Shown here piece after piece: positions 1 to 64,000 of a stretch of 64,000 bases of DNA. The DNA is from Pseudofrankia saprophytica (GTDB taxonomy: Bacteria > Actinomycetota > Actinomycetes > Frankiales > Frankiaceae): positions 1,353,290-1,417,289 of the forward strand of contig NZ_KI912267.1 in NCBI RefSeq assembly GCF_000235425.2, written 5' to 3'. The notes under the pieces are model-generated. The model did not search any database. It was not told the origin of the DNA and worked only from the letters and a program-made list of their open reading frames with translations. A program made the translations under genes and the position numbers. Every line of letters begins with the position of its first letter. Positions within the stretch are counted from its first letter, which is position 1.

Positions 1-1057
1 GGTGGAGGTAGCCGAGGGTGACGGCGCTGAAGGCCTCGTAGGTTTCTTCGTCGCCGGGCTCGGGGCCTGGTAGCGGCGGTCCGGTCCAGATGTTGTCGCG
101 CATGGTCCGCAGTGCGGTGAGTGCGCCGTCGGCGTCGCCGGTCTGCGCGAGTGCGCGGGCCAGTGAGCTGGCCAGCGTCGGCACGATGTAGGAGTGCGCT
201 CCGGGCTGGGCCCGGCGGGCGATGTCCGCGGCGGTTGTGAACTCGCCGGCGAAGAAGGCCAGTGCCGAGCGGATCACGGCGACTGATCCGGTCAGCAGGC
301 TGTCTCGGGCGGCCTCGGCGTGCTGGCCAGCCAGTACGAGGAACGTCAGCGCCGTTTGGTCGTCACCCATGTCGAAGGCCAGATGGCCGCGGTAGAAGGC
401 GTACTGACCGGCGACGAGTTCCAGGTCGGTGCGGGTGGGGCCGGTGACGCGGCTGTCCAGGAGGGCTTCGGCGGTGGTCCAGGCCTGTTCGATTGGGGCG
501 ACCAGGTCGGCGTGCGGGGTGGTGGCGTAGCGGGTCGTCAGTTGGTGGATGCCATGTTGGAGTTGGGCGAGGGTGAGCGGGTCGGGTGTCGAAGCGGCGA
601 TCGCGCGGGAGATACGGGCTGCCTGACTGACCGGCCCGAGCGCGGTCGCGGACGTGGTGAGCAGCAGGCCGGTGGCCAGCAGGTCGCGGCGGTCCACGAG
701 AGTCACCACCTCCTCGTCGGCGCAGAGATCTCCATCGTCGCTCCCGCCGGCGGGCGTGGTCCGCGAATCGGGCAGGCCCGCCGGATCCAGGAGATGTCCG
801 CTGGGCGGCGCGAGCAGGGCTACGGCGGGGCTGTCGAACATGGCTTCGAGGACGCGGCAGGACGCGGGGTGTGGGAGTGAGGGCAGGCGGCCGGCGACCC
901 AGCGGGTTGCCTGGCGGTGGCTGATGGCGTGGTCGCGGCGGTCGGGGCCGGAGCAGCGGCCGGCACGGTTGAACTGGCGGACGAACTCCTCCACGGTCCA
1001 GTGCCGTTCGGTGAGTAGGTGGGCGAGCAGGGTTCGGGGGACGGTGGCCGAGGGCAT
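1..1057 (-). CDS. HTH/TPR-type regulatory protein (3' end off window)
   Basis: Reading leftward from an ATG at 1057 gives 352 open codons that run off the window, so the C-terminus is missing. The N-terminal ~60 residues (PRTLLAHLLTERHWTVEEF ... SHRQATRWVAG) look like the helix-turn-helix of actinobacterial Xre-like regulators. After residue ~110 an alanine-rich, all-helical region (GQYAFYRGHLAFDMGD, LAGQHAEAARDSLL, SSLARALAQTGDADGAL) resembles degenerate tetratricopeptide repeats. Such proteins are usually cytoplasmic regulators of unknown ligand in Streptomyces and Frankia. The upstream gap to 1386 separates it from a divergent gene. The coding frame is supported by very high GC at third positions. 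Family assignment is by eye. Confidence 0.75.
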   Translation of the reverse strand, partial: MPSATVPRTLLAHLLTERHWTVEEFVRQFNRAGRCSGPDRRDHAISHRQATRWVAGRLPSLPHPASCRVLEAMFDSPAVALLAPPSGHLLDPAGLPDSRTTPAGGSDDGDLCADEEVVTLVDRRDLLATGLLLTTSATALGPVSQAARISRAIAASTPDPLTLAQLQHGIHQLTTRYATTPHADLVAPIEQAWTTAEALLDSRVTGPTRTDLELVAGQYAFYRGHLAFDMGDDQTALTFLVLAGQHAEAARDSLLTGSVAVIRSALAFFAGEFTTAADIARRAQPGAHSYIVPTLASSLARALAQTGDADGALTALRTMRDNIWTGPPLPGPEPGDEETYEAFSAVTLGYLH

Positions 1058-1385
1058 GGGGCGCCTCCCACATGGGCGGGTCGAACCGGGCAACCCTCAC
1101 GATCCGCACCAGCTGGCGCGTTGTCACGGCACCACAGCGCGCCGTGTCGAGACGTCGGTGAGAAGTCCACCGGACGGCATCCGAACGGCACCGGCGCGTC
1201 CCGCCGGTGGCGTGCTGATGACCTGGTCGCAGCCGTCTCGGGCAGGGCGGCGGCGTGTCTTCATGGGTCGTGGAGGTGTCGCTGGGAACGACGATTCGGC
1301 ACGGTGATCGTGGCGAGCGCGGGCCCGACTGGCGGCCACCCCATGCGGCCAGTCAGACCCGCCCACGCGACGGTCGGAGGCCCCG
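1058..1385. other. Divergent intergenic region, no gene seen
   Basis: This 328-bp stretch lies between two divergent genes and should hold both promoters. A short inverted repeat, CACGGC...GCCGTG with a 10-bp spacer, lies at about 1126-1147 and could be an operator. No convincing coding frame or RNA gene was seen. Confidence 0.4.
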
Positions 1386-1883
1386 ATGCACGTGTTGATC
1401 GATATTGACGGTGGGCCGGGTTTCCTGGACGCCGTCGATCTGAAGCCGTTCCCGTTGTCTGCCAGGCCCGGGGTGGTGCTCGACCGGCCGGGCGGAGCGG
1501 GCCCGGTATTCGTGGCGTCGCATCCGTTCCCGCCGGAAAGCGCGGCCCGGTCGCTGGCCGCGATGCGCGGGGAACGGGTGCTGGTCTGCTGCCCGTCGCC
1601 TGTCTCGCCGGCGCTGACCCGGCTGGCCCTAGCCGTCGGCCGCATCCTCGCCGCCACGCGCGAGGCCGGCGCGCACGGCCCACTGCCGGTGGTGCTCTGC
1701 CCGATCCGGCCGCACTGCGCCTGGCAGTCCAGTGGGGTCGCCGTGCCGCACCTGGTATCGGTCGTGACCGACGAGGCGGTGCAACTGCGGGTCACCTGGG
1801 AGATCACCGATCACGACCGGATCCTCGGCTGGCTTGCTGGCGCGACCCCGGTAAGTGCGCCGTCCACGGCGGTCGCGGCGTGA
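1386..1883 (+). CDS. Hypothetical protein, 165 aa
   Basis: The ATG start is preceded by a good ribosome-binding site (GGAGG, 5-6 nt upstream). The predicted protein has no signal peptide or membrane segment. It begins with a beta-strand-like stretch (HVLIDIDGGPGF) and contains two Cys residues in a hydrophobic segment (RVLVCCPSPVSPALTRLALAV). I do not recognise the family. It is followed, after a gap, by a small Xre-type regulator and another hypothetical gene on the same strand. Codon third positions are strongly GC, supporting real coding. No function is proposed. Confidence 0.7.
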   Translation: MHVLIDIDGGPGFLDAVDLKPFPLSARPGVVLDRPGGAGPVFVASHPFPPESAARSLAAMRGERVLVCCPSPVSPALTRLALAVGRILAATREAGAHGPLPVVLCPIRPHCAWQSSGVAVPHLVSVVTDEAVQLRVTWEITDHDRILGWLAGATPVSAPSTAVAA

Positions 1884-2013
1884 CGCCGATACAGACGGTC
1901 CCTGCCGACCGCCGATCGGCAGGGGCAACGCCGATGGCGACGCCTCCGCCTAGCACTGCCGCCGCTGGCCGAGGTGGTGGGAGGACTGGGCCGCGGTCGC
2001 TCGGGCGCTCAAC

Positions 2014-2460
2014 ATGCGGATGGCGCTGCGTCGGACGGGCCAGCGCCAGCTCGCCGAGGTGTCGGGGATCTCGGTGGCGACGATCCGGCTCCTCCAACGC
2101 GGCGCGGGCGGGCGTCGGGCCCGTGACGAGACCTTGGCCGCGCTGTCGCGGGCGCTCGACTGGCCCGCCGAGCAGTTGGTTCTCGTCCTGCTCGGCGGCG
2201 GGCCCGCTGAGGACGACCGCGCACGGCCACGGGCCGTTCGCACCGGGATCCGCCCACGGGGCCGGGCTCACCAGTCGAAGACGCGTCGATCAATAGCAGG
2301 CGGCGTGGTGGATGCGTGGCAGCCCGGCGGTCGCGTCAGCGATCGGCGGGCTCTGGCCGCCGTCGCCGAGGACCTGGCCGACGTCGCCGACCTGCTCGGC
2401 GAGGTGCTGGGCCGGCTGGCCGTCGCCACCGCCGAACAGCCGCAGGCAGACCGGCCGTGA
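2014..2460 (+). CDS. Small XRE-family DNA-binding protein, possibly 5'-truncated
   Basis: The N-terminal region contains a helix-turn-helix (RQLAEVSGISVATIRLLQRG, residues ~11-30) of the Xre/Cro type, followed by a second helical part ending in an Ala/Leu-rich C-terminus. The frame stays coding-like for about 20 codons upstream of the only usable ATG (WWEDWAAVARALN), but there is an in-frame TAG at 1951. Either an unusual start is used or the original 5' end was lost. The next gene begins 12 nt after the stop and has a strong ribosome-binding site, so the two are probably one transcript. Role: likely a local transcriptional regulator; the target is unknown. Confidence 0.7.
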   Translation: MRMALRRTGQRQLAEVSGISVATIRLLQRGAGGRRARDETLAALSRALDWPAEQLVLVLLGGGPAEDDRARPRAVRTGIRPRGRAHQSKTRRSIAGGVVDAWQPGGRVSDRRALAAVAEDLADVADLLGEVLGRLAVATAEQPQADRP

Positions 2461-2471
2461 GGAGGAACGAC

Positions 2472-2942
2472 GTGTCCGACAGTGCGGACGAGGAACATCT
2501 TTTCGGTGTCGTCAACTTCGCCGATCCACAGCGTGCGACAGCATTGGGAGTGCATCTGCCCTTCGAATCGCCAGCGGCGGGCCATGCCTACGCGCGCCGG
2601 CACGGCCTGACGAACAGCCTCGTCAGCCCACTGGCATTCGACACCGACACGCCCGACAGCGGCGACGGCGACGGCGACGGCGACGGCCACCTCGTAGCCG
2701 CTGGCCACGGCGAGCTCGAGCGGGCAGGCGGCCCTCTGCCAGTCGTTCCCACGGGCGGCTCGAGCAGGGTACGGCTGACCGTGGACGGCGACGTCGAGGT
2801 CACATTTGCCCCCGGCGACGACGTGGCCCAGCTGACCGCTGCCCTCGCGGGTTTGCCCGCTGGGCTGCGCTTCACGGAGGCCTACGGTGACGTGGAGATC
2901 TTCCTGCGCTTTCGTCCCCTCCACCCGGCCAGGCTCAAGTAG
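2472..2942 (+). CDS. Hypothetical protein with GD-repeat linker, 156 aa
   Basis: GTG start chosen because GGAGG lies 7 nt upstream and the gene then begins 12 nt after the preceding regulator. The product is acidic. A globular N-terminal part (HLFGVVNFADP, residues ~9-19) is joined by an Asp-Gly repeat linker (four GD units, near residue 65-73) to a C-terminal domain (VRLTVDGDVEVTFAPGDDVAQL ... EIFLRFRPLHP). I do not recognise the family. Coupling with the Xre protein suggests a two-gene unit. The GAC-GGC repeats are a potential slippage site. Confidence 0.65.
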   Translation: MSDSADEEHLFGVVNFADPQRATALGVHLPFESPAAGHAYARRHGLTNSLVSPLAFDTDTPDSGDGDGDGDGHLVAAGHGELERAGGPLPVVPTGGSSRVRLTVDGDVEVTFAPGDDVAQLTAALAGLPAGLRFTEAYGDVEIFLRFRPLHPARLK

Positions 2943-3067
2943 CCAGGCGAGAACCACCACTCCGATGGGCGCGGCCGCGGCGGACCTGAGCTCTGGAGCA
3001 TGTTCCGAACGGGGCGGGCGACGATGCCGCCGATGCCCGCACGCCGACCCTCGTCTGGCCCGTGCCC

Positions 3068-3161
3068 CGCGCGGTGACGCTCGCGAGGTCATCAGTGATG
3101 CACGAAGTCGCCACCTAGACCGGCGATGTCATGCGCGATGTCGCCTGCGATGTCCTCCGCG
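3068..3161 (-). repeat. 94-bp repeat copy A with 12-bp internal period
   Basis: On the minus strand this element reads as successive 12-mers of the form GACATCGCGNNN. A second copy at 4152-4245, in the same orientation, aligns over 94 bp with no gaps and about 19 mismatches (counted by eye). Both copies can be read as short peptides with the pattern E-D-I-A-x-x-I-A-x-D-I-A, ending in His-His near a stop. The two copies bracket the HAD hydrolase gene. Whether this is a peptide-coding repeat, an iteron-like protein-binding array or a mobile mini-element cannot be decided from the sequence. Confidence 0.6.
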
Positions 3162-3313
3162 AGGGCTTCAGCATCTACAGGGGTCCGCTCTGGGTCGGAT
3201 AATTGCTGGCCCTTGCGAGCCGGACGAGGAAGTAACCGGTGCGGAGTGACGGGGGCGGTCGCTGGAACCGAGCACCGGCAGCGCGGGTCGACGCCGGCCG
3301 TCTACACCTACGT

Positions 3314-3961
3314 CTAGGTCGATGGGCGGAGTAGGGCGGGGAGTTCGGTCAGGGAGTTGATGCGCCAGTCTGCGGCGTCGAGGACGGTAGGGTCGTCGGC
3401 CCACAGATGGCCGGCGGGGCCGCGACGGATGTGCGCGGTCCGCATCCCTGCTTTGCGGGCAGGGAGGATGTCCTTGTCTCGCTGGTCGCCGACGTAGACG
3501 ATGTCCGGTCGGGCGGCGGGAGCGAACTGGGCGACGCGGTCGAAGAACGCCTGGTCGGGTTTGGCTGCGCCCCATTCACCCGAGGTGGCGATCGCGTCGG
3601 CCGGGAGGTTGAGGGCTCGCAGCAGCCGCGCGACCTTGGCGGTCTGATTACCGACGATCCCGACCCACAGGCCGCGTGTTCGCAGTTCGGTGAGGGCGGG
3701 GCGGACGTCGGGGTAGAGGTCGGTGTCCTCGATCGTCTCGCCGAGTCCGGCGTCCTCGCGTCGCTGCCGTTCGGTGGCGAGGTCGAAGCCGGGACGGAAG
3801 TACTGGAAGGTCTCGGCGTTGTTGCGACCGGCCGCGGTGACGGCACCGAGCACCGCCGAGAAGGTGTGCCGCGGGACACCGAGCCAGTCCGCCCACGCGC
3901 CGTACTCCCGGGTGTCGTCCAGCAGCGTCTCCCCGACGTCGAACACCACCGCCACAACCAT
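3314..3961 (-). CDS. HAD-superfamily hydrolase
   Basis: 215-aa cytoplasmic protein of the haloacid dehalogenase superfamily, which mostly contains phosphomonoesterases. Motif I is FDVGETLLDD with nucleophile Asp8; the position of the usual second Asp is Gly10, a variant found in some HAD groups. Motif II is in IVGNQT, motif III Lys lies in AAKPDQAFF, and motif IV is VYVGDQRDKDI followed by the ARKAGM turn. The cap domain lies between motifs I and II. The start at 3961 is preferred over an upstream ATG because GGGAG lies just upstream and motif I is then at the N-terminus as usual. Substrate is not predictable. Confidence 0.9.
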   Translation of the reverse strand: MVVAVVFDVGETLLDDTREYGAWADWLGVPRHTFSAVLGAVTAAGRNNAETFQYFRPGFDLATERQRREDAGLGETIEDTDLYPDVRPALTELRTRGLWVGIVGNQTAKVARLLRALNLPADAIATSGEWGAAKPDQAFFDRVAQFAPAARPDIVYVGDQRDKDILPARKAGMRTAHIRRGPAGHLWADDPTVLDAADWRINSLTELPALLRPST

Positions 3962-5036
3962 GATCCACTCCCGTCTTGGCAGTGCCGTCATGGATGACCG
4001 TAGCCAGCAGGACGGTGGCAGACCCGGACACGGCGCTGTGATGAGCCAGCGATGCACGGCCCATCAGCCTCCACCCACCGACGCCTCGCGCGGGGATCGC
4101 TCGCAATACCGACCGCGATGCATGAGGGCGCCGTACAACCTGGCGATGTCGCGCGTGGTGTCGCTCGCAATGTCATCGGTGGTGCCCGAAAGCGCCGTCT
4201 CGATCGGCGATGTCGTACGCGATGACGTTCGCGATGTCCTCCGCGATGACCGCACTCGCGACCATCGGCGCTTCGGCGCCCGCTGGGCCCCGCCTCGCCT
4301 GGGCCGAACGGGCGGCACCGGCGTGGCGCGGGAGGGGACATCGCACCGCCGAACCCCGCCTCGGCCCGGCGACGCTTGCCGCCGGAACCGGTCGAGATTC
4401 GGCCAGGCAGGGCAGCGGCGCGAACGGCGCGCTCAACCGCGCCGCGCCGACCGCGCCCGCCGGCGCGGACCGCAGCACGGCATCGCCCGCCGCCGTGGCC
4501 CCAGCCGCAGACACCGCAGCCGAGTCCACGCAGACAAACACCAGCCGGGACCGACGCGCGGTGGTGAACGCCCACCGGCAAGACCGGCGACGGCCCGGAT
4601 GGGCATCGGCCACCACACCGCGTTCGACGAGCCGAGGCTCGGGTTCGGCAGGAACCGCGCCTGCATCGGCGCGGAACGGCGGCAGCGCATAGACGTAGGA
4701 CCGCCGAGTCCAAGGGCGCGACGGCAAACATGGCGCTGTGGGCCGCGCCGCCAAGCTCGCCGCACTCCTTGGACGCGCCGCCGCGCACCGAACCGGCCAC
4801 ATCATCCGCGCCGAGCGCGCCCATCGCGCCGTCGGCCGCGGCGCGCACCGCGCCGCCACGCGCCGTGTCTCCGCGCCAAGCGCTGCTCCGCCGCGCCGAA
4901 CACACGGCCGAAGCCGCACAACGCGCCGCCACCCTCGCCTACTCCGCGCGCTCCTCGCCCCCTTTGCGCCTGCCCAGCGGGCTGAACCGGCACCAGTTGG
5001 CATGCGCGGGACGCTCCGCCCCTGGCCGACGCGGGG
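3962..5036. other. Gene-poor, GC-rich region with repeat copy B
   Basis: No reading frame here looks like a recognisable protein on either strand. The long open frames consist of Arg/Ala/Pro-rich sequence typical of GC-rich non-coding DNA. The region contains repeat copy B (4152-4245) and additional GACATCGC-like units next to it (about 4139-4170). From 4690 to 4930 the DNA is rich in CGCGCC words, which could encode an Ala/Arg-rich peptide but gives no convincing family. Confidence 0.4.
4152..4245 (-). repeat. 94-bp repeat copy B with 12-bp internal period
   Basis: Same orientation as copy A and about 80% identical by manual alignment. In the minus-strand frame it reads E-D-I-A-N-V-I-A-Y-D-I-A...G-H-H-R-stop, and it can start from an ATG at 4265. 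A partially matching third unit follows directly on its downstream side (T-D-D-I-A-S-D-T-T-R-D-I-A, about 4139-4175). Together with copy A it flanks the HAD gene as direct repeats about 1.08 kb apart. Confidence 0.6.
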
Positions 5037-5156
5037 ATGAGACTCGTGCACCTGAAAACCGCACGGGACCGTCAAACCAGCCACGCCGTCCTCGCCACCA
5101 TCGAATCCACCAACGACCTCGCCGCGCTGCGCGGCACCGACTCGAGGGATTGGTAG
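5037..5156 (+). CDS. Possible small ORF or gene remnant, 39 aa
   Basis: This short frame has strikingly coding-like third positions (nearly all G/C) and a sensible peptide (RLVHLKTARDRQTSHAV, then LATIESTNDLAALRG). It lacks a good ribosome-binding site and has an in-frame TGA about 54 nt upstream. It may be the start of a decayed gene or a true small protein. No family is recognised. Confidence 0.3.
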   Translation: MRLVHLKTARDRQTSHAVLATIESTNDLAALRGTDSRDW

Positions 5157-5652
5157 CCGCGCGGTGGAACGAGGCCTACCGCTGTAGCGGCCCACAGGTA
5201 TGCCACTCAAGGAGCGCTACACAGTCGACATGTAGGCAGCCGAATATTCACGCAGCCAACACAATCATGAACTCGCTTCTAATCGTTAGATTTGATTCAG
5301 GCCTCCACCAGAGAGTCACTCGCGGGAGCGGCTCCCCCTCAACGACCTACCTGCTGACCAGCCAACGGCCGACCGAACCTGACCCGCACGGGACGGCACG
5401 TACAACCCCACCCGGGTCACCGCCATACCCTCCGGCACCTATGGGGGTGGCGGCTCCGCCGCCACCCCCAAGGACCCTCAGCCACAGCACCTGCGGACGC
5501 CCCGGTCACAGCTCGACGTCTATGCGGCAACCATGTCAACCCGCCGCCTACTGAACGACACGCCAAGACCCGAATGTCCCGGTCCCGTCCGGTCTATCCG
5601 ACCTACAGTGCGAGTTCCACATGCGAGTTTTTCTTGGAATCCGTTGAGCCGC
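5157..5652. other. Intergenic, AT-richer patch
   Basis: About 500 bp without a convincing gene. The stretch 5201-5300 is clearly lower in GC than its surroundings. A strong GC hairpin lies at 5443-5469. This is the region downstream of the Rhs/DUF2283 pair on the minus strand. Confidence 0.4.
5443..5469 (-). terminator. Strong hairpin, likely terminator of Rhs/DUF2283 transcript
   Basis: Perfect 12-bp stem GGGGGTGGCGGC / GCCGCCACCCCC around a 3-nt loop. It lies 184 nt downstream of the DUF2283 stop. There is no U-tract, as is common in actinobacteria. Assignment to this transcript is inferred from position. Confidence 0.5.
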
Positions 5653-5898
5653 TCAAACATCCTCCACATCGACTCGTTCCGCCGCTTCTAGCAAGTGCAG
5701 AGGAAGTTTCGAACTGGCCGCCAGCACCTCGATACCGAGGAGGCGCCCATTCTCGTCAAAGTCAAGATTAATCATTCCCCCGACTTTGACAGGATCACAG
5801 GGATACATATGCGCCACCCTCTGGCGCTCTTGCGGCTCAACGAGGTAGACGTATGCCGCATTCGCCTTTTGATCGTACGTAACTCGGACATCCACCAT
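5653..5898 (-). CDS. DUF2283 protein, putative immunity protein for the Rhs toxin
   Basis: 81-aa protein with the DUF2283 signature: an N-terminal VRVTYDQKANAAYVYL strand pair, then MINLDFDENGRLLGIEVL and a short tail. The ATG lies only 2 nt after the Rhs stop codon, and its GGGGGAG ribosome-binding site is inside the end of the Rhs gene, so the two are translationally coupled. DUF2283 proteins are known as neighbours of small DUF4258-type proteins in toxin-antitoxin-like pairs. In polymorphic toxin loci the immunity gene directly follows the toxin gene. Immunity function is therefore inferred from position and family context. Confidence 0.8.
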   Translation of the reverse strand: MVDVRVTYDQKANAAYVYLVEPQERQRVAHMYPCDPVKVGGMINLDFDENGRLLGIEVLAASSKLPLHLLEAAERVDVEDV

Positions 5899-5900
5899 GG

Positions 5901-8900
5901 TCAGCGCTCCCCCTGGAGGCGATTTACATATGCTTGTTCGACGTCAGTCATCACGGTGTTGATGTTCCCATCAATCGTCTTGGCGACAAACACCTTGGAG
6001 TTTGGATCATAGTACCCAAGCTTCCACTGACCTTCGTGACGGTACGAGAACGGCTCTTTCCCAAGAACGGCCGAAGCATCCTCCGCCGAAACCCCGCGTT
6101 CCTCCAGACGCTGTAGGGCATGACCCGTGAATTCATCAGCCGGGCCCGCGACGTTAGGACGCGGAATGACTGGCTCACCCCAGTTACAGTAGCAGTCGGC
6201 TGCATGAGTAAGATCGCCGCACGCGTTGTGAACGAGGATCTCGTCGTTGCCGACGTGGTAGGTGTGGATCTCGTGGACGCTGAGGTTGTAGGCCAGCCCG
6301 TCGTGGGCGGTGATCGGTTGTAGCCCGGTGACGGCCACGACTCGGTCGTTGGCTTGGAGGACGTTCTCACCTGGGGCAAGTTCGCTGGCTGGTTCGAATC
6401 GCTGGTCGTCTGCGGACCAGTATGGGTGGTCCTCGGTGGTAGTCAGGACTGTGCCGTCGGCGAGGTCGAGGTCGGTGAGTTGATCGTGGTGGATCCAAAT
6501 GTGGGTTACCGTTTCGGGTTTCTGTTCCCCGGTCTCTGGGTCGGTGGCGAGGACCTTGTCTCCGACCTGGATCTGGTCGATGGGTTTGGTGGTGCCGTCG
6601 GCCATCAGCACGGGGGTCGCACCGGCGAAGCTGCAGGCGTGTACGAGGTCATCGCCGACCCTGGCGGCGGCGCCTTCACCCGCGCGTGCGGCGGCGGCAC
6701 CACCTTCCCCGCCCCTTATGAGAAGTTTTCCTGCTGCTGCAAGATCTTGCCCGACCCCTACCCCGCCGGCTCCGGGAATCGGCACCAGCACCGACGCCGC
6801 GATGACAGCTCCGCACTGGAGGGCGCCGTGGCAGTCCTTGTCTGACCATGCCTTGTAGTACTTGCTGAAGTGGTTGGGGTCCTGGTCGTCGCAGTGTCCG
6901 TACTTGCCGAAGTCGCAGGTGCCCCAGCCCAGGTCGAAAAGCCATGTCGGCAGGTCGTACTCACGTAGGCATTGGTTGGAGCCGGCATAGGTGCCGCAGA
7001 CCTGGCGGTTGCCGGAGGCGGCGGGGGCGGTGCCGAGGGTCTTGGCGTACTGGTCCAGTTGCGCGGGTGTGGTCGTGTTGGAGGCGGCCGTGGCGCGTTG
7101 CTGCTGGTCCCATTGCTCGGTGAGCTTGACCGTGTCCAGTACCGTTGCCGTGTTTGCGCGGACGGCAGCGGCGGCGCTTTGTTCCCGGTCCCATTGTTCG
7201 GTCAGCCGGACCGTGTCGAGCACCGCCAGCTTTGCCGCGTTCATGGCGTTGTAGGCGTTGACGCCGGCGATCCACTTCTGGTCGCCGTCCTGGCCGAGGG
7301 CGATCATCTCGTCGTAGGCCTTGGGCGGCAGGCCCGGGTACTTGGCCATGTAGGCGTTCTTGTAGGCGACCGCGGCCGCGATCCCGGCCCAGAGTTCGGC
7401 ATCCGCGCGTGACTGCTGTACCGCCTGCTTCTGTGCCGCGGCCTGTTCTTTCTGCTTGTTGTCGATTTTCGCCGACATGACAGCCATCTGCTGAGCGGCG
7501 ACCTTGGGATCGGATACCAGGCCGGTGGGGTCGCTGTTGGTGAGCGGGTTCGCGGCGGCGTAGGTGTAGCGGTTGTCGGCGGCGGTGCCGGTCCAGGGCA
7601 GGGGGAACGTGTCCCGTGACAGGAATGTGGCGGTGGTCGGGTCGTACCAGCGGGCCTGGGCGGCGACGAGGTGGGTGTCGGGGTCGGTCCAGTTGCCCTG
7701 GAAGCCGACCTGTAGGTCGGTGCTGACCGGGCCCTGGGGTGTGCCGAACGGGTCGTAGCTTCGGCTTTCGGTCACCGACGCTCCGTCAGTCGTGAATGCA
7801 GCCGCCACATCCCCGTGGGCGTTCTCCAACGTCACCCAGTCACCGGAACCGGTACCAGCACCGATCAACGCACCATCCGGGCCCCGCGCGAACGCCGATG
7901 TCCCGTCGGTCGAGGGTTCCTTCTCGACGCCGTTGTAGAGGAAGTTGTACGCACCGCCATGGGTGCGGGTCGCGATCCGGTCGAGGCCGTCGTAGGTGTA
8001 GGACGTCGTTGTGGTCCCGACGGTGTGCGAGACCAGCCGGTCGAACGCGTCGAATACTGTCGTCGTCACGTTCGCCCCGGCGGTCTTGGTGGTCAGGGTG
8101 CCGCGCGCTGTGTAGGCGTAGGTCGTGGAGCCGTTGGAGACGAGCCGGTTGCGGGCGTCGTAGGTCGCGGACGTCCCGCCGGCGGAGATACGGTTCCCAG
8201 CCCCGTCCCAGCCATATGCCGTGGTGGCGCTGGCCTGGTTGGTCCAGGACGTCAGCCGGTTGGCCCAGTCATAGCCATAGCTCTGCGTCCCGGCCCCGGC
8301 GACCCCGGGCCCGCTGATCGTGGTCGAGGTCAGGTTGTCGTTGTCGTCGTAGCCGTAGCTCTGCGTCCGCAGGGTGCCCGACGGGCCGGTCAGGGTGTCG
8401 GAGGTGATCCGGCCGAGCTGGTCGTAGTCGAAGGTACGGATCGCCCCGGTACCGCCGTGGTAGTCCACCGACGTGAGCTGGCCCGCGTCGTCGTAGTCGT
8501 AGACCCGGGTACCACTCGTCGCCCCGCCATCGACCGCCGACAGCAGGCCGCGGGCGTCGTAGTCGTAGTTGCTCCAGGTCGAGCCGTCGGCCCGCTGGGA
8601 GAGTCGGCCGTCCTCGTCGTAGGTGAACGACGACCCACCCAGGTCACCCCAGCTGTCCTGGAGCAGGCCGCGGTCGTTGTAGGAGAACTCCTCGTCACCG
8701 GCCGCCGACCCGACCGAGGTCAGGTTGCCGGCCAGGTCGTAGCCCATCGACCGGGCCGCACCAGTCACCCCACTGCCCGAACCCGTCTCCAAGGTGAGCC
8801 GGCCGAGTTCGTCATAGGTGGCGGAGCGGGTGACGCCACCCGGCTCGGCCAGGGTGACGGGTAGGCCGCCGCTGTCGTAGGTGGCCTGCCAGGTCCGGTC

Positions 8901-11900
8901 GGCCAGGTTCGGGTAGGCCGGAGTCGACGGTTCGATCGTCTTCTCGGGCAGGCCCAGTGCGTTGAACGTGTAGACGGTCGGATGGCCGTTGCCGTCGGTC
9001 AGCCGGGTCCGGTTACCCGCGGCGTCATAGCCCGCGCTGGTCGTGATCGACACTCCGGATGACGCCGGAACCGTGATCGTGCGTGGCTGGTTGAGTGCAT
9101 CGAACGTGAAGGTGCTGGTGTGGCCGTTCGGGTCGGTCTGCGAGGTGAGGTTGCCGGCCTCGTCGTAGCCGAACCCGGTCGTGCGCAGCTCGGTGTCGGT
9201 GTCCGAGTAGTCCGCGGTGCCAGTCAGCCGGCCAGCCCGGTCATAGGTCGAGCGGGCCTGGCGGCCCAGCGGGTCGGTCGTCTCCATGAGCCGGCCGGCG
9301 TCGTCGTAGCCGTAGCTGGTCGTCTTGCCGGCCTCGTCGGTCGTCTCGACCAGATCGCCGACGTTGTTGTAGGCCGACACCACCGACGCGCCGCTGCCGA
9401 AGTTCGACGGACGCAGAACCCGGGTGACCTCACCGGCGTCGTCATGGTCGTAGTAGGTCGTGAACGCGGCGAGCGGGCTGCGCTCGGTGGTAGACGAGGC
9501 CCAGCGCCGGTCCAGGTCGTCGTAGGCATAGATCGTCCACGCGCCGTTCTGGTCGACCGTGTCCAGGAGGTTCCCGGTGTCGTCGTAGACCATCCGCGTC
9601 ACACCGGCATCGGGCGCCCCGGTGACCTGTGGGTCGGTGACCGCGACCGGGCGGTTGCGCCTGTCGTAGGTGGTGGTCGTCGTCTGGCCACGCAGGTCGG
9701 TGTGGGTCAGGACGTTGCCCTTGGCGTCGTATGTCCACGACTCGGTCGGCACGATCGGCGACCCGCCGGGTGGGGTGTAGGACGGGTGAGTGGTCTCGGT
9801 GGCATGGCCGAGCTCGTCGTAGGCGGTGGTGGTCACCTCGCCGCGGGCGTCGCGGGTGTCGGTCACCTCGCCGAACGTGTTGTAGCCCACGGCACTGGTC
9901 GGGTTCTCGTCGGACGCGGCGCCGCCGTTCTCCTCAACCGCCACCTCGGGATACGTCGTCTCCGACACCCGGCCAGCCGGGTCCGCCAGGTAGCTCGTCG
10001 TGAACGCCGGATCCGGCGAGCCGAGCGGGTCATGGCCACGCGGGTCGGTGACACCGGTCAGGACGCCGCGCTGGTCGCGGCTGTAGTTCGTCGTGAACGC
10101 GTCCGGGCCGTCGCCGTGAACTGTCGACCAGGCCACGCGGTTCGCGTCGTCGTAGCCGATCTCGGCGGCCGTCGCCTCGTTCTCGCCGGTACCGGTCGTC
10201 GTCGCGGCCAGGTTGCCGTTGGCGTCGTAGCCATAGGAGGTCCAGCGGTTGACGCCGCCCTCGTCCTGGGCGACCCGGTTGGGCAGGCCGTCGGGGTTGT
10301 AGTACGTCTTGGTCCAGCGCTGCCAGTTGGCGGTGCCGGTGTCGGTCTCGTGGCCGGTGCCGTCGTAGTAGTGGACCTCGAGGGTGATGTCGCGGGTGTC
10401 GGTGTCGGACAGTTCGCCGATGGTGAAGTCCGGGTTGTGGTAGCCCTTGAGGATCTTCTGGTGGAGCAGGCCGTCGTGGAAGTAGACCAGCTCGGTTGTA
10501 CGGCCGAGGGTGTCGGTGACGGCGGCGAGCCGGCCGGCCGGGTCGTAGGCCCGTGACTCCAGCAGCACGTCACGAGGCGAGGAGCCCGCGACCGGGTCGT
10601 CGACGAAGTCCTTCAACGTCGTCGTCGCAAGCTGGTCGCGGGGGGTGTAGGTGAACTCGGTGACGGCGCCGTTCGGGTCGGTGGACGAGGCGACGTTGCC
10701 GTTGCCGTCGTAGGTGACCGTGCTGGTCGCCTCCACGTCCGTGCCCGCCGCCACGGTCGTGGCTACCCGCCGGTTGGCGTCGTCATAGTCGAACGTCGTC
10801 GTGCGCGCCTCGTCGCCGCCGGTGGCGTCAGAAAGGACGGTCTCGGTGATGTTGCCGTTCGTGTCGAAGCTGTTCGTCGTCACCCGGGTGTGGGTGACCG
10901 ACGTGATCGGGTTGGTCACGCCGGGCTCGGTCGTCGTCGCGACGGCGCCCAGCTCCGAGTAGGTGTAGGTGGTCGTCAGCCCGCCGGGGTAGGTGTCGGA
11001 GATCTCCGTCGACGTGAGACGTCGTCCGAGTTCGTCGTAGGTGTATTCGTGTGTGAGGCCGACCGGGTCGGTGTCGCCGCGCAGGTCGCCCTTCGAGTCG
11101 TAGGCGTATGTCGTCGTCTTGCCGGCCGCGTCGGTACTGGTGGCGAGCATGCCCGCGGGCATGGTCTCGCCGCCGACCGCCGCCTCGGCACCCGTCGTGT
11201 AGGTCGCGGTGGTGGTGCGGCCGGAGGGGAAGTCGTCGGTAGACGGCGCGGTGGTGGTCACCAGCTGGCCGTGGCTGTCGTACTCGTAGGTGGTGAGGTA
11301 GGTGTCGTCGTCGGGGGCGGCGGAGTTGCCGTTGCGGTAGGCGATGACCTGGTCGGTGCGTGGGTCGCCGGGTGGGCCCTCGAAGTAGTCCCAGTACTCG
11401 CTGACGGTCCAGTCGTCCGCCCGTGGGGTCCGCTTGGCGAGGACGTTGCCGTGGTCGTCGTAGTCCTGCTCGACCGTGTGGTTGTTCTCGTCGACGGTCT
11501 CGGTGAGGTAGCCGTCGTCGTTGTAGGTGTAGCGCTGCGAGCCGGCGTAGTCGGTGCGGGTGACCAGCTGGCCCCAGGCGGAGTACTCCCAGACGGTGCT
11601 GTCGCCGTTCGGGCTGATCGTGCGCACCAGGGTCGTCGGGTCGGACTGCAGCTCCTGGAACCGGGTGCGGTCGCCCTCGCCGTTCTCGCTCCAGGCGACG
11701 GTGCCGTTCGGGTTGTAGCCGATCTTCGCGGTGATGTTGCCCTCAGGCAGGGTGATCTCGGTGAGCCGGCCGTCGTCGTTGTAGTCGTACTCGGTCGGAT
11801 CCGGGCTCTGCGGGCCGGTGACGGTCTCCAGATTGTTGCCGTCGTAGGTGTAGGTCCAGCTCAGCGGGCCGGAGTGTGCCGCGACCGACGGGGTCTCGAC

Positions 11901-14900
11901 CGTCTCGACGTGCCGGCCGTCACCCGTCCAGGTGAATTCCAGTGACCGGTGCGTCGTCTGGTTCGTCGCCGAGGTGAGCTGCGCGCTGGTGTTGTAGGCG
12001 TACTCGACCCGGTTGCCCACCGGGTCCGTCGTCGAGACCAGCCGGCCGTCGGAGCGGAACGCCGAGGACAGGCCGCCCTTCTGCGTCAGCGTCGTCGCCG
12101 CCGAGACGGTGACGTCGTCGATCCGGCCCACCCCGCCGGCGGACTCGGCGAACGGGCCGGCCCGGCCGCCGTAGAGCAGGGCGGGGTCGTCGGCGGTCAT
12201 GATCTCGGTGCCGTTGCGGTACACCCGGATCGACGTCCCAGCGGTGACGATCTTCATGGTGTCGGCGGCGGTGCAGCACTGGCCGGTGGCGTCGGAGACG
12301 ACGGAGTCGACTCCCTCGACCGTCTTGACCAGCAGCCACTGGTTCGTCGACGGGCTGGCCTTCAGGCGCCAGTAGTTGTCCTCGTCCACGGCCCGGAACG
12401 CCAGGCCCAGGCCGTTCTGGGCGACCGGCATCATGAACGTGAAAGTCCCGTCGGGAGCGGCACCGATCGTGCTCATCGTCCGGCCGGACGCCGACACGGC
12501 ACGGGCCCGGTTGGTGTCGGTGCCCCAGGTGCCGCCGCTGTCGACCCAGCCCTCGCCGTCGTCGGTCGAGCCCAGCCCGGAGGTGGAGTTCGGGTTGGTG
12601 AAGCTGTCCCGGTGCTGGTCAGGGGTGATCACCAGCGAGTCGACACGGCCCGCACCGGTGGCGACACCGAACAGGCCAGCTCTCGTCGCCGTAGCCACGT
12701 AGCTGTCAGTCACCGTGCCGACCACTCGGTCGTTCCGGTAGACCGCGATGGTGTTGCCGGACATCCGCACGCCATAGGTGTCGCCCGGGTCGCAGCACGC
12801 CCCTGTGTACGTCGCGACCACCGAAGGGAAACCGAAGCTGCGTTTCGCCAGGACAAGGGCGTTCGTCGACGGCTGGACGTACAACATCCACATGTTGTCG
12901 ACGTCCTGCACCCGGAACGACACCCCGAGGTAGTCCTGGGCGACCGGCGCGGAGAACTGGACCGTTCCATCCGACGGCGCCGGCATGACCGCGACGCTGC
13001 GCGAAAAACCACCGGCGGTCGTCAGGTAGGCCTCGCCGTCCTGGACACCCCACGTGCCGGCGAGGATCTCCCAGCTCTCGCCGGTGTCGGTCGCGCCGAG
13101 CACGCTCGTCGAGTTCGGGACGGTGAACGACGCGATCCTGGGCTTCGAGGCCTGCAGGAACGCGTACTGGCCGCGCGGCGAGTCATAGGTGCCATCCCCG
13201 CCCCGGCCGAACACGTTGCGCTGGCCGTCGCCGTAGCGGACCTGCATGTCACCCGCGCCCTTCGGCACCGGGGTGACCGCGGTGTCGAATGACGACGTCC
13301 AGCCGACGCCGAAGATCCCATCGGCCGGGTCGGAACTGTTGTAGGTGCGGGTCACTTCCATGCTGGGACCGGCGCCCTTGATCACGGCGTCGGTCACCGA
13401 CGCCGTGTAGTTCTGCGTCATCGGATGCACCTGTGCCACCGACGGCACATACGGGTTCCAGCCGAAGTCCCCGGCGTCGCCGTTGTAGTTCACCGGCTCG
13501 AACGCGAGCGGCTGCGTCCACGGACTGGTGTGCGTGCCATCCTTGACCTGGCCGCGCCAGTAGTAGACGTGCCCCCAGGCCAGCGCGTCCCTGGGCGGTG
13601 ACCAGCTGTTCGACGCCTGCCAGCCCGACGTCCAACAGGTACCCGAGTTCGCGTCCGTCCCCGTGCACAGCTGGAACTGGTAGCTCATCGGGCTCGGGCC
13701 GCTGTCGGGGTCGACCCCGCTCAGGGTCAGCGGCGGCCGCAGCGACGCCACCGCCGTGCCCGACTCGGGCGACACCGCGGCGACGTACGGCGTCTGGTTG
13801 GTCGGGCTCGCCAGCGGGAGCTCGGTCGAGGCCATCGGCACGCCCTGGCCCGAGAACCAGGACGTCCCGGACTCCTCCATGTCCCACCGGATGTGATATG
13901 TCCCGGCGGACAGGCCGGTCAGGCTGACCGACGCGGTGAGGTCGATCTGCTCACCCGGATCCACGTCGGTCGGGATCGTCGTCTGCAGGCCCTGGTGGAC
14001 GACCTCGGTCGTGTCCGAGCTGTTGTAGATGTGGTACGAGAGCTTGAAGTTCCCGTTCGCCGGCCAGGTGAACTGCCCACTGTTCGTCACCCGCACCACC
14101 ACCTGCCCGGGGCCCGACGTCGTCGGCTGCGAAAGCCACGTCGGCGTGCCCGACGGGTAGCCGTAGGTCGCGCCATACGGCGTCCAGTCGATGTCGAGAC
14201 GGGGCCGCAGGTCACTGCTCGGGACGGCCGGGTTGCAGGCACAGTCCGTCGACGCGAACTCCTTCAGCCAGCTCCCGGTGCTGTCCGACGTCACGATCGC
14301 CAGGCCGAAGTTCTGGTCCGGGTCGTGCGTCCAGGTGTTGGCCAACTTCCGCAGCCGCTGGTCGCCGCTGCCGATGAGCTCCTCGCCGTTCTTGCAGATC
14401 AGCCAGCCGGCATCGTGCGCGAACGACTTCGTCGCGACCTCGTCGCCGATCACCGCCCCCGGCCAGGTCATCGACGTGCCCCACCACGGCGCCTTCACCT
14501 CACGCAGCGACACCGGGTGCGCGATACAGCCACTCGCCGACGCCGTGTTGACCAGCCGTACCTTCGCGTCGACCACCGTCGCGTTCGCCAGCGCCGGGTC
14601 GTTCGGGAAACGCAGATAGCCGTGCAGGACGTCACCCGAGGCGACGCCGGCGCGGATCACGTCCGACGACGAGTAGTTCGTCGTCGGGTTCGCGCTCGAC
14701 ACGTAGGTGTCCTCGACGTCCGCGGTCACCTGGGTCAGCGTCGGGTCCACCCGCACCGGGAACACCCGGTCCTTCGCCGCCAGCCACCCGGTGTCGAGGT
14801 CCATCCGCAGCGCCGGCCGCCCGTCCGCCGTGGTCGTCAGGCTGTAGGCCACGCCGTCGGAGGTCGCTGCCATCCCGTCCGACGACGGCCGGCCGTCCGT

Positions 14901-15944
14901 CATGTAGCCGGCCGGGATGACCGCCCGGACCTTCTCGGCCCTGTCGACGAGGACGACCTGCCGGCCATCGACCTTCGCGGTCAGCCCGGTCAGCGCCAGC
15001 GGGTAGACCCAGCTCGTCGGCGCCGCCGCCGAGCCCAAGACCAGCACCTCCTTGAGGCCGCCGGCGGTCGGCACGAGCTCGAGGTCGGCGTCCTGCGCGA
15101 TCCCGGCGTAGGTCGCCGTCGAACCGTCCACCTTCGCCTCGACCGGCCGCGCACCCTCGACGCCGAACGCGACCGACGTCCCGTCACCGAGGTCGAGCCG
15201 GCCCAGCGCCGCGTCGTCGGCGCGCGCCGCGACCTCGGTCGACGTCTGGGTCGAGCGCGCCCGCAGCCTGCCCTTGTCCCCCACCACCAGCGCCGTGTCG
15301 ACACCGACCCAATCACCCTTGGCGTTCTTGAACCGGCTCGCGCCACCCAACGCCACCTCGGTCGTGTAGGTCCCGTCCCGGTTACGGAACACCTCCGCAT
15401 CGGCCGTCCGCAGCGACGGCACCTCCACCCGCCCTGCCCGCGCCCCCGTCGCCGGATCCGCCGCCGGCCGCTCGGGAACCACCAGCGTCGTGTCCCCGAA
15501 CCTCGCCTCCCGCGGCGCGGACCCGACCGCCGCCACCTCGGCCGCCGTCGGCGGCTTCGGCACGAACGGCTGCGCATGTAGAGGCTTCGGCTGCGTTCCG
15601 GTCGTTGGCACCGTGCCTGGTAGCTCCGTTACCTGGCTTCGGCCGCTCACCGGGCCGCCCCTGGCTCCGGCGTCCGCCTCGTTGGCTGGCACCAGATGCT
15701 CGCGGTCGGCCGCGCTTCCCGAGGTCGACTCCGGCAGCTTCACGTCGCTGTCGAGGAACGGGTTCTGCTCCGAGATCGGCACCAGGTTCGGATGCGTCAC
15801 CCGGTCCAGGACCACGAGCGCGACACCGGTCATGACCAGTACGGGAACGAGCAGCAACGCCACCCGGCGCAGCCACCGAGGCTGCCGCGCCAGACGGCGG
15901 CCAAACGACAGAGAGCGACGCGGGGAATGGTGCCGGCCGGTCAT
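5901..15944 (-). CDS. Giant Rhs/YD-repeat polymorphic toxin with HINT and C-terminal toxin domain
   Basis: 3347-aa protein; start at 15944 chosen for GGAG 5 nt upstream and an immediately following basic N-terminus. Order: one membrane segment (residues ~27-47); a DNRLRE-type region (~395); Ig-like and fibronectin-like regions (~590-830); a DUF6531-like region (TASVTDAVIKGAGPSMEVTR); two related laminin-G-like segments (~940-1280); dozens of YD/RHS repeats; the Rhs core (~2720-2815, ending NPLTNSDPTGL); a linker; a pretoxin HINT domain (~3098-3245, starting CSFAGATPVLMADG and ending ILVHN); and a final ~85-aa domain (GHALQRLEERGVSAEDA). The last resembles the small BECR/DUF4258 RNase-like toxins. 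The repeats form a shell around the toxin and HINT is expected to cleave it free. Likely exported or surface-anchored and used against competitors. Confidence 0.92.
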   Translation of the reverse strand: MTGRHHSPRRSLSFGRRLARQPRWLRRVALLLVPVLVMTGVALVVLDRVTHPNLVPISEQNPFLDSDVKLPESTSGSAADREHLVPANEADAGARGGPVSGRSQVTELPGTVPTTGTQPKPLHAQPFVPKPPTAAEVAAVGSAPREARFGDTTLVVPERPAADPATGARAGRVEVPSLRTADAEVFRNRDGTYTTEVALGGASRFKNAKGDWVGVDTALVVGDKGRLRARSTQTSTEVAARADDAALGRLDLGDGTSVAFGVEGARPVEAKVDGSTATYAGIAQDADLELVPTAGGLKEVLVLGSAAAPTSWVYPLALTGLTAKVDGRQVVLVDRAEKVRAVIPAGYMTDGRPSSDGMAATSDGVAYSLTTTADGRPALRMDLDTGWLAAKDRVFPVRVDPTLTQVTADVEDTYVSSANPTTNYSSSDVIRAGVASGDVLHGYLRFPNDPALANATVVDAKVRLVNTASASGCIAHPVSLREVKAPWWGTSMTWPGAVIGDEVATKSFAHDAGWLICKNGEELIGSGDQRLRKLANTWTHDPDQNFGLAIVTSDSTGSWLKEFASTDCACNPAVPSSDLRPRLDIDWTPYGATYGYPSGTPTWLSQPTTSGPGQVVVRVTNSGQFTWPANGNFKLSYHIYNSSDTTEVVHQGLQTTIPTDVDPGEQIDLTASVSLTGLSAGTYHIRWDMEESGTSWFSGQGVPMASTELPLASPTNQTPYVAAVSPESGTAVASLRPPLTLSGVDPDSGPSPMSYQFQLCTGTDANSGTCWTSGWQASNSWSPPRDALAWGHVYYWRGQVKDGTHTSPWTQPLAFEPVNYNGDAGDFGWNPYVPSVAQVHPMTQNYTASVTDAVIKGAGPSMEVTRTYNSSDPADGIFGVGWTSSFDTAVTPVPKGAGDMQVRYGDGQRNVFGRGGDGTYDSPRGQYAFLQASKPRIASFTVPNSTSVLGATDTGESWEILAGTWGVQDGEAYLTTAGGFSRSVAVMPAPSDGTVQFSAPVAQDYLGVSFRVQDVDNMWMLYVQPSTNALVLAKRSFGFPSVVATYTGACCDPGDTYGVRMSGNTIAVYRNDRVVGTVTDSYVATATRAGLFGVATGAGRVDSLVITPDQHRDSFTNPNSTSGLGSTDDGEGWVDSGGTWGTDTNRARAVSASGRTMSTIGAAPDGTFTFMMPVAQNGLGLAFRAVDEDNYWRLKASPSTNQWLLVKTVEGVDSVVSDATGQCCTAADTMKIVTAGTSIRVYRNGTEIMTADDPALLYGGRAGPFAESAGGVGRIDDVTVSAATTLTQKGGLSSAFRSDGRLVSTTDPVGNRVEYAYNTSAQLTSATNQTTHRSLEFTWTGDGRHVETVETPSVAAHSGPLSWTYTYDGNNLETVTGPQSPDPTEYDYNDDGRLTEITLPEGNITAKIGYNPNGTVAWSENGEGDRTRFQELQSDPTTLVRTISPNGDSTVWEYSAWGQLVTRTDYAGSQRYTYNDDGYLTETVDENNHTVEQDYDDHGNVLAKRTPRADDWTVSEYWDYFEGPPGDPRTDQVIAYRNGNSAAPDDDTYLTTYEYDSHGQLVTTTAPSTDDFPSGRTTTATYTTGAEAAVGGETMPAGMLATSTDAAGKTTTYAYDSKGDLRGDTDPVGLTHEYTYDELGRRLTSTEISDTYPGGLTTTYTYSELGAVATTTEPGVTNPITSVTHTRVTTNSFDTNGNITETVLSDATGGDEARTTTFDYDDANRRVATTVAAGTDVEATSTVTYDGNGNVASSTDPNGAVTEFTYTPRDQLATTTLKDFVDDPVAGSSPRDVLLESRAYDPAGRLAAVTDTLGRTTELVYFHDGLLHQKILKGYHNPDFTIGELSDTDTRDITLEVHYYDGTGHETDTGTANWQRWTKTYYNPDGLPNRVAQDEGGVNRWTSYGYDANGNLAATTTGTGENEATAAEIGYDDANRVAWSTVHGDGPDAFTTNYSRDQRGVLTGVTDPRGHDPLGSPDPAFTTSYLADPAGRVSETTYPEVAVEENGGAASDENPTSAVGYNTFGEVTDTRDARGEVTTTAYDELGHATETTHPSYTPPGGSPIVPTESWTYDAKGNVLTHTDLRGQTTTTTYDRRNRPVAVTDPQVTGAPDAGVTRMVYDDTGNLLDTVDQNGAWTIYAYDDLDRRWASSTTERSPLAAFTTYYDHDDAGEVTRVLRPSNFGSGASVVSAYNNVGDLVETTDEAGKTTSYGYDDAGRLMETTDPLGRQARSTYDRAGRLTGTADYSDTDTELRTTGFGYDEAGNLTSQTDPNGHTSTFTFDALNQPRTITVPASSGVSITTSAGYDAAGNRTRLTDGNGHPTVYTFNALGLPEKTIEPSTPAYPNLADRTWQATYDSGGLPVTLAEPGGVTRSATYDELGRLTLETGSGSGVTGAARSMGYDLAGNLTSVGSAAGDEEFSYNDRGLLQDSWGDLGGSSFTYDEDGRLSQRADGSTWSNYDYDARGLLSAVDGGATSGTRVYDYDDAGQLTSVDYHGGTGAIRTFDYDQLGRITSDTLTGPSGTLRTQSYGYDDNDNLTSTTISGPGVAGAGTQSYGYDWANRLTSWTNQASATTAYGWDGAGNRISAGGTSATYDARNRLVSNGSTTYAYTARGTLTTKTAGANVTTTVFDAFDRLVSHTVGTTTTSYTYDGLDRIATRTHGGAYNFLYNGVEKEPSTDGTSAFARGPDGALIGAGTGSGDWVTLENAHGDVAAAFTTDGASVTESRSYDPFGTPQGPVSTDLQVGFQGNWTDPDTHLVAAQARWYDPTTATFLSRDTFPLPWTGTAADNRYTYAAANPLTNSDPTGLVSDPKVAAQQMAVMSAKIDNKQKEQAAAQKQAVQQSRADAELWAGIAAAVAYKNAYMAKYPGLPPKAYDEMIALGQDGDQKWIAGVNAYNAMNAAKLAVLDTVRLTEQWDREQSAAAAVRANTATVLDTVKLTEQWDQQQRATAASNTTTPAQLDQYAKTLGTAPAASGNRQVCGTYAGSNQCLREYDLPTWLFDLGWGTCDFGKYGHCDDQDPNHFSKYYKAWSDKDCHGALQCGAVIAASVLVPIPGAGGVGVGQDLAAAGKLLIRGGEGGAAAARAGEGAAARVGDDLVHACSFAGATPVLMADGTTKPIDQIQVGDKVLATDPETGEQKPETVTHIWIHHDQLTDLDLADGTVLTTTEDHPYWSADDQRFEPASELAPGENVLQANDRVVAVTGLQPITAHDGLAYNLSVHEIHTYHVGNDEILVHNACGDLTHAADCYCNWGEPVIPRPNVAGPADEFTGHALQRLEERGVSAEDASAVLGKEPFSYRHEGQWKLGYYDPNSKVFVAKTIDGNINTVMTDVEQAYVNRLQGER

Positions 15945-17128
15945 CACAACTCCGAACGCGTACAGGGAACAGGCACGAGCCACGCAGAACACGACCGATA
16001 GGCAGGGCCACAGCCCCACGGTCATACGCATCCGGTCCGATCAAGGTGACCTCGCCGAAGGCAGGCGGAATAGGCACGGCAGGCCCGCCGAACTACGCGC
16101 ACCACGAAGTACGGATCGCGGGAGAGCCTGGCCGCACCGGCCACGGGGCATCCGGATGCGACAACACCTGCCACCGGCAGGCGATAAAAGCCGACGACAA
16201 CGTCGGCGACCTGCCCGGACACCAGCCAACGAACGGCCGACGATATGCAGGGCAGCGCAGATCAGCTAAGGGGACGGCGGAGGTAACGACGAGAGGCCGG
16301 CACAGCGCCGTGCACAGCAAGAACCCCCACCAGCGCCCCGGATGAATCCAGAGAGACCAGCAGGAGAACGACAGCCACACCCACGCGACCGAAGCCACGC
16401 GGGCGGTGCGCCGGGAAGCATCGCACGCTTCACAGCACACTCACAAGTAGTTCCCATACATCCCTGTAGAGGATCAACATCGGCAGCCAGGAACCCTGCC
16501 ACCTCAAAGGAACCAGGTGCGCGGCTACCACCCACAGAGGCAGTCAGTCAACGGCAGGAATAACTAGTCCGATCACTGATTGCCTCCAGGTTTCGTTACG
16601 GAGAGCGAGCGTCGCTACTCAGCGAAACATCGGACCGGACGCACACAGAAAGAGACACCGCACTCACGGCCGAGTGCGGGATTTCTCGCCAACCGCTGGT
16701 CAGACCGTCGACGGTCTGCCATAGTGGCTCACCGATCCCAGAAGTCCTCGCGCCACGAGCGCCATAACCCGGATACGCCCATCCCGAGAACCCGCCAGAC
16801 ATGGCTGGGTAGACAAGGCTGCCCGAACCCGTTCAGCCCGCGAAGCCCCACGGTCGTCAGGCCCCATCGACCGCCCGGCCATACCGCATAGCGCCCTGAC
16901 AACGCGCCCGGCCATTCCGCCCGCCGGGCACTTCGGCCTGCCTACCAGCCGCCGCAGCACACTGCCAGGCGACAGACGAGACCATAAGAGCCTTCACGCC
17001 GGCGAAGCCGGACCAGTCACCGTCCACCGCCGGAACGGCCACCTCACGGCCTTTGCGGCCGGCAATGCCACGCCGCCGCCGCGAGGACGTGGTCTGCATC
17101 CATCGGAGACAGGAAGGAGCTGACGCGG
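15945..17128. other. 1.2-kb intergenic region with structured elements
   Basis: No convincing gene on either strand. It should hold the Rhs promoter (minus) and the promoter of the transglycosylase gene (plus). Two perfect inverted repeats stand close together at 16658-16679 and 16701-16718. They could belong to a small RNA or an operator-promoter region, but no transcript can be proven. Confidence 0.4.
16658..16718. promoter_or_regulatory. Hairpin plus perfect 18-bp palindrome
   Basis: CCGCACTC / GAGTGCGG forms an 8-bp stem with a 6-nt loop (16658-16679). The palindrome CAGACCGTCGACGGTCTG follows at 16701-16718 and is directly followed by a CATAGTGG stretch that could serve as a -10 region. 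A dimeric repressor site is a reasonable reading of the palindrome. No adjacent gene explains it. Confidence 0.4.
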
Positions 17129-18865
17129 GTGAGCCAGCACGACAGCCACCTCGCCGGGACAGACGAGCCAGCCCTCTCCCCGCCGTCAGCTCCCGAACAC
17201 GCAGCACCGCCCACGACCCCCGCACCGCCGGCCGTGCCAGACGATGCTGTCCGCGACCCGCAGCCCTCAGCCACCAAGGCCACCAGCCCCACCGCGGACA
17301 CCGCGGACACCGCCGACCCCAACGCCGCCTCCGCCGCCAGCATCAAGGACAGCCACGGCGCAAACCCCATAGACACCGGCCCCCAGATACCGGACGCCGA
17401 CGAGGCTCCACCCCGTCGACAGCGAGGCCGGCACCGCCGCCGCCAGTCACGGACACGCACGACCGGCCTGCTGCACGCCGTCGGCCTGCCCGCCCTCGGG
17501 ATCCCGGCCCTCCTCATCGCGCTGCTGTCCGGCGCCGACGCCCCCCTCGGCATCGGCAGCCACAGCACCTCGACCGCGCCACCCACCGCCAACAGCGGCT
17601 ACATCCTGCCGCCACTGGGTTCAGGTGCCCTACCGGTGAGCCTCACGACCGCGGACGGCGCCGACGCGACCAGTCAGGTCCCCACGGACAACCTCGCCAC
17701 CGCCGCCGCCTCCCCCGGCATCACCGGCGGCCTGATCCGGCTCACCGCCACCGAACGCCAGATCCCCGCCCGCGTCCTGACCGCCTACCAACAAGCCGCC
17801 AGCACCCTCACCACCGAACAGACCGGCTGCCACCTGCGCTGGCAACTCCTCGCCGGCATCGGCAAGATCGAAACCAACCACGCCACCGGCCGCACCATCA
17901 CCCCAGAAGGCACCATCACCCCCGCCATCGTCGGCCCCCGCCTCGACGGCGCAAGCGGCTTCGCCCGCATCCGCGACACCGACCACGGCACCCTCGACCA
18001 CGACACCACCTACGACCGCGCCGTCGGCCCGATGCAGTTCCTCCCCACCACCTGGACCAGCAGCGGCCGCGACGCCAACCACGACAACACCAAGAACCCG
18101 AACAACATCGACGACGCCACCCTCGCCGCCGGCAGCTACCTCTGCGCCTACCACCGCGACCTGTCCAACCCCACCGACCTCTACGCCGCGATCTACGCCT
18201 ACAACCCCTCCGACACCTACGTCCGCGCCGTCCTCGCCTGGACCACCGGCTACACCAACACCACCCCGATAACCACTCCCACGCCGGTCACCACGCCCGC
18301 CCCGACGCCAACCCCGATCCCGACCGCACCGACCACCACCACCGACCCGACGCCCTTCCCGATCATCAACCTGACGCCACGAACTACCCCGGCAGCCACA
18401 TCCGCCGAACCCACCGCGACGACGTCCACCTGCGCGCCGATCAGCCTGACAACCACCAGCCTCACCGCGACGACAGGCGCCACCACCCTCGACATCACCG
18501 GCCGCTACACCACCGCCACCGGCGCAGGGCCGACCGTCATCCACGCCGACGCCCGCGACACCACCGGCCACACCCTCACCACCACCGACACCACCCTCCC
18601 CACCACCCCACCGACCAGCCCTACCCTGCTCACCCGCCTCCCCCTCGACCACCTCACCACCCCCGGCCAGACCACCACCATCACCGTCACCCTCACCACC
18701 ACCCCGACCGGCTGCCCAACCCAAACCCTGGTCGCCCTGACCGTCACCGGCATCACCCGCCCAGGCACCCCTGCCTCGCCAACCCCCATCCTCAGCAGCC
18801 CAGCAGCACGCACACCGACCAGCCCAAGCCCCGAAACTCCGACCTCGACCCCGACGACGCCATGA
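17129..18865 (+). CDS. Membrane-anchored lysozyme-like transglycosylase
   Basis: GTG start with AGGAAGGAG about 9 nt upstream. The 578-aa product has a Pro/Ala/Thr-rich cytoplasmic tail of ~110 residues and a basic stretch (PPRRQRGRHRRRQSRTR). One membrane segment follows (~112-133), then an extracellular SLT/lysozyme-like domain. The catalytic Glu lies in QLLAGIGKIETNHA (~residue 248), with the family motif VGPMQFLPTTW downstream and YNPSDTYVRAVLAW at the domain end. The last ~200 residues are Thr/Pro-rich with repeated TTTPTP stretches, suited to spanning the cell wall. Role inferred: peptidoglycan cleavage during growth or remodelling. Confidence 0.88.
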   Translation: MSQHDSHLAGTDEPALSPPSAPEHAAPPTTPAPPAVPDDAVRDPQPSATKATSPTADTADTADPNAASAASIKDSHGANPIDTGPQIPDADEAPPRRQRGRHRRRQSRTRTTGLLHAVGLPALGIPALLIALLSGADAPLGIGSHSTSTAPPTANSGYILPPLGSGALPVSLTTADGADATSQVPTDNLATAAASPGITGGLIRLTATERQIPARVLTAYQQAASTLTTEQTGCHLRWQLLAGIGKIETNHATGRTITPEGTITPAIVGPRLDGASGFARIRDTDHGTLDHDTTYDRAVGPMQFLPTTWTSSGRDANHDNTKNPNNIDDATLAAGSYLCAYHRDLSNPTDLYAAIYAYNPSDTYVRAVLAWTTGYTNTTPITTPTPVTTPAPTPTPIPTAPTTTTDPTPFPIINLTPRTTPAATSAEPTATTSTCAPISLTTTSLTATTGATTLDITGRYTTATGAGPTVIHADARDTTGHTLTTTDTTLPTTPPTSPTLLTRLPLDHLTTPGQTTTITVTLTTTPTGCPTQTLVALTVTGITRPGTPASPTPILSSPAARTPTSPSPETPTSTPTTP

Positions 18866-19055
18866 CCACCACCCTGCTGGCCCCTTTCTCGCCGGTCGTC
18901 CGCGACGCCCGCGGACCGCAGGTCTCACGGTGAAATGAAGATCTTTCAGCTTGGCTCGATGCAACACCACCCATCCGATCGGGTCCTCGCCGCCACGAGA
19001 GCAGTCACCCGGCAGCACCGTCGAATCTCCTCGCGCCGAACCGTCGAGCGCGTGA

Positions 19056-19676
19056 TTGGCTGCCCATGTGGCTGCGTCCGACGTTGATGTGCCGGCGAAC
19101 TGGCACGGCGGATTCTACGAACTCGCGATCAACCTTGGACCACCCGACGACGCCCGCCTCGAACACGCCCTGACCGCGACGTGGGCAGCAGCAGGAGTGG
19201 TCGGCTGTCTCGCACCGGACGGAGACGCGGAGCATCGTCCGGCGCCGTGCACGTTGGAGGGGCTGGAGAGGTTCGGCCACCTCCACGGCGTGGTGAGGCT
19301 TCCCGACGGCGGCGCCACCGTGTGCGGCGCCATCGCGATCCGCGAGGACGACGGCGACGACTGGCTCGACTTCTATATCCCACTGGGCGCGCTCGCCGAC
19401 CACGACCCGAGAGTCGGAGGATTCCCCTTCGGGGACGACGGCGGCGACGTCTCACGCGCCTGGCGCGAGCCGATCGACGCCTGGCTGGCCGACGTCGGGG
19501 CATCCGTCCACGAAAGCGTCCGCTACCGCTATGCGGTGATCGGGTTCGAGGCCGCAGGGCTGTCACTCCAGGAGGTCGCTGGCGGGCCCGACCGGTACTT
19601 CCACGTCCTGCACGACACCAGCGAAGGCCTTGAACGACTTCCCGTCACCCGGTGGGACTTCGGTATGCCGCCGTAA
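19056..19676 (+). CDS. Hypothetical protein, ~200 aa
   Basis: A coding frame with high GC at third positions. Start is uncertain: TTG at 19056, GTG at 19068 or GTG at 19089, the last giving an N-terminus VPANWHGGFYELAINLG. No clear ribosome-binding site distinguishes them. The protein is soluble and acidic, with a beta-rich centre (GATVCGAIAIREDDGDDWLDFYIPLGAL) and an aromatic C-terminal part (RYRYAVIGFEAAG, DRYFHVLH). I do not recognise the family. It precedes the ADP-ribosylglycohydrolase gene on the same strand. Confidence 0.7.
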   Translation: MAAHVAASDVDVPANWHGGFYELAINLGPPDDARLEHALTATWAAAGVVGCLAPDGDAEHRPAPCTLEGLERFGHLHGVVRLPDGGATVCGAIAIREDDGDDWLDFYIPLGALADHDPRVGGFPFGDDGGDVSRAWREPIDAWLADVGASVHESVRYRYAVIGFEAAGLSLQEVAGGPDRYFHVLHDTSEGLERLPVTRWDFGMPP

Positions 19677-19701
19677 AACCTGAAGATCGACTTCGGGCGA
19701 C

Positions 19702-20664
19702 GTGGATGTCTCGGCGTCGGTGTTGGCCGAGTGGATGATGGATGTGATGACCATCGACCGGCGGACACGTGCGTTTGACGCTCTACACGGGCTGGCTCTC
19801 GGGGATGCGCTGGGGTCGCAGTTCTTCGTACCTGCCCACCGTGACGCCCTGTCGCGACGCGGTCTTCCGCCCGGTCCGTGGCAGTGGACCGACGACACCG
19901 AGATGGCCTGCTCCATCGTCGCCGTACTGCAGCGGTGTGGCCGCATTGATCAGGACGTGTTGGCGGCGAGCTTCGCCGAGCATCACGACTTCGACCGTGG
20001 CTATGGCCCGGGGATGAACCGGCTGCTGCGGCTGATCCGGCACGGCGGCGCCTGGCGGGAACTCGCCGTCGGGCTGTTCGACGGCCAGGGCTCCTGGGGC
20101 AACGGCGCCGCCATGCGCGTCGCCCCACTCGGTGCCTGGTTCGGCGACGACCCGGCCGAGGCGGCGGCACAGGCGGCGCTGTCAGCAGAGGTCACGCACG
20201 CCCATCCGGAGGGCGTGGCCGGCGCGGTCGCCGTCGCGGTCGCCGCCGCACTGGCCACCCGCCCCGGCACACCCGAACCGCGGACCTTTCTCGACGAGGT
20301 CCTCAGCTACGTTCCGCCCGGCCGGGTGCGGCATGGTGTCTGGGCCGCGCGCGGTCTGGCGCATGTTCCGCACGCGCAGATCGCGGTCCGCGAGCTGGGC
20401 AACGGGCGGCACACCAGCGCGCAGGACACGGTGCCCTTCGCGCTGTGGGCCGCCGCCCGCCACCTCACCGACTACGAACAGGCCTTCTGGACAACCGCCG
20501 CCACCGGCGGCGACGTCGACACCACCTGCGCGATCGTCGGCGGAATCGTCGGAGCGCACCTCGGGGTCCAAGGCCTGCCTGGCGATTGGCGCACGACCAT
20601 CGAGCCGCTTCCGGACTGGACCGATGTCGCCAGCGTCTCCGCTGGCAGGGAAGACGACCAGTAG
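19702..20664 (+). CDS. ADP-ribosylglycohydrolase family protein
   Basis: The protein has the DraG/ARH metal-binding motifs: GLALGDALG near the N-terminus, WTDDTEMACSI (the WTDDT motif that binds the dimagnesium centre), and GGDVDTTCAIVGGIVGA near the C-terminus, which is the second metal motif. Such enzymes remove ADP-ribose from proteins or small molecules. The reading frame opens at GTG 19702. ATG 19747 (MTIDRRTRAFDALHGLALG) fits the family N-terminus better, so the true start may be there. Substrate is unknown. No ADP-ribosyltransferase partner is visible nearby. Confidence 0.88.
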   Translation: MDVSASVLAEWMMDVMTIDRRTRAFDALHGLALGDALGSQFFVPAHRDALSRRGLPPGPWQWTDDTEMACSIVAVLQRCGRIDQDVLAASFAEHHDFDRGYGPGMNRLLRLIRHGGAWRELAVGLFDGQGSWGNGAAMRVAPLGAWFGDDPAEAAAQAALSAEVTHAHPEGVAGAVAVAVAAALATRPGTPEPRTFLDEVLSYVPPGRVRHGVWAARGLAHVPHAQIAVRELGNGRHTSAQDTVPFALWAAARHLTDYEQAFWTTAATGGDVDTTCAIVGGIVGAHLGVQGLPGDWRTTIEPLPDWTDVASVSAGREDDQ

Positions 20665-20947
20665 CCCCTGCGCCGCCGCCGGTGCACGGGTGAAGGAACG
20701 AATCGGCGGGGGCGTCCGGGGCCGCCATCGGACCGGCTCGGTGTCATCGGCCAGCAGACACGGCGACCCGCGGAAATCAGCGACAGCAGGTGATTCCGCC
20801 ATCGGCCACGACCATGACGCTATGTGACGTTGATTCATCACCGGATGTGCGAGAGAGCTGAAAATGGAACGGAGCCGTTGACCTGAAATTCCCAGACTTG
20901 GGAGCAGGGGCACATACGTCTCTGCCCGCGGAGCCGGCGCAGGCGCG
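20665..20947. other. Convergent intergenic region
   Basis: 283 bp between convergent genes. I see no gene and no strong terminator hairpin. Confidence 0.3.
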
Positions 20948-21490
20948 TCAGCGGGGCCAGGCGACCGCGTTGGCACCGGTTTCGCGGCTGATGCTGGAGC
21001 CGGTGTCGGTCCAGGTTCCGAACTTCTCGCGGTGTAGGTGGGCGAAGAAGTAGCACATGGCTTCGCACTCGGCGTCGAGGATCGCCATTTTGGGGTTGGT
21101 CGTCACAACGTCGTAGAAGGCGCGGCCGAGGGCGACGATGTAGCCGCGGCAGTAGAGGAAGCCGTCGTCGGAGCCGTCGGTGACCTCGTGGATGTCCGCC
21201 CGGTCGATTTCGTGGAGCTTGCGTTCGAGGACCCGGTCGAGGGCGACCAGGTCCTCGCTCGGCAGGGCTTCGGAGAGGCTGCGGAGCGCGTCGAGGAACG
21301 GGTCCAGACAGTCGTCGATCGCGTAAGGGTCCGCGAGTTCGTCGTCGTTCGGGTCGCGCTCGATCAGCGCGTGGCGCAGGGCCAGTGGTTCGGGGCCGAG
21401 GCTGGTCCAGGCCGTCTCGATCAGCGCCCAGAACCTGGCCTCGTCGGCCGCGGTCGGCAGGATCCCCTGGGCGCTCGGCGGCTCCGTCAT
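20948..21490 (-). CDS. DUF4240 domain protein
   Basis: 180-aa cytoplasmic protein matching DUF4240: ARFWALIETAW at the N-terminus, then LALRHALIERDPNDD, a central acidic helical region, and DGFLYCRGYIVALGRAFYDVV near the end. The function of this family is unknown; it is common in actinobacteria. Start at ATG 21490 was chosen over an upstream GTG. No ribosome-binding site is seen, but TACGAT lies 7 nt before the ATG, which suggests a leaderless transcript. Confidence 0.8.
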   Translation of the reverse strand: MTEPPSAQGILPTAADEARFWALIETAWTSLGPEPLALRHALIERDPNDDELADPYAIDDCLDPFLDALRSLSEALPSEDLVALDRVLERKLHEIDRADIHEVTDGSDDGFLYCRGYIVALGRAFYDVVTTNPKMAILDAECEAMCYFFAHLHREKFGTWTDTGSSISRETGANAVAWPR

Positions 21491-21923
21491 GAGCCGGATC
21501 GTAGCGAGCCGGGCGACGGACACGGGGGCTGTCGCCGGAGACGACGGAACAGGCGATCAAAGCGCTACAGGCGGCGCGCCGGGCACCCGGTTTCGAGTGG
21601 CAGCCGTCGTTGTGAGAGACGCGGACGTTGGTGCGTGTAGCGTGCCAGAATTCGATTCGGGTGCCTGGCCTGCGGTTTCGCTGTTTGACCAGGCGGCGCG
21701 GTGGTATTCGATGATCACGCCCCCGAGGATCTTGCAGCGCCGGACGGAGCCGTCGACGAACCACTTGGTGCATCACCCGTCCGCCGACGTTGCCGTCAAC
21801 TACTGCCGTCAAGACCCAAGGACGCCCCGCCGGAACGTACTCCGGCGGGGCTTCTCCACGTTCACCAATAAAATCACACGGTCAAGTATGAAGATACTCA
21901 AGGAGGTCGACGAACGACGCTAT
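21491..21923. other. Intergenic region with bidirectional terminator
   Basis: 433 bp. No trustworthy gene; the plus-strand frame here is not coding-like. It includes the strong hairpin at 21824-21851 and marks the drop in GC that continues through the barstar-like gene. Confidence 0.35.
21824..21851 (-). terminator. Rho-independent-type hairpin downstream of barstar-like gene
   Basis: Perfect 11-bp stem GCCCCGCCGGA / TCCGGCGGGGC with a 6-nt loop, 73 nt beyond the stop of the minus-strand barstar-like gene. Weak T-richness on both sides means it may act in both directions. Confidence 0.65.
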
Positions 21924-22421
21924 TTATGCCGAACTCCACGAACCAACAAAGAAGTATTCGATTTGTAGATCCGCCCTGGAATCTGAGAGGCCGACAGCTT
22001 CTGTCATCGACAGTAGATTGTGCACACACCTCACGAAAGAATGCACATCCGAGCGAAGCAAATGGTCTAGGCCGCGGATCACGATCGCAACTGGAGCCTC
22101 GTCGCCTGACATTTGCAGATCCCAAATGCGATCGCTATATGCAGCCCAACTTCCCGCCCCGAGTTCGGAGAAATGAAGCCTCTTGGTGAGTTCCTTCAGG
22201 AGCTCTTCCTCAGGATTTCCCGCATCTCGTGGAAGATCCACGTAGACCAGACGGAAGCCTAGCCTAACAACGGTCTCGACCAGGATTTTCTCGTCATGCC
22301 CATCCACAAAGAAAGGCTTAGACCTCAACCATGGCAGGTTAGCCACCATGTCGACCCACAACTTCGGCGCTTTTGGCGTTTCAGCATCCACACTGCGGCC
22401 CTCGGATTTGAACGAATCCAT
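21924..22421 (-). CDS. Barstar-like (barnase inhibitor) protein
   Basis: 165-aa protein whose C-terminal two thirds fit the barstar fold: a first strand FFVDGHDEKILVETVVRLGF, a later helix containing SWAAYSDRIWDLQM, then PVAIVIRGLDHLLRSDVHSFVRCVHNLL. Barstars bind and inhibit ribonuclease toxins. ATG 22421 was chosen because AGGAC lies ~9 nt upstream and a longer upstream extension is not coding-like. The gene is clearly lower in GC than its neighbours, a sign of transfer, and it stands near a tRNA-Met remnant. No cognate RNase gene is visible, so it may be an orphan immunity gene. Confidence 0.6.
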   Translation of the reverse strand: MDSFKSEGRSVDAETPKAPKLWVDMVANLPWLRSKPFFVDGHDEKILVETVVRLGFRLVYVDLPRDAGNPEEELLKELTKRLHFSELGAGSWAAYSDRIWDLQMSGDEAPVAIVIRGLDHLLRSDVHSFVRCVHNLLSMTEAVGLSDSRADLQIEYFFVGSWSSA

Positions 22422-22983
22422 CTTTGTAGTGTCCTGTATACCAGATTTCACCCTGACCCTCGAACACAGTCGACCGCTTTCCGGCCGATGGCTCCCAGGC
22501 ATAGTCGGCAGGATATCCGTCTCGACATAGCAGTTTGGGTGACGCCGCCGACAGAGTCCCGTTCTCATCATCGACCTAATCACATTCTCGGCGTAAGGAT
22601 GGAGATCCTCAGGAGCACCGCCGAGATTCACGTGCCCCGTAAAGTTCACCTTAATTATGCACCAAGACCGGCGTACCACGTTCACCATCCAGCCCGGCCC
22701 CGGCAGATAGGGAAAGCAGGACGCCGCCCCTCAATGTGCCGCGGGGTCGGCTATTCAGATCCTTACGGAAGGTGGCTGCCGCCGGAGTCGGGGCGGCGCT
22801 CGACCGGTGCCAAACCGGTGACGAACTGCGGCGCAGCCGACGGCACGAGCCGTCACCAACCGACACAAACAGCGATCACACCAGCCGAGCCGCGCACCCG
22901 ATTGCCAACCGCCGCAGCACAAAACGGCTGTGAACGGCATCCCACGTCAGCCGACGACAGTAGCCCAGCCGGCCGGAAAAGAA
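22422..22983. other. Intergenic, transfer-scar DNA
   Basis: About 560 bp with mixed composition and no convincing gene. Just before the tRNA-Met-like 3' half the DNA shows a degenerate D-arm-like segment (TAGCCCAGCCGG at about 22961), but no acceptor strand that would pair with the preserved 3' end. Confidence 0.35.
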
Positions 22984-23014
22984 GACTCATAATCCTCCGG
23001 TCGTGGGTTCGAGT
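22984..23014 (+). pseudogene. tRNA-Met(CAT) 3'-half remnant, left part (possible att site)
   Basis: The sequence from GACTCATAATCC through GGTCGTGGGTTCGAG reproduces the anticodon loop, variable loop and T-arm of an actinobacterial elongator tRNA-Met. The CAT anticodon is at 22988-22990 and the 5' T-stem GTGGG at 23003-23007. The 5' half does not fold: the anticodon stem already has an A:C mismatch. Such 3' halves are typical attachment-site remnants of integrative elements. The IS element interrupts it in the T-loop, and the missing end resumes at 24632. Confidence 0.65.
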
Positions 23015-24631
23015 CCAATGCCACTTGATTAGCGGGATGGTCGTGTTGTCAATTTCAACACACCAATAGACTGTCCAGGTTAGGGCAACCCGGGCTGGTC
23101 ATTTGTCGAAGATGGACAACGCGCTCCGTCGGCGCGTTGATCCTGGTCCTCGTAGAATGGGTGGTGTGGCGCGTCTTTCGGAGACCTTTGAACTACCTGC
23201 GGTCGCTGGCGATCGGTTGACAGATCGGATTTCGATCGGTGTTCTCGCGCGGGTCGTTCCACGGGATGTCGTCGACGAGGTTCTCGCCGAGACGCGTCGG
23301 TTGGAACAGCGGACGAGGTCGCTGCCGGCGAGGGTCGTCGTCTATTTCACGATGGCGATGTGCCTGTTCTTCGAGGACGACCGCGAAGAAGTGATACGCC
23401 GACTCGTCGGAACCTTGCGGTGGCTGGGCTCGTGGAAGACGGAGTGGAAGATCCCGACGACAGGGGCGATCTCCCAGGCCCGGGTACGGCTGGGCGCGGA
23501 GCCAGTGAAACTGCTGTTCGAGCGGGTCGCGGTACCGGTCGCCGGGCTGGGCACGAAAGGTGCATGGCTCGGGTCGCGGCGGCTGATGGCCATCGATGGT
23601 TTCCAACTCGACGTCGCCGACACCGCCGAGAACGCCGAGGAGTTCGGCCGGTCCACGAACGGGCCGAAAGCGGCGGCATTCCCGCAGGCCATGGTCGTCG
23701 CGCTCGCCGAATGCGGCACCCACACGATCGTGGGCGCCGCGATCGGAGGCTGCCTCGGCGACGAGCGGTCACTCGCCGCACCCCTGCTGGATACCTGCGA
23801 GCCGGGGATACTGCTGACGACCGACGAAGCCTTCTATGGCTTCGACCTGTGGCGCCGCTTCGCGGCGACCGGCGCGGACCTGCTCTGGCGGGTCAACTCG
23901 CTGCTGACCCTGCCCGTCATCAAAGCCCTTCCCAACGGCTCCTACCTGTCGCTGCTGATCGACCCGAAAATCCCCGTCGCCAAACGAGGCCCACTGATAG
24001 CAGCTGCCCGCGCCGGCAACCCGCCACCTACCAGCACAGCGCTACCAGTCCGAGTCATCGAATACTCGATAGCAGACTCCGACACCCGCGGACCAAGTGA
24101 ACTGATATGCCTGATCAGCACTGTCATCGACCACACCGACACCGCCGCGATCGAACTCGCCACCGCCTACCACGAACGCTGGGAAATCGAGAACATCTTC
24201 GACGAGACCAAAACCCACCAGCGAGGCGACAAACGCACCCTACGATCCAAGAAACCCGAGCTCGTGAAACAGGAAATCTGGGCGCTCCTGCTCACCCACT
24301 ACGCCATACGCACCCTCATGACCCAAGCCGCCGACGAAGCCGATGCCGACCCCGACCGGCTCTCCTTCATGAGAACACTGCGCATCATCCGCCGCCAGGT
24401 CACCGACTAGGCGGACTTCCCCCCTGACCGACACGCCCACGCACTCCACCAGACCTACCTGGAAATCCGCGAACGCCTCACCCCCACCCGCCGCCACCGC
24501 AGCTACCCACGCGCCGTCAGACGAACCCGATACAACGGCTACCGCACCAAACGCCCAACCGACGTCGAGACCCGGTTCGCCACCCCACCCAAGATCATCC
24601 TTGCGCGGGCAGCTTAACTAAGCGGCATTGG
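23015..24631 (+). mobile_element. IS4-family insertion sequence
   Basis: Element of about 1.6 kb bounded by imperfect inverted repeats: CCAATGCCACTTGATTA (23015-23031) and the complement of TAACTAAGCGGCATTGG (24615-24631), matching at 14 of 17 positions. It is flanked by GTTCGAGT on the left and GTTCGAGC on the right (9 of 10 if the boundary is moved by 2 nt), consistent with a target duplication. It carries one transposase gene, whose original TAA stop lies inside the right inverted repeat. The target is the T-loop of a tRNA-Met 3' half. Confidence 0.8.
23103..24617 (+). pseudogene. IS4-family transposase with in-frame amber stop
   Basis: The frame begins near TTG 23103 (ATG at 23112 is the more likely start). 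It reads through an IS4 N-terminal domain and a DDE catalytic domain: first Asp in LMAIDGFQLDVAD, second Asp in LLTTDEAFYGF, and Glu in YHERWEIENIFDETK (the YREK-like box). At 24408 a TAG interrupts the frame after IIRRQVTD. The same frame then continues with no further stop for 68 codons (LEIRERLTPTRRHRSYPRAV ... TPPKIILARAA) to TAA at 24615. A single nonsense change therefore truncates the last ~69 residues. The catalytic triad is intact, so partial activity or stop readthrough cannot be excluded. Confidence 0.85.
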
Positions 24632-24652
24632 GTTCGAGCCCCACCCGCCCCA
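24632..24652 (+). pseudogene. tRNA-Met 3'-end remnant, right part
   Basis: GTTCGAGC followed by CCCAC (T-stem 3' side), CCGCCCC (acceptor 3' strand) and A. Joined to the fragment ending at 23014, it restores a continuous T-arm and acceptor 3' strand, showing that the IS split one sequence. Confidence 0.6.
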
Positions 24653-24952
24653 CACTCACTTCTGATGTTCCCGCAGGGTCAACGAGGTCGATGTGGATCA
24701 GCCTCGTCGGCCGGCGACCGGCTCGGGCAGCTCGATCGGCAACGAGTCTCCGCCGATATCGTCGAATCTTGCATATTTCGTTATCAGGCAAGATGCGGGC
24801 ATCTCATCCGGACAGTGCTCCTACAGCAGGGGATCAGCAAGATCGAGAAGGTCTCAGACACCTACCTCGATCACAACCTCCTCCCGCAGCGCTTGGTCAT
24901 CCTCGGGCATTCCACTCCTGCGCTGCATGGCAGGCACTGCTTCCTGTCACGC
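24653..24952. other. Intergenic, no gene seen
   Basis: 300 bp between the tRNA remnant and the 3' end of the Fic gene. No credible coding frame or RNA gene was seen. Confidence 0.3.
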
Positions 24953-26104
24953 CTACCCTGGTCCCCGTCGGTCGGTGTATGGATTCCTCAGAGTCATCGG
25001 GGTGCGCGCGATGTCGAGCGCGAACTGAGGGAAGCGGGGGCCTGCCGTGTAGTAGCGGGCCCGGGTCCGGCCGACCGGTACCAGGACGTTAGCCGTGGTG
25101 AGGTCGCGGAGGTCACGTTGTGCCTGCTGCAGGCTCAGGCCTTCGGCGTGCTCGTAGCGTGAGCGCCGGACGCGTCCGGCCATGGCGACGTCGTGGAGGG
25201 CGGTCACCACTCGCTCGTCCAGGCCGTTGCCGCCAGCGAACTCCGAGAGCGCGCGCCATACCTGTCCGGAGCGGTCGAGCCGGCCTTGAACTGTCTGGGC
25301 CTGCTGGTGGTAGGCAGTCAGATTGAAGCCGACCCAGCTGGCGACGTCCTGGTCGGGAACGTACGTCGGGCCCCGATCGGCCAGTTCACGATAGTAATCC
25401 CAGGTGTTGCCGGGGCGGCCGAGCCACGCCTCGATAGACGAGAACTCCGGCGCGAGGACACCTTCCCGGGCGATCATCAGCGTCTGGAGCGAACGGGACA
25501 TCCGGCCGTTCCCGTCAACCCAAGGGTGGATCGACACAAGGTGTAGATGTGCCATAGCCGCCCGTACGAGCAGGTGGGTGTCATCCTCGGTGTCGAGCCA
25601 GTCGACGAGCTCCTCCATGAGGGTCGGGACGTCGTTGGCGTCGGGGGCGGTGTAGGCCGCGATGCTTGGATCGCGGGCGTCCGTGACGTAGACGGGACCC
25701 CGGCGCCATTGTCCGGCCGGCTTGCGGGCGATATGACGATGGCCCTGCAACATCCAGTGCAGCGCGTTGAAGAGACCCTTGCTGTAGGCGAAGTCTTGGG
25801 CATCGTGGAGCGTCTGGATGTAGGTCATCATCCGCTGGTAGGCGAGGGTTTCTTCACGGTTTTCGTCTGAGACCTCGACGTCTCTCTCGCCATCTATCAA
25901 GTCCTCGACATCGACTGTGGACACCTTGAAACCCTCGATGGAGTTCGAGGCCGCGACCGCATCGGCGGTCAGGAACTTCCGGAGCCCAGCGGTCCATTTC
26001 GCCGGTGTGGCCTGGATTTGGTGCCTCAGCGCCTGCCGCATGGCGTCGATCTCGTCGAGCGCGCGCTCGTCGGCAGGCGCGAGCGACGGCGTGGGGTAGA
26101 GCAT
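24953..26104 (-). CDS. Fic-domain protein (AMPylase-type)
   Basis: 383-aa cytoplasmic protein. The Fic core HPWVDGNGRMSR (His193) is complete, so it should transfer AMP or a related group to a target hydroxyl. The N-terminal SNSIEG (residues 53-58) matches the inhibitory (S/T)xxxE(G/N) helix of Fic proteins that carry their own inhibitor, so no separate antitoxin is needed. The C-terminal ~100 residues include a winged-helix-like segment (SLQQAQRDLRDLTTANVLVPVG). Start 26104 was chosen because a consensus promoter ends 6 nt before it, indicating a leaderless message. The last ~90 bp of the gene are duplicated at 56916-57005. Confidence 0.92.
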   Translation of the reverse strand: MLYPTPSLAPADERALDEIDAMRQALRHQIQATPAKWTAGLRKFLTADAVAASNSIEGFKVSTVDVEDLIDGERDVEVSDENREETLAYQRMMTYIQTLHDAQDFAYSKGLFNALHWMLQGHRHIARKPAGQWRRGPVYVTDARDPSIAAYTAPDANDVPTLMEELVDWLDTEDDTHLLVRAAMAHLHLVSIHPWVDGNGRMSRSLQTLMIAREGVLAPEFSSIEAWLGRPGNTWDYYRELADRGPTYVPDQDVASWVGFNLTAYHQQAQTVQGRLDRSGQVWRALSEFAGGNGLDERVVTALHDVAMAGRVRRSRYEHAEGLSLQQAQRDLRDLTTANVLVPVGRTRARYYTAGPRFPQFALDIARTPMTLRNPYTDRRGPG

Positions 26105-26110
26105 GCACAG

Positions 26111-26139
26111 ATGATATGTTGACGCAGTCATCACGTCAA
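26111..26139 (-). promoter_or_regulatory. Leaderless promoter of the Fic gene
   Basis: On the minus strand TTGACG (26134-26139) and TATCAT (26111-26116) are separated by exactly 17 bp, and the ATG begins 7 nt after the -10 box. This fits a housekeeping-sigma promoter with transcription starting at the start codon. There is no Shine-Dalgarno sequence. Confidence 0.7.
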
Positions 26140-26936
26140 AAGATCGCTACCGTTCGAGTCAGACCGGCCGGCGGATCTAGGGCGCACGTCGGACGCAACC
26201 TGGGCCTGCGGCCCGCTCTGGCCCGCCAGGTGACCTGTCCAGCATGTGACGCCCACCATGTTGATCACTCAGACGGGCTGTCGACCAATCGCGATACAGA
26301 GGAGTATTCGACGCTCCACAGTCACGCGGCGGCAATGAGGGACGAACGGCTCACACCGCCGCGAGCAACCGAATGACCTGATCACAAGAAGATCTACGAT
26401 CACGATCACCCGACTCGGCTCAACGCAACATTCCCCCGCCGCTGGCCCCGACCACCGGGCGCGCCCTGCGCACACACAGGGCGATGCGCCCACGCGGGAA
26501 CTATCTACTCCGCCCCGGCGACCCGCCCGGCTCCCGCCACCAGTGGGAGACGTGGTTCCGCGCCGCACGCACCGCGATCACCCACACGGCGATCATGATG
26601 CCCGGCGCCCCCGACCGAGCCGGCGATCGACACCGCCTCCGTACATGCCAGCTGCCACTGCCGACATCCAGCCGGCCAACCACCTCAACGAGCCCCTCAA
26701 CGACCACCGCCCCACCAGGGACGAGACCAGCGTCCACCGAACCACGATCCAGCGATCGTCACCTCATCTCGACGGTCCAGTCCACCGCCACCAGTCCTCG
26801 GAGGCGTGATCAGCGACCACCACCGCGCCGCCTGACCCGGCGGCGCGGTTGTCTGCCCAACTCGATCGCTGTGACCTTTTGCGTCTCCACTCCGAACTGG
26901 AAAACGACTCATCGCAGGTCAGGTAGGTTGCTGCGC
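26140..26936. other. 800-bp intergenic region with orphan terminator
   Basis: No gene I can support, although the frame of the carbonic anhydrase stays open upstream with non-protein-like Thr/Arg/Pro sequence. A perfect hairpin at 26822-26849 stands without an upstream plus-strand gene, so an unrecognised small transcript or a lost gene may have ended there. Confidence 0.35.
26822..26849 (+). terminator. Orphan hairpin terminator
   Basis: Perfect 11-bp stem ACCGCGCCGCC / GGCGGCGCGGT with loop TGACCC, followed by TGTCTG. It lies 88 nt upstream of the carbonic anhydrase start and would isolate that gene from upstream transcription. Confidence 0.5.
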
Positions 26937-27572
26937 ATGCCCGACCTCGCACCCGCCTCGCCTGCCGACGCGTATGCGGCCCTGCTGGAGGGCAACGCGC
27001 GGTTTGTGCATGGGGAACGGCTGCATCCCAATCAGGACGCCGACCGCCGATCAGCGGTGGTGCCACGGCAACGCCCGTTCGCGGTGCTGTTCGGATGTTC
27101 CGACTCCAGACTCGCCGCCGAGATCATCTTTGACCGGGGGCTGGGCGACCTGTTCGTGGTCCGTACCGCCGGCCATGTCGCGGGACCCGAGGTGCTGGGC
27201 AGCATCGAGTACGGCGTCCACGTGCTGGGGGCACCGCTGGTCGTCGTCCTTGGTCATGACTCGTGCGGCGCCGTCACCGCCGCATCCGAGGCTGACCGGG
27301 ACGGGGTCGCACCGGCTGGCTATATCGGAGACGTGGTGGAGCGGGTCATGCCCAGCATCCTGTGGGCGCGCGCGGCAGGATGCACCGACATCGACCAGTT
27401 CGTCGAGGCGCACATACGCCGGACGGTCGACGGACTGGTGGGACGGTCGGCCCTCCTGGCGACCGAGGTCGCGGCAGGCCGGTGCGCGATCGTCGGGCTG
27501 TCCTACCGCCTGGCGGACGGCACCGTCAGCGTCGTGTCCGGTAAGGGGCCTCTCCCCCAGGTGGTCCGGTGA
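26937..27572 (+). CDS. Beta-class carbonic anhydrase
   Basis: 211-aa soluble zinc enzyme converting CO2 and water to bicarbonate. The beta-class signature is complete: Cys54-x-Asp56-x-Arg58 in FGCSDSRLAAE, and His107/Cys110 in VVVLGHDSCGAVTA. Both zinc-binding Cys, the His and the Asp/Arg dyad are present. FVVRTAGHVAGPEVLGSIEYGV between them is also typical. ATG 26937 was chosen from the family N-terminus; AGGTAGG lies ~9 nt upstream. It is a single gene convergent with a membrane protein gene. Confidence 0.93.
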   Translation: MPDLAPASPADAYAALLEGNARFVHGERLHPNQDADRRSAVVPRQRPFAVLFGCSDSRLAAEIIFDRGLGDLFVVRTAGHVAGPEVLGSIEYGVHVLGAPLVVVLGHDSCGAVTAASEADRDGVAPAGYIGDVVERVMPSILWARAAGCTDIDQFVEAHIRRTVDGLVGRSALLATEVAAGRCAIVGLSYRLADGTVSVVSGKGPLPQVVR

Positions 27573-27912
27573 TCCACACGAGTGCCCCGATCCGCGCGGA
27601 TGACCGAGCGCCCTGACGGCGGGAGCGGTGTCTGCTGGCCGCGCCGGGCGCAGACCGGACAGCCTTGGATGCTGTGAACAGGGTCTGACCGGGCATGTCG
27701 ACGATCGCGACGCCGCCCGGCCGTGCCGCCGCAGCCCGGCCGACAGAGGGTTCGCCGACGAGACATAGTGCGCCACGAGGCGCTTGGCCGTATCCCGGCT
27801 CAGCTGGAAGGGGACTCGAAGGGAGGTCCCTGGGTCCGATGGCTCACCCCGACCGGAGGCACCAGCGTGACCCATGGCGCTCCCGAAGGAGCACCAGACG
27901 GCGCAGGTGTAC
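27573..27912. other. Convergent intergenic region
   Basis: 340 bp between convergent genes. I see no recognisable gene, and the open frames across it are not protein-like. Confidence 0.3.
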
Positions 27913-28656
27913 TCAACGTGTCGATCCGCGGGTCCGCATGAACAGACTTCCGCCGAGCGCCGCGAACCAGGCGGCCAGGACGATCTGGCTGCAGGTCACC
28001 GCCGCGACCGAGAACAGCCACGGGTAGGCGGCCACCAGCTGGAGGATGCCCGCGATGACGCCCAGCACGCCCAGGGCTGCGCCCCTCTCGCGGTCACGGA
28101 TCATCGCGACTCCGATGGTGAGGCCGGCGACCATCAGGATGAGACTCACCGCGTGGGCTCCCCCCGCCCAGGTGGTGACGACGAGTGCCAGGGCTGATGG
28201 ATCGCCGGCGACGTCCATGCCGTAGGCGGGATAGACAAGCCGGCCGTACACGACGCCGAAGACCACGCTCACCGGGGTGGTCAGTGCGATCAGCGCGACT
28301 CCCACAGCAATCCCCGGCCGACGGCGAGCGCCCATACCCTGCCACGCCCCGACCACACCCACGGCGAGCAGCGCCGCGCCGATGACGAGGCATTCGTCAA
28401 CCAGGGCGAGCGTCAGATGATGGGACTCGGTCCACATCGACAGCTCCTCGGCTGTCGAAGGTGGCCATGCCGTGGCCTGGAGCACGGCCGCCGCGCCGGC
28501 GAGGAGCCCCGAGAGGACCAGCGCGAATCCGGAAATACGGAGGATACCTTTCTCTGGCGCAGAAGCCTTGCCGATGAATCCACGGTCAGGTTGTGGTTCG
28601 ACTCGCTCAGCATGAGCCGCCGACATCCGTCTTGCCGATGATGGAATGTCAATCAC
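27913..28656 (-). CDS. Polytopic membrane protein, unknown function
   Basis: 247-aa protein with about six hydrophobic segments, including GFALVLSGLLAGAAAVLQA, a long loop with HHLTLAL, LVIGAALLAVGVVGAW, GIAVGVALIALTTPVSVVFG, HAVSLILMVAGLTIGVAM and VLGVIAGILQLVAAYPWL. GTG 28656 was chosen for AGGAAAGGAG about 10 nt upstream. No transporter or enzyme motif is recognised. It stands alone, upstream and divergent from a TetR gene 580 bp away, so that regulator might control it. Confidence 0.75.
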   Translation of the reverse strand: MIDIPSSARRMSAAHAERVEPQPDRGFIGKASAPEKGILRISGFALVLSGLLAGAAAVLQATAWPPSTAEELSMWTESHHLTLALVDECLVIGAALLAVGVVGAWQGMGARRRPGIAVGVALIALTTPVSVVFGVVYGRLVYPAYGMDVAGDPSALALVVTTWAGGAHAVSLILMVAGLTIGVAMIRDRERGAALGVLGVIAGILQLVAAYPWLFSVAAVTCSQIVLAAWFAALGGSLFMRTRGSTR

Positions 28657-29179
28657 GACCTTGCGACTCCTTTCCTGAATTGCGGCTCTCCCGGTGCCAA
28701 AGGTGCTGCCCACGCACAGGTCCACCTCGGCCGCCCGGCTCGCAGCGGATCGCCGAACGCGCGCGAAAGACCTCGACAAACGAGCCGAGGGCCTGCCGTG
28801 CAAGAATCCTCGCTCGCGCTTTGCGGCAGATCTGGTGAGCCAGGCCGATCCTTTGGCCATGCTGAAGGCCGCGACGCGCCAGCCGTCGCATGGTCAAGAT
28901 TTCCGGCCGGTCATGAACGCCCGCGCACCCGCACCGCTCCCACCGACGCCGTCTTCCCTGGTCGCCGCCGGAGACAGGCTGAAACCGTGGGTCGGGGCTC
29001 GATGACAAGTTGTCGACAGCCATGGCGGCTTGGTCCGGAGCCTCATCAACACCCATCACCCGGGTCCCGGCCTCCGTCACGCCGACGCCGATCTCCTGCA
29101 CGACGCCTCGGGAGCCCCCGACCGCGACCCGGCAACCAGCAAGACCCCCTCAGGCATGCCTCACTCATGGAACTAACAG
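28657..29179. other. Intergenic region between divergent genes
   Basis: About 520 bp. Open frames exist on both strands, but none looks like a real protein or has a usable ribosome-binding site. Confidence 0.3.
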
Positions 29180-29214
29180 TACCGTACTTGGTATTGATGG
29201 TACCGTACATGGTA
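29180..29214 (+). promoter_or_regulatory. Two tandem TetR-type operators
   Basis: TACCGTACTTGGTA (29180-29193) and TACCGTACATGGTA (29201-29214) are near-identical 14-mers of the form TACC-N6-GGTA, with centres 21 bp apart, two helical turns. They lie just upstream of the TetR start at 29236 and probably overlap its promoter. Autoregulation by the adjacent protein is inferred. Confidence 0.65.
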
Positions 29215-29235
29215 CTGCCCTGCTAGGGTGGGCTC

Positions 29236-30060
29236 ATGCCACGGCCGCGCATGAACGACCGGGAGATGGAGCGACGGATGCTCGATGCCGCCGTCGCGCT
29301 CGTGCACGAACAAGGCATCTCCACCGGCCTGGAGGGGATTGCGTTCGACGAAGTCGTCCGACGGGCGGAAGTCTCGCGGACGTCCGCATATCGCAGGTGG
29401 CCCAAGCGCGACCAGTTCTACGGCGAAGCACTCCTGAGGCTGGCAAGCGGCACCATCCTCCCCGCACCAGAGACGAGCGTCACCGGTCCTGCGGCCAAGG
29501 TCGTGGTGGACTATGCCCACCGGCTGAATTCCCCTCAGGAGCGCCGCAACCTCGTGGTCGAGCTGCTCCGCGTGTCCATCGGCAAGGACTACGAGGTGGT
29601 CAGTACGGCTCCTGAGTGGCGGACCTTCACCAGCCTGCTGGCAAGCCACCAGCGCATCAGTAACGAAGATGTACGCGAAGCGGTCGCCGCCGAGCTGGTC
29701 GCCACGGAACGTCGCGCCGTCGAGGTACGAGCCCGAGCGTATGCGTTGTTCACCGCACTACTCGGATACCGCCTCGCCCCACCGCTGGCTGGACCCGACG
29801 GATTCGAACTCATGAGTCGCGCGGCCGGAGCCACCATGACGGGTCTGCTCACAAAGCTCAATCTCAGCGATCCCGACGGTCAGGTTCCGCGGCGTATGCG
29901 AGCCTTCGGAAGCACCGAGTACGCGGAATGGACGCCCGCCGTATACATAATCACCTCGACCGTCCTCGGTTACATCGAACCCGATCCCGGGATCGAATGG
30001 AGTCCGGCCCGAGTCGACGATCTGCTGACCGCCATCACGGGTTTCACCTCGCAGGCCTGA
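29236..30060 (+). CDS. TetR-family transcriptional regulator
   Basis: 274-aa protein with an N-terminal TetR helix-turn-helix: MLDAAVALVHEQGISTGLEGIAFDEVVRRAEVSRTSAYRRWPKRDQFY at residues ~16-63, including the recognition helix VSRTSAYRRWP. The C-terminal ligand/dimer domain is all-helical and not assignable to a ligand class. The ATG is preceded by TAGGGTGGG. Two palindromic operators directly upstream fit autorepression. Possible targets include the divergent membrane protein gene. Confidence 0.9.
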   Translation: MPRPRMNDREMERRMLDAAVALVHEQGISTGLEGIAFDEVVRRAEVSRTSAYRRWPKRDQFYGEALLRLASGTILPAPETSVTGPAAKVVVDYAHRLNSPQERRNLVVELLRVSIGKDYEVVSTAPEWRTFTSLLASHQRISNEDVREAVAAELVATERRAVEVRARAYALFTALLGYRLAPPLAGPDGFELMSRAAGATMTGLLTKLNLSDPDGQVPRRMRAFGSTEYAEWTPAVYIITSTVLGYIEPDPGIEWSPARVDDLLTAITGFTSQA

Positions 30061-30217
30061 CGTCATGGGCAGGATCGGTGTGCGGGGCGTGGCTGACCAC
30101 GGCCCGGTCGAAGCTGTCGATCCGGCTCCAGGCCAGCAGGGTCTCGAGCTCCTCGCGGTACTCGGCCACCAGGTCGTCGCCGTCGGCGGCGAGCAGCGGG
30201 GACAGCAGCTCGGCCAT
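30044..30217 (-). pseudogene. C-terminal gene remnant
   Basis: A minus-strand frame ending at 30044, convergent with and overlapping the last 17 bp of the TetR gene. It encodes a coding-like helical peptide (MAELLSPLLAADGDDLVAEY then REELETLLAWSRIDSFDRAV) with very high third-position GC. The coding-like character extends to about 30250, but no start codon or ribosome-binding site is present. It looks like the last ~65 codons of a lost gene; the family is not recognised. Confidence 0.45.
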
Positions 30218-30389
30218 CCGCGCGGCGACCGCGTAGGTCGACGAAAGCCTGCCACCACTGCCCACGCGGCAGGGACCAACCACGCCCGAACTCAGCCGAC
30301 CGCAATCATGACCGTCTGAGGACCCTTCAGCGGATCGGGTCGAACCACCCTTCATGACAGCACCGAGGCGCGACATGATGTCCGACACA

Positions 30390-30790
30390 TTTGGACTCCC
30401 GTGAGTAGCCGGGAGGGATTGCGTGAACCTGCCGATTCACACGGCTCCCGTCGTCCCGTCGTCCACGATCACGACTTGCGGAGCCTCCAGCGGTCGAAGA
30501 GCCCCGGGTAGAGCCTCGCGATCCTGCCCAAGGCTCGCCCATTCCGGCTCCACCTGCCGCAGGGTTGATCTCCTTCGCGAGCTCGACACTCGTACCCGAG
30601 GAGGATGCAAGAGGCGTGTTCGGACGAGCCACGCCTCGTGTCGGCCCGGCAGTACACGATGCGGGTTCCACCCGGATGGAGCTCCAACCCCCCGCGCTTG
30701 GCCAGACGCCGCGGGACCGCGTCACGCACATGACGCGCTTCGGTCTCGCCGGCCGAGAAGACCGCCGCCGAGCGAGACCGACTCCGAGAC
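30390..30790 (-). pseudogene. Group II intron reverse transcriptase/maturase relic
   Basis: On the minus strand the frame ending at 30469 reads ETEARHVRDAVPRRLAKRG, then LELHPGGTRIVYCRADTRRG and SSEHASCILLGYECRAR, which follow the RT motif region EAxxxLxxRLxxxGLxLxxxKTRIVYC...EHTSFxFLGYxFR of group II intron proteins. It then jumps to RALGRIARLYPGLFDRWRL, resembling the usual C-terminal end, so the thumb/maturase part is deleted. The catalytic YADD box is missing. Just downstream (30421-30449) is GGGAGCCGTGTGAATC...GGTTCACGC, which resembles intron domain V. Judged a dead 3' fragment of a group II intron. Confidence 0.6.
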
Positions 30791-31386
30791 CAGCCGCAGG
30801 AACGCCAGCAGCCCGGCGCCGTTCGCGTCCGCCGTCCTCGCGGCCAGCGCCCACTCAGCCTCCTGACTGTCCCAGAGCTGGGGCCGCGGCTCCTTACGCG
30901 GCGGCTTCACCAAGTGCCCGCGGGACCTGCCATGACGGGAGCTGACTTTCCCGGAATCCGTGGTCGTGCGACCGGGTAACCGGGCAGAATGAGTTGGCAA
31001 CGGAGTATCCCGGGACTCGGGAAGTGACTTCAACGATCCCGACCATGCCGGCCGGCCCCGTTGCCTGTGCAGGCACCCATCTTCCGTCACGGTCCGTCAC
31101 CCTGACCGGAGGCAGTTCGCCACCATCACATCAGCCCGGCCATCACACCCTGTCACTGAAATCGGGTCGCGGTCTATGCCGCCGCGCGCATCAACCTCTC
31201 CCGGCCATCCTCGCGAAGATCACATGAAGCGCTCTGACTTGCGATTATGGCTCCTTCCTCAACCCTGTGCGCCTCCTTGGAGCAGCCCGCGACCCCCATG
31301 ACTCCAGGAGTGCCCGACGCCGCACCTCAGGAAAACGAGAGCGGTCCGTGATCACCATTCACAACCAGGAGACAGGCCAAGACGCG
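30791..31386. other. Intergenic region with unknown coding-like fragment
   Basis: No complete gene. On the minus strand about 30789-30930 has strongly coding-like third positions (LVKPPRKEPRPQLWDSQEAE, then WALAARTADANGAGLLAFL) and runs into the reverse transcriptase relic, suggesting the intron or a deletion joined it to another broken gene. The right part should contain the terpene synthase promoter. Confidence 0.35.
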
Positions 31387-32367
31387 ATGAATGGCGAGCA
31401 GATCCTCACCGTGCACGAAGCTGCGCGCTCCTGGCAGCCGAACAGGAACGCTGCCGAAGCCCTGGCGCACACCGTCGAATGGCTAACCTACTTCCAGGTC
31501 TACACGCCCCGAGCTGAGAGGTACGCCACACTTTCAGCCTGGGTGTACCCTCTGGCCCCGCTGCCGGAGTTGGAACTCGCTTGCGACATCAGCAGCTTCT
31601 TTCGGATCTACGACGACTTCACGGACGACCTGGCGGCGGATATCAGCCGCATCAACGTGATCAGCGCGGAGCTCACCGGGATTCTGTACGGGAGACCCCC
31701 GAAGTCCCACATGGGGATGATCTTCAGTGATCTGTGGACCCGGCAGATCATCAGTTCGCCGGACCAGTGGGTGGCTCGGGCCAGCGAGCACTGGGAATGG
31801 TATTTCAACACGCAGGCCACGTACGCGGCGATGCGGGACCGGCGGCTGGACACGACGGTCGAAGAGTACTTGGAACTACGCCAGGGAAACGGCGCGGTGC
31901 CGCTGTGCCTGGTGCTCGGCGAGAAGGTGAACTTCACCTACCTGGCGCCGTACATCCACCACTGCACACAGTTGCGACTGCTGCGCAAGTTGGCCAGCGA
32001 CATCATCGTGTACTGCAACGACGTCTACTCGTCGGTCCGCGACGCGAAGCGTGACGACCCGCGCAACCTGATCACGATCATCCGCGACCAGGACGGCTGC
32101 GACTGGCAGGAGGCGAGAGCCCGCTGCGAGCGGGAGATGCGAACGCTCGACGAGTCGATGCACACCACAAAGCAGCGCCTTGACACGGCCTGCGACGTGC
32201 TGCAGTTCACCGACGCGGAACGCGCCCAGGCCCGGATGGGAGCGCGGATCGTCGACGACTGGAACTGGGGTTACCAGGCGTGGGCCGCCGCCAACGAGCT
32301 GCTGATGGACACGGATCCGCCGCGCGAGGAGATCTCTCGCATGCTCACCTCACCGCGGGCGGCCTAG
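31387..32367 (+). CDS. Class I terpene synthase
   Basis: About 326 aa, the usual size of a bacterial sesquiterpene or related cyclase. The metal-binding Asp-rich motif is D76-D-F-T-D-D, in RIYDDFTDDLAADI. The second motif is N211-D-V-Y-S-S-V-R-D, a variant of NDxxSxxxE with Asp at the last position. These bind Mg-diphosphate and trigger ionisation of a prenyl diphosphate. Start is ATG 31387 (AGGAGA ~12 nt upstream); an in-frame GTG at 31348 is an alternative. It is convergent with the conservon P450 gene across a shared terminator. Terpene synthases are recurrent conservon neighbours, so the P450 may oxidise its product. The product is not predictable. Confidence 0.9.
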   Translation: MNGEQILTVHEAARSWQPNRNAAEALAHTVEWLTYFQVYTPRAERYATLSAWVYPLAPLPELELACDISSFFRIYDDFTDDLAADISRINVISAELTGILYGRPPKSHMGMIFSDLWTRQIISSPDQWVARASEHWEWYFNTQATYAAMRDRRLDTTVEEYLELRQGNGAVPLCLVLGEKVNFTYLAPYIHHCTQLRLLRKLASDIIVYCNDVYSSVRDAKRDDPRNLITIIRDQDGCDWQEARARCEREMRTLDESMHTTKQRLDTACDVLQFTDAERAQARMGARIVDDWNWGYQAWAAANELLMDTDPPREEISRMLTSPRAA

Positions 32368-32458
32368 AGGGCCCAAGGATGTGCGAAAATGATCTTCTTT
32401 CGCGCATCCGGGCGGCCGCTGTACCCAGAGTCACTGATAGGTGCGTCGGAAACAAAAG

Positions 32459-32491
32459 AGTGGCGCCCGGGAATCGCTCCCGAGCGCCACT
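32459..32491. terminator. Bidirectional terminator between terpene synthase and P450
   Basis: A 14-bp stem with one mismatch: AGTGGCGCCCGGGA (32459-32472) pairs with TCCCGAGCGCCACT (32478-32491) over a 5-nt loop. It sits between convergent genes and can serve both. Confidence 0.8.
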
Positions 32492-32520
32492 GAGCGGTAC
32501 GTCAGCCGACCGCGAAGACC

Positions 32521-33975
32521 CTAGCGCCGACGGCGGAACAGGCCGACCAGCGCGGCCCAGAAGCCACCGCGGGTGTCCGACTCGGCCTGCGCTTCGGCCT
32601 CGGCCACCGCCGCCAGCGCGTCCTTGGCGGCACTCGGCTCGACCGGGGCGGAGGCCGCCGGGGCGGCTGGCGCAGACCGCAGGGCCAGGCGGCGCTGCGG
32701 GGCGAACGTGACCGGGAGCGCGTCAAGGTGCCGGGACCAGGTCGAGGCGGTCCAGGTCAACTGGTCCTCCGGCACCGCGAGGTGCAGGTCGGGCAACCGG
32801 TTGAGCAACACGTCGACGCCGGTGTCGGTGATGGCGCGGGCGATCTCCTGCCCCGAGCACTCGTGCGGGCCCCGGCTGAACGCCAGATGCGAGCGGTTGC
32901 CGTGCATCGGCGCGCCGGGATCCGGGCGGATCTCCGGATCCGCGTTGCCCGCCGCGATGCCGAGCAGCAGCATGTCGCCCTCGCGAATCTCCTTGTCGGC
33001 GAAATGCATGTCGTGCGTGGCGAACCGCGCCGGGCAGACCAGCAGCGGCGGATCGTCCCACAGCATCTGCTCGACCGCGTCCGGCAGCGTCATGAGCCCA
33101 CCGGTGAGCGACGCGCGGAAGCGGGGGTCGGTCAGCACCATCCGCAGCGTGTTCGAGACCAGGTTCGTCGTGGTCTCGTAGCCCAGCACGATCACCACGC
33201 GCAGGTGGTTGAGCACCTCCTCGTCGGTCAGCCCCGAGGGGTGCTGGATGAACCAGGACGCCAGGTCGTGCGCGGGGGTTTTGCGCCGCGCCTGGGTCAG
33301 CGACTGCAGGGTGCTGATGATGTACTGGTTGTGCGCGTACGCCTCCTCGCCACCGCTGACCATGCCGACGATGGCTTCGACCAGTTTCCGGCCGTACCCC
33401 TCGCTCAGGCCGACCAACCGGCTCAGCACGAGCATCGGAAGGTGCGCGGCGAACTGGGTCACCAGGTCCGCGCGGCCGTCCTCGACGAAGCCGTCGATCA
33501 GCTGGTTCGCGTAGCGCTGCACGTGCCGCCGGGTGCCGCCCCGGTCGAACCTGGTCAGGCACTCGTTGACCGCGGCGCGCAGCCGCTGATGCTCCTCGCC
33601 GTCGTAGGACACGACGTCGGGACGCCATCCGATGAGCTGAAGCAGCGGGTCGTCCGCGGCGATCCTGCCCTCGTTCCAGTCCCGCCAGAGCCGGGCGTCC
33701 CGGGTGAACCGGCTCGGGGTGCGCGCGACCTCCATGTTCTCCCGGTAACCGAGCACCAGCCAGGCCGGGACGCCACCCTCGAGTTCCACCGGGGCGATCC
33801 CGCCGTGTTCCGCGCGGAGCTTCTCGTAGACCGCGCCGGGATCGTGCTGCGCTTCCGGGCCGTAGAGCGCGGTCAGTGCGGCACCCTGTGCGAAGGCCGC
33901 GTGCGCCGGACACCCCGGCGGCGGGATCGCAGCGTCCGATTCCGCGCCTGATGACTGGGGTATGACTGTCGACAC
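32521..33975 (-). CDS. cvnE: Conservon cytochrome P450, CYP157-like, lacking ExxR
   Basis: 484 aa. The haem loop is intact, FSRGPHECSGQEIA, with Cys near residue 371. The I-helix reads VIVLGYETTTNLV. The K-helix reads EQMLWDDPP (~residue 300), so the Arg of the otherwise near-invariant ExxR motif is Trp. The same kind of change (EQSLW) is known in CYP157C1 of Streptomyces coelicolor, a conservon P450. A C-terminal extension of ~70 residues is Ala/Pro-rich and ends in FRRRR. GTG 33975 starts 2 nt after the GTPase stop with GGAG just upstream, so it is translationally coupled. Redox partner and substrate are unknown; the terpene product is a candidate. Confidence 0.92.
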   Translation of the reverse strand: MSTVIPQSSGAESDAAIPPPGCPAHAAFAQGAALTALYGPEAQHDPGAVYEKLRAEHGGIAPVELEGGVPAWLVLGYRENMEVARTPSRFTRDARLWRDWNEGRIAADDPLLQLIGWRPDVVSYDGEEHQRLRAAVNECLTRFDRGGTRRHVQRYANQLIDGFVEDGRADLVTQFAAHLPMLVLSRLVGLSEGYGRKLVEAIVGMVSGGEEAYAHNQYIISTLQSLTQARRKTPAHDLASWFIQHPSGLTDEEVLNHLRVVIVLGYETTTNLVSNTLRMVLTDPRFRASLTGGLMTLPDAVEQMLWDDPPLLVCPARFATHDMHFADKEIREGDMLLLGIAAGNADPEIRPDPGAPMHGNRSHLAFSRGPHECSGQEIARAITDTGVDVLLNRLPDLHLAVPEDQLTWTASTWSRHLDALPVTFAPQRRLALRSAPAAPAASAPVEPSAAKDALAAVAEAEAQAESDTRGGFWAALVGLFRRRR

Positions 33976-33977
33976 GC

Positions 33978-34622
33978 TTACTCCGTGGCGGCTGAGGCGG
34001 CCACCGGGGCCGCGGACTGGGTGGACAGCCGGTACAGGTAGCGCATGAGGGCCAGCAGGGTGTCCCGGCTCGAGGCCCGGCTGCGCGCATCGCACGCGAC
34101 GATCGGCACGGCGGCCGGCAGATCCAGCGCGGCACGCACCGCTTCCAGCGGGTGGGTCGGGGCGTCCGGGAAGACGTTGACGGCCACGATGAACGGCACG
34201 CCGCCGTCCTCGAGCCGCCCGATGACGTCGAAGCTGGCCTCGAGCCGCCGGGTGTCGACCAGCACGACGGCGCCAAGGGCTCCCTCGAACAGACCGGTCC
34301 ACAGGAACCAGAAGCGCTGCTGTCCGGGCGTGCCGAACAGGTAGAGCACCAGTTGCTCGTTGATGCTGATCCGGCCGAAGTCCATGGCCACGGTGGTCGC
34401 GTCCTTCTGCTCGACCCCGCGGACGTCGTCCACACCGACGCTGACCTCGGTCATCGTCTCCTCGGTCGTCAGCGGTCTGATCTCGCTGACGGAGCCGACC
34501 AGGGTCGTCTTGCCGACGCCGAACCCACCGACCACGACGATCTTGACCGCGGTGGTGGCCGAGGCGGGCAGCGCGTCCTCGCGCGCCGGTCCGACGGCCA
34601 GCTCAGAGCCTCTGGAGTCCAT
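33978..34622 (-). CDS. cvnD: Conservon GTPase
   Basis: 214-aa small GTPase of the Ras-like/MglA-related ATP/GTP-binding group found in conservons. P-loop GGFGVGKTTLVGSV (~residue 33), switch region containing MDFGRISI, and G3 LFGTPGQQRFWFLW. The G4 position reads VNVFPDAP rather than NKxD, which is usual in this group. It overlaps the end of the DUF742 gene by 20 nt. In S. coelicolor conservon proteins form a membrane-associated complex with the kinase, compared to eukaryotic G-protein-coupled systems. Confidence 0.93.
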   Translation of the reverse strand: MDSRGSELAVGPAREDALPASATTAVKIVVVGGFGVGKTTLVGSVSEIRPLTTEETMTEVSVGVDDVRGVEQKDATTVAMDFGRISINEQLVLYLFGTPGQQRFWFLWTGLFEGALGAVVLVDTRRLEASFDVIGRLEDGGVPFIVAVNVFPDAPTHPLEAVRAALDLPAAVPIVACDARSRASSRDTLLALMRYLYRLSTQSAAPVAASAATE

Positions 34623-34977
34623 TCATCACCGCCTTGAGCAGTTCAGGATCGCCGAGTCCGTCCATGCGCACCGAGGCGCGCACCTCGACGAGCGATTCCC
34701 TGAGCAGGTCGGAGACCAGGATGGCGACCACGCTGAACGGCAGCTTGAGGTACGCCGAGATCTCCGCCATGGACAGGGGCCAGTGGCACATGCGCAGGAT
34801 GGACGCGTGCTCCGGCTGCATCTCCGGCCGGGCCGCGGCCCGCGCCACCACGAGGGTGATCAGGTCGATGTCGGCCCGGCGGCCCGAGGCGCCGCGCCCG
34901 CCGGTGAGGACGTACAGGCGCTCGGGGCCGCCCTCCTCCCAGGCGGAGGGCGCGTCGTTGATCGGGGACGGGGTCAC
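34603..34977 (-). CDS. cvnC: Conservon DUF742 protein
   Basis: 124-aa DUF742 protein with a winged-helix-like segment: ITLVVARAAARPEMQPEHASI, then RMCHWPLSMAEISAYLKLPFSVVAILVSDL, and LLKAVMNGLQRL at the end. GTG 34977 overlaps the stop of the roadblock gene in a GTGA sequence, so the pair is coupled. Its biochemical role in the conservon is not known. Confidence 0.92.
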   Translation of the reverse strand: MTPSPINDAPSAWEEGGPERLYVLTGGRGASGRRADIDLITLVVARAAARPEMQPEHASILRMCHWPLSMAEISAYLKLPFSVVAILVSDLLRESLVEVRASVRMDGLGDPELLKAVMNGLQRL

Positions 34978-35384
34978 CCGGCCGTCCTCTCCTCCATCCG
35001 CGGCGGACTGGTGAGATGCTCACCGATGCGTGCGACCAGGTTGCGCATCTGCTGCCCCATCAACCCCGCGTCCACCCCTTCGTCAGCCAGCACCGCGAGG
35101 TACGCGCGCGCGCCGGCCGCCATGAGGTAGAAGAATCCCCCGCCCACCTCGATCACCACGAGCCGCATGCGCTTGTCCCCCTGCGGGAACTCGGCGCCGA
35201 CGGCGGCGGACAGGCTCTGCAGTCCGGCGCACGCGGCCGCGAGGCGGTCGGCGGTGTCCACATCTGTGTTGTGCTGGGCCATGCGCAGGCCGTCCGCGGT
35301 CAGGACGATGACATGCCGGGTGCCCGGCACGCTCTCCGCAAGGTCCTTGAGCATCCAGTCCATGCTGGGCCGCAGGTGGTCCAT
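34974..35384 (-). CDS. cvnB: Conservon roadblock/LC7 protein
   Basis: 136-aa roadblock/LC7-domain protein: MDWMLKDLAESVPGTRHVIV, TADGLRMA, LQSLSAAVGAEF, LVVIEVGGGFFYLMAAG, YLAVLADEGVDAGLMGQQM. Such proteins regulate small GTPases, here probably the neighbouring GTPase. The start lies 3 nt after the histidine kinase stop codon. Confidence 0.94.
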   Translation of the reverse strand: MDHLRPSMDWMLKDLAESVPGTRHVIVLTADGLRMAQHNTDVDTADRLAAACAGLQSLSAAVGAEFPQGDKRMRLVVIEVGGGFFYLMAAGARAYLAVLADEGVDAGLMGQQMRNLVARIGEHLTSPPRMEERTAG

Positions 35385-35387
35385 CGA

Positions 35388-36887
35388 CTACTCGCCTTCC
35401 TTGCTCGACGCATCGTCAGTCAGGGCGTGCTCGGTGCTCGTGCCCTCGCCGGAGACCGCGTTCTGGAACGCGGCGAGCCACAGTCCCGGCGGCGGGGACG
35501 GCGCGGCGGGAGCAGATCCGTTACTCGATACGGGCGGAGTGGGGGTGGCGGACTGCGGCGCGGTCAGACTCCGCTGGCTCCCGCTTCCGGCGAGCGGGGC
35601 GGCGACGCCGCGCCTGCGCTGCGGCAGGCCGTTGTTGTTGATCTCGATGTGCCGCGGCTCCTCCGGCTGCAGGGCGATGGCGGGCACCGGCTTGTTCGGG
35701 TTCGCCCGGACCGCGGCGCTCGGGTTGGCCGCGGACAGCGGCACGGCGGTGGCCAGGTCGCGTGGGATGATCAGCACGGCGCGCACGCCGCCGTACGCCG
35801 AGGGCCGCAGCGAGACCTTGAAGCGGTGGGTCTGCGCCAGCCGGCCGACCACGGACAGACCGAGGCGCGGGTTCTCGCCGAGGTCGGCGAGGTCGAGGCC
35901 CGACCTGACCTCGCCGAGCACCCGCTCGGCGCGCAGCCGGGCCTCCTCGCCGAGGCCCACGCCGCCGTCCTCGATCTCGACCGCGATCCCGGACTGCACC
36001 TCGACCGCCGTCATGTGCACGCGCGTCTGCGGCGGCGAGTACCGGGTGGCGTTGTCCAGCAGCTCGGCGAGCGCGTGGATGAGCGGTTCGACGGTGGGTC
36101 CCGAGATGGCGACCTCGACCACCGAGTGCAGCTCGACGCGCTGATAGTCGGTGATCCGTGACATCGCGCCGCGCAGCACGTTGAACAGCGGCACCGGATG
36201 CTGCCACTGCCGGCCGGGGCGAGATCCACCGAGCACGGCGAGCGAGTCGGCGAGCCGGCCGATCAGCGCGGTGCCGTGGTCGAGACGGAGCAGGTCGTCG
36301 AAGACGTCGGGGCTCCCGCCGTGCCGCTCCTCCATCTCGCGCAGATCCTGGAACTGCTGGTGCACGATGGCCTGGACACGGCGGGCCACGTTGACGAACG
36401 CACGCTGCGAGGAGTCGCGCAGATCCTCTTCCGCCTTGACCGCCTCGAGGACCGAGCGGACCACGTCGTCGTGCGCCTTGATGAAGGCGGCGCCGAGGGC
36501 GGGCGACTGGCCGGGGCCGGACAGCGCCTCCTCGATCGAGTCGCCGCGGTGCAGCCGGCTGATCGCGGCGGGCAGCACCTCGACGGCGAGGCGGCTGGTC
36601 TCGGCCTCCTGCATCTCCAGGCGGCGCACGAGCTCCCGCTCGGTGGCGGCCTGCCGACGGCGCAGCTGGACGATCTCGTTCCCGCGGCGGCGGATCTCGG
36701 CGCAGGCCAAGCCGACCGCGACCGCCGCGACCAGGCCGCACACGGCAACGCCGCCCCGGGCGCGCGGAGCGACGAGAAGGACCGCGGCCACCGTACAGAG
36801 CGCGGTCAGGGCTGCTGCTACCAGGGCGCCGAAGACGACGGAGGAGCCGCCTTCCGAGCCACGAGGTGACGGTCGCTTGCGTTTCAT
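35388..36887 (-). CDS. cvnA: Conservon sensor histidine kinase-like protein
   Basis: 499 aa. Two hydrophobic segments near the N-terminus (VVFGALVAAALTALCTVAAVL and VAVCGLVAAVAVGLACAEI) anchor it in the membrane with almost no extracytoplasmic loop. A coiled-coil region follows (RRRQAATERELVRRLEMQEAE), then a dimer/acceptor-like region (DHGTALIGRLADSLAVLGG). The HATPase_c domain has N box AELLDNATRYSPP and G1 box IEDGGVGLGEEA. The last ~130 residues are disordered Pro/Ser/Ala-rich. Start 36887 gives the basic KRKRPSPRG tail before the first membrane segment; a longer upstream extension is not protein-like. First gene of the five-gene conservon. Confidence 0.92.
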   Translation of the reverse strand: MKRKRPSPRGSEGGSSVVFGALVAAALTALCTVAAVLLVAPRARGGVAVCGLVAAVAVGLACAEIRRRGNEIVQLRRRQAATERELVRRLEMQEAETSRLAVEVLPAAISRLHRGDSIEEALSGPGQSPALGAAFIKAHDDVVRSVLEAVKAEEDLRDSSQRAFVNVARRVQAIVHQQFQDLREMEERHGGSPDVFDDLLRLDHGTALIGRLADSLAVLGGSRPGRQWQHPVPLFNVLRGAMSRITDYQRVELHSVVEVAISGPTVEPLIHALAELLDNATRYSPPQTRVHMTAVEVQSGIAVEIEDGGVGLGEEARLRAERVLGEVRSGLDLADLGENPRLGLSVVGRLAQTHRFKVSLRPSAYGGVRAVLIIPRDLATAVPLSAANPSAAVRANPNKPVPAIALQPEEPRHIEINNNGLPQRRRGVAAPLAGSGSQRSLTAPQSATPTPPVSSNGSAPAAPSPPPGLWLAAFQNAVSGEGTSTEHALTDDASSKEGE

Positions 36888-37701
36888 TCGCAGAACCTTG
36901 GTCTGATTGTGGGCGTGTGTCGGTGACCGACGGGGACAGGAAGAGAAGTCACGGATGCGGCCCGCGGAGAGACTCGCGCGCCGCCGAGGGCCCGACGGCG
37001 ATGTCCTGACAGGGCACGCGGCCACCTTGCTCAGTGTTCGAATACGGCGCGGTTCTGATATCTCTCCGGACGGGACTGACGTTATCTCAGGCCGCCGACG
37101 CGACAGAAATGCGCCCGCGCTTGGATGTGCCGGGCGCACGCCGCAGGGATCCGCGTGGCGGGCGGCGACAGCACGGACTGCAAGGACCATCCGCTCTTGG
37201 TCCGTGGGTTCGGCGTTCAAATCCCCGGCGGCGCACCCGTTCCGACCTGGCCATATAGCCCGCGCCGCCCGACGAGTTGGTCGGGCATCCGGCGCCACAC
37301 CGCCCGCCGACTCGTCAGCCTGACTCCATGTGCCCGACCGGCGCTCCGCCCTTCAACAGATGACGCCCAATACGGCAGCCGTTGTTTTACGACCAGTTGG
37401 GTTTGGTGGCCTCGGTGTCGGTCGTGGTTAACCTCGGGTCCGAGTCTGGTGACCCGAACTACGGCTGTGATGTCAGGTGCCCCGCGAGCAGGGAACAGCA
37501 CACCGGCCGGCGTCGCCGTGGCTGGGTCTCGTGGTGTCTGACCGCCGACCGCCAAGCCGTCGCCGACGGGACCGGGCCGAGCCCGCCGCGCGGACCTCAC
37601 CCTTGGCGACTCAGTTTGACCTGCTGCTTGGTGACGTGCCCCTTTCCCCTTCGGTCCACCCGCGGGAGGGGCCCACAGCGGTGTCGTGAAGGTTGGGCAC
37701 C
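36888..37701. other. 0.8-kb intergenic region
   Basis: No gene I can support. It contains the conservon promoter region. A hairpin GGACCA / TGGTCC (37183-37202) followed by GTTCAAATCCCCGGC looks superficially tRNA-like, but no acceptor or D-arm pairs with it. Confidence 0.35.
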
Positions 37702-38397
37702 CTAGGCGAGGCCGGCGCGGGTCAGCCAGGTCGAGACCTGCTGGTCGGCGTCGGCGTCGGCGACGGTCTCGCCGAGTACGGCCAGGCCGTCGCGGATGGT
37801 GCCTCCGCGGCAGGCGCGGCCGTAGTCCTCGGCGGCCCTGCCCAGGCCGCTGACGGCGTAGGTGACGACCGGATGGACGATCTTGCCGGTGAAGTCGAGC
37901 GCTCCGGTGAACGTCCACATGATCATCGGTGGTCGTACGTTCCAGATGGGGCCGGCGAGCAGCACGACGTCGTACTGGGCGATGGATGGCAGCGGTTTGG
38001 CGATCGCCGGGCGTGCGTCGGCGTTCTGCTCGCGGACGTTGCGCGCCACCGTGGCTTCGTAGTCGTCCGGGTAAGGGTCAGCGGCCTCGATGCGGTGGAC
38101 GTCGCAGTCGATGCGGGCGGCGATGCTGCGGGCCAGCACCTCGGTGTTGCCGACCGTGAGGTTCCGGCGGCCGCCGTAGTAGTAGTTCTCGCCGGCCCGG
38201 GAGAAGTACGCCAGCAGCACCCGTCCCGACCGTGCGGAGTCAGGGGCGGCCGTCACGGTTGCGCTTCCTTTCGCGGTGGCATCGTCGCGGGCGCCCGGCT
38301 CCGGGTCGGATGCGGACGTGCAGCCGACGAGCGCGGCGCCAGCGGTGGCCGCCAGCGCCGCGCCGAGCAGCGCCCTGCGGGTCGAGAGCTCGCTCAT
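37702..38397 (-). CDS. Exported flavodoxin-like protein with Tat/lipoprotein signal
   Basis: 231 aa. The N-terminus has STRRALLGAALAATAG and a lipobox-like VGC, so it is probably exported by the Tat route and lipid-anchored. The mature part starts a flavodoxin fold with VLLAYFSRAGENYYYGG (FMN phosphate loop) and later YDVVLLAGPIWNVRPPMIMW. Start 38397 gives the signal sequence. It lies 23 nt downstream of the aldo/keto reductase gene and probably shares its transcript. Likely an FMN-dependent redox protein; the partner is unknown. Confidence 0.85.
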   Translation of the reverse strand: MSELSTRRALLGAALAATAGAALVGCTSASDPEPGARDDATAKGSATVTAAPDSARSGRVLLAYFSRAGENYYYGGRRNLTVGNTEVLARSIAARIDCDVHRIEAADPYPDDYEATVARNVREQNADARPAIAKPLPSIAQYDVVLLAGPIWNVRPPMIMWTFTGALDFTGKIVHPVVTYAVSGLGRAAEDYGRACRGGTIRDGLAVLGETVADADADQQVSTWLTRAGLA

Positions 38398-38420
38398 CGT
38401 CCCGCCGGCCCGTGCGACGG

Positions 38421-39308
38421 TCAGGCTTCGGGGATGTCGCGGCCGAAGGCCTGGAGGGTGACGTCCTCGGGCTCGGGGCCGCCGCGGACACCGGTGTCCA
38501 GAGCATCGAGCGCGTCGAGCTGGGCCGGGGTGAGGTCGAAGTCGAACACGTCGAAGTTCTCGGCGATACGGGCGGGCTTGGTCGACTTCGGGATGACCGA
38601 TCGGCCCTGCTGCAGGCCCCAGCGCAGCATGACCTGCGCGGGGGACTTGCCGTGCTCGGCGCCGATCGCGGCGATCGTCGGGTTTTCGAACGTGCTGATG
38701 GCGCCCTCCTTGCCGCGGTAGGAGGTGATGCCGCCGATGGGCGACCACGCCTGAGTGAGGATGCCGTGCCCCGCATCGGCGGCCTGGACGGCGGGCTGCG
38801 TGAAGTACGGGTGGACCTCGACCTGGTTGACCGCCGGCACGACATCAGTTGCCTTGAGCAGGGCGTCTAGATGGTCGGGCATGAAGTTGCTGACACCGAT
38901 CGCGCGGACCTTCCCCTCGGCCAACAACTTCTCCAACGCCTGGTAAGCGGCCACGGTCCGGTCGAACGCCGAGGGCAGCGCCTGGTGGAGGATGAACAGG
39001 TCGATGACGTCGACACCGAGCTTGCCAGCGCTCTTGTCATACGCGTGCAGCGTCTGCTCGTAGCCGTAGTCGGAGATCCAGACCTTCGTCTCGATGAACA
39101 CCTGCGACCGGTCCACGCCGGAATCGGCGATCGCCTGCCCGACCTCGCGTTCGTTGCCGTAGGCGGCGGCGGTGTCGACGTGCCGGTACCCGGTCTCCAG
39201 CGCTGCCTGAACCGCGGCGACAGTCGCCCGCGGAGGGGTCTGGAACACGCCGAAGCCGATGGCGGGCATCTCGACCCCGTTGTTGAGGGTCAAGGTCGTG
39301 ACGGTCAT
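38421..39308 (-). CDS. Aldo/keto reductase
   Basis: 295-aa NADPH-dependent carbonyl reductase. The tetrad residues are visible: Asp and Tyr in GYRHVDTAAAYGNE, Lys in FIETKVWISDYG, His in FILHQALPSAF. The NADPH-binding C-terminus has SVIPKSTKPARIAENFDVFDF. Start 39308 was chosen for GAGG 6 nt upstream. It sits between a flavodoxin-like gene and an Xre regulator, all on the minus strand. This trio is plausible as an aldehyde or quinone detoxification unit. Confidence 0.93.
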   Translation of the reverse strand: MTVTTLTLNNGVEMPAIGFGVFQTPPRATVAAVQAALETGYRHVDTAAAYGNEREVGQAIADSGVDRSQVFIETKVWISDYGYEQTLHAYDKSAGKLGVDVIDLFILHQALPSAFDRTVAAYQALEKLLAEGKVRAIGVSNFMPDHLDALLKATDVVPAVNQVEVHPYFTQPAVQAADAGHGILTQAWSPIGGITSYRGKEGAISTFENPTIAAIGAEHGKSPAQVMLRWGLQQGRSVIPKSTKPARIAENFDVFDFDLTPAQLDALDALDTGVRGGPEPEDVTLQAFGRDIPEA

Positions 39309-39426
39309 GACGAACCTCATCTCACTCGGATGACACGCCGATCCACGCCGCGACGGCGGGTCGGCCCGGACAGCCCGGACGGCCCGGGCTGGCTGTCGCT
39401 GGCCTACCCGGTGACGCGCGAATCGT

Positions 39427-40344
39427 TCAGGGCCTGGCGGTGCGCGAGTTCTCCCAGGCCGCGCCGCTGCCGGGCAGGGTGCGACTGCCGGCCCAGCTGG
39501 CCAGGAACCGCAGCGCATCCTGTGCCGGGGAGTCCGGCGCGGCGGTGAACACGTTGAGGTTCATGCCGATGTCTCCCGGCAGCAGGAGCACCTGGTAGGC
39601 GAGCTCGATCTCGCCGACAACCGGATGACGCAACTTTTTGGTACCCGCGACGTGGTGACGCACGTTGTGCGATGCCCATCGGATGCGGAACTCCTCGCTG
39701 CGGGTGGACAGCTCTCCCACGAGATCCGACAGCGGCTTGTCGTACGGGTGGCGACCGGCTTCGGTTCGCAGGCTGGCGACGATGTCGCCCGCGGCTGTGG
39801 GCCAGTCGACGAAGAAGTCCCGCGCTCTCGGATTGAGGAAGGTGAACCGTGCGACGTTCGGCGGCTGCACGGTCTCGGCGTGGATGTCGCTGTACAGCGC
39901 ACGGGCAAGCTTGTTCGACGCGAGAATGTCGCGACGGCCGTTGCGCACATCCGCCGGCGCGTCGGTGATCGCGTCGAGCACCTGCTGAATACCTGCCGGC
40001 ACCCGCGTCCGCTCAGCGCCCGCTCGGGATCGGGCGGAAGCGGTGGCGTTCGCCGCACGGGCCAGGTGGAACAGGTGCTCACGCTCGGCCTCGTCGAGCT
40101 GCAACGCGCCGGAAACCGCGTCCAGCACCGATTCGGAGACCCCGACGAGGTTCCCACGCTCCAGGCGGGTGTAGTAGACGACGCTGACGCCGGCGAGGGC
40201 CGCGACCTCCTCCCGGCGCAGGCCGGGCACGCGGCGGTTGCCACCGAACGCGACCAGCCCCGCCTGTTGCGGGGACAGCCGCGCCCGCCGCGAGGTCAGG
40301 AACTCGCGCACCTCGCCGCGGTGGTCACCGGCGCTCCCTGTCAT
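39427..40344 (-). CDS. XRE-family regulator with MmyB-like ligand domain
   Basis: 305 aa. The N-terminal helix-turn-helix (RVPGLRREEVAALAGVSVVYYTRLERG) is the classic MmyB/Xre type. A C-terminal MmyB-like ligand-binding domain follows (LARALYSDIH, NVARFTFLNPRARDFFVDW, GRHPYDKPLSDLVGELSTRSEEF, LNVFTAAPDSPAQDAL). ATG 40344 was chosen from the family N-terminus GEVREFLTSRRARLSP. It is upstream of and in line with the aldo/keto reductase gene, its likely target. Confidence 0.92.
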   Translation of the reverse strand: MTGSAGDHRGEVREFLTSRRARLSPQQAGLVAFGGNRRVPGLRREEVAALAGVSVVYYTRLERGNLVGVSESVLDAVSGALQLDEAEREHLFHLARAANATASARSRAGAERTRVPAGIQQVLDAITDAPADVRNGRRDILASNKLARALYSDIHAETVQPPNVARFTFLNPRARDFFVDWPTAAGDIVASLRTEAGRHPYDKPLSDLVGELSTRSEEFRIRWASHNVRHHVAGTKKLRHPVVGEIELAYQVLLLPGDIGMNLNVFTAAPDSPAQDALRFLASWAGSRTLPGSGAAWENSRTARP

Positions 40345-40472
40345 GCGTCCGACGGTAGGCGCCGGTTCGGCGGCGTGGGAGTCACCGCTGGTATCCCTCA
40401 CCGCCGTGTCTCCTCCCATCCATCCGGGCAGGTCGGTGTCTCCACCTCGTTTCCTGAGCGTCACCGCGGCGG

Positions 40473-41165
40473 CTATACCGCCGGGAGCGTCAGCCGGTAG
40501 ACGAGACCGGCCATGTCGTCGGTCACATAGATCGACCGGTCAGGTCCGGGAACCGCGTCGACGGAGCGCCCCCAGCGGGAACCATCGGCGTCCTGGAACC
40601 CCGTGACGAGCACCCGCGCCTGCGTGAGGACCTTGCGGTCCTCGTCCCACGCGCTGTAGGCGACGTAGGGCTCTCGGGGCGGCTGGCGGTTCCACGATCC
40701 ATGTGCCGTGATCAGTGCGCCGTTGTCGAGCGCGTCGGGAAGAGTGGAGCCCGTGGTGAACACGAAACCAACCGGCGCGCTGTGAGCGGGCAGACCCAGC
40801 TGCGTTCGGCCGATGCGATCGCAGTCAAGCGCGTCCCCATCCGCGTTGCTGGTCGGATCGTTCACGTAGCCGAGGTTCGCCAGGTCGTCCGGCCCCCGCG
40901 AGTCCGGCACGCAGTAGGGCCAGCCCATGTCGGTGCCGGGGGTGATCCGCGAGACCTGGTCGTTGGGGTGCTCGTTGATGTAGGCGCGGACCGTCTGCCC
41001 GTATTGCCCACTGGAATCCCGAAACGGGTATGGCTGGTTGTCGGCCTGGTTGATGGCGGCGAACAGCGTGCCGTCGGGAGCGAAGGCCAGACCCTCGCCG
41101 TTGCGCACACCGACCGCGAGCGTCCGACCGCCCCACCCGTCCAGTCCCACCTGGTTACTGATCAT
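40473..41165 (-). pseudogene. 3' fragment of a sorbosone/glucose dehydrogenase-type gene
   Basis: About 230 residues match the C-terminal part of PQQ-dependent sugar dehydrogenase/L-sorbosone dehydrogenase beta-propellers: GVRNGEGLAFAPDGTLFAAI, EHPNDQVSRITPGTDMGWPYC, GFVFTTGSTLPDALDNGALI, GSWNRQPP, RSVDAVPGPDRSIYVTDDMAG. The first ~150-200 residues, including the signal peptide and first blades, are absent. The homology stops abruptly near 41165, and the DNA between there and the SDR gene is not coding-like. Interpreted as a truncated relic, though a short ORF from ATG 41165 could still be expressed. Confidence 0.7.
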
Positions 41166-41284
41166 GTCTGTGGCCCTGACGCGCGCGGCCCGCGGTCCGG
41201 CCCAAGTCCTCCCAAGGACCGCGGCCGGGCTATGGGCCGGGGCGTCGGCTGGACGGCTCGGCCCGCCGCCCGCGGTGGCGGTCG

Positions 41285-42121
41285 TCAGGCCGGTATGCCT
41301 GAGGTGCGCTTGATGAGGGTGTCGAAGACCCTGTCCGGCAGGATTCTGCTGAGGAAAATGAGCGGGCGGGCGCCGAAACCGACGGTGTAGCGGGTGCGGG
41401 GGCGGCGGGCGGTGGCGGCCTTGATGACGGCGTCGGCGATGACGGTGGGCGGCGAGGTCCGGCGCGCGTCGGGCCGCGAGCCCTCCTCCAACGAGGTGGC
41501 GATGGCGTCGGCCTGTGCCGCGTAGGGTCCCTGCCCCGAGGTGGCGCGGAGCTTGTCCGCGGCGATGGCGCCCCACTCCGTTCGGATCAGACCGGGCTCG
41601 ATGAGGATGACGTCGATGCCGAACCGCTTCAGCTCCAGGCGCATGGCGTCGCTGAGACCTTCGACGGCGAACTTGCTGGCGTGGTACCAGGCGCCCAGGG
41701 GGGTGGCGAACCGCCCGCCCATCGAGCTGATGTTGACGATGGTGCCGCTGCCCTGGGCGCGCATGGCCGGCAGCACCGTCCGCGTGAGGTGCGCGAGCCC
41801 GAACAGGTTGACGTCGAGCTGCGCGCGGGCCTCGGACATCGGGACGTCCTCGACCGCGCCATACGAGCCGTACCCGGCATTGTTCACCAGGACGTCGATG
41901 CGGCCCTCGGCCGCGAGGATCTCCTTGACGGCTTTCTGGGTGGACACCTCGTCGGTGACGTCGAGGGCGATGGTGTGCACGCCCGTGGCGGCGAGCTCCG
42001 CCATCCGGTCGACGCGCCGGGCGGCGCCGTACACGACGAAGCCGGCCTCGTGGAGGCAACGGGCCGTGTTCTCACCGATGCCTGAGGAGGCGCCGGTGAC
42101 CAGGGCGACCTTGCGGGCCAT
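41285..42121 (-). CDS. Short-chain dehydrogenase/reductase
   Basis: 278-aa classical SDR. Cofactor loop TGASSGIGENTA, NNAGYG, catalytic Ser in NISSMGG, and Tyr/Lys in WYHASKFAVEGL (YxxxK). The Arg pair at the end of beta-2 (GAARRVDRM) favours NADPH. The start overlaps nothing and faces the divergent TetR gene over three operator-like palindromes, so it is likely repressed by that regulator. Substrate unknown. Confidence 0.93.
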   Translation of the reverse strand: MARKVALVTGASSGIGENTARCLHEAGFVVYGAARRVDRMAELAATGVHTIALDVTDEVSTQKAVKEILAAEGRIDVLVNNAGYGSYGAVEDVPMSEARAQLDVNLFGLAHLTRTVLPAMRAQGSGTIVNISSMGGRFATPLGAWYHASKFAVEGLSDAMRLELKRFGIDVILIEPGLIRTEWGAIAADKLRATSGQGPYAAQADAIATSLEEGSRPDARRTSPPTVIADAVIKAATARRPRTRYTVGFGARPLIFLSRILPDRVFDTLIKRTSGIPA

Positions 42122-42281
42122 GACGGTTCCTTTCTAGGGAAGACGGAGGGGTGGCGATCGCCGACGTCAGAAGTCGGGTCGACCCACGCGACCGCGTCGG
42201 TGGCCTTCATGACACGTCCCTCCGGTGCGAAGTGGGTCGTTGGACATCACCGACGAGCCTCGGTTCCCGGCAAACTGGAAC

Positions 42282-42342
42282 AGACCATCGGTCTCTTACA
42301 AGATAAGAGACCGATGGTCTGTAGTCAAGAGACCGCCGGTCT
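42282..42342. promoter_or_regulatory. Three AGACC-N3-GGTCT operators
   Basis: AGACCATCGGTCT (42282-42294), AGACCGATGGTCT (42308-42320) and AGACCGCCGGTCT (42330-42342) are perfect palindromes with a 3-bp centre. The first two also form a 17-bp inverted repeat with each other. They lie between the SDR and TetR start codons. This is a classic TetR autoregulatory layout. Confidence 0.8.
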
Positions 42343-42356
42343 CCTAGACTGGGTGC

Positions 42357-43040
42357 ATGGCAGGCTTCCAGCGCGCGCGCAGCGAGGTGCAGCGCACCGA
42401 ACGCCGGGAGGGCATCCTGCGCACGGCGGCCGCGATGCTCGACGAGATGCCCGTGTCGGCGATGAGCCTCAACGAGCTCAGCCGCCGCGTGGGACTGGCG
42501 AAGTCCAACGTCCTGCGCTACTTCGAGTCGCGCGAGGCCGTCCTGCTCGACCTGCTGGCCAGCACCGCCGCCGGGTTCCTCGTCGAGATCACCGAGAAGC
42601 TCCCGCCGACGGTCGACCCGTTCGCCCCGCTACCCGCTCGGGCAGGCGAGCTGGCGTCCGGCCTCGCCGCGTCGTTCGACGCCCATCCGATGCTGTGCGA
42701 ACTGATCAGCGCCCAGGCCGCCGTCCTGGAGCGGAACGTCTCCACAGATGTCGCACTCCGCTACAAGCGGGGGGCGCGGGACAGCCTGGTCGGGCTCGCC
42801 GCCCTGCTGCGCGGTCTCGTTCCCGAGCTCGACGAGCCGCGATCGGCGCAGGCGGCCGGTCTGGTCATCGCTCTCGTCGGCGCCCTGTGGACCCGCGGCC
42901 ATCCCGCGCCGGCCCTGGTCGCCGCCTACGAGATCGACCCAGACCTGGCATTCATGAACCCGCCCTTCCGCGAGTCCCTGGACGCCGCGATCGGCACGGT
43001 CCTGCTCGGCCTTGCGGCACGGAGCGACGCCGCGGGGTAG
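42357..43040 (+). CDS. TetR-family repressor
   Basis: 227 aa. The N-terminal DNA-binding domain contains ILRTAAAMLDEMPVSAMSLN and ELSRRVGLAKSNVLRYFESREAV, with the recognition helix AKSNVLRYFES. The C-terminal domain resembles the tetracyclin-repressor C-terminal families of actinobacteria. It is divergent from the SDR gene with three matching operators in between. A simple inferred circuit: it represses itself and the SDR until a small, probably hydrophobic ligand binds. Confidence 0.93.
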   Translation: MAGFQRARSEVQRTERREGILRTAAAMLDEMPVSAMSLNELSRRVGLAKSNVLRYFESREAVLLDLLASTAAGFLVEITEKLPPTVDPFAPLPARAGELASGLAASFDAHPMLCELISAQAAVLERNVSTDVALRYKRGARDSLVGLAALLRGLVPELDEPRSAQAAGLVIALVGALWTRGHPAPALVAAYEIDPDLAFMNPPFRESLDAAIGTVLLGLAARSDAAG

Positions 43041-43292
43041 TCGCGCCCGCCCACCATCTGAACGCCGAGTATCCGAGTGCTGGGCGCGACCCGGCCCGGT
43101 CCGGGAGGGGGACGAGTCGCGCCCGTTGAGACGATCGGTGAAGATCGGTGAGGTTCGGCGGCGGCCCGGACGTCCGGCACGCTGGTCATCGCGTCGGTAG
43201 GGCCCACCGGGCGGGTGGCTGGCCCGTTCCTATTCGCCCAGGCCGCGGCCAGTACGTTGGCGGACCAGCTGAGCCGCGTTGTTCCACGGGTA

Positions 43293-43541
43293 CTAGAGCA
43301 GACTGACGTCGCACAGCCGCACGATGCCGTCATGATCGCCGCTGGCCAGCAGCCCATCCGGACCGAACGCCACCGACAGGACCGGGCCAGTGTGGCCCGT
43401 GGGGAAATCGCCGAGCGGGCGAGGCGCGTCCGGTGCGCTGGCGTCCCACAGCCGCATCGTGCCTCCGTCGCTGCCGCTGGCCAGCAGGCCGTTCGGACCA
43501 AATGCCATCGCCGAGAACACGCCGGTAAGGCTAGCGAGTAG
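43293..43541 (-). pseudogene. WD40-repeat gene remnant
   Basis: The frame encodes about two WD40 repeats: VFSAMAFGPNGLLASGSDGG, TMRLWDAS, GHTGPVLSVAFGPDGLLASG, DGIVRLCDVSLL. This is the end of an nSTAND-like or WD40 protein whose other repeats are missing. Upstream the same frame is closed by a TAG at 43542 and before that holds a separate 34-codon ORF (43542-43646, MIFTTGSQARDLLLYLGV). Interpreted as a 3' gene fragment. Confidence 0.65.
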
Positions 43542-43647
43542 CTACGACGTGCCAGCGAGGGTCTTCACCACGTTGCCGCCCTCGGCTCGACGCACACCGA
43601 GGTAAAGCAGCAGGTCGCGGGCCTGAGATCCTGTCGTGAAGATCATT

Positions 43648-43699
43648 ACGTCAACCCTCTAATACAAAGGTTGACGTCAGCCTCAGTCTTAGTTACCTT
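43648..43699 (+). promoter_or_regulatory. lcp promoter with inverted repeat
   Basis: TTGACG (43671-43676), 17 bp, then TACCTT (43694-43699) forms a good promoter. The -35 box lies in the right arm of a 9-bp perfect inverted repeat, ACGTCAACC (43648-43656) and GGTTGACGT (43669-43677). From 43668 on the sequence aligns with the promoter of the substrate-binding protein gene at 55582-55613 (AGGTTGACGTCA...CCTCAGT...CTTCCTCGC shared), and the likeness reappears around a relic ATG at 43789. Confidence 0.7.
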
Positions 43700-44030
43700 C
43701 CTCGCGAGTGATGCACCACACACTCGCGCGGCTCGGAGGGGTGTGACGCCGCCGCGCCCGGAGACCTGTATCGAAAAGCGGGGAACCCATGCGGTCACCA
43801 GGGAAGCCGCCATAAGCCATCGTTGGTGTCGGCCTGGGTCAATCCCAGCCCTGCCGTTCGGCGGGTTCTGGGAATCCGGGTTCGGTCGCATTCACAGTGC
43901 CGGGAACAACCGCACCGTAATGGCTGTCCCCACTCGTCGAACGAGTGTCCCCCACTTCTGTCGGCGTCCTGCGTCGACGTGCTCCAGCAGGCGTCTTCAG
44001 TGCCGTTGCCCTCGGGAAGCAGGTCAGGAA

Positions 44031-45242
44031 ATGAGCGAACTCAGCAGGAGACGTGTCCTGACTCTGGGCGCCGCGCTCGGTCTGGTCGGCGTCGGGGACG
44101 TGGTGGCTCCGACCTGGAGCTGGGCGGCGACGGGGTCCGTCGCCGGCACCGGCACCGGCACCGATCCCCAGTGGGTCTGGGACGACACCATCGACCGGGT
44201 GATGGCCTCGGTCATCGACAACGGTCAGGTGCCCGCGGTCAATGCGGCCATCCTTCCATGGACCAACAACAACGCTCCCCTCCCGACCGGGCTGCCGGCC
44301 GATCTCGCTTCCTACTTACAGCAGGCCACGAAGTTACCGTCGTGGGCCGACATGAGCCTGCTGCGTCGCGCGGCCGACTTCAACAGGCGCAAGGACACCT
44401 ATCTGTTCATGCTGTACGGGCTTGGCAGTGGAATCATGAGCACGGTCATCCCGCGCGAGGCCAGGGCGGTGTACTGGTCGGAGGGCAGCGCCGACATGAA
44501 AAGCCGTGCGGCGAAGACCTTCACCTTCGGATATGACCTCAGCCAGTCGAACGCGTTCGAGCCGAACGGGCAGTTCGTCGTCACCGCGAACAAGACGCGC
44601 ATGGTGCATGCCGCCGTCCGTCACCTCCTGCCGCAGTCACCGCAGTGGAAGGCGGCGGCGACCGAGAACGTCCCGATCAGCAACGGCGACATCCTCGTCA
44701 CCTTCCACAGCCTGGGCACGTTCGTGCACTCCAAGCTGCAGCAGTGGAAGGTCCCGATGTCGAAGGCCGACGAGAATGCCTTCCTCCACATGTGGCAGGT
44801 GGCCATCTCGCTGCTCGGCGTGAAGGACGAGTACATCCCCAAGACGTGGGCCGACACCCACGCCCAGTCGGCCCAGGTGCTCTCGCCGATCCTCATGCCC
44901 ACCACCGAGGGCAGAAATCTCGCCGAAGTCCTGCTCGGGCTCGTCTCGGAGGTCGACCTGGGCGTCACGCGCGGCTTCCTCAACGAGTTCGCCCGCTACG
45001 TGCTCGGCGACGCGGTCGCCGACTCGCTCGGGCTGCCACGCGACCTGGTCTCGGCCGGAATAATCAAGGTCGGCTGGCCGACGTACATCCTGTTCCGTGA
45101 GGGACTGCTCCCGATCATGCCGGTCAACTTCTACCTCTTCGACCAGTTCATACGAGCTGTGGCCATGGCGTTCCTCAACGGGGGCACCTCGACGCAGACC
45201 ACTCCCATCACGATCCCCGACATCAACCGTCCCGCGGCCTGA
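44031..45242 (+). CDS. lcp: Latex clearing protein (rubber oxygenase, DUF2236)
   Basis: 403 aa with a Tat signal (SRRRVLTLGAALGLVGVG, cleavage near residue 32), so it is exported. The body matches Lcp of Streptomyces sp. K30, a haem-b dioxygenase that cuts cis-1,4-polyisoprene into oligomers with aldehyde and keto ends. Key residues align with a constant offset of 5: Glu143, Arg159, Lys162, Thr163 and axial His193 correspond to Glu148, Arg164, Lys167, Thr168 and His198 of LcpK30. Motifs seen are STVIPREARAVYWSEG, SRAAKTFTFGYD and TRMVHAAVRHLLPQSPQW. ATG 44031 has AGGTCAGGAA upstream. It shares a promoter type with the binding-protein gene at 55.5 kb. The K83 equivalent is not obvious. Confidence 0.85.
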   Translation: MSELSRRRVLTLGAALGLVGVGDVVAPTWSWAATGSVAGTGTGTDPQWVWDDTIDRVMASVIDNGQVPAVNAAILPWTNNNAPLPTGLPADLASYLQQATKLPSWADMSLLRRAADFNRRKDTYLFMLYGLGSGIMSTVIPREARAVYWSEGSADMKSRAAKTFTFGYDLSQSNAFEPNGQFVVTANKTRMVHAAVRHLLPQSPQWKAAATENVPISNGDILVTFHSLGTFVHSKLQQWKVPMSKADENAFLHMWQVAISLLGVKDEYIPKTWADTHAQSAQVLSPILMPTTEGRNLAEVLLGLVSEVDLGVTRGFLNEFARYVLGDAVADSLGLPRDLVSAGIIKVGWPTYILFREGLLPIMPVNFYLFDQFIRAVAMAFLNGGTSTQTTPITIPDINRPAA

Positions 45243-45263
45243 CGCCCCTCGCCAGGCGCGCGC

Positions 45264-45299
45264 CAGCTGCCCCGCGGCGCCATGTCCGCGGGGCAGCTG
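45264..45299. terminator. Bidirectional terminator between lcp and acyl-CoA dehydrogenase
   Basis: Perfect 14-bp stem CAGCTGCCCCGCGG / CCGCGGGGCAGCTG with an 8-nt loop, between convergent genes. Two copies of an 18-bp direct repeat (CCGCCCGCCCAGACGGCG) follow at about 45353-45388. Confidence 0.85.
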
Positions 45300-45416
45300 A
45301 TGTGGCGGCGGGTCGGTCGCGCCGTGGTCATCACGTTCCGACGGACACGATCCCGCCCGCCCAGACGGCGCCGCCCGCCCAGACGGCGCCCTCCGCCCTT
45401 CGCGCGGCTGCTCGCG

Positions 45417-46580
45417 TCACAGGCCCAGGTCGCGGCCGACGATCTCCTTCATGATCTCGGTCGTGCCGCCGTAGATGGTGGTGATGCGCGAGTCGACGTA
45501 GTCGTGCGCGATGCGGTACTCGGACATGTATCCGTAGCCTCCGTGCAGCTGCAGACAGCGGCCGACGATGTCGACCAGCTGCTCGGTCGTCCAGAACTTG
45601 GCCGCGGCGGCCTCGGCCGCCGTCAGCTCGCCGCGGGCGTGCCGCGCGACCAGGTCGTCGAGGTAGACGCGGCTCACCCGGGTGGCGGTGACCATCTCCG
45701 CCAGCTCGAACCGGGTGTTCTGGAACGAGCCGATGGGTCTGCCGAACGCCCTGCGCTCGGTCACGTAGGCGAGGGTGCGCTCGAGCACGCCCTCGGCCGA
45801 GGCCACGGCGCCGACGGCGATCGAGAGCCGCTCCTGAGGAAGGTTCCCCATCAGCCCGGCGAATCCGGAGCCCTCCTCGCCGAGGAGGTTCGCCACCGGT
45901 ACCCGCACGTCGTCGAAGAACAGCTCACTGGTGTCCTGGGCGTGCAGGCCCATCTTCTCCAGGTTGCGGCCGCGGCCGAATCCTGGCGCGTCGGCCTCCA
46001 TGACCAGGAGGCTGAGGCCCCTGTGCGGGTCCTGGCCGGTCCGCACCGCCGTGACGACCAGGTCGGCGTTCTGCCCGTTCGAGATGAAGACCTTGCTGCC
46101 GTTCACGACATAGTGGTCGCCCTGGCGCACCGCGCTCGTGCGGATGCCGGCCAGGTCGCTGCCGGTGCCCGGTTCGGTCATGGCGACGGCGACCACCAGC
46201 TCGCCCTTCGCGATTCCCGGAAGCCAGCGGGCCTTCTGCTCGTCATCGGTGAGGTCGGTGAAGTACGGGATGACGATGTCGTTGGACAGCCCGATGCCGG
46301 CCATGCCGTCGGACACCGGGTTGCGGCCGAGCTCCTCGGCGACGATCGCGTTGAAGCGGAAGTCCCGGGTGCCTCCTCCACCGTGCTCCTCGGGAATTCC
46401 GAAGCCGAGGACGCCCGCGCTCGCGGCCTCCTCGAACAGCCATCGGTCGACCTTCCCCTCGGCCCGCCAGCGCTCGGCGTTGGGCGCGGCGTACTTGTCG
46501 ACGAAGGCGCGGACGGTCGCTCGGAACTGCTCGTGCTCGTCGTCATAGAGGGCGCGGCGGGTCGCGAACACGCTGGTCAT
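45417..46580 (-). CDS. Acyl-CoA dehydrogenase
   Basis: 387-aa flavoprotein that introduces a double bond into acyl-CoA. Signatures: AMTEPGTGSDLAGIRTSAV (FAD-binding), GSKVFISNGQNADLVV, ERRAFGRPIGSFQNTRFELAEM, and QLHGGYGYMSEYRIAHDYVDSRI with IYGGTTEIMKEIVGRDL at the end. The base-region Glu follows IYGGTTE, as in the long-chain/isovaleryl group. Last gene of the minus-strand run 55496-45417; 128 bp separate it from the acyl-CoA synthetase gene. Inferred role: beta-oxidation of acids produced upstream. Confidence 0.94.
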   Translation of the reverse strand: MTSVFATRRALYDDEHEQFRATVRAFVDKYAAPNAERWRAEGKVDRWLFEEAASAGVLGFGIPEEHGGGGTRDFRFNAIVAEELGRNPVSDGMAGIGLSNDIVIPYFTDLTDDEQKARWLPGIAKGELVVAVAMTEPGTGSDLAGIRTSAVRQGDHYVVNGSKVFISNGQNADLVVTAVRTGQDPHRGLSLLVMEADAPGFGRGRNLEKMGLHAQDTSELFFDDVRVPVANLLGEEGSGFAGLMGNLPQERLSIAVGAVASAEGVLERTLAYVTERRAFGRPIGSFQNTRFELAEMVTATRVSRVYLDDLVARHARGELTAAEAAAAKFWTTEQLVDIVGRCLQLHGGYGYMSEYRIAHDYVDSRITTIYGGTTEIMKEIVGRDLGL

Positions 46581-46708
46581 CGGTTTCTCCGTTCAGCGTT
46601 TCCGTGTCGTGTTCGGTCGTGTTCACTCGATCGGCTCCGACGGCGTCGGGCCCCGCGCGAGGGGCACCGCGGCGCTCACTCGCGTTCCAGGCCCAGGTAG
46701 ATCGCCGG

Positions 46709-48604
46709 TCACGCGGGCTGTCCGTACAGCCGGTCGATGACGTCGGCGTACTTGCTGCCCACGACCCGGCGCTTCAGCTTGAGGGTGGGTGTGAGCTCCT
46801 CGCTCTCGACCGTCCACTCCTGGGCGAGCAGCTCGAAGGCCTTCACCTGCTCGGGCCGCGAGAGCCGGGCGTTCGCCGCGTCGACGGCCGCGGCCACCGC
46901 CGCGCGGATCGCCGGGTGCCGCGCGAGCTCGGCCAGGGAGCCGGCCTGGACCCCAAGCCCTCGCGCCACGACCGGCGCTACCTCACCGTCGAGCGTGAGA
47001 ATCGCGACGAGGTAAGGATGACCGTCGCCGACCACCATCGCGTGCCCGATCAGCGGGCTCTCCTTGAGCGCGTTCTCGATGGTCGACGGCGCGATGTTCT
47101 TGCCCGACGAGGTGATGATGAGCTCCTTCTTGCGGTCGACCACCCGCAGGAACCCGTCGTCGTCGAGGACGCCCACATCGCCGGTGTGCACCCAGCCGTC
47201 GGCGTCGAGCAGCTCGGCGGTCGCCTCCGGCGCCCGGTGGTAGCCGGGCGTCGCGATGGGTCCGCGCACCAGGATCTCGCCGTCGTCGGCGAGCCGGAGC
47301 TCGACGCCGGGGTGCGGGCGCCCGACCGTGCCGAGGCGGAACGAGCCCGGGCCGCAGGCCGTCGCGGAGCTGGTCGTCTCGGTCAGGCCGTACACGTCAT
47401 AGACGCGCAGGCCCAGGCCGGCCAGGAACCGGGCGACGTCGACGGGCATCGGCGCGGCGGCGCTCGCGGCCCACTCCACCCGGTCGAGACCGAGGGCGGC
47501 GCGCAGCGGTCGCAGGACCGCCGCGTCGACCGCGTCGAACCGTGCCGCCAGCTCCGGCGACGTCGTGTGGCCGGTCTGCGTCGACTCGACGTAGGACAGC
47601 CCGACGGCGAGGGCCCGCTCGACGGCCGACCGCCTGGCCTCGTCGGGCTCGGCCGCGAGCCGGGCGGAGACGCCCGTACGGATCTTCTCCCAGACACGTG
47701 GCACACCGAAGAACCGGGTGGGCCGGACCTCGAGCAGGGTGGGCACGAGCTGGGACGGGTCGTCGATGAGATGGACGTGGCCGCCCCGCAGCTGCGGGAT
47801 GTACATGCCGAGGATCCGTTCGGCGATGTGCGCGAACGGGAGGTACGACACCGAGACGCCCGGGCCTTCCAGGTGGGCGGTCCGGGCGGACGCGACCGCC
47901 TCGAAGCAGATGTTGCGGTGGGTGAGGACGACGCCCTTGGGCGCGCCGGTCGTGCCCGAGGTGTACAGGATCGTGACCGGGTCGTCGGGCCTGACCGCCT
48001 CGCCCCGGGCGAGCAGGGCCGGTCCCTGCCATCCCAGCGCCGCCGCTCCCTCGGCCATCGCCTCCGACCACGTGACGGCGCGCGCGTCGGCGTCCGGCGT
48101 GGCGTCGATGGTCACGACACGGCTGATCTCCGGGCGGTCCGCCAGCGCCACCGACCAGCGCCGGGCATGGTCATCGGTCTCGAGCACGACGATCCGCGGG
48201 GCCGCCTGCGCGGACACGTAGCCGACCTGCTCGGGCGAGAGCGTGTTGTAGACCGAGACGGGGACGCCGCCGGCGAGTACCGCGGCGAGGTCCGCGACCA
48301 CGTGCTCGATCCGGCTGGAACACATGATCGCCACCACGTCGCCCGGCTCCAGGCCCGATTCCAGGAACGTCGCGGCGAGCTCGCGGGCGCGGTCGTGGAC
48401 CTCGGCCCAGGTGACGGTGCGCCAGCCGGTGCCGCCGCCGGATCCGCCGGATCCGGCGGATCCGGCGGATCCGGCGGCGACGCGGCGGTCGGAGTAGGCG
48501 GGTTCGGCGCCGCGCTCCCGGGCCGTGCGCCGCACGGCCTCGACGAGCGTCAGGCCCGCTATCTCGGCCTCGACCGTCGTGCGCTGTTCGTCGATGTCCG
48601 GCAT
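46709..48604 (-). CDS. Long-chain acyl-CoA synthetase (AMP-binding)
   Basis: 631-aa ANL-superfamily enzyme of the FadD15-like group. ATP-binding motif LYTSGTTGAPKGVVLTHRN, then GLTETTSS, VHTGDVG and DRKKELIITSSGKNIAPS. It activates a carboxylic acid to the CoA ester. Near residue 45 a Gly/Ser run (AGSAGSAGSGGSGGG) is encoded by tandem GGATCCGGC units (48438-48478), an unusual insertion in this family. The start is 21 nt after the GMC oxidoreductase stop, so they are co-transcribed. Confidence 0.93.
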   Translation of the reverse strand: MPDIDEQRTTVEAEIAGLTLVEAVRRTARERGAEPAYSDRRVAAGSAGSAGSGGSGGGTGWRTVTWAEVHDRARELAATFLESGLEPGDVVAIMCSSRIEHVVADLAAVLAGGVPVSVYNTLSPEQVGYVSAQAAPRIVVLETDDHARRWSVALADRPEISRVVTIDATPDADARAVTWSEAMAEGAAALGWQGPALLARGEAVRPDDPVTILYTSGTTGAPKGVVLTHRNICFEAVASARTAHLEGPGVSVSYLPFAHIAERILGMYIPQLRGGHVHLIDDPSQLVPTLLEVRPTRFFGVPRVWEKIRTGVSARLAAEPDEARRSAVERALAVGLSYVESTQTGHTTSPELAARFDAVDAAVLRPLRAALGLDRVEWAASAAAPMPVDVARFLAGLGLRVYDVYGLTETTSSATACGPGSFRLGTVGRPHPGVELRLADDGEILVRGPIATPGYHRAPEATAELLDADGWVHTGDVGVLDDDGFLRVVDRKKELIITSSGKNIAPSTIENALKESPLIGHAMVVGDGHPYLVAILTLDGEVAPVVARGLGVQAGSLAELARHPAIRAAVAAAVDAANARLSRPEQVKAFELLAQEWTVESEELTPTLKLKRRVVGSKYADVIDRLYGQPA

Positions 48605-48625
48605 GCTCGTTCCTCCAGGACTGCG

Positions 48626-50578
48626 CTAGCCGAGCCGAGCGGCCAGACGGTTGGCGTTCATGTGGGCGATCGCCTCGATCGTGATCATGGGGTTGACACC
48701 CGGTGACGTGGGGAAGCAGGACGCGTCCGCGACGACGACGTTCGGCAGCTCCCAGGTGACGCCGTCCGGATCGGTCGCGCTCGTTTCCCTGGAGTCGCCC
48801 ATCCGCGCCGTGCCCATGAGGTGCAGCGCGGCGATCGCGCACTGACCGGGGCCGTAGCCGGCGGCATGGCAGGCGGAGACGAACTCCTGGTAGGAGCCAC
48901 GTCTCCCCGGCTCGTAGGACGGGCCGGCCTGGTGCGCGGAGTAGATCCTGCGCGCGCCCGCGGCCTCGATGATCCGGGTCGCCCCCTCGACGCCCGCCTT
49001 CAGGTGCGCGGCGTCGTAGCCCGAGAGCCGGTAGCGCGGAATCGGTTCCCCGTCCCGGCCGACTCCGACCTCGCCGGAGTCGCGGTCACGGGTGATGACG
49101 CCGACACCTCCGGTATGCGCGAGGTCCTTCATGGTGGCCAGATGCGCGGCGCCGCCTCGCCAGTTCATGAAGCCCTGGAGCGCGGCCGGGTTGCCCGGGC
49201 CGGTCTCGTAGATCACCCCGTAGCCGGAGCCGTCGAGATCGCCGTGCTCCCTGGAGTAGCGGGTCTGCAGGCCGCCCTCCCACGGCCGGATCTCCTCGTC
49301 GTACACGCCCCAGACGGCGGTCGCCGGATGCAGGCGCAGGTACCGGCCGATGTTCGGGTTGGCCAGCCCCGAACGGCGCAGTAGCGCCGGTGTCTGGATC
49401 GCGCCCGCGGCGACGACGACCGACCGGGCCCGCACCGTCACTGTGTGGCCGTCCCGGGTAAGGCCCTGGACGCCGACGGCCCGGCCCCCGCGCACGGCGA
49501 CCCGACGGGCGTCCACGTTCACGACGAGTCGGGCTCCGTGGGACTCCGCGTCCGCGAGCCAGGTCTTCGTGACCGACTGCTTGGCGCCGCGACGACAGCC
49601 ATAGCCGCAGCGCCCGCAGTCGACTCCCATGTCGCAGTCGGTCACGTTGCGCGCCGTCGCGTCGACGTGCCAGCCCAGGGCACGCAGCCCGCGCTCCATC
49701 ACGGCGTCACGGGCGCAGGCGTCGCTGTTGTCCACGTTGACCGACAGCCGTCGGGACACCGCGTCCAACGCGTCGGAGAACTCCGGGAGGTCGAACTGCT
49801 TTACCCCGAGCGCCGCCCATTCGGCCCGAACCTCCGGAGGGGTCGGGAACGAGGTCGTCCAGTTGACGACCGTCCCCCCGCCCAGGCAGGAACCGGCGAC
49901 CAGGGAGACCTGGCCCTCCGCGGTCGTGGCCGGTCCCGCCGCGTACAGCCGGCTCAGGCCGGACAGCTCGCCGCCGTCGAAGTCCGCGTCGTCGTAGTAG
50001 CCGCCACGTTCGAGGACGACGACGTCGAGACCGGCGCCGGCGAGGACCGCGGCCGCGGTGCCGCCGCCCGCGCCCGAGCCGACGACCACGACGTCACAGT
50101 CGTACGCGGTGTCCGACGTCGGGGTCAGGGGCGCGAGCGGGCGGCGGGGGGCTTCCGCCAGCGCGCCCAGGGGTCCTGGGTAGCCGATCGATGCCCAGAC
50201 CGGCGACGAACCGGTGGGTCCTGGCGCGAGGAGGTACGACGACGTGGCCAGGCCGCGCAGGGCCTGGAACAGCACCCGTCTCCGCTCCGCCGGGGACTCC
50301 CCCAGCCGCAGGAGCGCGTCCTCTCGGGCGGCGGGTCCCAGCGCCGAGAACCGCCGCGGGCCCGCACCGAGGAACATGCCCATGAGCCGCGTGTCCCACA
50401 GCGAGAGCAACGTCGAGAGCTGTCGGCGGTCGGCGGCGCGGGGCAGTCCCGCCGCCAGTGCCTCGGCGATGTCGACCGCGCCGAGAGCGCTTGCGGCGGG
50501 GATGCTCGCGCCGTCGCCGGGAGCGAAGGTGTCGCAGATGGCGGCGAGCGCCGCGCGTTGCCTCGCCCCGAGCGTCAT
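48626..50578 (-). CDS. GMC-family FAD oxidoreductase (long-chain alcohol oxidase type)
   Basis: 650 aa. The N-terminal ~130 residues resemble the gluconate-2-dehydrogenase subunit 3-like region found in plant and bacterial fatty alcohol oxidases (RQRAALAAICDTFAPGDG). The FAD motif is DVVVVGSGAGGGTAAAVLAG. A Cys-rich segment CDMGVDCGRCGYGC lies at ~330. The C-terminal active site has LHLMGTARMGD (His) and NPMITIEAIAHMNA (Asn). These enzymes oxidise primary or secondary alcohols, including steroids and fatty alcohols. Its place between a permease operon and acyl-CoA synthetase suggests it oxidises imported alcohols toward acids. Confidence 0.92.
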   Translation of the reverse strand: MTLGARQRAALAAICDTFAPGDGASIPAASALGAVDIAEALAAGLPRAADRRQLSTLLSLWDTRLMGMFLGAGPRRFSALGPAAREDALLRLGESPAERRRVLFQALRGLATSSYLLAPGPTGSSPVWASIGYPGPLGALAEAPRRPLAPLTPTSDTAYDCDVVVVGSGAGGGTAAAVLAGAGLDVVVLERGGYYDDADFDGGELSGLSRLYAAGPATTAEGQVSLVAGSCLGGGTVVNWTTSFPTPPEVRAEWAALGVKQFDLPEFSDALDAVSRRLSVNVDNSDACARDAVMERGLRALGWHVDATARNVTDCDMGVDCGRCGYGCRRGAKQSVTKTWLADAESHGARLVVNVDARRVAVRGGRAVGVQGLTRDGHTVTVRARSVVVAAGAIQTPALLRRSGLANPNIGRYLRLHPATAVWGVYDEEIRPWEGGLQTRYSREHGDLDGSGYGVIYETGPGNPAALQGFMNWRGGAAHLATMKDLAHTGGVGVITRDRDSGEVGVGRDGEPIPRYRLSGYDAAHLKAGVEGATRIIEAAGARRIYSAHQAGPSYEPGRRGSYQEFVSACHAAGYGPGQCAIAALHLMGTARMGDSRETSATDPDGVTWELPNVVVADASCFPTSPGVNPMITIEAIAHMNANRLAARLG

Positions 50579-50677
50579 GAGGACGGTCCGGGAGCCCGGC
50601 CGACGATGTCGGACAACGGCGTCAAGATGCCCTCCTTTGACCTGCCCGGTGCGGCTCTGTTCGGTTCGGTTTCCGGA

Positions 50678-51370
50678 TCAGCGGCCAAAGTAGGCTCGCT
50701 GGATTCGCGCCCGGTCCGCACGCATCGCGGCGGCCGGGCCCTTCAGGGCGATGCGGCCGTGGTGGAGGACCACCGCGTCGTCGGCGACCGACAGTGCCTG
50801 GTCTATGTGCTGCTCGACCAGGACGATCGCCGTCTTCTTCTCGTCGGCGAGGCTGCGCAGGACGGGCAGGATTCCCTGAACGGCGATGGGCGACAGACCC
50901 ATGCTCAGCTCGTCCACCAGCAGAACGCGCGGCTTTCGCAGCAGCGCCTTCGCGATCGCGAGGGTCTGTTGCTCGCCGCCGGACAGCAGGCCACATCGCC
51001 GGTTCATGAGCCCACGAAGCTGGGGGAACCGCGCGAGGATCTCGTCGAGGTCGCCACGCGGCCCGGCGAGCCTGAGGTTCTCGGCCACGGTGAGGCGGTG
51101 GAAGACACCCCGGTTGTCGGGGACCAGGCTGACGCCGGCGCGCGCGGTGCGCTCCACCCTGCCGGTGACAGGCGCCCCGAGCGCGGTGACCGTGCCGGCC
51201 AGCGGTGCCAGGACTCCGGCGGCGGCCAACAGGGTGGTCGTCTTGCCGGCGCCGTTGGGGCCGAGCAGCGCGAGGATGCGGCCCTGGGCGACCTCGATGC
51301 TGATGTCGCGGACGGCGGGCACGCCGCGGTAGCCGGCGCTGAGACCCTCGATCGCCAACGCGGCTGTCAT
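50678..51370 (-). CDS. livF: ABC transporter ATPase (LivF type)
   Basis: 230 aa. Walker A LLGPNGAGKTTTL, signature LLSGGEQQTLAIA, Walker B VLLVDELSMGLSPI, H-loop IVLVEQHIDQAL. This is the short LivF type of branched-chain amino acid/hydrophobic substrate importers. ATG 51370 overlaps the LivG stop as ATGA, so translation is coupled. An upstream extension of the frame is not protein-like. Confidence 0.94.
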   Translation of the reverse strand: MTAALAIEGLSAGYRGVPAVRDISIEVAQGRILALLGPNGAGKTTTLLAAAGVLAPLAGTVTALGAPVTGRVERTARAGVSLVPDNRGVFHRLTVAENLRLAGPRGDLDEILARFPQLRGLMNRRCGLLSGGEQQTLAIAKALLRKPRVLLVDELSMGLSPIAVQGILPVLRSLADEKKTAIVLVEQHIDQALSVADDAVVLHHGRIALKGPAAAMRADRARIQRAYFGR

Positions 51371-52137
51371 GGCGTCACCTGGCTGCCGAGATAGGCGGCC
51401 ACGACGCGTTCGTCGGCGCTGACGTCCGCGGGCGTTCCGGTCGCGATGATCCGGCCGAGGTCCATGACGTACACCCGGTGGCACACCTCCAGCACGAGGG
51501 TCATGTCGTGGTCGATGAGCAGCACGCCGAGACCTGTCGCGCAGATCCGCCCGAGCTCGTCGCCGAAGGCCGCGCTCTCGTCGGTGTCGAGGCCTGCGGC
51601 CGGTTCGTCCAGCAGGAGCGTCCGCGTCGCGCCGACGAGCGCGCGCGCCACGCCGACGAGCTTCTGCTCGCCCAGCGTGAGCTGGTCGGGCCGGCGGTCG
51701 GCCAGCGCCGACATCCCGACCATCTCCAGCGCGGACAGCACCACCCGGTCCGACCGTCGACGACGGGAGAACACGTCGGCGAGCGCCCCGCGCACTCCGG
51801 CGCCCTCGACCGCGACGGCCAGGTTCTCGGCCACCGTGAGGTCACCGAAGAGCTCGCCGGCCTGCCAGGTGCGCGCGAGGCCGGCCTGGCGGCGCCGATG
51901 CGGGCCGGCGCCGTCGAGGCTCGCACCGTCCAGCTCGACGCCGCCCGAGTACCGGCTGAAGCCACTGACCGCGTCGACGAAGGTCGTCTTGCCGGCACCG
52001 TTCGGACCGATGAGACCGACGATCTCCCCTGGCCCGACGGCGAGCGTGACGTCGTCGTTGGCCCGTACGCCGCCGTAGCGGACCGACACGTTCCTCGCCG
52101 CGAACAGCGGCGGGTCCGAACCGCGGTCAGCCGACAT
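51367..52137 (-). CDS. livG: ABC transporter ATPase (LivG type)
   Basis: 256 aa. Walker A LIGPNGAGKTTFVDAVSG, signature LTLGEQKLVGVARAL, Walker B TLLLDEPAAGLDTDES, and LLIDHDMTLVLEV. It pairs with LivF on the fused permease. The start overlaps the permease gene end by 11 nt. Signature reads LTLGEQ rather than LSGGQ, a common LivG variant. Confidence 0.94.
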   Translation of the reverse strand: MSADRGSDPPLFAARNVSVRYGGVRANDDVTLAVGPGEIVGLIGPNGAGKTTFVDAVSGFSRYSGGVELDGASLDGAGPHRRRQAGLARTWQAGELFGDLTVAENLAVAVEGAGVRGALADVFSRRRRSDRVVLSALEMVGMSALADRRPDQLTLGEQKLVGVARALVGATRTLLLDEPAAGLDTDESAAFGDELGRICATGLGVLLIDHDMTLVLEVCHRVYVMDLGRIIATGTPADVSADERVVAAYLGSQVTP

Positions 52138-54157
52138 CGACGGACTCCGCCGCGCTGAACGGCGCTACGCCTGCCGACGTGTCGGTGGCGGTGGCGGAGA
52201 CGGGCCTTCTCCGCGCGCGCCACGCCGCGAACCGCTCCTGGACCGGCCCGCCGTGCGGCGGAAACACGACGGCGCGCACCAGCATGGCGAGTGCGGCGAT
52301 GAGGGTGTAGTACCTGCTCAGATCGAGCGTCTGGGTCAGGACCAGGAAGAAGACACCGAGCGGTCCCGCCAGCCCCGCGATGACGGCGCCGGACATACGC
52401 GTGATCCCGCCGACGTACGTCGTGGCCAGGATGGTGAGCCCGACGAGCACCGTGAACGACGCCGATGACAGCTGGCCGCGGCTGTAGCCGATCAGGCAGC
52501 CGCCGACGCCGGCGAGGAAGGAGGCGATCGCGAAACCGAGCAGCTTGGTGGCGGCCACGTGCACTCCGGCCGCCGCCGCCGCTCGCTCGTTGGAGCGCAC
52601 CGCCAGGAAGGCCCGGCCGGTGCCACCGCCGAGGAGGCGGGCCACCACGATCAGGAGCAGCACCACGATCGTCAGCACCATGTAGGCGAAGCGCAGCGTG
52701 ATGACGTCGGTCCCGTGGCGTACCGCGAGCGAGTAGCCGAAAAGAGACGGGTCCCGGATCCGGTCGCCCGAATACGACGTCAACGCCGGATTGTTGAAGA
52801 CGAAGCTTTCGATGGCCAGGGCGGCCGCGATCGTGGCGACCGCGAGCTGGGCGCCGCGGATGCGCAGCGCGGGGACGCCGACGACGATCCCGAGCGCGGT
52901 CGCGACGAGCGCCGCGAGCAGGATCGAGAGCGGGAACGGCACGCCCGCGTTCGTCGTCAGCTTCGAGAGCGCGAACCCGGCGGTTCCCGCGAAGGCCATC
53001 GTGGCCAGCGAGATCTGGCCGAGATATCCGGTGAGCAGGACCACGGAGACCGAGATCAGCGTCAGGATCGTCGACATCACGACGCTGAACCGCCACGTTC
53101 CGGACGTGGTGGCGATGACCACCGCCACGACGACCGTCGCCGCCGCCGTCGGTACGAGGCGAGGCCGCGGCCTCGACACCGGCGGGAGCCGCGCCCGGTC
53201 GGGACCGCCACGCTCCGGAATGCTCCTGCCGAGCGCGAAGAGGGCGACGACGACGATGGCGAAGGGAACCGCGTCGCCGACCCCCGACTGCGCCCAGGAG
53301 GGCCACCAGCTCTTGGTGGTCAGGAACAGGAGGACCTGCTGGAGGGAGCCGAGCACCAGTCCCGCCGCGCAGGCGGTTCCGATCGAGGTGAGCCGGCCGA
53401 CGAGGGCGATGGCCAGGGCGGGGACGACGTAGAACATGTAGCTCGTCGGATCCAGGCCACCGATGGCCGGAGCGGCGAGGATCACGATCAGCCCCGAGAA
53501 GAGCCCGGTCGCTCCCCACACCAGGGTCGCGAGCCGGTCGGGCGAATAGCCCATGAGGCGCAGCGCGCGCTCGTCCTCGGCCCCGGCACGGGTCGCGATG
53601 CCGATCTTCGTGAACCTGAGGTAGCCCCAGCCGGCGACGGCGATCACGATCGCGATGCCGGCGAGCACCAGGTTGCTCACCGCGATGACGCCGCCGGCCA
53701 GCGTGATGGTCCCGGACGGCAGGATCGGTAGCGGAACCAGCGCGGACGGGTCGAGCCCCAGGGTGTCGCGGTCGAACCTGAGCGTCACCAGTGACTGAAG
53801 AAACAGCATGACGCCCACGGACGCGACCACCTGGCCGAGAACCGACGATCCGCGCAGCGGGCGAAAGACGAGGACCTGCGCGACGAGCGCCCAGACCAGG
53901 CAGCTTGCCGCACCGATCAGGACGGCGGGCAGCACGCCTGTCGGTCCGTGTCCGAGCCTGAGGCTCCCGAGCGGGAGCACCAGCGTTCCGTTGGCCCGGA
54001 GGGCGGCCGTCTGCCAGACGCCCCACAGCGCGAGCGAGCCCTGCGCGAAGTTGATGACGCCGGTGGCGACGTGGACGGTGACCAGGCAGGACCCCAGCAC
54101 CGCGTAGACGGCGCCGGTCGAGAGCCCGAGGACGGCGAACTGCAGGAGCTCGCTCAT
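52127..54157 (-). CDS. Fused LivH-LivM permease
   Basis: 676 aa with about 18 hydrophobic segments in two blocks. The first ~290 residues are LivH-like (GLSTGAVYAVLGSCLVTVHVATG, NFAQGSLALWGVW). A cytoplasmic linker (~325-345, GGPDRARLPPVSRPRPR) is followed by a LivM-like half (VVLLTGYLGQISLATMAFAG, GIVVGVPALRIRGAQLAVAT, AFLAVRSNERAAAAAGVHV). Normally these are two genes. Start 54157 was chosen for GAGG ~6 nt upstream. Together with LivG, LivF and the lipoprotein it forms a complete importer. Confidence 0.92.
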   Translation of the reverse strand: MSELLQFAVLGLSTGAVYAVLGSCLVTVHVATGVINFAQGSLALWGVWQTAALRANGTLVLPLGSLRLGHGPTGVLPAVLIGAASCLVWALVAQVLVFRPLRGSSVLGQVVASVGVMLFLQSLVTLRFDRDTLGLDPSALVPLPILPSGTITLAGGVIAVSNLVLAGIAIVIAVAGWGYLRFTKIGIATRAGAEDERALRLMGYSPDRLATLVWGATGLFSGLIVILAAPAIGGLDPTSYMFYVVPALAIALVGRLTSIGTACAAGLVLGSLQQVLLFLTTKSWWPSWAQSGVGDAVPFAIVVVALFALGRSIPERGGPDRARLPPVSRPRPRLVPTAAATVVVAVVIATTSGTWRFSVVMSTILTLISVSVVLLTGYLGQISLATMAFAGTAGFALSKLTTNAGVPFPLSILLAALVATALGIVVGVPALRIRGAQLAVATIAAALAIESFVFNNPALTSYSGDRIRDPSLFGYSLAVRHGTDVITLRFAYMVLTIVVLLLIVVARLLGGGTGRAFLAVRSNERAAAAAGVHVAATKLLGFAIASFLAGVGGCLIGYSRGQLSSASFTVLVGLTILATTYVGGITRMSGAVIAGLAGPLGVFFLVLTQTLDLSRYYTLIAALAMLVRAVVFPPHGGPVQERFAAWRARRRPVSATATDTSAGVAPFSAAESVDVG

Positions 54158-54242
54158 GCGGACCTCGCCACCGGAGTCATCGGCCACAGCCACAGCCACG
54201 TCCGCGCCGCGTCACGCGGCGCGGACGTCTCGCTCGTTCCGC

Positions 54243-55496
54243 TCAACTCGCACCCGGAATGGTGGAGAGGATCGCCGGTAGCGGAGTGATCCAGCCGCCG
54301 CTCACGGGCTTGAGCGTCAGGTCCTTCTCGACGGTGAACAGCAGCATCTGCGTCGTGCAGTCGGGGGTGGTGGGGATGCCACAGGTGATCCGCGGGCCGA
54401 GGAAACTCGGGAAGTCCTTCAGCGACCGCAGCGTGGTCAGGACGGTTTGGCCGGTGAGCTCATCGGTCGACGCCGCCGTCGCCAGCCCCTTGGCGAAGTC
54501 CACCACGGTCGCGAACTGGCCGTACGCGTAGTAGTCAGCCGGTCCGCCCGCCTTGTCGATGTACTTCGTAGCCAGCGCGATCTGCTGTCCTACCTCGGCT
54601 GGAGCGTTCTTCTCCGACCCAGGCAGCCAGATCGAGGAGTACAGCGTCGCGCCGGGCGCCGACGCAGGGTCCGACTTGATGAAGGCGGTGCAGGCCGCGA
54701 CGAAGACCGCGCCCTTGTAGCCGATGGACCGCAGGTTCCGCACCAACTGGGTGCAGATCGACTCACTGGGCGAGGCGATGAGCCCGGCGACGTCGGGACT
54801 GGTCGACGCGATCGTGGAGGCCACGGCGCTGAAGTTCGGATTGGTCGGCGAGAAGTAGAGTCCGGTCGCCTTGATCCCCATCGCGGCGGCCAGCGGCTTG
54901 AGCTCGGTGTCCACCGTGTTGTGACCCGACGGCGTGTCCTGCACGGTCAGGGTCGCGGACGTCATCCCCTCGGCCTTGAATCCCTGAAGCGCGCCGACGA
55001 GGAAGGACGCCTGCGGGGCGCCGAAGAACAATCGGCCTTCGGCCTTGCTTCCCGTCGTCTGATCGAACGGGATCTGGCCGATCAGCGGGATCTTGGCCGC
55101 GACGAGGGTGTCGACGCCCGCGCTCGAGCTGAGGTTGAAGCCGTCGAACGCCGCGACGACGCCGTCCTGGACGAACTTGTTGGCGCACGAGATGGTGGTC
55201 TCCGGCGTGCCGTCGATCGAGCAGTCCTCGACCGCGATCGGGTGGCCGTCTATCCCGCCGAGCTCGCCGTTGACGTACGAGACGGCCGCCTTCATCCCGG
55301 CGCCGACCCCGGGGAGGGTGGCGACGCCCGAGTCTGGCCGGAAGAATCCGACCTTGATCGGCGTGCCGGTCGCGGCGTTCTCGTCCGGCATGCCGCTCGA
55401 ACCGCTCGAGCCGCTTCCGCAGGCCGCCATCGTCGCGAGCGCGAGACCCAGGCCCAGGCCGACGACGACCCACGGTCGCTTCCTTGCTAATCGCAT
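54243..55496 (-). CDS. ABC transporter substrate-binding lipoprotein (LivK-like)
   Basis: 417 aa. Lipoprotein signal: RLARKRPWVVVGLGLGLAL then MAACGSG with the lipobox Cys. The mature part is a periplasmic-binding-fold type I receptor (IKVGFFRPDSG, NGELGGIDGHPIAVEDCSID, VAAFDGFNLSSSAGVDTLVAA, GQFATVVDFAKGLATA). This class binds amino acids, aromatic acids or other hydrophobic compounds. Start 55496 is fixed by the signal peptide and by AGGAAC just upstream. First gene of the operon; the promoter is at 55582-55613. The ligand is not predictable; oligo-isoprenoids are a hypothesis from context. Confidence 0.92.
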   Translation of the reverse strand: MRLARKRPWVVVGLGLGLALATMAACGSGSSGSSGMPDENAATGTPIKVGFFRPDSGVATLPGVGAGMKAAVSYVNGELGGIDGHPIAVEDCSIDGTPETTISCANKFVQDGVVAAFDGFNLSSSAGVDTLVAAKIPLIGQIPFDQTTGSKAEGRLFFGAPQASFLVGALQGFKAEGMTSATLTVQDTPSGHNTVDTELKPLAAAMGIKATGLYFSPTNPNFSAVASTIASTSPDVAGLIASPSESICTQLVRNLRSIGYKGAVFVAACTAFIKSDPASAPGATLYSSIWLPGSEKNAPAEVGQQIALATKYIDKAGGPADYYAYGQFATVVDFAKGLATAASTDELTGQTVLTTLRSLKDFPSFLGPRITCGIPTTPDCTTQMLLFTVEKDLTLKPVSGGWITPLPAILSTIPGAS

Positions 55497-55581
55497 GGGT
55501 TCCTCGCATCTCGATCGGGATTCCGGCACGGCGCCATGGCACCCACCCGGTGATTGGGTGTGAAGCCCGTCCGCGGCGAGG

Positions 55582-55613
55582 AAGTTATCTATAACTGAGG
55601 ATGACGTCAACCT
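55582..55613 (-). promoter_or_regulatory. Promoter of the transporter operon, paralogous to the lcp promoter
   Basis: Minus strand: TTGACG (55605-55610), 17 bp, TAACTT (55582-55587). Surrounding sequence AGGTTGACGTCATCCTCAGT and CTTCCTCGC matches the lcp promoter region closely. AGTTATCTATAACT (55583-55596) is a palindrome over the -10 region, a possible repressor site for the nearby TetR. Confidence 0.7.
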
Positions 55614-55809
55614 CTTCCTTGGGTTGGCCGACGCGCCCCAGCTCATTCATCAAGATCACATCCTCACGGCCCGGGATCTTGACCCGGCGGGGCGACGACG
55701 GTCGGCGCCGGATTCGATGGTGAGCACATTGGGTGTCCGAGAGAACGCTTACAGCGACGACGAGGCCTGGGAAGGTGGGCTCGTACTATCGCTACAGGTC
55801 GCGGATGGC

Positions 55810-55839
55810 GCGGATGTCCGCCCGCGGGCGGACATCCGC
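55810..55839. promoter_or_regulatory. Perfect 30-bp palindrome upstream of TetR gene
   Basis: GCGGATGTCCGCCCG followed directly by its reverse complement. It lies 38 bp upstream of the TetR start codon and may be its operator, or a cruciform/terminator structure. Confidence 0.55.
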
Positions 55840-55876
55840 CCGCGCCGCTCTCACCAGGTCGAGATGAGGTGTGGTT

Positions 55877-56554
55877 GTGCCGACGTCGGCCGCCGGTCGG
55901 AATCGGGCGAACGCCTCCGAGAACCCCCGGCGCAGACGGAACGATCCTCGCCGCGAGACCACGCCCCGACGTCTCGTGGAGGCGGCCCGCGTCGTCTTCG
56001 AGCGTGACGGCTTCTACAACGCCCGTCTCTCGGACATCAGCGCGGAGGCGAAGGTGGCCTCGGGCACGCTCTACAACTACTACCGCTCGAAACACGACCT
56101 CCTGCACGAGGTGATGAAGGACGTGTCCACCGAGCTGACGGCACTGGCGCCGAACCATGTCAGCGCCCAGCTCGACCCGGTGGGCCGCATCGAGGAAGTC
56201 AACCGTGTCTACATCGAGGCTTTCCAGCGCAATGCTCACGTGTTGCGGGCGGTGTACCAGGCCCGCGACGACGACGAGCGGCTGAAGGTCCAGTGGGACG
56301 AGGTGGCCGAGCATTTCCAGGGCAGGGCGACCCGAGCCATCACCAGGTGGCAGGCGGCGGGACTGGCCTTTGCCGACCTGGATCCCCGGCACACCGCGCA
56401 CGCGCTGACCCTCATGGTCGAGCGCGTGGTCATGGCGTGGTCCTACGAGGGCGTGGAGTACGACCGGGAGACGTTGATCGACACGGTGAACAAGATCTGG
56501 GAGAGGTCCCTGGGCCTACCAAGAAGATCGGACGGTTCAGGCTCGCGCACCTGA
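55877..56554 (+). CDS. TetR-family regulator of the transporter/lcp block
   Basis: 225 aa from GTG 55877 (ATGAGG 7 nt upstream; a GTG at 55871 is too close to it). After a basic N-terminal tail the helix-turn-helix reads LVEAARVVFERDGFYNARLS, DISAEAKVASGTLYNYYRSK. The C-terminal domain resembles the TetR_C groups that bind acyl-CoA-like ligands (LHEVMKDVSTELTAL). It is divergent from the importer operon. In Gordonia polyisoprenivorans the lcp repressor LcpR is also a TetR protein, which makes this a candidate regulator here; that is an inference. Confidence 0.9.
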   Translation: MPTSAAGRNRANASENPRRRRNDPRRETTPRRLVEAARVVFERDGFYNARLSDISAEAKVASGTLYNYYRSKHDLLHEVMKDVSTELTALAPNHVSAQLDPVGRIEEVNRVYIEAFQRNAHVLRAVYQARDDDERLKVQWDEVAEHFQGRATRAITRWQAAGLAFADLDPRHTAHALTLMVERVVMAWSYEGVEYDRETLIDTVNKIWERSLGLPRRSDGSGSRT

Positions 56555-56582
56555 CGAGACGGATGTTTTCCGCTGGCCACCG

Positions 56583-56876
56583 CTAGTCCTTGCGCCCGGT
56601 CGCGGCGACCGTGACGCCCAGCCCGACCATCGTGAGCCCGCCGAGCCCGCCGACCAGGGAGAGCCGCCGCGGCGATCGGGCGAACCAGCCCCGCGCGGTG
56701 GCCGCGACCAGACCCCACGCGCTGTCGGAGACCACCGCGATGACGTTGAAGACCAGGCCGAGCAAGAGCATCTGCGGCGCGACGTGCCCCTGACCCCGGT
56801 CGACGAACTGCGGCAGCACAGCGGCGAAGAACACGATGGTCTTGGGGTTGGCGGGCGGGCGCCGGGTGGCACGCAT
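56583..56876 (-). pseudogene. LysE-family translocator, C-terminal half only
   Basis: 97 residues match the second half of LysE/RhtB amino-acid exporters: ANPKTIVFFAAVLPQFVD, MLLLGLVFNVIAVVSDSAWG, LVGGLGGLTMVGLGVTVA. About 100 N-terminal residues with the first membrane segments are missing. Homology stops near 56880, directly beside the duplicated Fic fragment, so this is a rearrangement junction. Confidence 0.75.
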
Positions 56877-56915
56877 CGCAGTCTGCCGCGACCACCCTGA
56901 TTCCGGTCATTTTGC

Positions 56916-57005
56916 GTATGGATTCCTCAGGGTCATCGGGGTACGCGCGATGTCGAGTGCCGGCTGAGGGAAGCAGGCGCCTGCCGTGTGGTAGCGGGCC
57001 CGGGT
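56916..57005 (-). repeat. Duplicate of the 3' end of the Fic gene
   Basis: This 90-bp segment aligns without gaps to 24977-25066, the last part of the Fic gene, with about 81 matches counted by eye. In the Fic frame it reads RARYHTAGACFPQPALD, IARTPMTLRNPY and then a stop. It lies in the same orientation as the Fic gene, 32 kb away, and overlaps the end of the wax ester synthase gene in a different frame. Confidence 0.8.
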
Positions 57006-58369
57006 TCGCCAGACGACCCGGCCCGGCCGTGGTCCAGAACAGCGGCAGCCGAGCGCACAGGGACGGGACCGCCGAGGGCGGCGAGTTCGGCGAGCCAGCG
57101 GTCCGCCAGCTCGGCATGCCGCGGCACGCTCGCGCTCGCCGTGAACCCGGCGCACACCTGCGAGCCGAGGCCGAACAGCCCAACCGTGAGATGCGCCCGG
57201 CCGACGAACAGTGGCGACATGCCAATCAGCGTGGAGACCTTCCGGCCCGCGACGGAGAAAGGGCCGCGCATCGTCCCGATGTTGGTCGCCGTGAGTGCCA
57301 TCTCCTTTGGGCGTATTCCGGCGGTCGCGGCCTGGGCGAACATCTGGGGCGGTAGGCCCGGCGGAATCCTGTCCAGGGCCCGCCGCAGGACCACGGCTAC
57401 GCTTCCACCTGCCTTGGCACGCCGGGTCTCCGCGGCGACCCGAGCCAGTCGCCGGAATGGGTCAGGGTCCGCGCACGGTAACGGAATCCGGGTGCCGAAA
57501 CTGAAATTGGACAGCATCTCGCGCTCGCTGGGGGTGCGCAGGCTGATCGGCATTACGGCGTGGATGGGGCGCCGACCGTGCCTCCACTCCGGCAGCGACC
57601 ATGAGCGCAGCGCGCCGGCGGTGGCCGCGAGGAAGACGTCATTGATGGTCACCGCGTTCCGGCGGGCGATCTGGCGCAGCGTCTCGAGTTCGGTGATCGC
57701 CCAGGTGTGCCGCGCCCGGCCCCGCGGTGGGCCGCCCCAGGAGGCCAGCTGGCGCGTCCGAGGGATCCCGCGCAGCAGCACGGCGACCATCCGGGCGTAG
57801 TCCCGCGCGCGCGGCGCGCCGAACGTCGACAGATTCCGCATCGCCGGTTCGCGATCGGGTCCGAACAGCAGGTGCAGCGCCTGGTGCAGGGCCCCGCCAT
57901 CCTGGTGGATGTGGTTGATCCGGAACACGACGGCGACCCTGTCGGAGGTGTGCCCGTGCAGCAGCCAGAGCCGCCACAGCGGGCGGTTCAGGTCGAGCGG
58001 CCAGGCGGCGAGTCGGTCCAGCGCTGCCCGCAGGCCGTCCTCCCCGCTACCGGGGAGCAGCTCCTCGGCGCCGACGTGGTAGTCGAGGTCCAGCTCGTGG
58101 TCGAGTTCCCAGACGGTGTCGTCCCTGGACGCGGACGCGGACGGCCGGGAGAGACGCTCGGTGAGCGCCGGCGCCTCGCGCAGCCGTTCCGCCACGTGCG
58201 CCCGCAGCTCGGCGACGGTCAATGTCGGGTCATCGACGTACAGCACCACCCCGTATTCCAGACCCTCCCCGGGGTTGAGCCGGCTGAAGTGCAGGAAACC
58301 GCGGTCGCCGGCGCTCAGCGGTCTGGTCTCCTCGCTGCGCGAGGCAACGTTCACGGATGTCTCTAGCAC
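56933..58369 (-). CDS. Wax ester synthase/diacylglycerol acyltransferase
   Basis: 478-aa WS/DGAT enzyme that esterifies acyl-CoA with an alcohol or diacylglycerol for lipid storage. N-terminus PLSAGDRGFLHFSR, catalytic region FRINHIHQDGGALHQAL (the HHxxxDG motif reads NHIHQDG: first His replaced, catalytic second His and DG kept), then NDVFLAATAGALRSW, NIGTMRGPFSVAG and the C-terminal SQVCAGFTASASVP. GTG 58369 was chosen for GGAGGG 6-7 nt upstream. The last ~24 codons, including the stop, are supplied by the duplicated Fic 3' end read in another frame, so the natural end has been replaced. Confidence 0.9.
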   Translation of the reverse strand: MLETSVNVASRSEETRPLSAGDRGFLHFSRLNPGEGLEYGVVLYVDDPTLTVAELRAHVAERLREAPALTERLSRPSASASRDDTVWELDHELDLDYHVGAEELLPGSGEDGLRAALDRLAAWPLDLNRPLWRLWLLHGHTSDRVAVVFRINHIHQDGGALHQALHLLFGPDREPAMRNLSTFGAPRARDYARMVAVLLRGIPRTRQLASWGGPPRGRARHTWAITELETLRQIARRNAVTINDVFLAATAGALRSWSLPEWRHGRRPIHAVMPISLRTPSEREMLSNFSFGTRIPLPCADPDPFRRLARVAAETRRAKAGGSVAVVLRRALDRIPPGLPPQMFAQAATAGIRPKEMALTATNIGTMRGPFSVAGRKVSTLIGMSPLFVGRAHLTVGLFGLGSQVCAGFTASASVPRHAELADRWLAELAALGGPVPVRSAAAVLDHGRAGSSGEPGPATTRQAPASLSRHSTSRVPR

Positions 58370-58710
58370 GAGGAATCCCTCCGGTATCGCCCACGCCTGG
58401 CTTGCTGGCGATCGATCCGATCGGAGAATCTTGGCGTGTTGGGGCAAAACTACCAAATGCGGCAAACGGAGCCGTCGGCGCGTGGTCGCGCGTCGCCGTC
58501 GACCCCTGGGAGCCAGCGGCATGCGGTAGCGGCCCGCTGGTCGTCTTCGTAGGCTGGAACGAGGCCGCGGTCCGCCGCGAAAGGTCTGGCCGCGGACATC
58601 CGACAGGGCGGTGTCAGGTGCGCCAGCTCTTGATAATTTGTAGCTGACGATTCGTCCGGGCGCGCGCCTGTCATGGCCGGTAGATAGGCGCTTTCGGAAG
58701 AAGGTGGTCA

Positions 58711-59214
58711 GTGAGCGCGGACCCGGAGCCCGTCGCGAGCCGGCCGTGGATGTATGGCTCGACGCTGAGTCCGGGGTTGCTGCCCTGGCGCTGGGCAGTG
58801 GCGACACTGAGAGACGCCGCGCATTACTGGATCGCGACCACCAACGCCGACGGTCGACCCCACACCCGGCCGGTCTGGGGTGTTGTCGTCGACGGCACCG
58901 TCTTTTTCTCGACCGGGTCGAAGGCCGTCGAGAACCTGGCCCGCGGATCGGCGATCAGCGTCCACACCGAGAGCGCGACCCGTCTCGTCATCCTCGAAGG
59001 CACTGCCGAGCAGGAGCACGACCGAGCGACCGTCGAGCAGATCTGCGCCGACTACGCGGCCAAGTACGACGAGCGGCTCGACCCTGACGACCTGCCGGGG
59101 CCGTTCTGGGCCGTCCACCCGTCAGTCGCCTTCGGGTGGCTGGCGGAGCCGAACTTCAGGGACGGCGGCGCCACCTTCCATGGCACCGCCACTCGCTGGA
59201 CGCCTCGGGGCTGA
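58711..59214 (+). CDS. PPOX-class flavin/F420-binding protein
   Basis: 167 aa with the pyridoxamine-phosphate-oxidase-like split barrel: YWIATTNADGRPHTRPVWG, VDGTVFFSTGSKAVENLARG, RLVILEGTAEQEHDRATV, and FWAVHPSVAFGWLAEP. In actinobacteria such proteins often bind FMN or F420 and reduce small molecules. GTG 58711 is preceded by AGAAGGTGG. It is divergent from the wax ester synthase gene. Cofactor choice cannot be decided from the sequence. Confidence 0.88.
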   Translation: MSADPEPVASRPWMYGSTLSPGLLPWRWAVATLRDAAHYWIATTNADGRPHTRPVWGVVVDGTVFFSTGSKAVENLARGSAISVHTESATRLVILEGTAEQEHDRATVEQICADYAAKYDERLDPDDLPGPFWAVHPSVAFGWLAEPNFRDGGATFHGTATRWTPRG

Positions 59215-59521
59215 CCGGCCCCCGTTCGCCGAGCAAAAGCGGCGCGGTCCGTAACGGGGCCTGGTGGATGCGGACCTGGGCGACCAGCTCCCGGGCCGAG
59301 CACCACCGTGCCGTCAGCGATCACCCCGAGCGCTGTGATGCCCCGCGCCCGCCCCACAAGCAGCGAATACGTCGGCATTGAGCCTCGGCGCACTGCGTGG
59401 CTTTGCTACCGGTGACGGCCATGGGGCGGTGGGCCCCTGGTGAGGTGAGTTCGTTGAGAACCGGCCGTAATCGCGCTGGAAAGGATGTGCGGCGCGGGTC
59501 GTTCACATATCGTCTGGCCTC
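59215..59521. other. Intergenic, no gene seen
   Basis: 307 bp between two plus-strand genes. No credible gene or strong hairpin was noticed. Confidence 0.3.
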
Positions 59522-60499
59522 GTGAGGCATCAGGTTGTAGACGCCCGGGGGACGAGGATTCACTGCGTCGAGGAAGGGTCCGGCCCGTTGGTGCTGTTCA
59601 TCCACGGATTCCCCGAATCGTGGTACTCGTGGCGTCACCAGTTGCCAGCGATCGCCGAGGCAGGGTTCCGGGCCGTGGCGATCGACGTCCGGGGGTACGG
59701 GAGGTCCTCCGCCCCCGTCGAGGTCGAGGCCTACGGGATGCTCCAGCACGTCGTCGACAACCTCGGGGTTGTGGAGGGGCTCGCCGGCCGAGGCTCGCCG
59801 GCGATCGTCGTCGGCCACGACTGGGGGGCGCCGATCGCCGCCAACTCGGCCCTGTTGCGACCGGACATCTTCACCGCGGTAGCTCTGCTGAGCGTCCCGT
59901 ACAGCCCCCCGGGCGGTCGGCGGCCCACCGATGCCTTCGCCGAGATGGGAAGGCGGGCCGGCCCGGACGAGGAGTTCTACATCAACTACTTCCAGGAGCC
60001 GGGACGGGCCGAGCGGGAGATCGAGATCGACGTTCGATCATGGCTGCTCGGCGGCTATCTCGCGTCGTCAGGTGACGGGGCGACGTCGGCGTCGGACGAA
60101 AGCACCGCCGGCACCGTGACACGCGGAAAGATGCTGCGAGACCGCTTTCCCGCTCCCGACCGCCTCCCTGCCTGGCTCACCGAGGACGACCTTGAGTTCT
60201 ATGTCGAGGAGTTCGAGCGGACCGGATTCCGGGGAGCCCTCAACCGCTACCGCAACGTGGACCGGGACTGGCAGGATCTCCAGCCGTGGAGAGGCGCGCC
60301 GGTCCGGGTTCCATCCCTCTTCATCGGCGGGGAGAAGGACAGTCCGACCCTGTGGGGAAGCCGGGCCATCGCCCGCTTCCCCGACACCCTGCCAGGCCTT
60401 CGCGGCAGCCACATCCTCTCCGGCTGCGGTCACTGGGTTCAGCAGGAACGAGCCGCCGACGTCAACCGGCTCCTCGTGAACTGGCTGAAGACGCTGTAG
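59522..60499 (+). CDS. Alpha/beta hydrolase, epoxide hydrolase-like
   Basis: 325-aa soluble hydrolase. Oxyanion motif FIHGFPESWYSWRHQ, nucleophile Asp in VGHDWGAPIAANSALL, acid near FIGGEKDSPTLWGS, and His in SGCGHWVQQERAADV. The nucleophile Asp in HDWG and the two lid Tyr/Phe positions (EFYVEEFERTGFRGALNRYRN) fit epoxide hydrolases, which open epoxides to diols. GTG start. It precedes P450 and flavin-enzyme relics, so it may be left from a catabolic cluster. Confidence 0.9.
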   Translation: MRHQVVDARGTRIHCVEEGSGPLVLFIHGFPESWYSWRHQLPAIAEAGFRAVAIDVRGYGRSSAPVEVEAYGMLQHVVDNLGVVEGLAGRGSPAIVVGHDWGAPIAANSALLRPDIFTAVALLSVPYSPPGGRRPTDAFAEMGRRAGPDEEFYINYFQEPGRAEREIEIDVRSWLLGGYLASSGDGATSASDESTAGTVTRGKMLRDRFPAPDRLPAWLTEDDLEFYVEEFERTGFRGALNRYRNVDRDWQDLQPWRGAPVRVPSLFIGGEKDSPTLWGSRAIARFPDTLPGLRGSHILSGCGHWVQQERAADVNRLLVNWLKTL

Positions 60500-60636
60500 C
60501 CGTCGAGGCCAGCAGAACCCCAGATCCCGGACCCCGCCCGCCTCCGGCCACGCCGCGAACCAGGGAGTCATCCCAGCGAGGCGACGGCGGGCCGTTTTCT
60601 CCGGGCCGCCCCGGCGGTCGCATCCGGCCTTAAGGC

Positions 60637-60845
60637 GAACTGGCCGACCACCGAGTTGTAGGAGGAGAACGTCTCCGCTTCGCGGTAGACCTGGCTGGCC
60701 TCCTCGTGGCCGGTTACGGCCACCACGCCGAGGTGAGGTAACGGCAATACGGACAGGCCTCGCGGAGCGCATCGAAGTACGGGTAGGGGTCCGCGACGAC
60801 CGACTGATCCGTGAAGTAGTCGATGGTCTTCCAGTCACGCACCAT
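60637..60845 (-). pseudogene. Cytochrome P450 5' remnant with frameshift
   Basis: From ATG 60845 the frame reads VRDWKTIDYFTDQSVVADPY, PYFDALREACP, the typical start of an actinobacterial P450, and then stops early. One frame over, LPLPHLGVVAVTGHEEASQV and YREAETFSSYNSVVGQFA continue the same protein down to ~60637, after which homology ends. So the gene has a frameshift near 60745 and has lost ~75% of its length, including the haem loop. Confidence 0.75.
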
Positions 60846-60891
60846 GACTCCTTTTTCCGATGCCGATCGCACCGATTCTCGACGTTGTGCC

Positions 60892-60927
60892 ATACATACG
60901 TATATCATGCTTGCTATACGTATGTAT
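60892..60927. promoter_or_regulatory. Long inverted repeat, divergent operator
   Basis: ATACATACGTATA (60892-60904) and TATACGTATGTAT (60915-60927) form perfect 13-bp arms with a 10-bp spacer. Each arm contains ATACGTAT, itself a palindrome. It stands between the P450 relic and the flavin-enzyme gene in otherwise GC-rich DNA. A likely operator for a TetR protein such as the one at 61974. Confidence 0.7.
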
Positions 60928-60996
60928 AGTCCTGCCATGGGGCGCCGGTCTGACCGCCGACGACGATCATGGACTACGAACGGGCGGGAGAGTGGC

Positions 60997-61920
60997 GTGC
61001 GGATCGGCTTGACCGGCGGGAACATCAGCGGAAAAGGTCGTCCATCAGGCCCAGCAAGCGGAGCGGGACGGCTTTACCTCGCTGTGGTATTCCAGCGCGG
61101 TCATGGGTGACCCGCTCGTCGCGATGGCGATCGCCAGCCGGGAAACCACCTCGATCGAGCTGGGGACCGCGGTTCTGCAGACCTACCCGTGCCACCCGTT
61201 GCTGCAGGCGAACCGGGCGTCGTCCGTGGTCGCGGCGATGGGCCGCCCCGGTTTCGCCCTCGGGATCGGACCGTCACACGAGCCGCTGGTGCGGGGCGTC
61301 TACGGAATGTCCTACGACCACCCTGGTCGGGCCACGGAGGAGTACGTGCGGATCCTCACGGACCTGCTCCGCGGCCGGGACCTCGACGCCGACGGCGAGG
61401 ACTGGAGCGCCCACAGTGCCGGGATCATGGCGCGGGCGGCGGACCCGATCCCGGTCCTGGTCGCCGCGCTCGGGCCGCGGTTGCTGCAGGTGGCTGGTGA
61501 GATCGCCGACGGGACCGTGCGTGGATGGCGCCCGCCCGCGCCATCGAGTCCCACGTCGCTCCCAGGATCCATGCCGCGGCGGCCGCCGCCGGCCGCCGGC
61601 CACCGCGCATCGTGGCCGGTCTGCCGGTCGCCGTGCACGACGACGAGGCGGAGGCCCGGTCGGCCGCCGCGACATACTCGACGGCATACGCGGGCAGGGC
61701 GAACTACGAACGGATCCTCGGCATCGGCGGCGTGTCCACTCCTGTCGAGGCCGCCATCGTCGGCGACGAGAAGGCCGTCAGCGCGGCTCTGCGCGGTTTG
61801 CTCGACGCCGGCGCGACCGACATCTGGGCAGCCGTCTTCCCGGTCGGCCGCGACAGACAAGAACGGGCGGAATCGACGCGGCGAACGACGGACCTCCTGC
61901 GTGAGCTGGCCACACGGTAG
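60997..61920 (+). pseudogene. LLM-class F420/flavin-dependent oxidoreductase with two frameshifts
   Basis: GTG 60997 (GGGAGAG upstream) begins RIGLTGGNIS. After about 61033 the protein continues one frame over (EKVVHQAQQAERDGFTSLWY, then MGDPLVAMAIASRETTSIEL, GTAVLQTYPCHPLLQANRA). After about 61522 it returns to the first frame (MAPARAIESHVAPRIHAAA ... TRRTTDLLRELATR). The combined protein is a full-length luciferase-like monooxygenase-family enzyme. The two shifts cancel, so the middle is intact but no single frame covers it. Either a recent pseudogene or two sequencing errors. Confidence 0.8.
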
Positions 61921-61973
61921 ACCCCGTAGCGCAGGGCACAGTCCGTGATCCCTGCAATCGTGGAAGGTAGTCG

Positions 61974-62666
61974 ATGACATCGTCGCGTCGCGTCGGCGCC
62001 GCAACGTCGAAGACTCGGACGCTACTGCTGGACGGTGCCGAGCACCTCATGCTCGCTCAAGGTTATGCGGCGGTGACCTACCGGGGTGTCGCCACCCAGG
62101 CCGGCGTCACCCCCGGGCTCGTCCAGTACTACTTCCCGGCGCTCGACGACCTCCTCGTTGCCCTGGTCCGACGCGGCATCGAGCAGAGCCTGGCTCGGCT
62201 GGCCACCTCGCTCGAGACAGAACCTCCTTTGCGCGCCGTCTGGGAGGACGCCGGCGACAAGGCTCGATCGGCCCTCATGGCGGAATTCATGGCCCTCGCC
62301 AATCATCACAAGAAGATCCGAAGCGAACTCGTGAAGGCGGGAGAACAGGCGCGCACACTCGCACTCGCCGCGCTGTCGGCCCGGTCGAGCGAATACCCGC
62401 GGTCACCGGATTCACCCTCCCCGGAAGCGCTCCTGTTTCTTATGATCAGTACTCCACGGATGATCGCGATGGAGGAGACGATCGGCCTCTCGACATTCCA
62501 TGCCGAGACGGTCGACTTCATCGAGCGTTACCTCGACCGGGTCGAGCCCCGGCCGCGAGCCACTCCGAGACGGTATCGAGACCAGGTTCTCGCGAACGAC
62601 AGGAAACATGATCGACCACGTGGGCCGGCGGCGGCCGACCCGGGCTCCCTGTCGAGGCCGACATGA
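61974..62666 (+). CDS. TetR-family regulator
   Basis: 230 aa. Helix-turn-helix LLLDGAEHLMLAQGYAAVTY, RGVATQAGVTPGLVQYYFPALDDLL. The C-terminal domain is all-helical with no recognised ligand class. GGAAGG lies ~9 nt before ATG. It follows the flavin-enzyme pseudogene in the same direction and is the best candidate to bind the inverted repeat at 60892-60927. Confidence 0.9.
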   Translation: MTSSRRVGAATSKTRTLLLDGAEHLMLAQGYAAVTYRGVATQAGVTPGLVQYYFPALDDLLVALVRRGIEQSLARLATSLETEPPLRAVWEDAGDKARSALMAEFMALANHHKKIRSELVKAGEQARTLALAALSARSSEYPRSPDSPSPEALLFLMISTPRMIAMEETIGLSTFHAETVDFIERYLDRVEPRPRATPRRYRDQVLANDRKHDRPRGPAAADPGSLSRPT

Positions 62667-62694
62667 AAGGGTGCCCGGGTTGGCCGCCGGCTGA

Positions 62695-62721
62695 TCAGTC
62701 GGCTCAGTCGGCTCAGTCGGC
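62695..62721. repeat. Three tandem 9-bp repeats
   Basis: TCAGTCGGC occurs three times in a row, between the convergent TetR and permease genes. Short minisatellite; no function is evident. Confidence 0.7.
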
Positions 62722-62729
62722 CGGGTGGG

Positions 62730-64000
62730 TCAGGACTGGGCCGGGAGCACGTGGTCGCCGACCTTGTCCGTCGAGAGGTCGAGCGAGCAGATGTAGGCGT
62801 CGTGCGTCTGGCACCTGACCATGTCCGGCCGTTCGTACTCCTGCCGGCAGACGTGGCAGGTGAGGGTCTCGCCTGACGGGTTGCCGTACTCGTCGTACAT
62901 CGGCAGGTCGATGCCGTCGTCCGTGCGGCGCAGGTAGTACCTGCCCCTCGTGGCCACGGCCAGGATCGGTGGCAGGACGAGGGCGAGCACGATCGCCACG
63001 AGCGGCGAGTAGGGCTTGAGCCCGGAGCCGAGGCCGCCGTAGAAGTCGATGATCGAGATTCCCGCGGCCAGCACCATCGACCCGAACCCGACCGGGTTGA
63101 CGGCGTAGAGCATGCCGCGGCGGAATTCGGGCTTCAGCGGCGAGATCTTGAGCAGGTACTTGTTGAACACGATGTCGGAGGCGACCGCGACCACCCAGGC
63201 CATGCCACAGTTGGCATAGAAGGCGAGGATCGTGTTGAGGAAGCTGAACATGTCGGCCTCCATCAGGATCAGCGCCACGAGCAGATTGAAGCCGAGGAAG
63301 ACCAGCCGGCCGGGGTACGTCTTCGTGATCCGGGTGAACGAGTTGGTCCAGGCCAGCGAACCGGAGTAGGCGTTGGTCACGTTGATCTTGACCTGGCTGA
63401 TCACCACGAGCGCGACGGCGAGGGCCAGCGCGCCCCAGTGCGGCAGGAGGTCCTGGTAGATCTCCAGGAACTGGTGCACCGGCTGGTTGGCCACGCCCGC
63501 GCCGTCCGCGACGTTGGCGATGATGTAGACGGCCAGGAACATGCCGATGATCTGCTTGATGGCACCGAAGACCACCCAGCCCGGACCGGCCAGCACCATC
63601 GCGGTCCACCAGCGGCGCGAGTTCTCCGGCGTGCGCGGCGGCATGAAGCGCAGGTAGTCGATCTGCTCGGCGATCTGGGCGATCAGTGAGAGACAGACGC
63701 CGGCCGCCAGGAAGACCGAGCCGAGGTCGAACCCGCCCTTGCCGTCCTGCCCGCCGTAGTCGAAGAACGCGCCGATCGAGTCGGGGTGGCGGATCAGCAG
63801 GTAGGCGAACGGCAGCACCATCAGCACCAGCCACAACGGCGTCGTCCAGAGCTGGAGTGTGGAGAGCAGCTTCATGCCGTACACCACGAGCGGGAAGATG
63901 ACGATCGTGGAGGTCGCGTAGCCGATCCACAGCGGGATGTGGAGGCCCAGGTTCAGGCCCTGGGCCATGATCGAGCCCTCCAGGGCGAAGAAGATGAACG
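62730..64000 (-). CDS. NCS1-type permease, 5' end off window
   Basis: At least 420 residues with ten or more membrane segments. The frame stays open to the window edge (FIFFALEGSIMAQGLNLGLH), so the true start is beyond 64000. PPRTPENSRRWWTAMVLAGP and VVISQVKINVTNAYSGSLAWTNSFTR match nucleobase/allantoin-type cation symporters of the NCS1 family. The C-terminus carries a Cys-rich cytoplasmic tail, TCHVCRQEYERPDMVRCQTH then DAYICSLD, resembling a small zinc-binding module, which is not part of the transporter core. Confidence 0.85.
   Translation of the reverse strand, partial: FIFFALEGSIMAQGLNLGLHIPLWIGYATSTIVIFPLVVYGMKLLSTLQLWTTPLWLVLMVLPFAYLLIRHPDSIGAFFDYGGQDGKGGFDLGSVFLAAGVCLSLIAQIAEQIDYLRFMPPRTPENSRRWWTAMVLAGPGWVVFGAIKQIIGMFLAVYIIANVADGAGVANQPVHQFLEIYQDLLPHWGALALAVALVVISQVKINVTNAYSGSLAWTNSFTRITKTYPGRLVFLGFNLLVALILMEADMFSFLNTILAFYANCGMAWVVAVASDIVFNKYLLKISPLKPEFRRGMLYAVNPVGFGSMVLAAGISIIDFYGGLGSGLKPYSPLVAIVLALVLPPILAVATRGRYYLRRTDDGIDLPMYDEYGNPSGETLTCHVCRQEYERPDMVRCQTHDAYICSLDLSTDKVGDHVLPAQS

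Follow-up and report, generated by a model that had tools for sequence, protein, structure and literature searches.

A Liv-type importer and acyl-CoA operon sharing a putative operator with the rubber oxygenase gene lcp in Pseudofrankia saprophytica

Described rubber oxygenase systems and the Pseudofrankia locus

The rubber oxygenase LcpK30 of Streptomyces sp. K30 cuts cis-polyisoprene to oligo-isoprenoids that bear terminal aldehyde and ketone groups. TetR-type regulators that control lcp by way of palindromes have been described, namely LcpR of Gordonia VH2, LcpRBA of Streptomyces coelicolor and ACTI_69510 of Actinoplanes OR16. According to PMC5522427, E148, R164, K167, T168 and H198 of LcpK30 are active-site residues with assigned roles, Lys167 is conserved only moderately (59% among 495 Lcps), and the products are C20 and larger. 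For their uptake, several papers propose Mce/YrbE importers as an ATP-driven route in adhesive rubber degraders, among them Gordonia and Nocardia. Dactylosporangium sp. AC04546 is reported to grow on rubber (PMC11169899) and to be a rubber degrader in which specific Mce genes were not detected. The legend of Figure 6 in PMC8538451 depicts its lcp3-lcp2-oxiBA region and names, side by side, an acyl-CoA synthetase (ACS), a thiolase, a FadB-type gene, a GMC gene and an ABC transporter, much like the locus described here; it also names LivG, LivH, a binding protein, an acyl-CoA dehydrogenase (ACAD), a TetR and lcp, a likeness judged from the legend alone. In the accessible text of PMC8538451 the Liv genes are given no uptake role and membrane transporters are said to need further analysis, and a search of the text of PMC11169899 for six terms on transporters or transcriptomes gave no hit.

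We analysed a stretch of 64,000 nucleotides of the genome of Pseudofrankia saprophytica, a soil bacterium of the Frankiaceae (hereafter the window), in which the following genes were annotated:

44031..45242, plus strand: lcp, Lcp-type rubber oxygenase, 403 aa, with a Tat-like signal (LcpK30 match, PF09995)
45417..46580, minus strand: acyl-CoA dehydrogenase (ACAD) of the type that tracks lcp (Pfam)
46709..48604, minus strand: long-chain acyl-CoA synthetase, FadD11-like (PF00501)
48626..50578, minus strand: GMC oxidoreductase with an N-terminal Gluconate_2-dh3-like domain (PF00732, PF05199, PF13618)
50678..51370, minus strand: livF, ATPase (PF00005; start refined from the frame)
51367..52137, minus strand: livG, ATPase (PF00005, BCA_ABC_TP_C)
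52127..54157, minus strand: livHM, fused two-half permease (two PF02653, BPD_transp_2, stretches; start about 54157, refined from the frame)
54243..55496, minus strand: livK, substrate-binding lipoprotein (PF13458, Peripla_BP_6; start refined from the frame)
55871..56554, plus strand: divergent TetR regulator with an EthR_C domain (PF00440, PF21313)

The open frame of lcp spans 43671-45242 on the plus strand; its likeliest true start is 44031, and the protein begins MSELSRRRVLTL. Residues 3-402 match LcpK30 (PDB 5o1l) at E 5.9e-132, making the two full-length homologues that have all five active-site residues in common: E143, R159, K162, T163 and H193 align without gaps with LcpK30 148/164/167/168/198, each offset by 5. 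An earlier note on this DNA had proposed an exported Lcp homologue with catalytic residues at this constant offset, and the LcpK30 alignment and PF09995 bear it out. Among 81 Lcp loci compared (this one included), the first four residues are identical in all and H193 in 80, the remaining one being X. By eye, SRRRVLTL followed by a hydrophobic stretch forms a putative twin-arginine signal. An NCBIfam search returned no family for the protein, which is the sole Lcp match in its genome at E <= 0.001. The protein alignment and domain match confirm that the window encodes one predicted Lcp rubber oxygenase.

Pfam likewise upheld the proposed minus-strand run of LivK-like protein, LivHM, LivG, LivF, GMC enzyme, acyl-CoA synthetase and acyl-CoA dehydrogenase, with the parts of a Liv/HAAT importer: a lipoprotein of the Peripla_BP_6 type, permease halves with BPD_transp_2 and two ATPases. 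In NCBIfam, the acyl-CoA synthetase scored 513 bits against NF038343, under the cut-off of 950. The divergent TetR of the earlier note is present too, but it flanks livK, at the opposite end of the operon, and about 10.6 kb separate it from lcp. Its homologues stand beside livK, 83-86% identical, in five genomes (G017, G018, G019, G021 and G022), and a double-TetR type of roughly 400 aa, found beside lcp in Streptomyces, G379 and G548, gave no separate match in the window. The lcp gene is convergent with the liv operon, 174 bp tail to tail, and therefore lies outside the operon transcript. Compared with lcp-oxiAB of Streptomyces sp. K30, the Liv importer and acyl-CoA genes occupy the neighbouring place instead of oxiAB, for which the window contained no match.

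In relatives lcp can share a strand with this run. The order in G017, as in Parafrankia colletiae, is LivK-LivHM-LivG-LivF-GMC-ACS-ACAD, continuing on the same strand from ACAD to thiolase-FadB-NMO-ALDH-Lcp. That in G028, as in Pseudofrankia asymbiotica, is LivK-LivHM-LivG-LivF-ACS-ACAD-Lcp-OxiB-OxiA on one strand, its ACS and ACAD being of other types. GMC, TetR, liv genes, ACS, Lcp and ACAD stand in two other orders over about 13 and 18 kb in G379 and G548, and oxiB-oxiA lies beside an lcp in G022, G028, G030 and G317.

Palindromes upstream of livK and lcp

Four sequence features bear on regulation:

55597..55614, no strand: operator GAGGTTGACGTCATCCTC, covering the -35 box of the livK promoter; ten relatives have it ahead of their livK
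43667..43684, no strand: AAGGTTGACGTCAGCCTC, a liv operator copy that lies 346 bp ahead of lcp (exact match, livK-site matrix)
43661..43835, plus strand: duplicate of the liv promoter and leader, with a remnant of the livK start, ahead of lcp (local alignment)
43931..43947, no strand: second palindrome, CACTCGTCGAACGAGTG, upstream of lcp (high-scoring sites in relatives)

The livK promoter reads by eye TTGACG, 17 bp, TAACTT, though no promoter passed the threshold of a sigma-70 scan. The operator matrix was built from nine livK sites, whose own scores are thus not independent; the lcp sites, the second G017 site, both sites on G028 contig C100 and the G548 site stayed outside it. With this livK-only matrix the site at 43667..43684 ranked second in the window, at 31.1 compared with 9.4 for the next. 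Pattern matching gave four hits in the window, that is, two sites on both strands, against 0.03 expected, and in the 9.98 Mb genome exact matches occurred at two places only, upstream of livK and of lcp. Three further genomic sites have one mismatch; they may be background, since a reversed control pattern also matched twice when up to one mismatch was allowed. An initial family-wide search used a flawed pattern (no T after the central TCA) that hit G000 (the genome of the window), G028 and G022, all with Lcp, and G005, without Lcp; it missed known sites, so its count is uninformative. The corrected pattern is RAGRYTGAYSTCANYCTY.

The resemblance ahead of lcp extends beyond the palindrome. The segment 43661..43835 aligned locally with the livK promoter of G018 (score 160) and with that of the window (score 150; the largest score in 300 base shuffles of the latter was 72). 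High-scoring sites lie upstream of lcp in G018, G019, G021 and G028 contig C100 by the livK-site matrix, to which G018, G019 and G028 sites contributed, and G028 contig C100 has a similar operator pair; the palindrome at 43931..43947 is a possible further operator. A matrix scan found no operator near livK in G164, G317, G430, G436 or G445, and in G492 a weaker related palindrome (score 18.5) lies directly upstream of LivK.

The operator common to livK and lcp adds evidence for their putative co-regulation. The earlier note had pointed to the TetR repressor that controls lcp in Gordonia. TetR-type control through palindromes would be common to both, but control here is not simply Gordonia-like: compared by eye, GAGGTTGACGTCATCCTC and the LcpR palindromes given in PMC7413915 are different, and unlike LcpR systems the site here would serve an importer operon as well.

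Distribution of the importer among Lcp genomes

By the terms of the earlier note, its proposal would have failed if other lcp genomes lacked the block; our search found the block in several of them. In a class sample of 393 Actinomycetes genomes, scoring the best four candidates per genome, a close LivK (E <= 1e-60) was present in 12, all among the 35 genomes with Lcp, and a close ACAD (E <= 1e-175) in 13, again all with Lcp (Fisher test 3e-14 and 2e-15, respectively, kinship ignored). Without Frankiaceae the values are about 2e-5 for LivK and 1e-6 for ACAD, kinship again ignored and on the assumption that 26 Frankiaceae of the class sample have no Lcp, 20 of which are listed. A family search scoring up to 47 candidates recovered the same eight Frankiaceae. 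Both cut-offs were chosen after the family searches had revealed gaps: the next LivK matches there lie near 1e-30, and the Lcp-less Frankiaceae G008 and G026 have ACAD relatives of 62% identity at 1e-152 to 1e-154. The class and family samples overlap in the Frankiaceae and part of the Nocardioidaceae, and the genomes are mostly drafts.

The association has exceptions on both sides. LivK is absent from 23 of the 35 Lcp genomes in the class sample; thus Lcp does not need LivK, and the LivK-type importer is not general among Lcp genomes. Strict exclusivity of LivK to Lcp genomes, exceptionless in the class sample, was broken in the Nocardioidaceae, where three of nine LivK-profile genomes (G453, G475 and G492) were without Lcp at E <= 1e-60; two of the three nest next to a lineage that carries Lcp. 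Both LivK and an lcp are present in 16 genomes; the distance between them is at most about 35 kb in 8 of these, whereas in the remaining eight they are far apart or on other contigs. A plasmid search returned one LivK relative (35%), with an ABC set, on Rhodococcus pUSK13_1, where no lcp is annotated in the stretch around it. Co-occurrence and the shared operator argue against a chance neighbourhood of lcp and the liv operon.

Candidate ligand and proposed pathway

Cys26, by eye the lipid-anchor cysteine, is invariant in an alignment of 12 LivK members. A structural model and structure search assign LivK a type I periplasmic binding fold, and speak to the fold only. The model gave a good alignment with 4n03, whose title reads fatty acid ABC transporter substrate-binding protein. 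This protein and the aromatic-acid binders 4f8j and 4ey3 of R. palustris share the fold and the HAAT/Liv transporter family with LivK, but are only 14-19% identical to it, and the ligand proposed here is a prediction. Products of C20 and above are big for a Venus-flytrap protein, which counts against the import of Lcp products.

The operon might instead serve another plant lipid or isoprenoid found with latex, such as long-chain alcohols or acids, polyprenols or terpenoid acids, and be merely co-regulated and co-inherited with lcp. Fatty alcohols and acids in general would suit a long-chain acyl-CoA synthetase and a GMC enzyme that has a Gluconate_2-dh3-like domain; the alignment with 4n03 and the Lcp-less LivK relatives in G453, G475 and G492 also speak for this reading. 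We nevertheless consider it unlikely, as a general lipid operon would not need the exceptionless co-occurrence with Lcp in the class sample, the placement of lcp within the liv run of relatives or downstream from it, or the confinement of exact operator sites to livK and lcp.

Oligo-isoprenoids could also enter through Mce or by diffusion, leaving the Liv system a minor or other role. Mce uptake is the route proposed in papers, and Mce (PF02470) is present in 20 of the 35 Lcp genomes, including the LivK genomes G164, G256, G317 and G379; 15 gave no match, and 4 of 14 control genomes were positive. All nine Frankiaceae Lcp genomes, however, lacked a PF02470 match, G000 included (0 matches), on which ground Mce uptake was rejected for Pseudofrankia saprophytica; a binding lipoprotein with a Liv permease is, moreover, an importer by family, and entry by another route appears very improbable. 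Mce/YrbE and the liv operon would have the proposed import of oligo-isoprenoids in common while differing in protein family. That the operon is a branched-chain amino acid importer of the ordinary kind, placed next to lcp through chance or hitch-hiking, is scarcely credible, and amino acid import was rejected as the main role: the parts belong to the Liv/HAAT family, whose paralogues are plentiful (29 LivK matches in G000, this one included), but LivF, LivG and LivHM score far under the NCBIfam Liv/Urt cut-offs, LivK falls in no NCBIfam family, and one LivK clade among many tracks Lcp and shares its operator. Against E. coli LivJ, LivK gave a weak alignment (hhalign probability 59%) with a gap at the GPEG stretch, whose acidic residue we take to be part of the LivJ amino-acid ligand site.

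Import of Lcp-released oligo-isoprenoids for beta-oxidation, as the earlier note had proposed, thus remains our preferred reading and is quite likely: co-occurrence of close LivK and ACAD and the shared operator favour it, while the LivK ligand and the oxidation chemistry are predicted. Lcp, probably exported by Tat, would cut cis-polyisoprene to oligo-isoprenoids with aldehyde and ketone ends, and the cell-surface lipoprotein LivK would capture these fragments or acids made from them for ATP-driven import by LivHM/LivGF. Inside, the GMC oxidoreductase, perhaps with an aldehyde dehydrogenase encoded elsewhere, would yield the acid; the acyl-CoA synthetase would activate it, and beta-oxidation would begin with the acyl-CoA dehydrogenase. 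Repression of both livK and lcp may come from the divergent TetR, acting through one palindromic operator over each promoter, with an oligo-isoprenoid or the CoA ester of one as the inducer. That no Liv-type importer had been described for rubber oligomers, as the earlier note held, agrees with the literature searched (largely papers outside subscription, available in part), including PMC8235351, PMC9108482, PMC6311187, PMC9070631, PMC5979037, PMC7355492 and PMC9782182.

Passage of C20 and larger rubber fragments across the membrane is an open step in bacterial rubber breakdown. Here a rubber-cutting gene is apparently under the same switch as an importer and fat-burning enzymes, which suggests a route for fragment uptake. 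With somewhat less assurance, we favour the view that this distinct Liv/HAAT clade is the missing oligo-isoprenoid uptake system of Mce-less rubber degraders, and that a TetR unlike known LcpRs governs cutting and import together in a regulon of two sites, which stayed intact as lcp moved out of the operon because the importer promoter was duplicated. The locus names four transporter genes, one regulator and two operator sites open to deletion, assay and footprinting, and may guide the engineering of rubber-waste conversion. If the proposal is true, the range of the Liv family would grow to take in long hydrophobic substrates.

The lcp locus and its neighbourhood

The window corresponds to positions 1353290-1417289 of contig C2, in a genome of 9.98 Mb. 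Its rubber oxygenase, Lcp, is the only Lcp match in that genome and aligns over its full length with LcpK30, the Lcp of Streptomyces sp. K30 (E = 5.9e-132). All five active-site residues, whose roles in LcpK30 are described in passages of PMC5522427, are present in the alignment at a constant offset of 5. Among named genomes, the nearest full-length Lcp is that of Pseudofrankia asymbiotica (85% identity), and a partial Lcp of Parafrankia soli is 87% identical. Lcp genes in Frankia are already in print, in a table of PMC8235351. Oriented convergently with lcp is a minus-strand run of seven genes, confirmed by Pfam as livK, fused livHM, livG, livF, a GMC oxidoreductase, an acyl-CoA synthetase (ACS) and an acyl-CoA dehydrogenase (ACAD), headed by a divergent TetR gene whose product carries an EthR_C domain. 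The locus described in the earlier note, including the active-site reading, is real.

Features of the window
5904-16031, minus strand: protein of 3376 residues that combines RHS repeats with a pretoxin-HINT domain at its C terminus, a polymorphic-toxin-type architecture
24956-26134, minus strand: Fic/DOC domain protein of 393 residues
31267-32364, plus strand: terpene synthase family 2 protein, which makes isoprenoids and is encoded some 12 kb from lcp
43667-43684: second operator copy, 346 bp before lcp, found by pattern match in the window
43931-43947: a different palindrome before lcp, CACTCGTCGAACGAGTG
44031-45242, plus strand: lcp
55597-55614: operator over the livK promoter
55871-56554, plus strand: divergent TetR gene
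56936-58807, minus strand: wax ester synthase/DGAT-type acyltransferase that may serve the storage of acyl products, just past the TetR gene

Co-occurrence and gene order in relatives

Lcp was found in nine of 35 genomes of the window's family, taken as Frankiaceae. Eight of these nine also carry a close LivK (55% identity or more) and a close ACAD (85% or more); the 26 genomes without Lcp have no LivK that close. The ninth, G020, whose Lcp match starts only at residue 69, has neither; looser ACAD relatives (62% identity) occur without Lcp in G008 and G026. In a class sample of 393 genomes (cut-offs of E <= 1e-60 for Lcp and LivK, and E <= 1e-175 for ACAD), Lcp was detected in 35, LivK in 12 and ACAD in 13, and every genome with LivK or ACAD also had Lcp. 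LivK is spread over four families: f1, f4 (G164), f17 (G256) and f26 (G317, G379). The block that the earlier note proposed to seek in other lcp genomes is present in several of them; of the 35 Lcp genomes of the class, 12 have this LivK and 23 do not. Among 197 f26 genomes, taken as Nocardioidaceae, a LivK profile match was found in nine, Lcp in 13 and both in six. These six LivKs score at least 645 bits, against 307-532 bits for those without Lcp (G453, G475, G492), two of which nest with Lcp-bearing G164; no close ACAD or GMC was seen in the stretches read from these three genomes (the G492 ACAD is at 36%). The LivK-Lcp association is therefore strong, though not absolute.

In G017 and G018, TetR is followed by LivK-LivHM-LivG-LivF-GMC-ACS-ACAD-thiolase-FadB-nitronate monooxygenase-like-ALDH-Lcp, all on the same strand from LivK to Lcp, with a possible opposite-strand gene between ALDH and Lcp in G018. 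G022 has the same gene set plus a second Lcp with OxiB-OxiA, as assigned by Pfam. In G028, TetR is followed by LivK-LivHM-LivG-LivF-ACS-ACAD-Lcp-OxiB-OxiA, which from LivK to OxiA lie on a single strand, an importer of the window's type sharing one directional run with classic lcp-oxi genes; LivK is 51-55% and Lcp about 48% identical to those of the window, while ACS (about 46-50%) and ACAD (35%) are of other types. Besides a liv-lcp run on contig C20, G028 has a locus on contig C100 (L155, 6204-12975) with ACAD, GMC, a LivF remnant, TetR, Lcp and two operators, a liv-lcp locus from which most importer genes have been lost. G379 and G548 show two further orders of GMC, TetR, LivK-LivHM-LivG-LivF, ACS, a double-TetR regulator, Lcp and ACAD. 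Their ACS is of the kind that adjoins lcp in Streptomyces, and the G548 Lcp frame is intact, its sole reported stop being the last codon. The liv clusters of one f26 genus (G317, G430, G436, G445) lie away from lcp and include GMC, ACS and FadB, with thiolase and ACAD also present to the extent read; in G164 and G256 liv is also separate from lcp, and none of these enzymes was found in the stretches read.

Independently, 80 Lcp loci of named genomes were compared. In ten of them, all Streptomyces or Lentzea, a full-length ACAD lies within 10 kb of lcp (74-81% identity), and none of the ten has a LivK or LivHM match within that distance. An eleventh locus has a partial ACAD, and two Frankiaceae loci have ACAD as well. 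A DUF4334/GXWXG protein recurs in liv-lcp and ACAD-lcp clusters (L016, 7740-8207; related in G017, G018, G019, G021, G022 and G030), with no match within the window.

A shared operator at livK and lcp

The 18-bp palindrome upstream of livK, GAGGTTGACGTCATCCTC, overlaps the -35 box of TTGACG-17-TAACTT. Similar sites precede livK in G017, G018, G019, G021, G022, G028, G030, G256, G379 and G548, and G492 has a weaker one (score 18.5); the stretches of G164, G317, G430, G436, G445, G453 and G475 showed no such site close to livK. The window holds four pattern matches (two sites, both strands) against 0.03 expected, and the livK and lcp sites are the only exact matches in the whole genome, which has three more with one mismatch (two for the reversed control pattern). 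The lcp copy lies within a 175-bp stretch that aligns to the livK promoter, leader and first codons, with a score of 150 for the livK promoter of the window itself, where 300 shuffles reached at most 72, and of 160 for that of G018. A similar operator pair is found on G028 contig C100, where most liv genes are gone, and in G017 a second copy precedes the DUF4334/GXWXG-type gene directly after lcp. The simplest history, we infer, is that lcp originally followed the liv run, the arrangement seen in relatives, and later moved, a duplicated promoter preserving its control.

Sites similar to the 43931-43947 palindrome precede lcp in other Frankiaceae, and it may be a candidate site for another regulator. 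Elsewhere in the genome, a one-mismatch operator site (L186, C1:5241929-5241946) lies near a TetR gene whose product is 30% identical to the liv TetR, possibly a paralogous regulon.

Uptake of rubber oligomers

Uptake has been credited to Mce systems (in passages of PMC8235351, PMC6311187 and PMC9070631). The Mce domain PF02470 is matched in 20 of the 35 Lcp genomes overall, and G164, G256, G317 and G379 have both LivK and Mce; none of the nine Lcp-bearing Frankiaceae genomes has a match. Dactylosporangium AC04546 grows on rubber, with no specific Mce genes reported in the excerpted text of PMC8538451; a similar block lies beside its lcp3-lcp2-oxiBA, known here from the Figure 6 legend alone, and the same excerpts leave its transporter open and give the block no uptake role. 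In Nocardia farcinica, aldehydes were concluded to be oxidised intracellularly, after uptake (excerpts of PMC9782182), and an importer would therefore be required.

The predicted structure of LivK (mean pLDDT 81) has the type I periplasmic binding protein fold, and its near structural matches include amino-acid binders, Rhodopseudomonas palustris aromatic-acid binders and 4n03, a Thermomonospora curvata protein whose entry title names it as fatty acid binding. Its closest solved sequence relatives are 3uk0 (E = 3.5e-6) and 3tx6 (E = 7.5e-6), the latter having the same sequence as the p-coumarate complex 4f8j. These proteins show that non-amino-acid carboxylates can be accommodated by the fold, which does not in itself fix the ligand of the window's LivK.

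The operon's putative role in importing and oxidising oligo-isoprenoids released by Lcp, as the earlier note proposed, is well supported by the comparative evidence. Three points are apparently new within the literature searched: that a Liv clade is assigned to rubber oligomers, that this clade co-occurs with Lcp, and that one operator stands at two sites.
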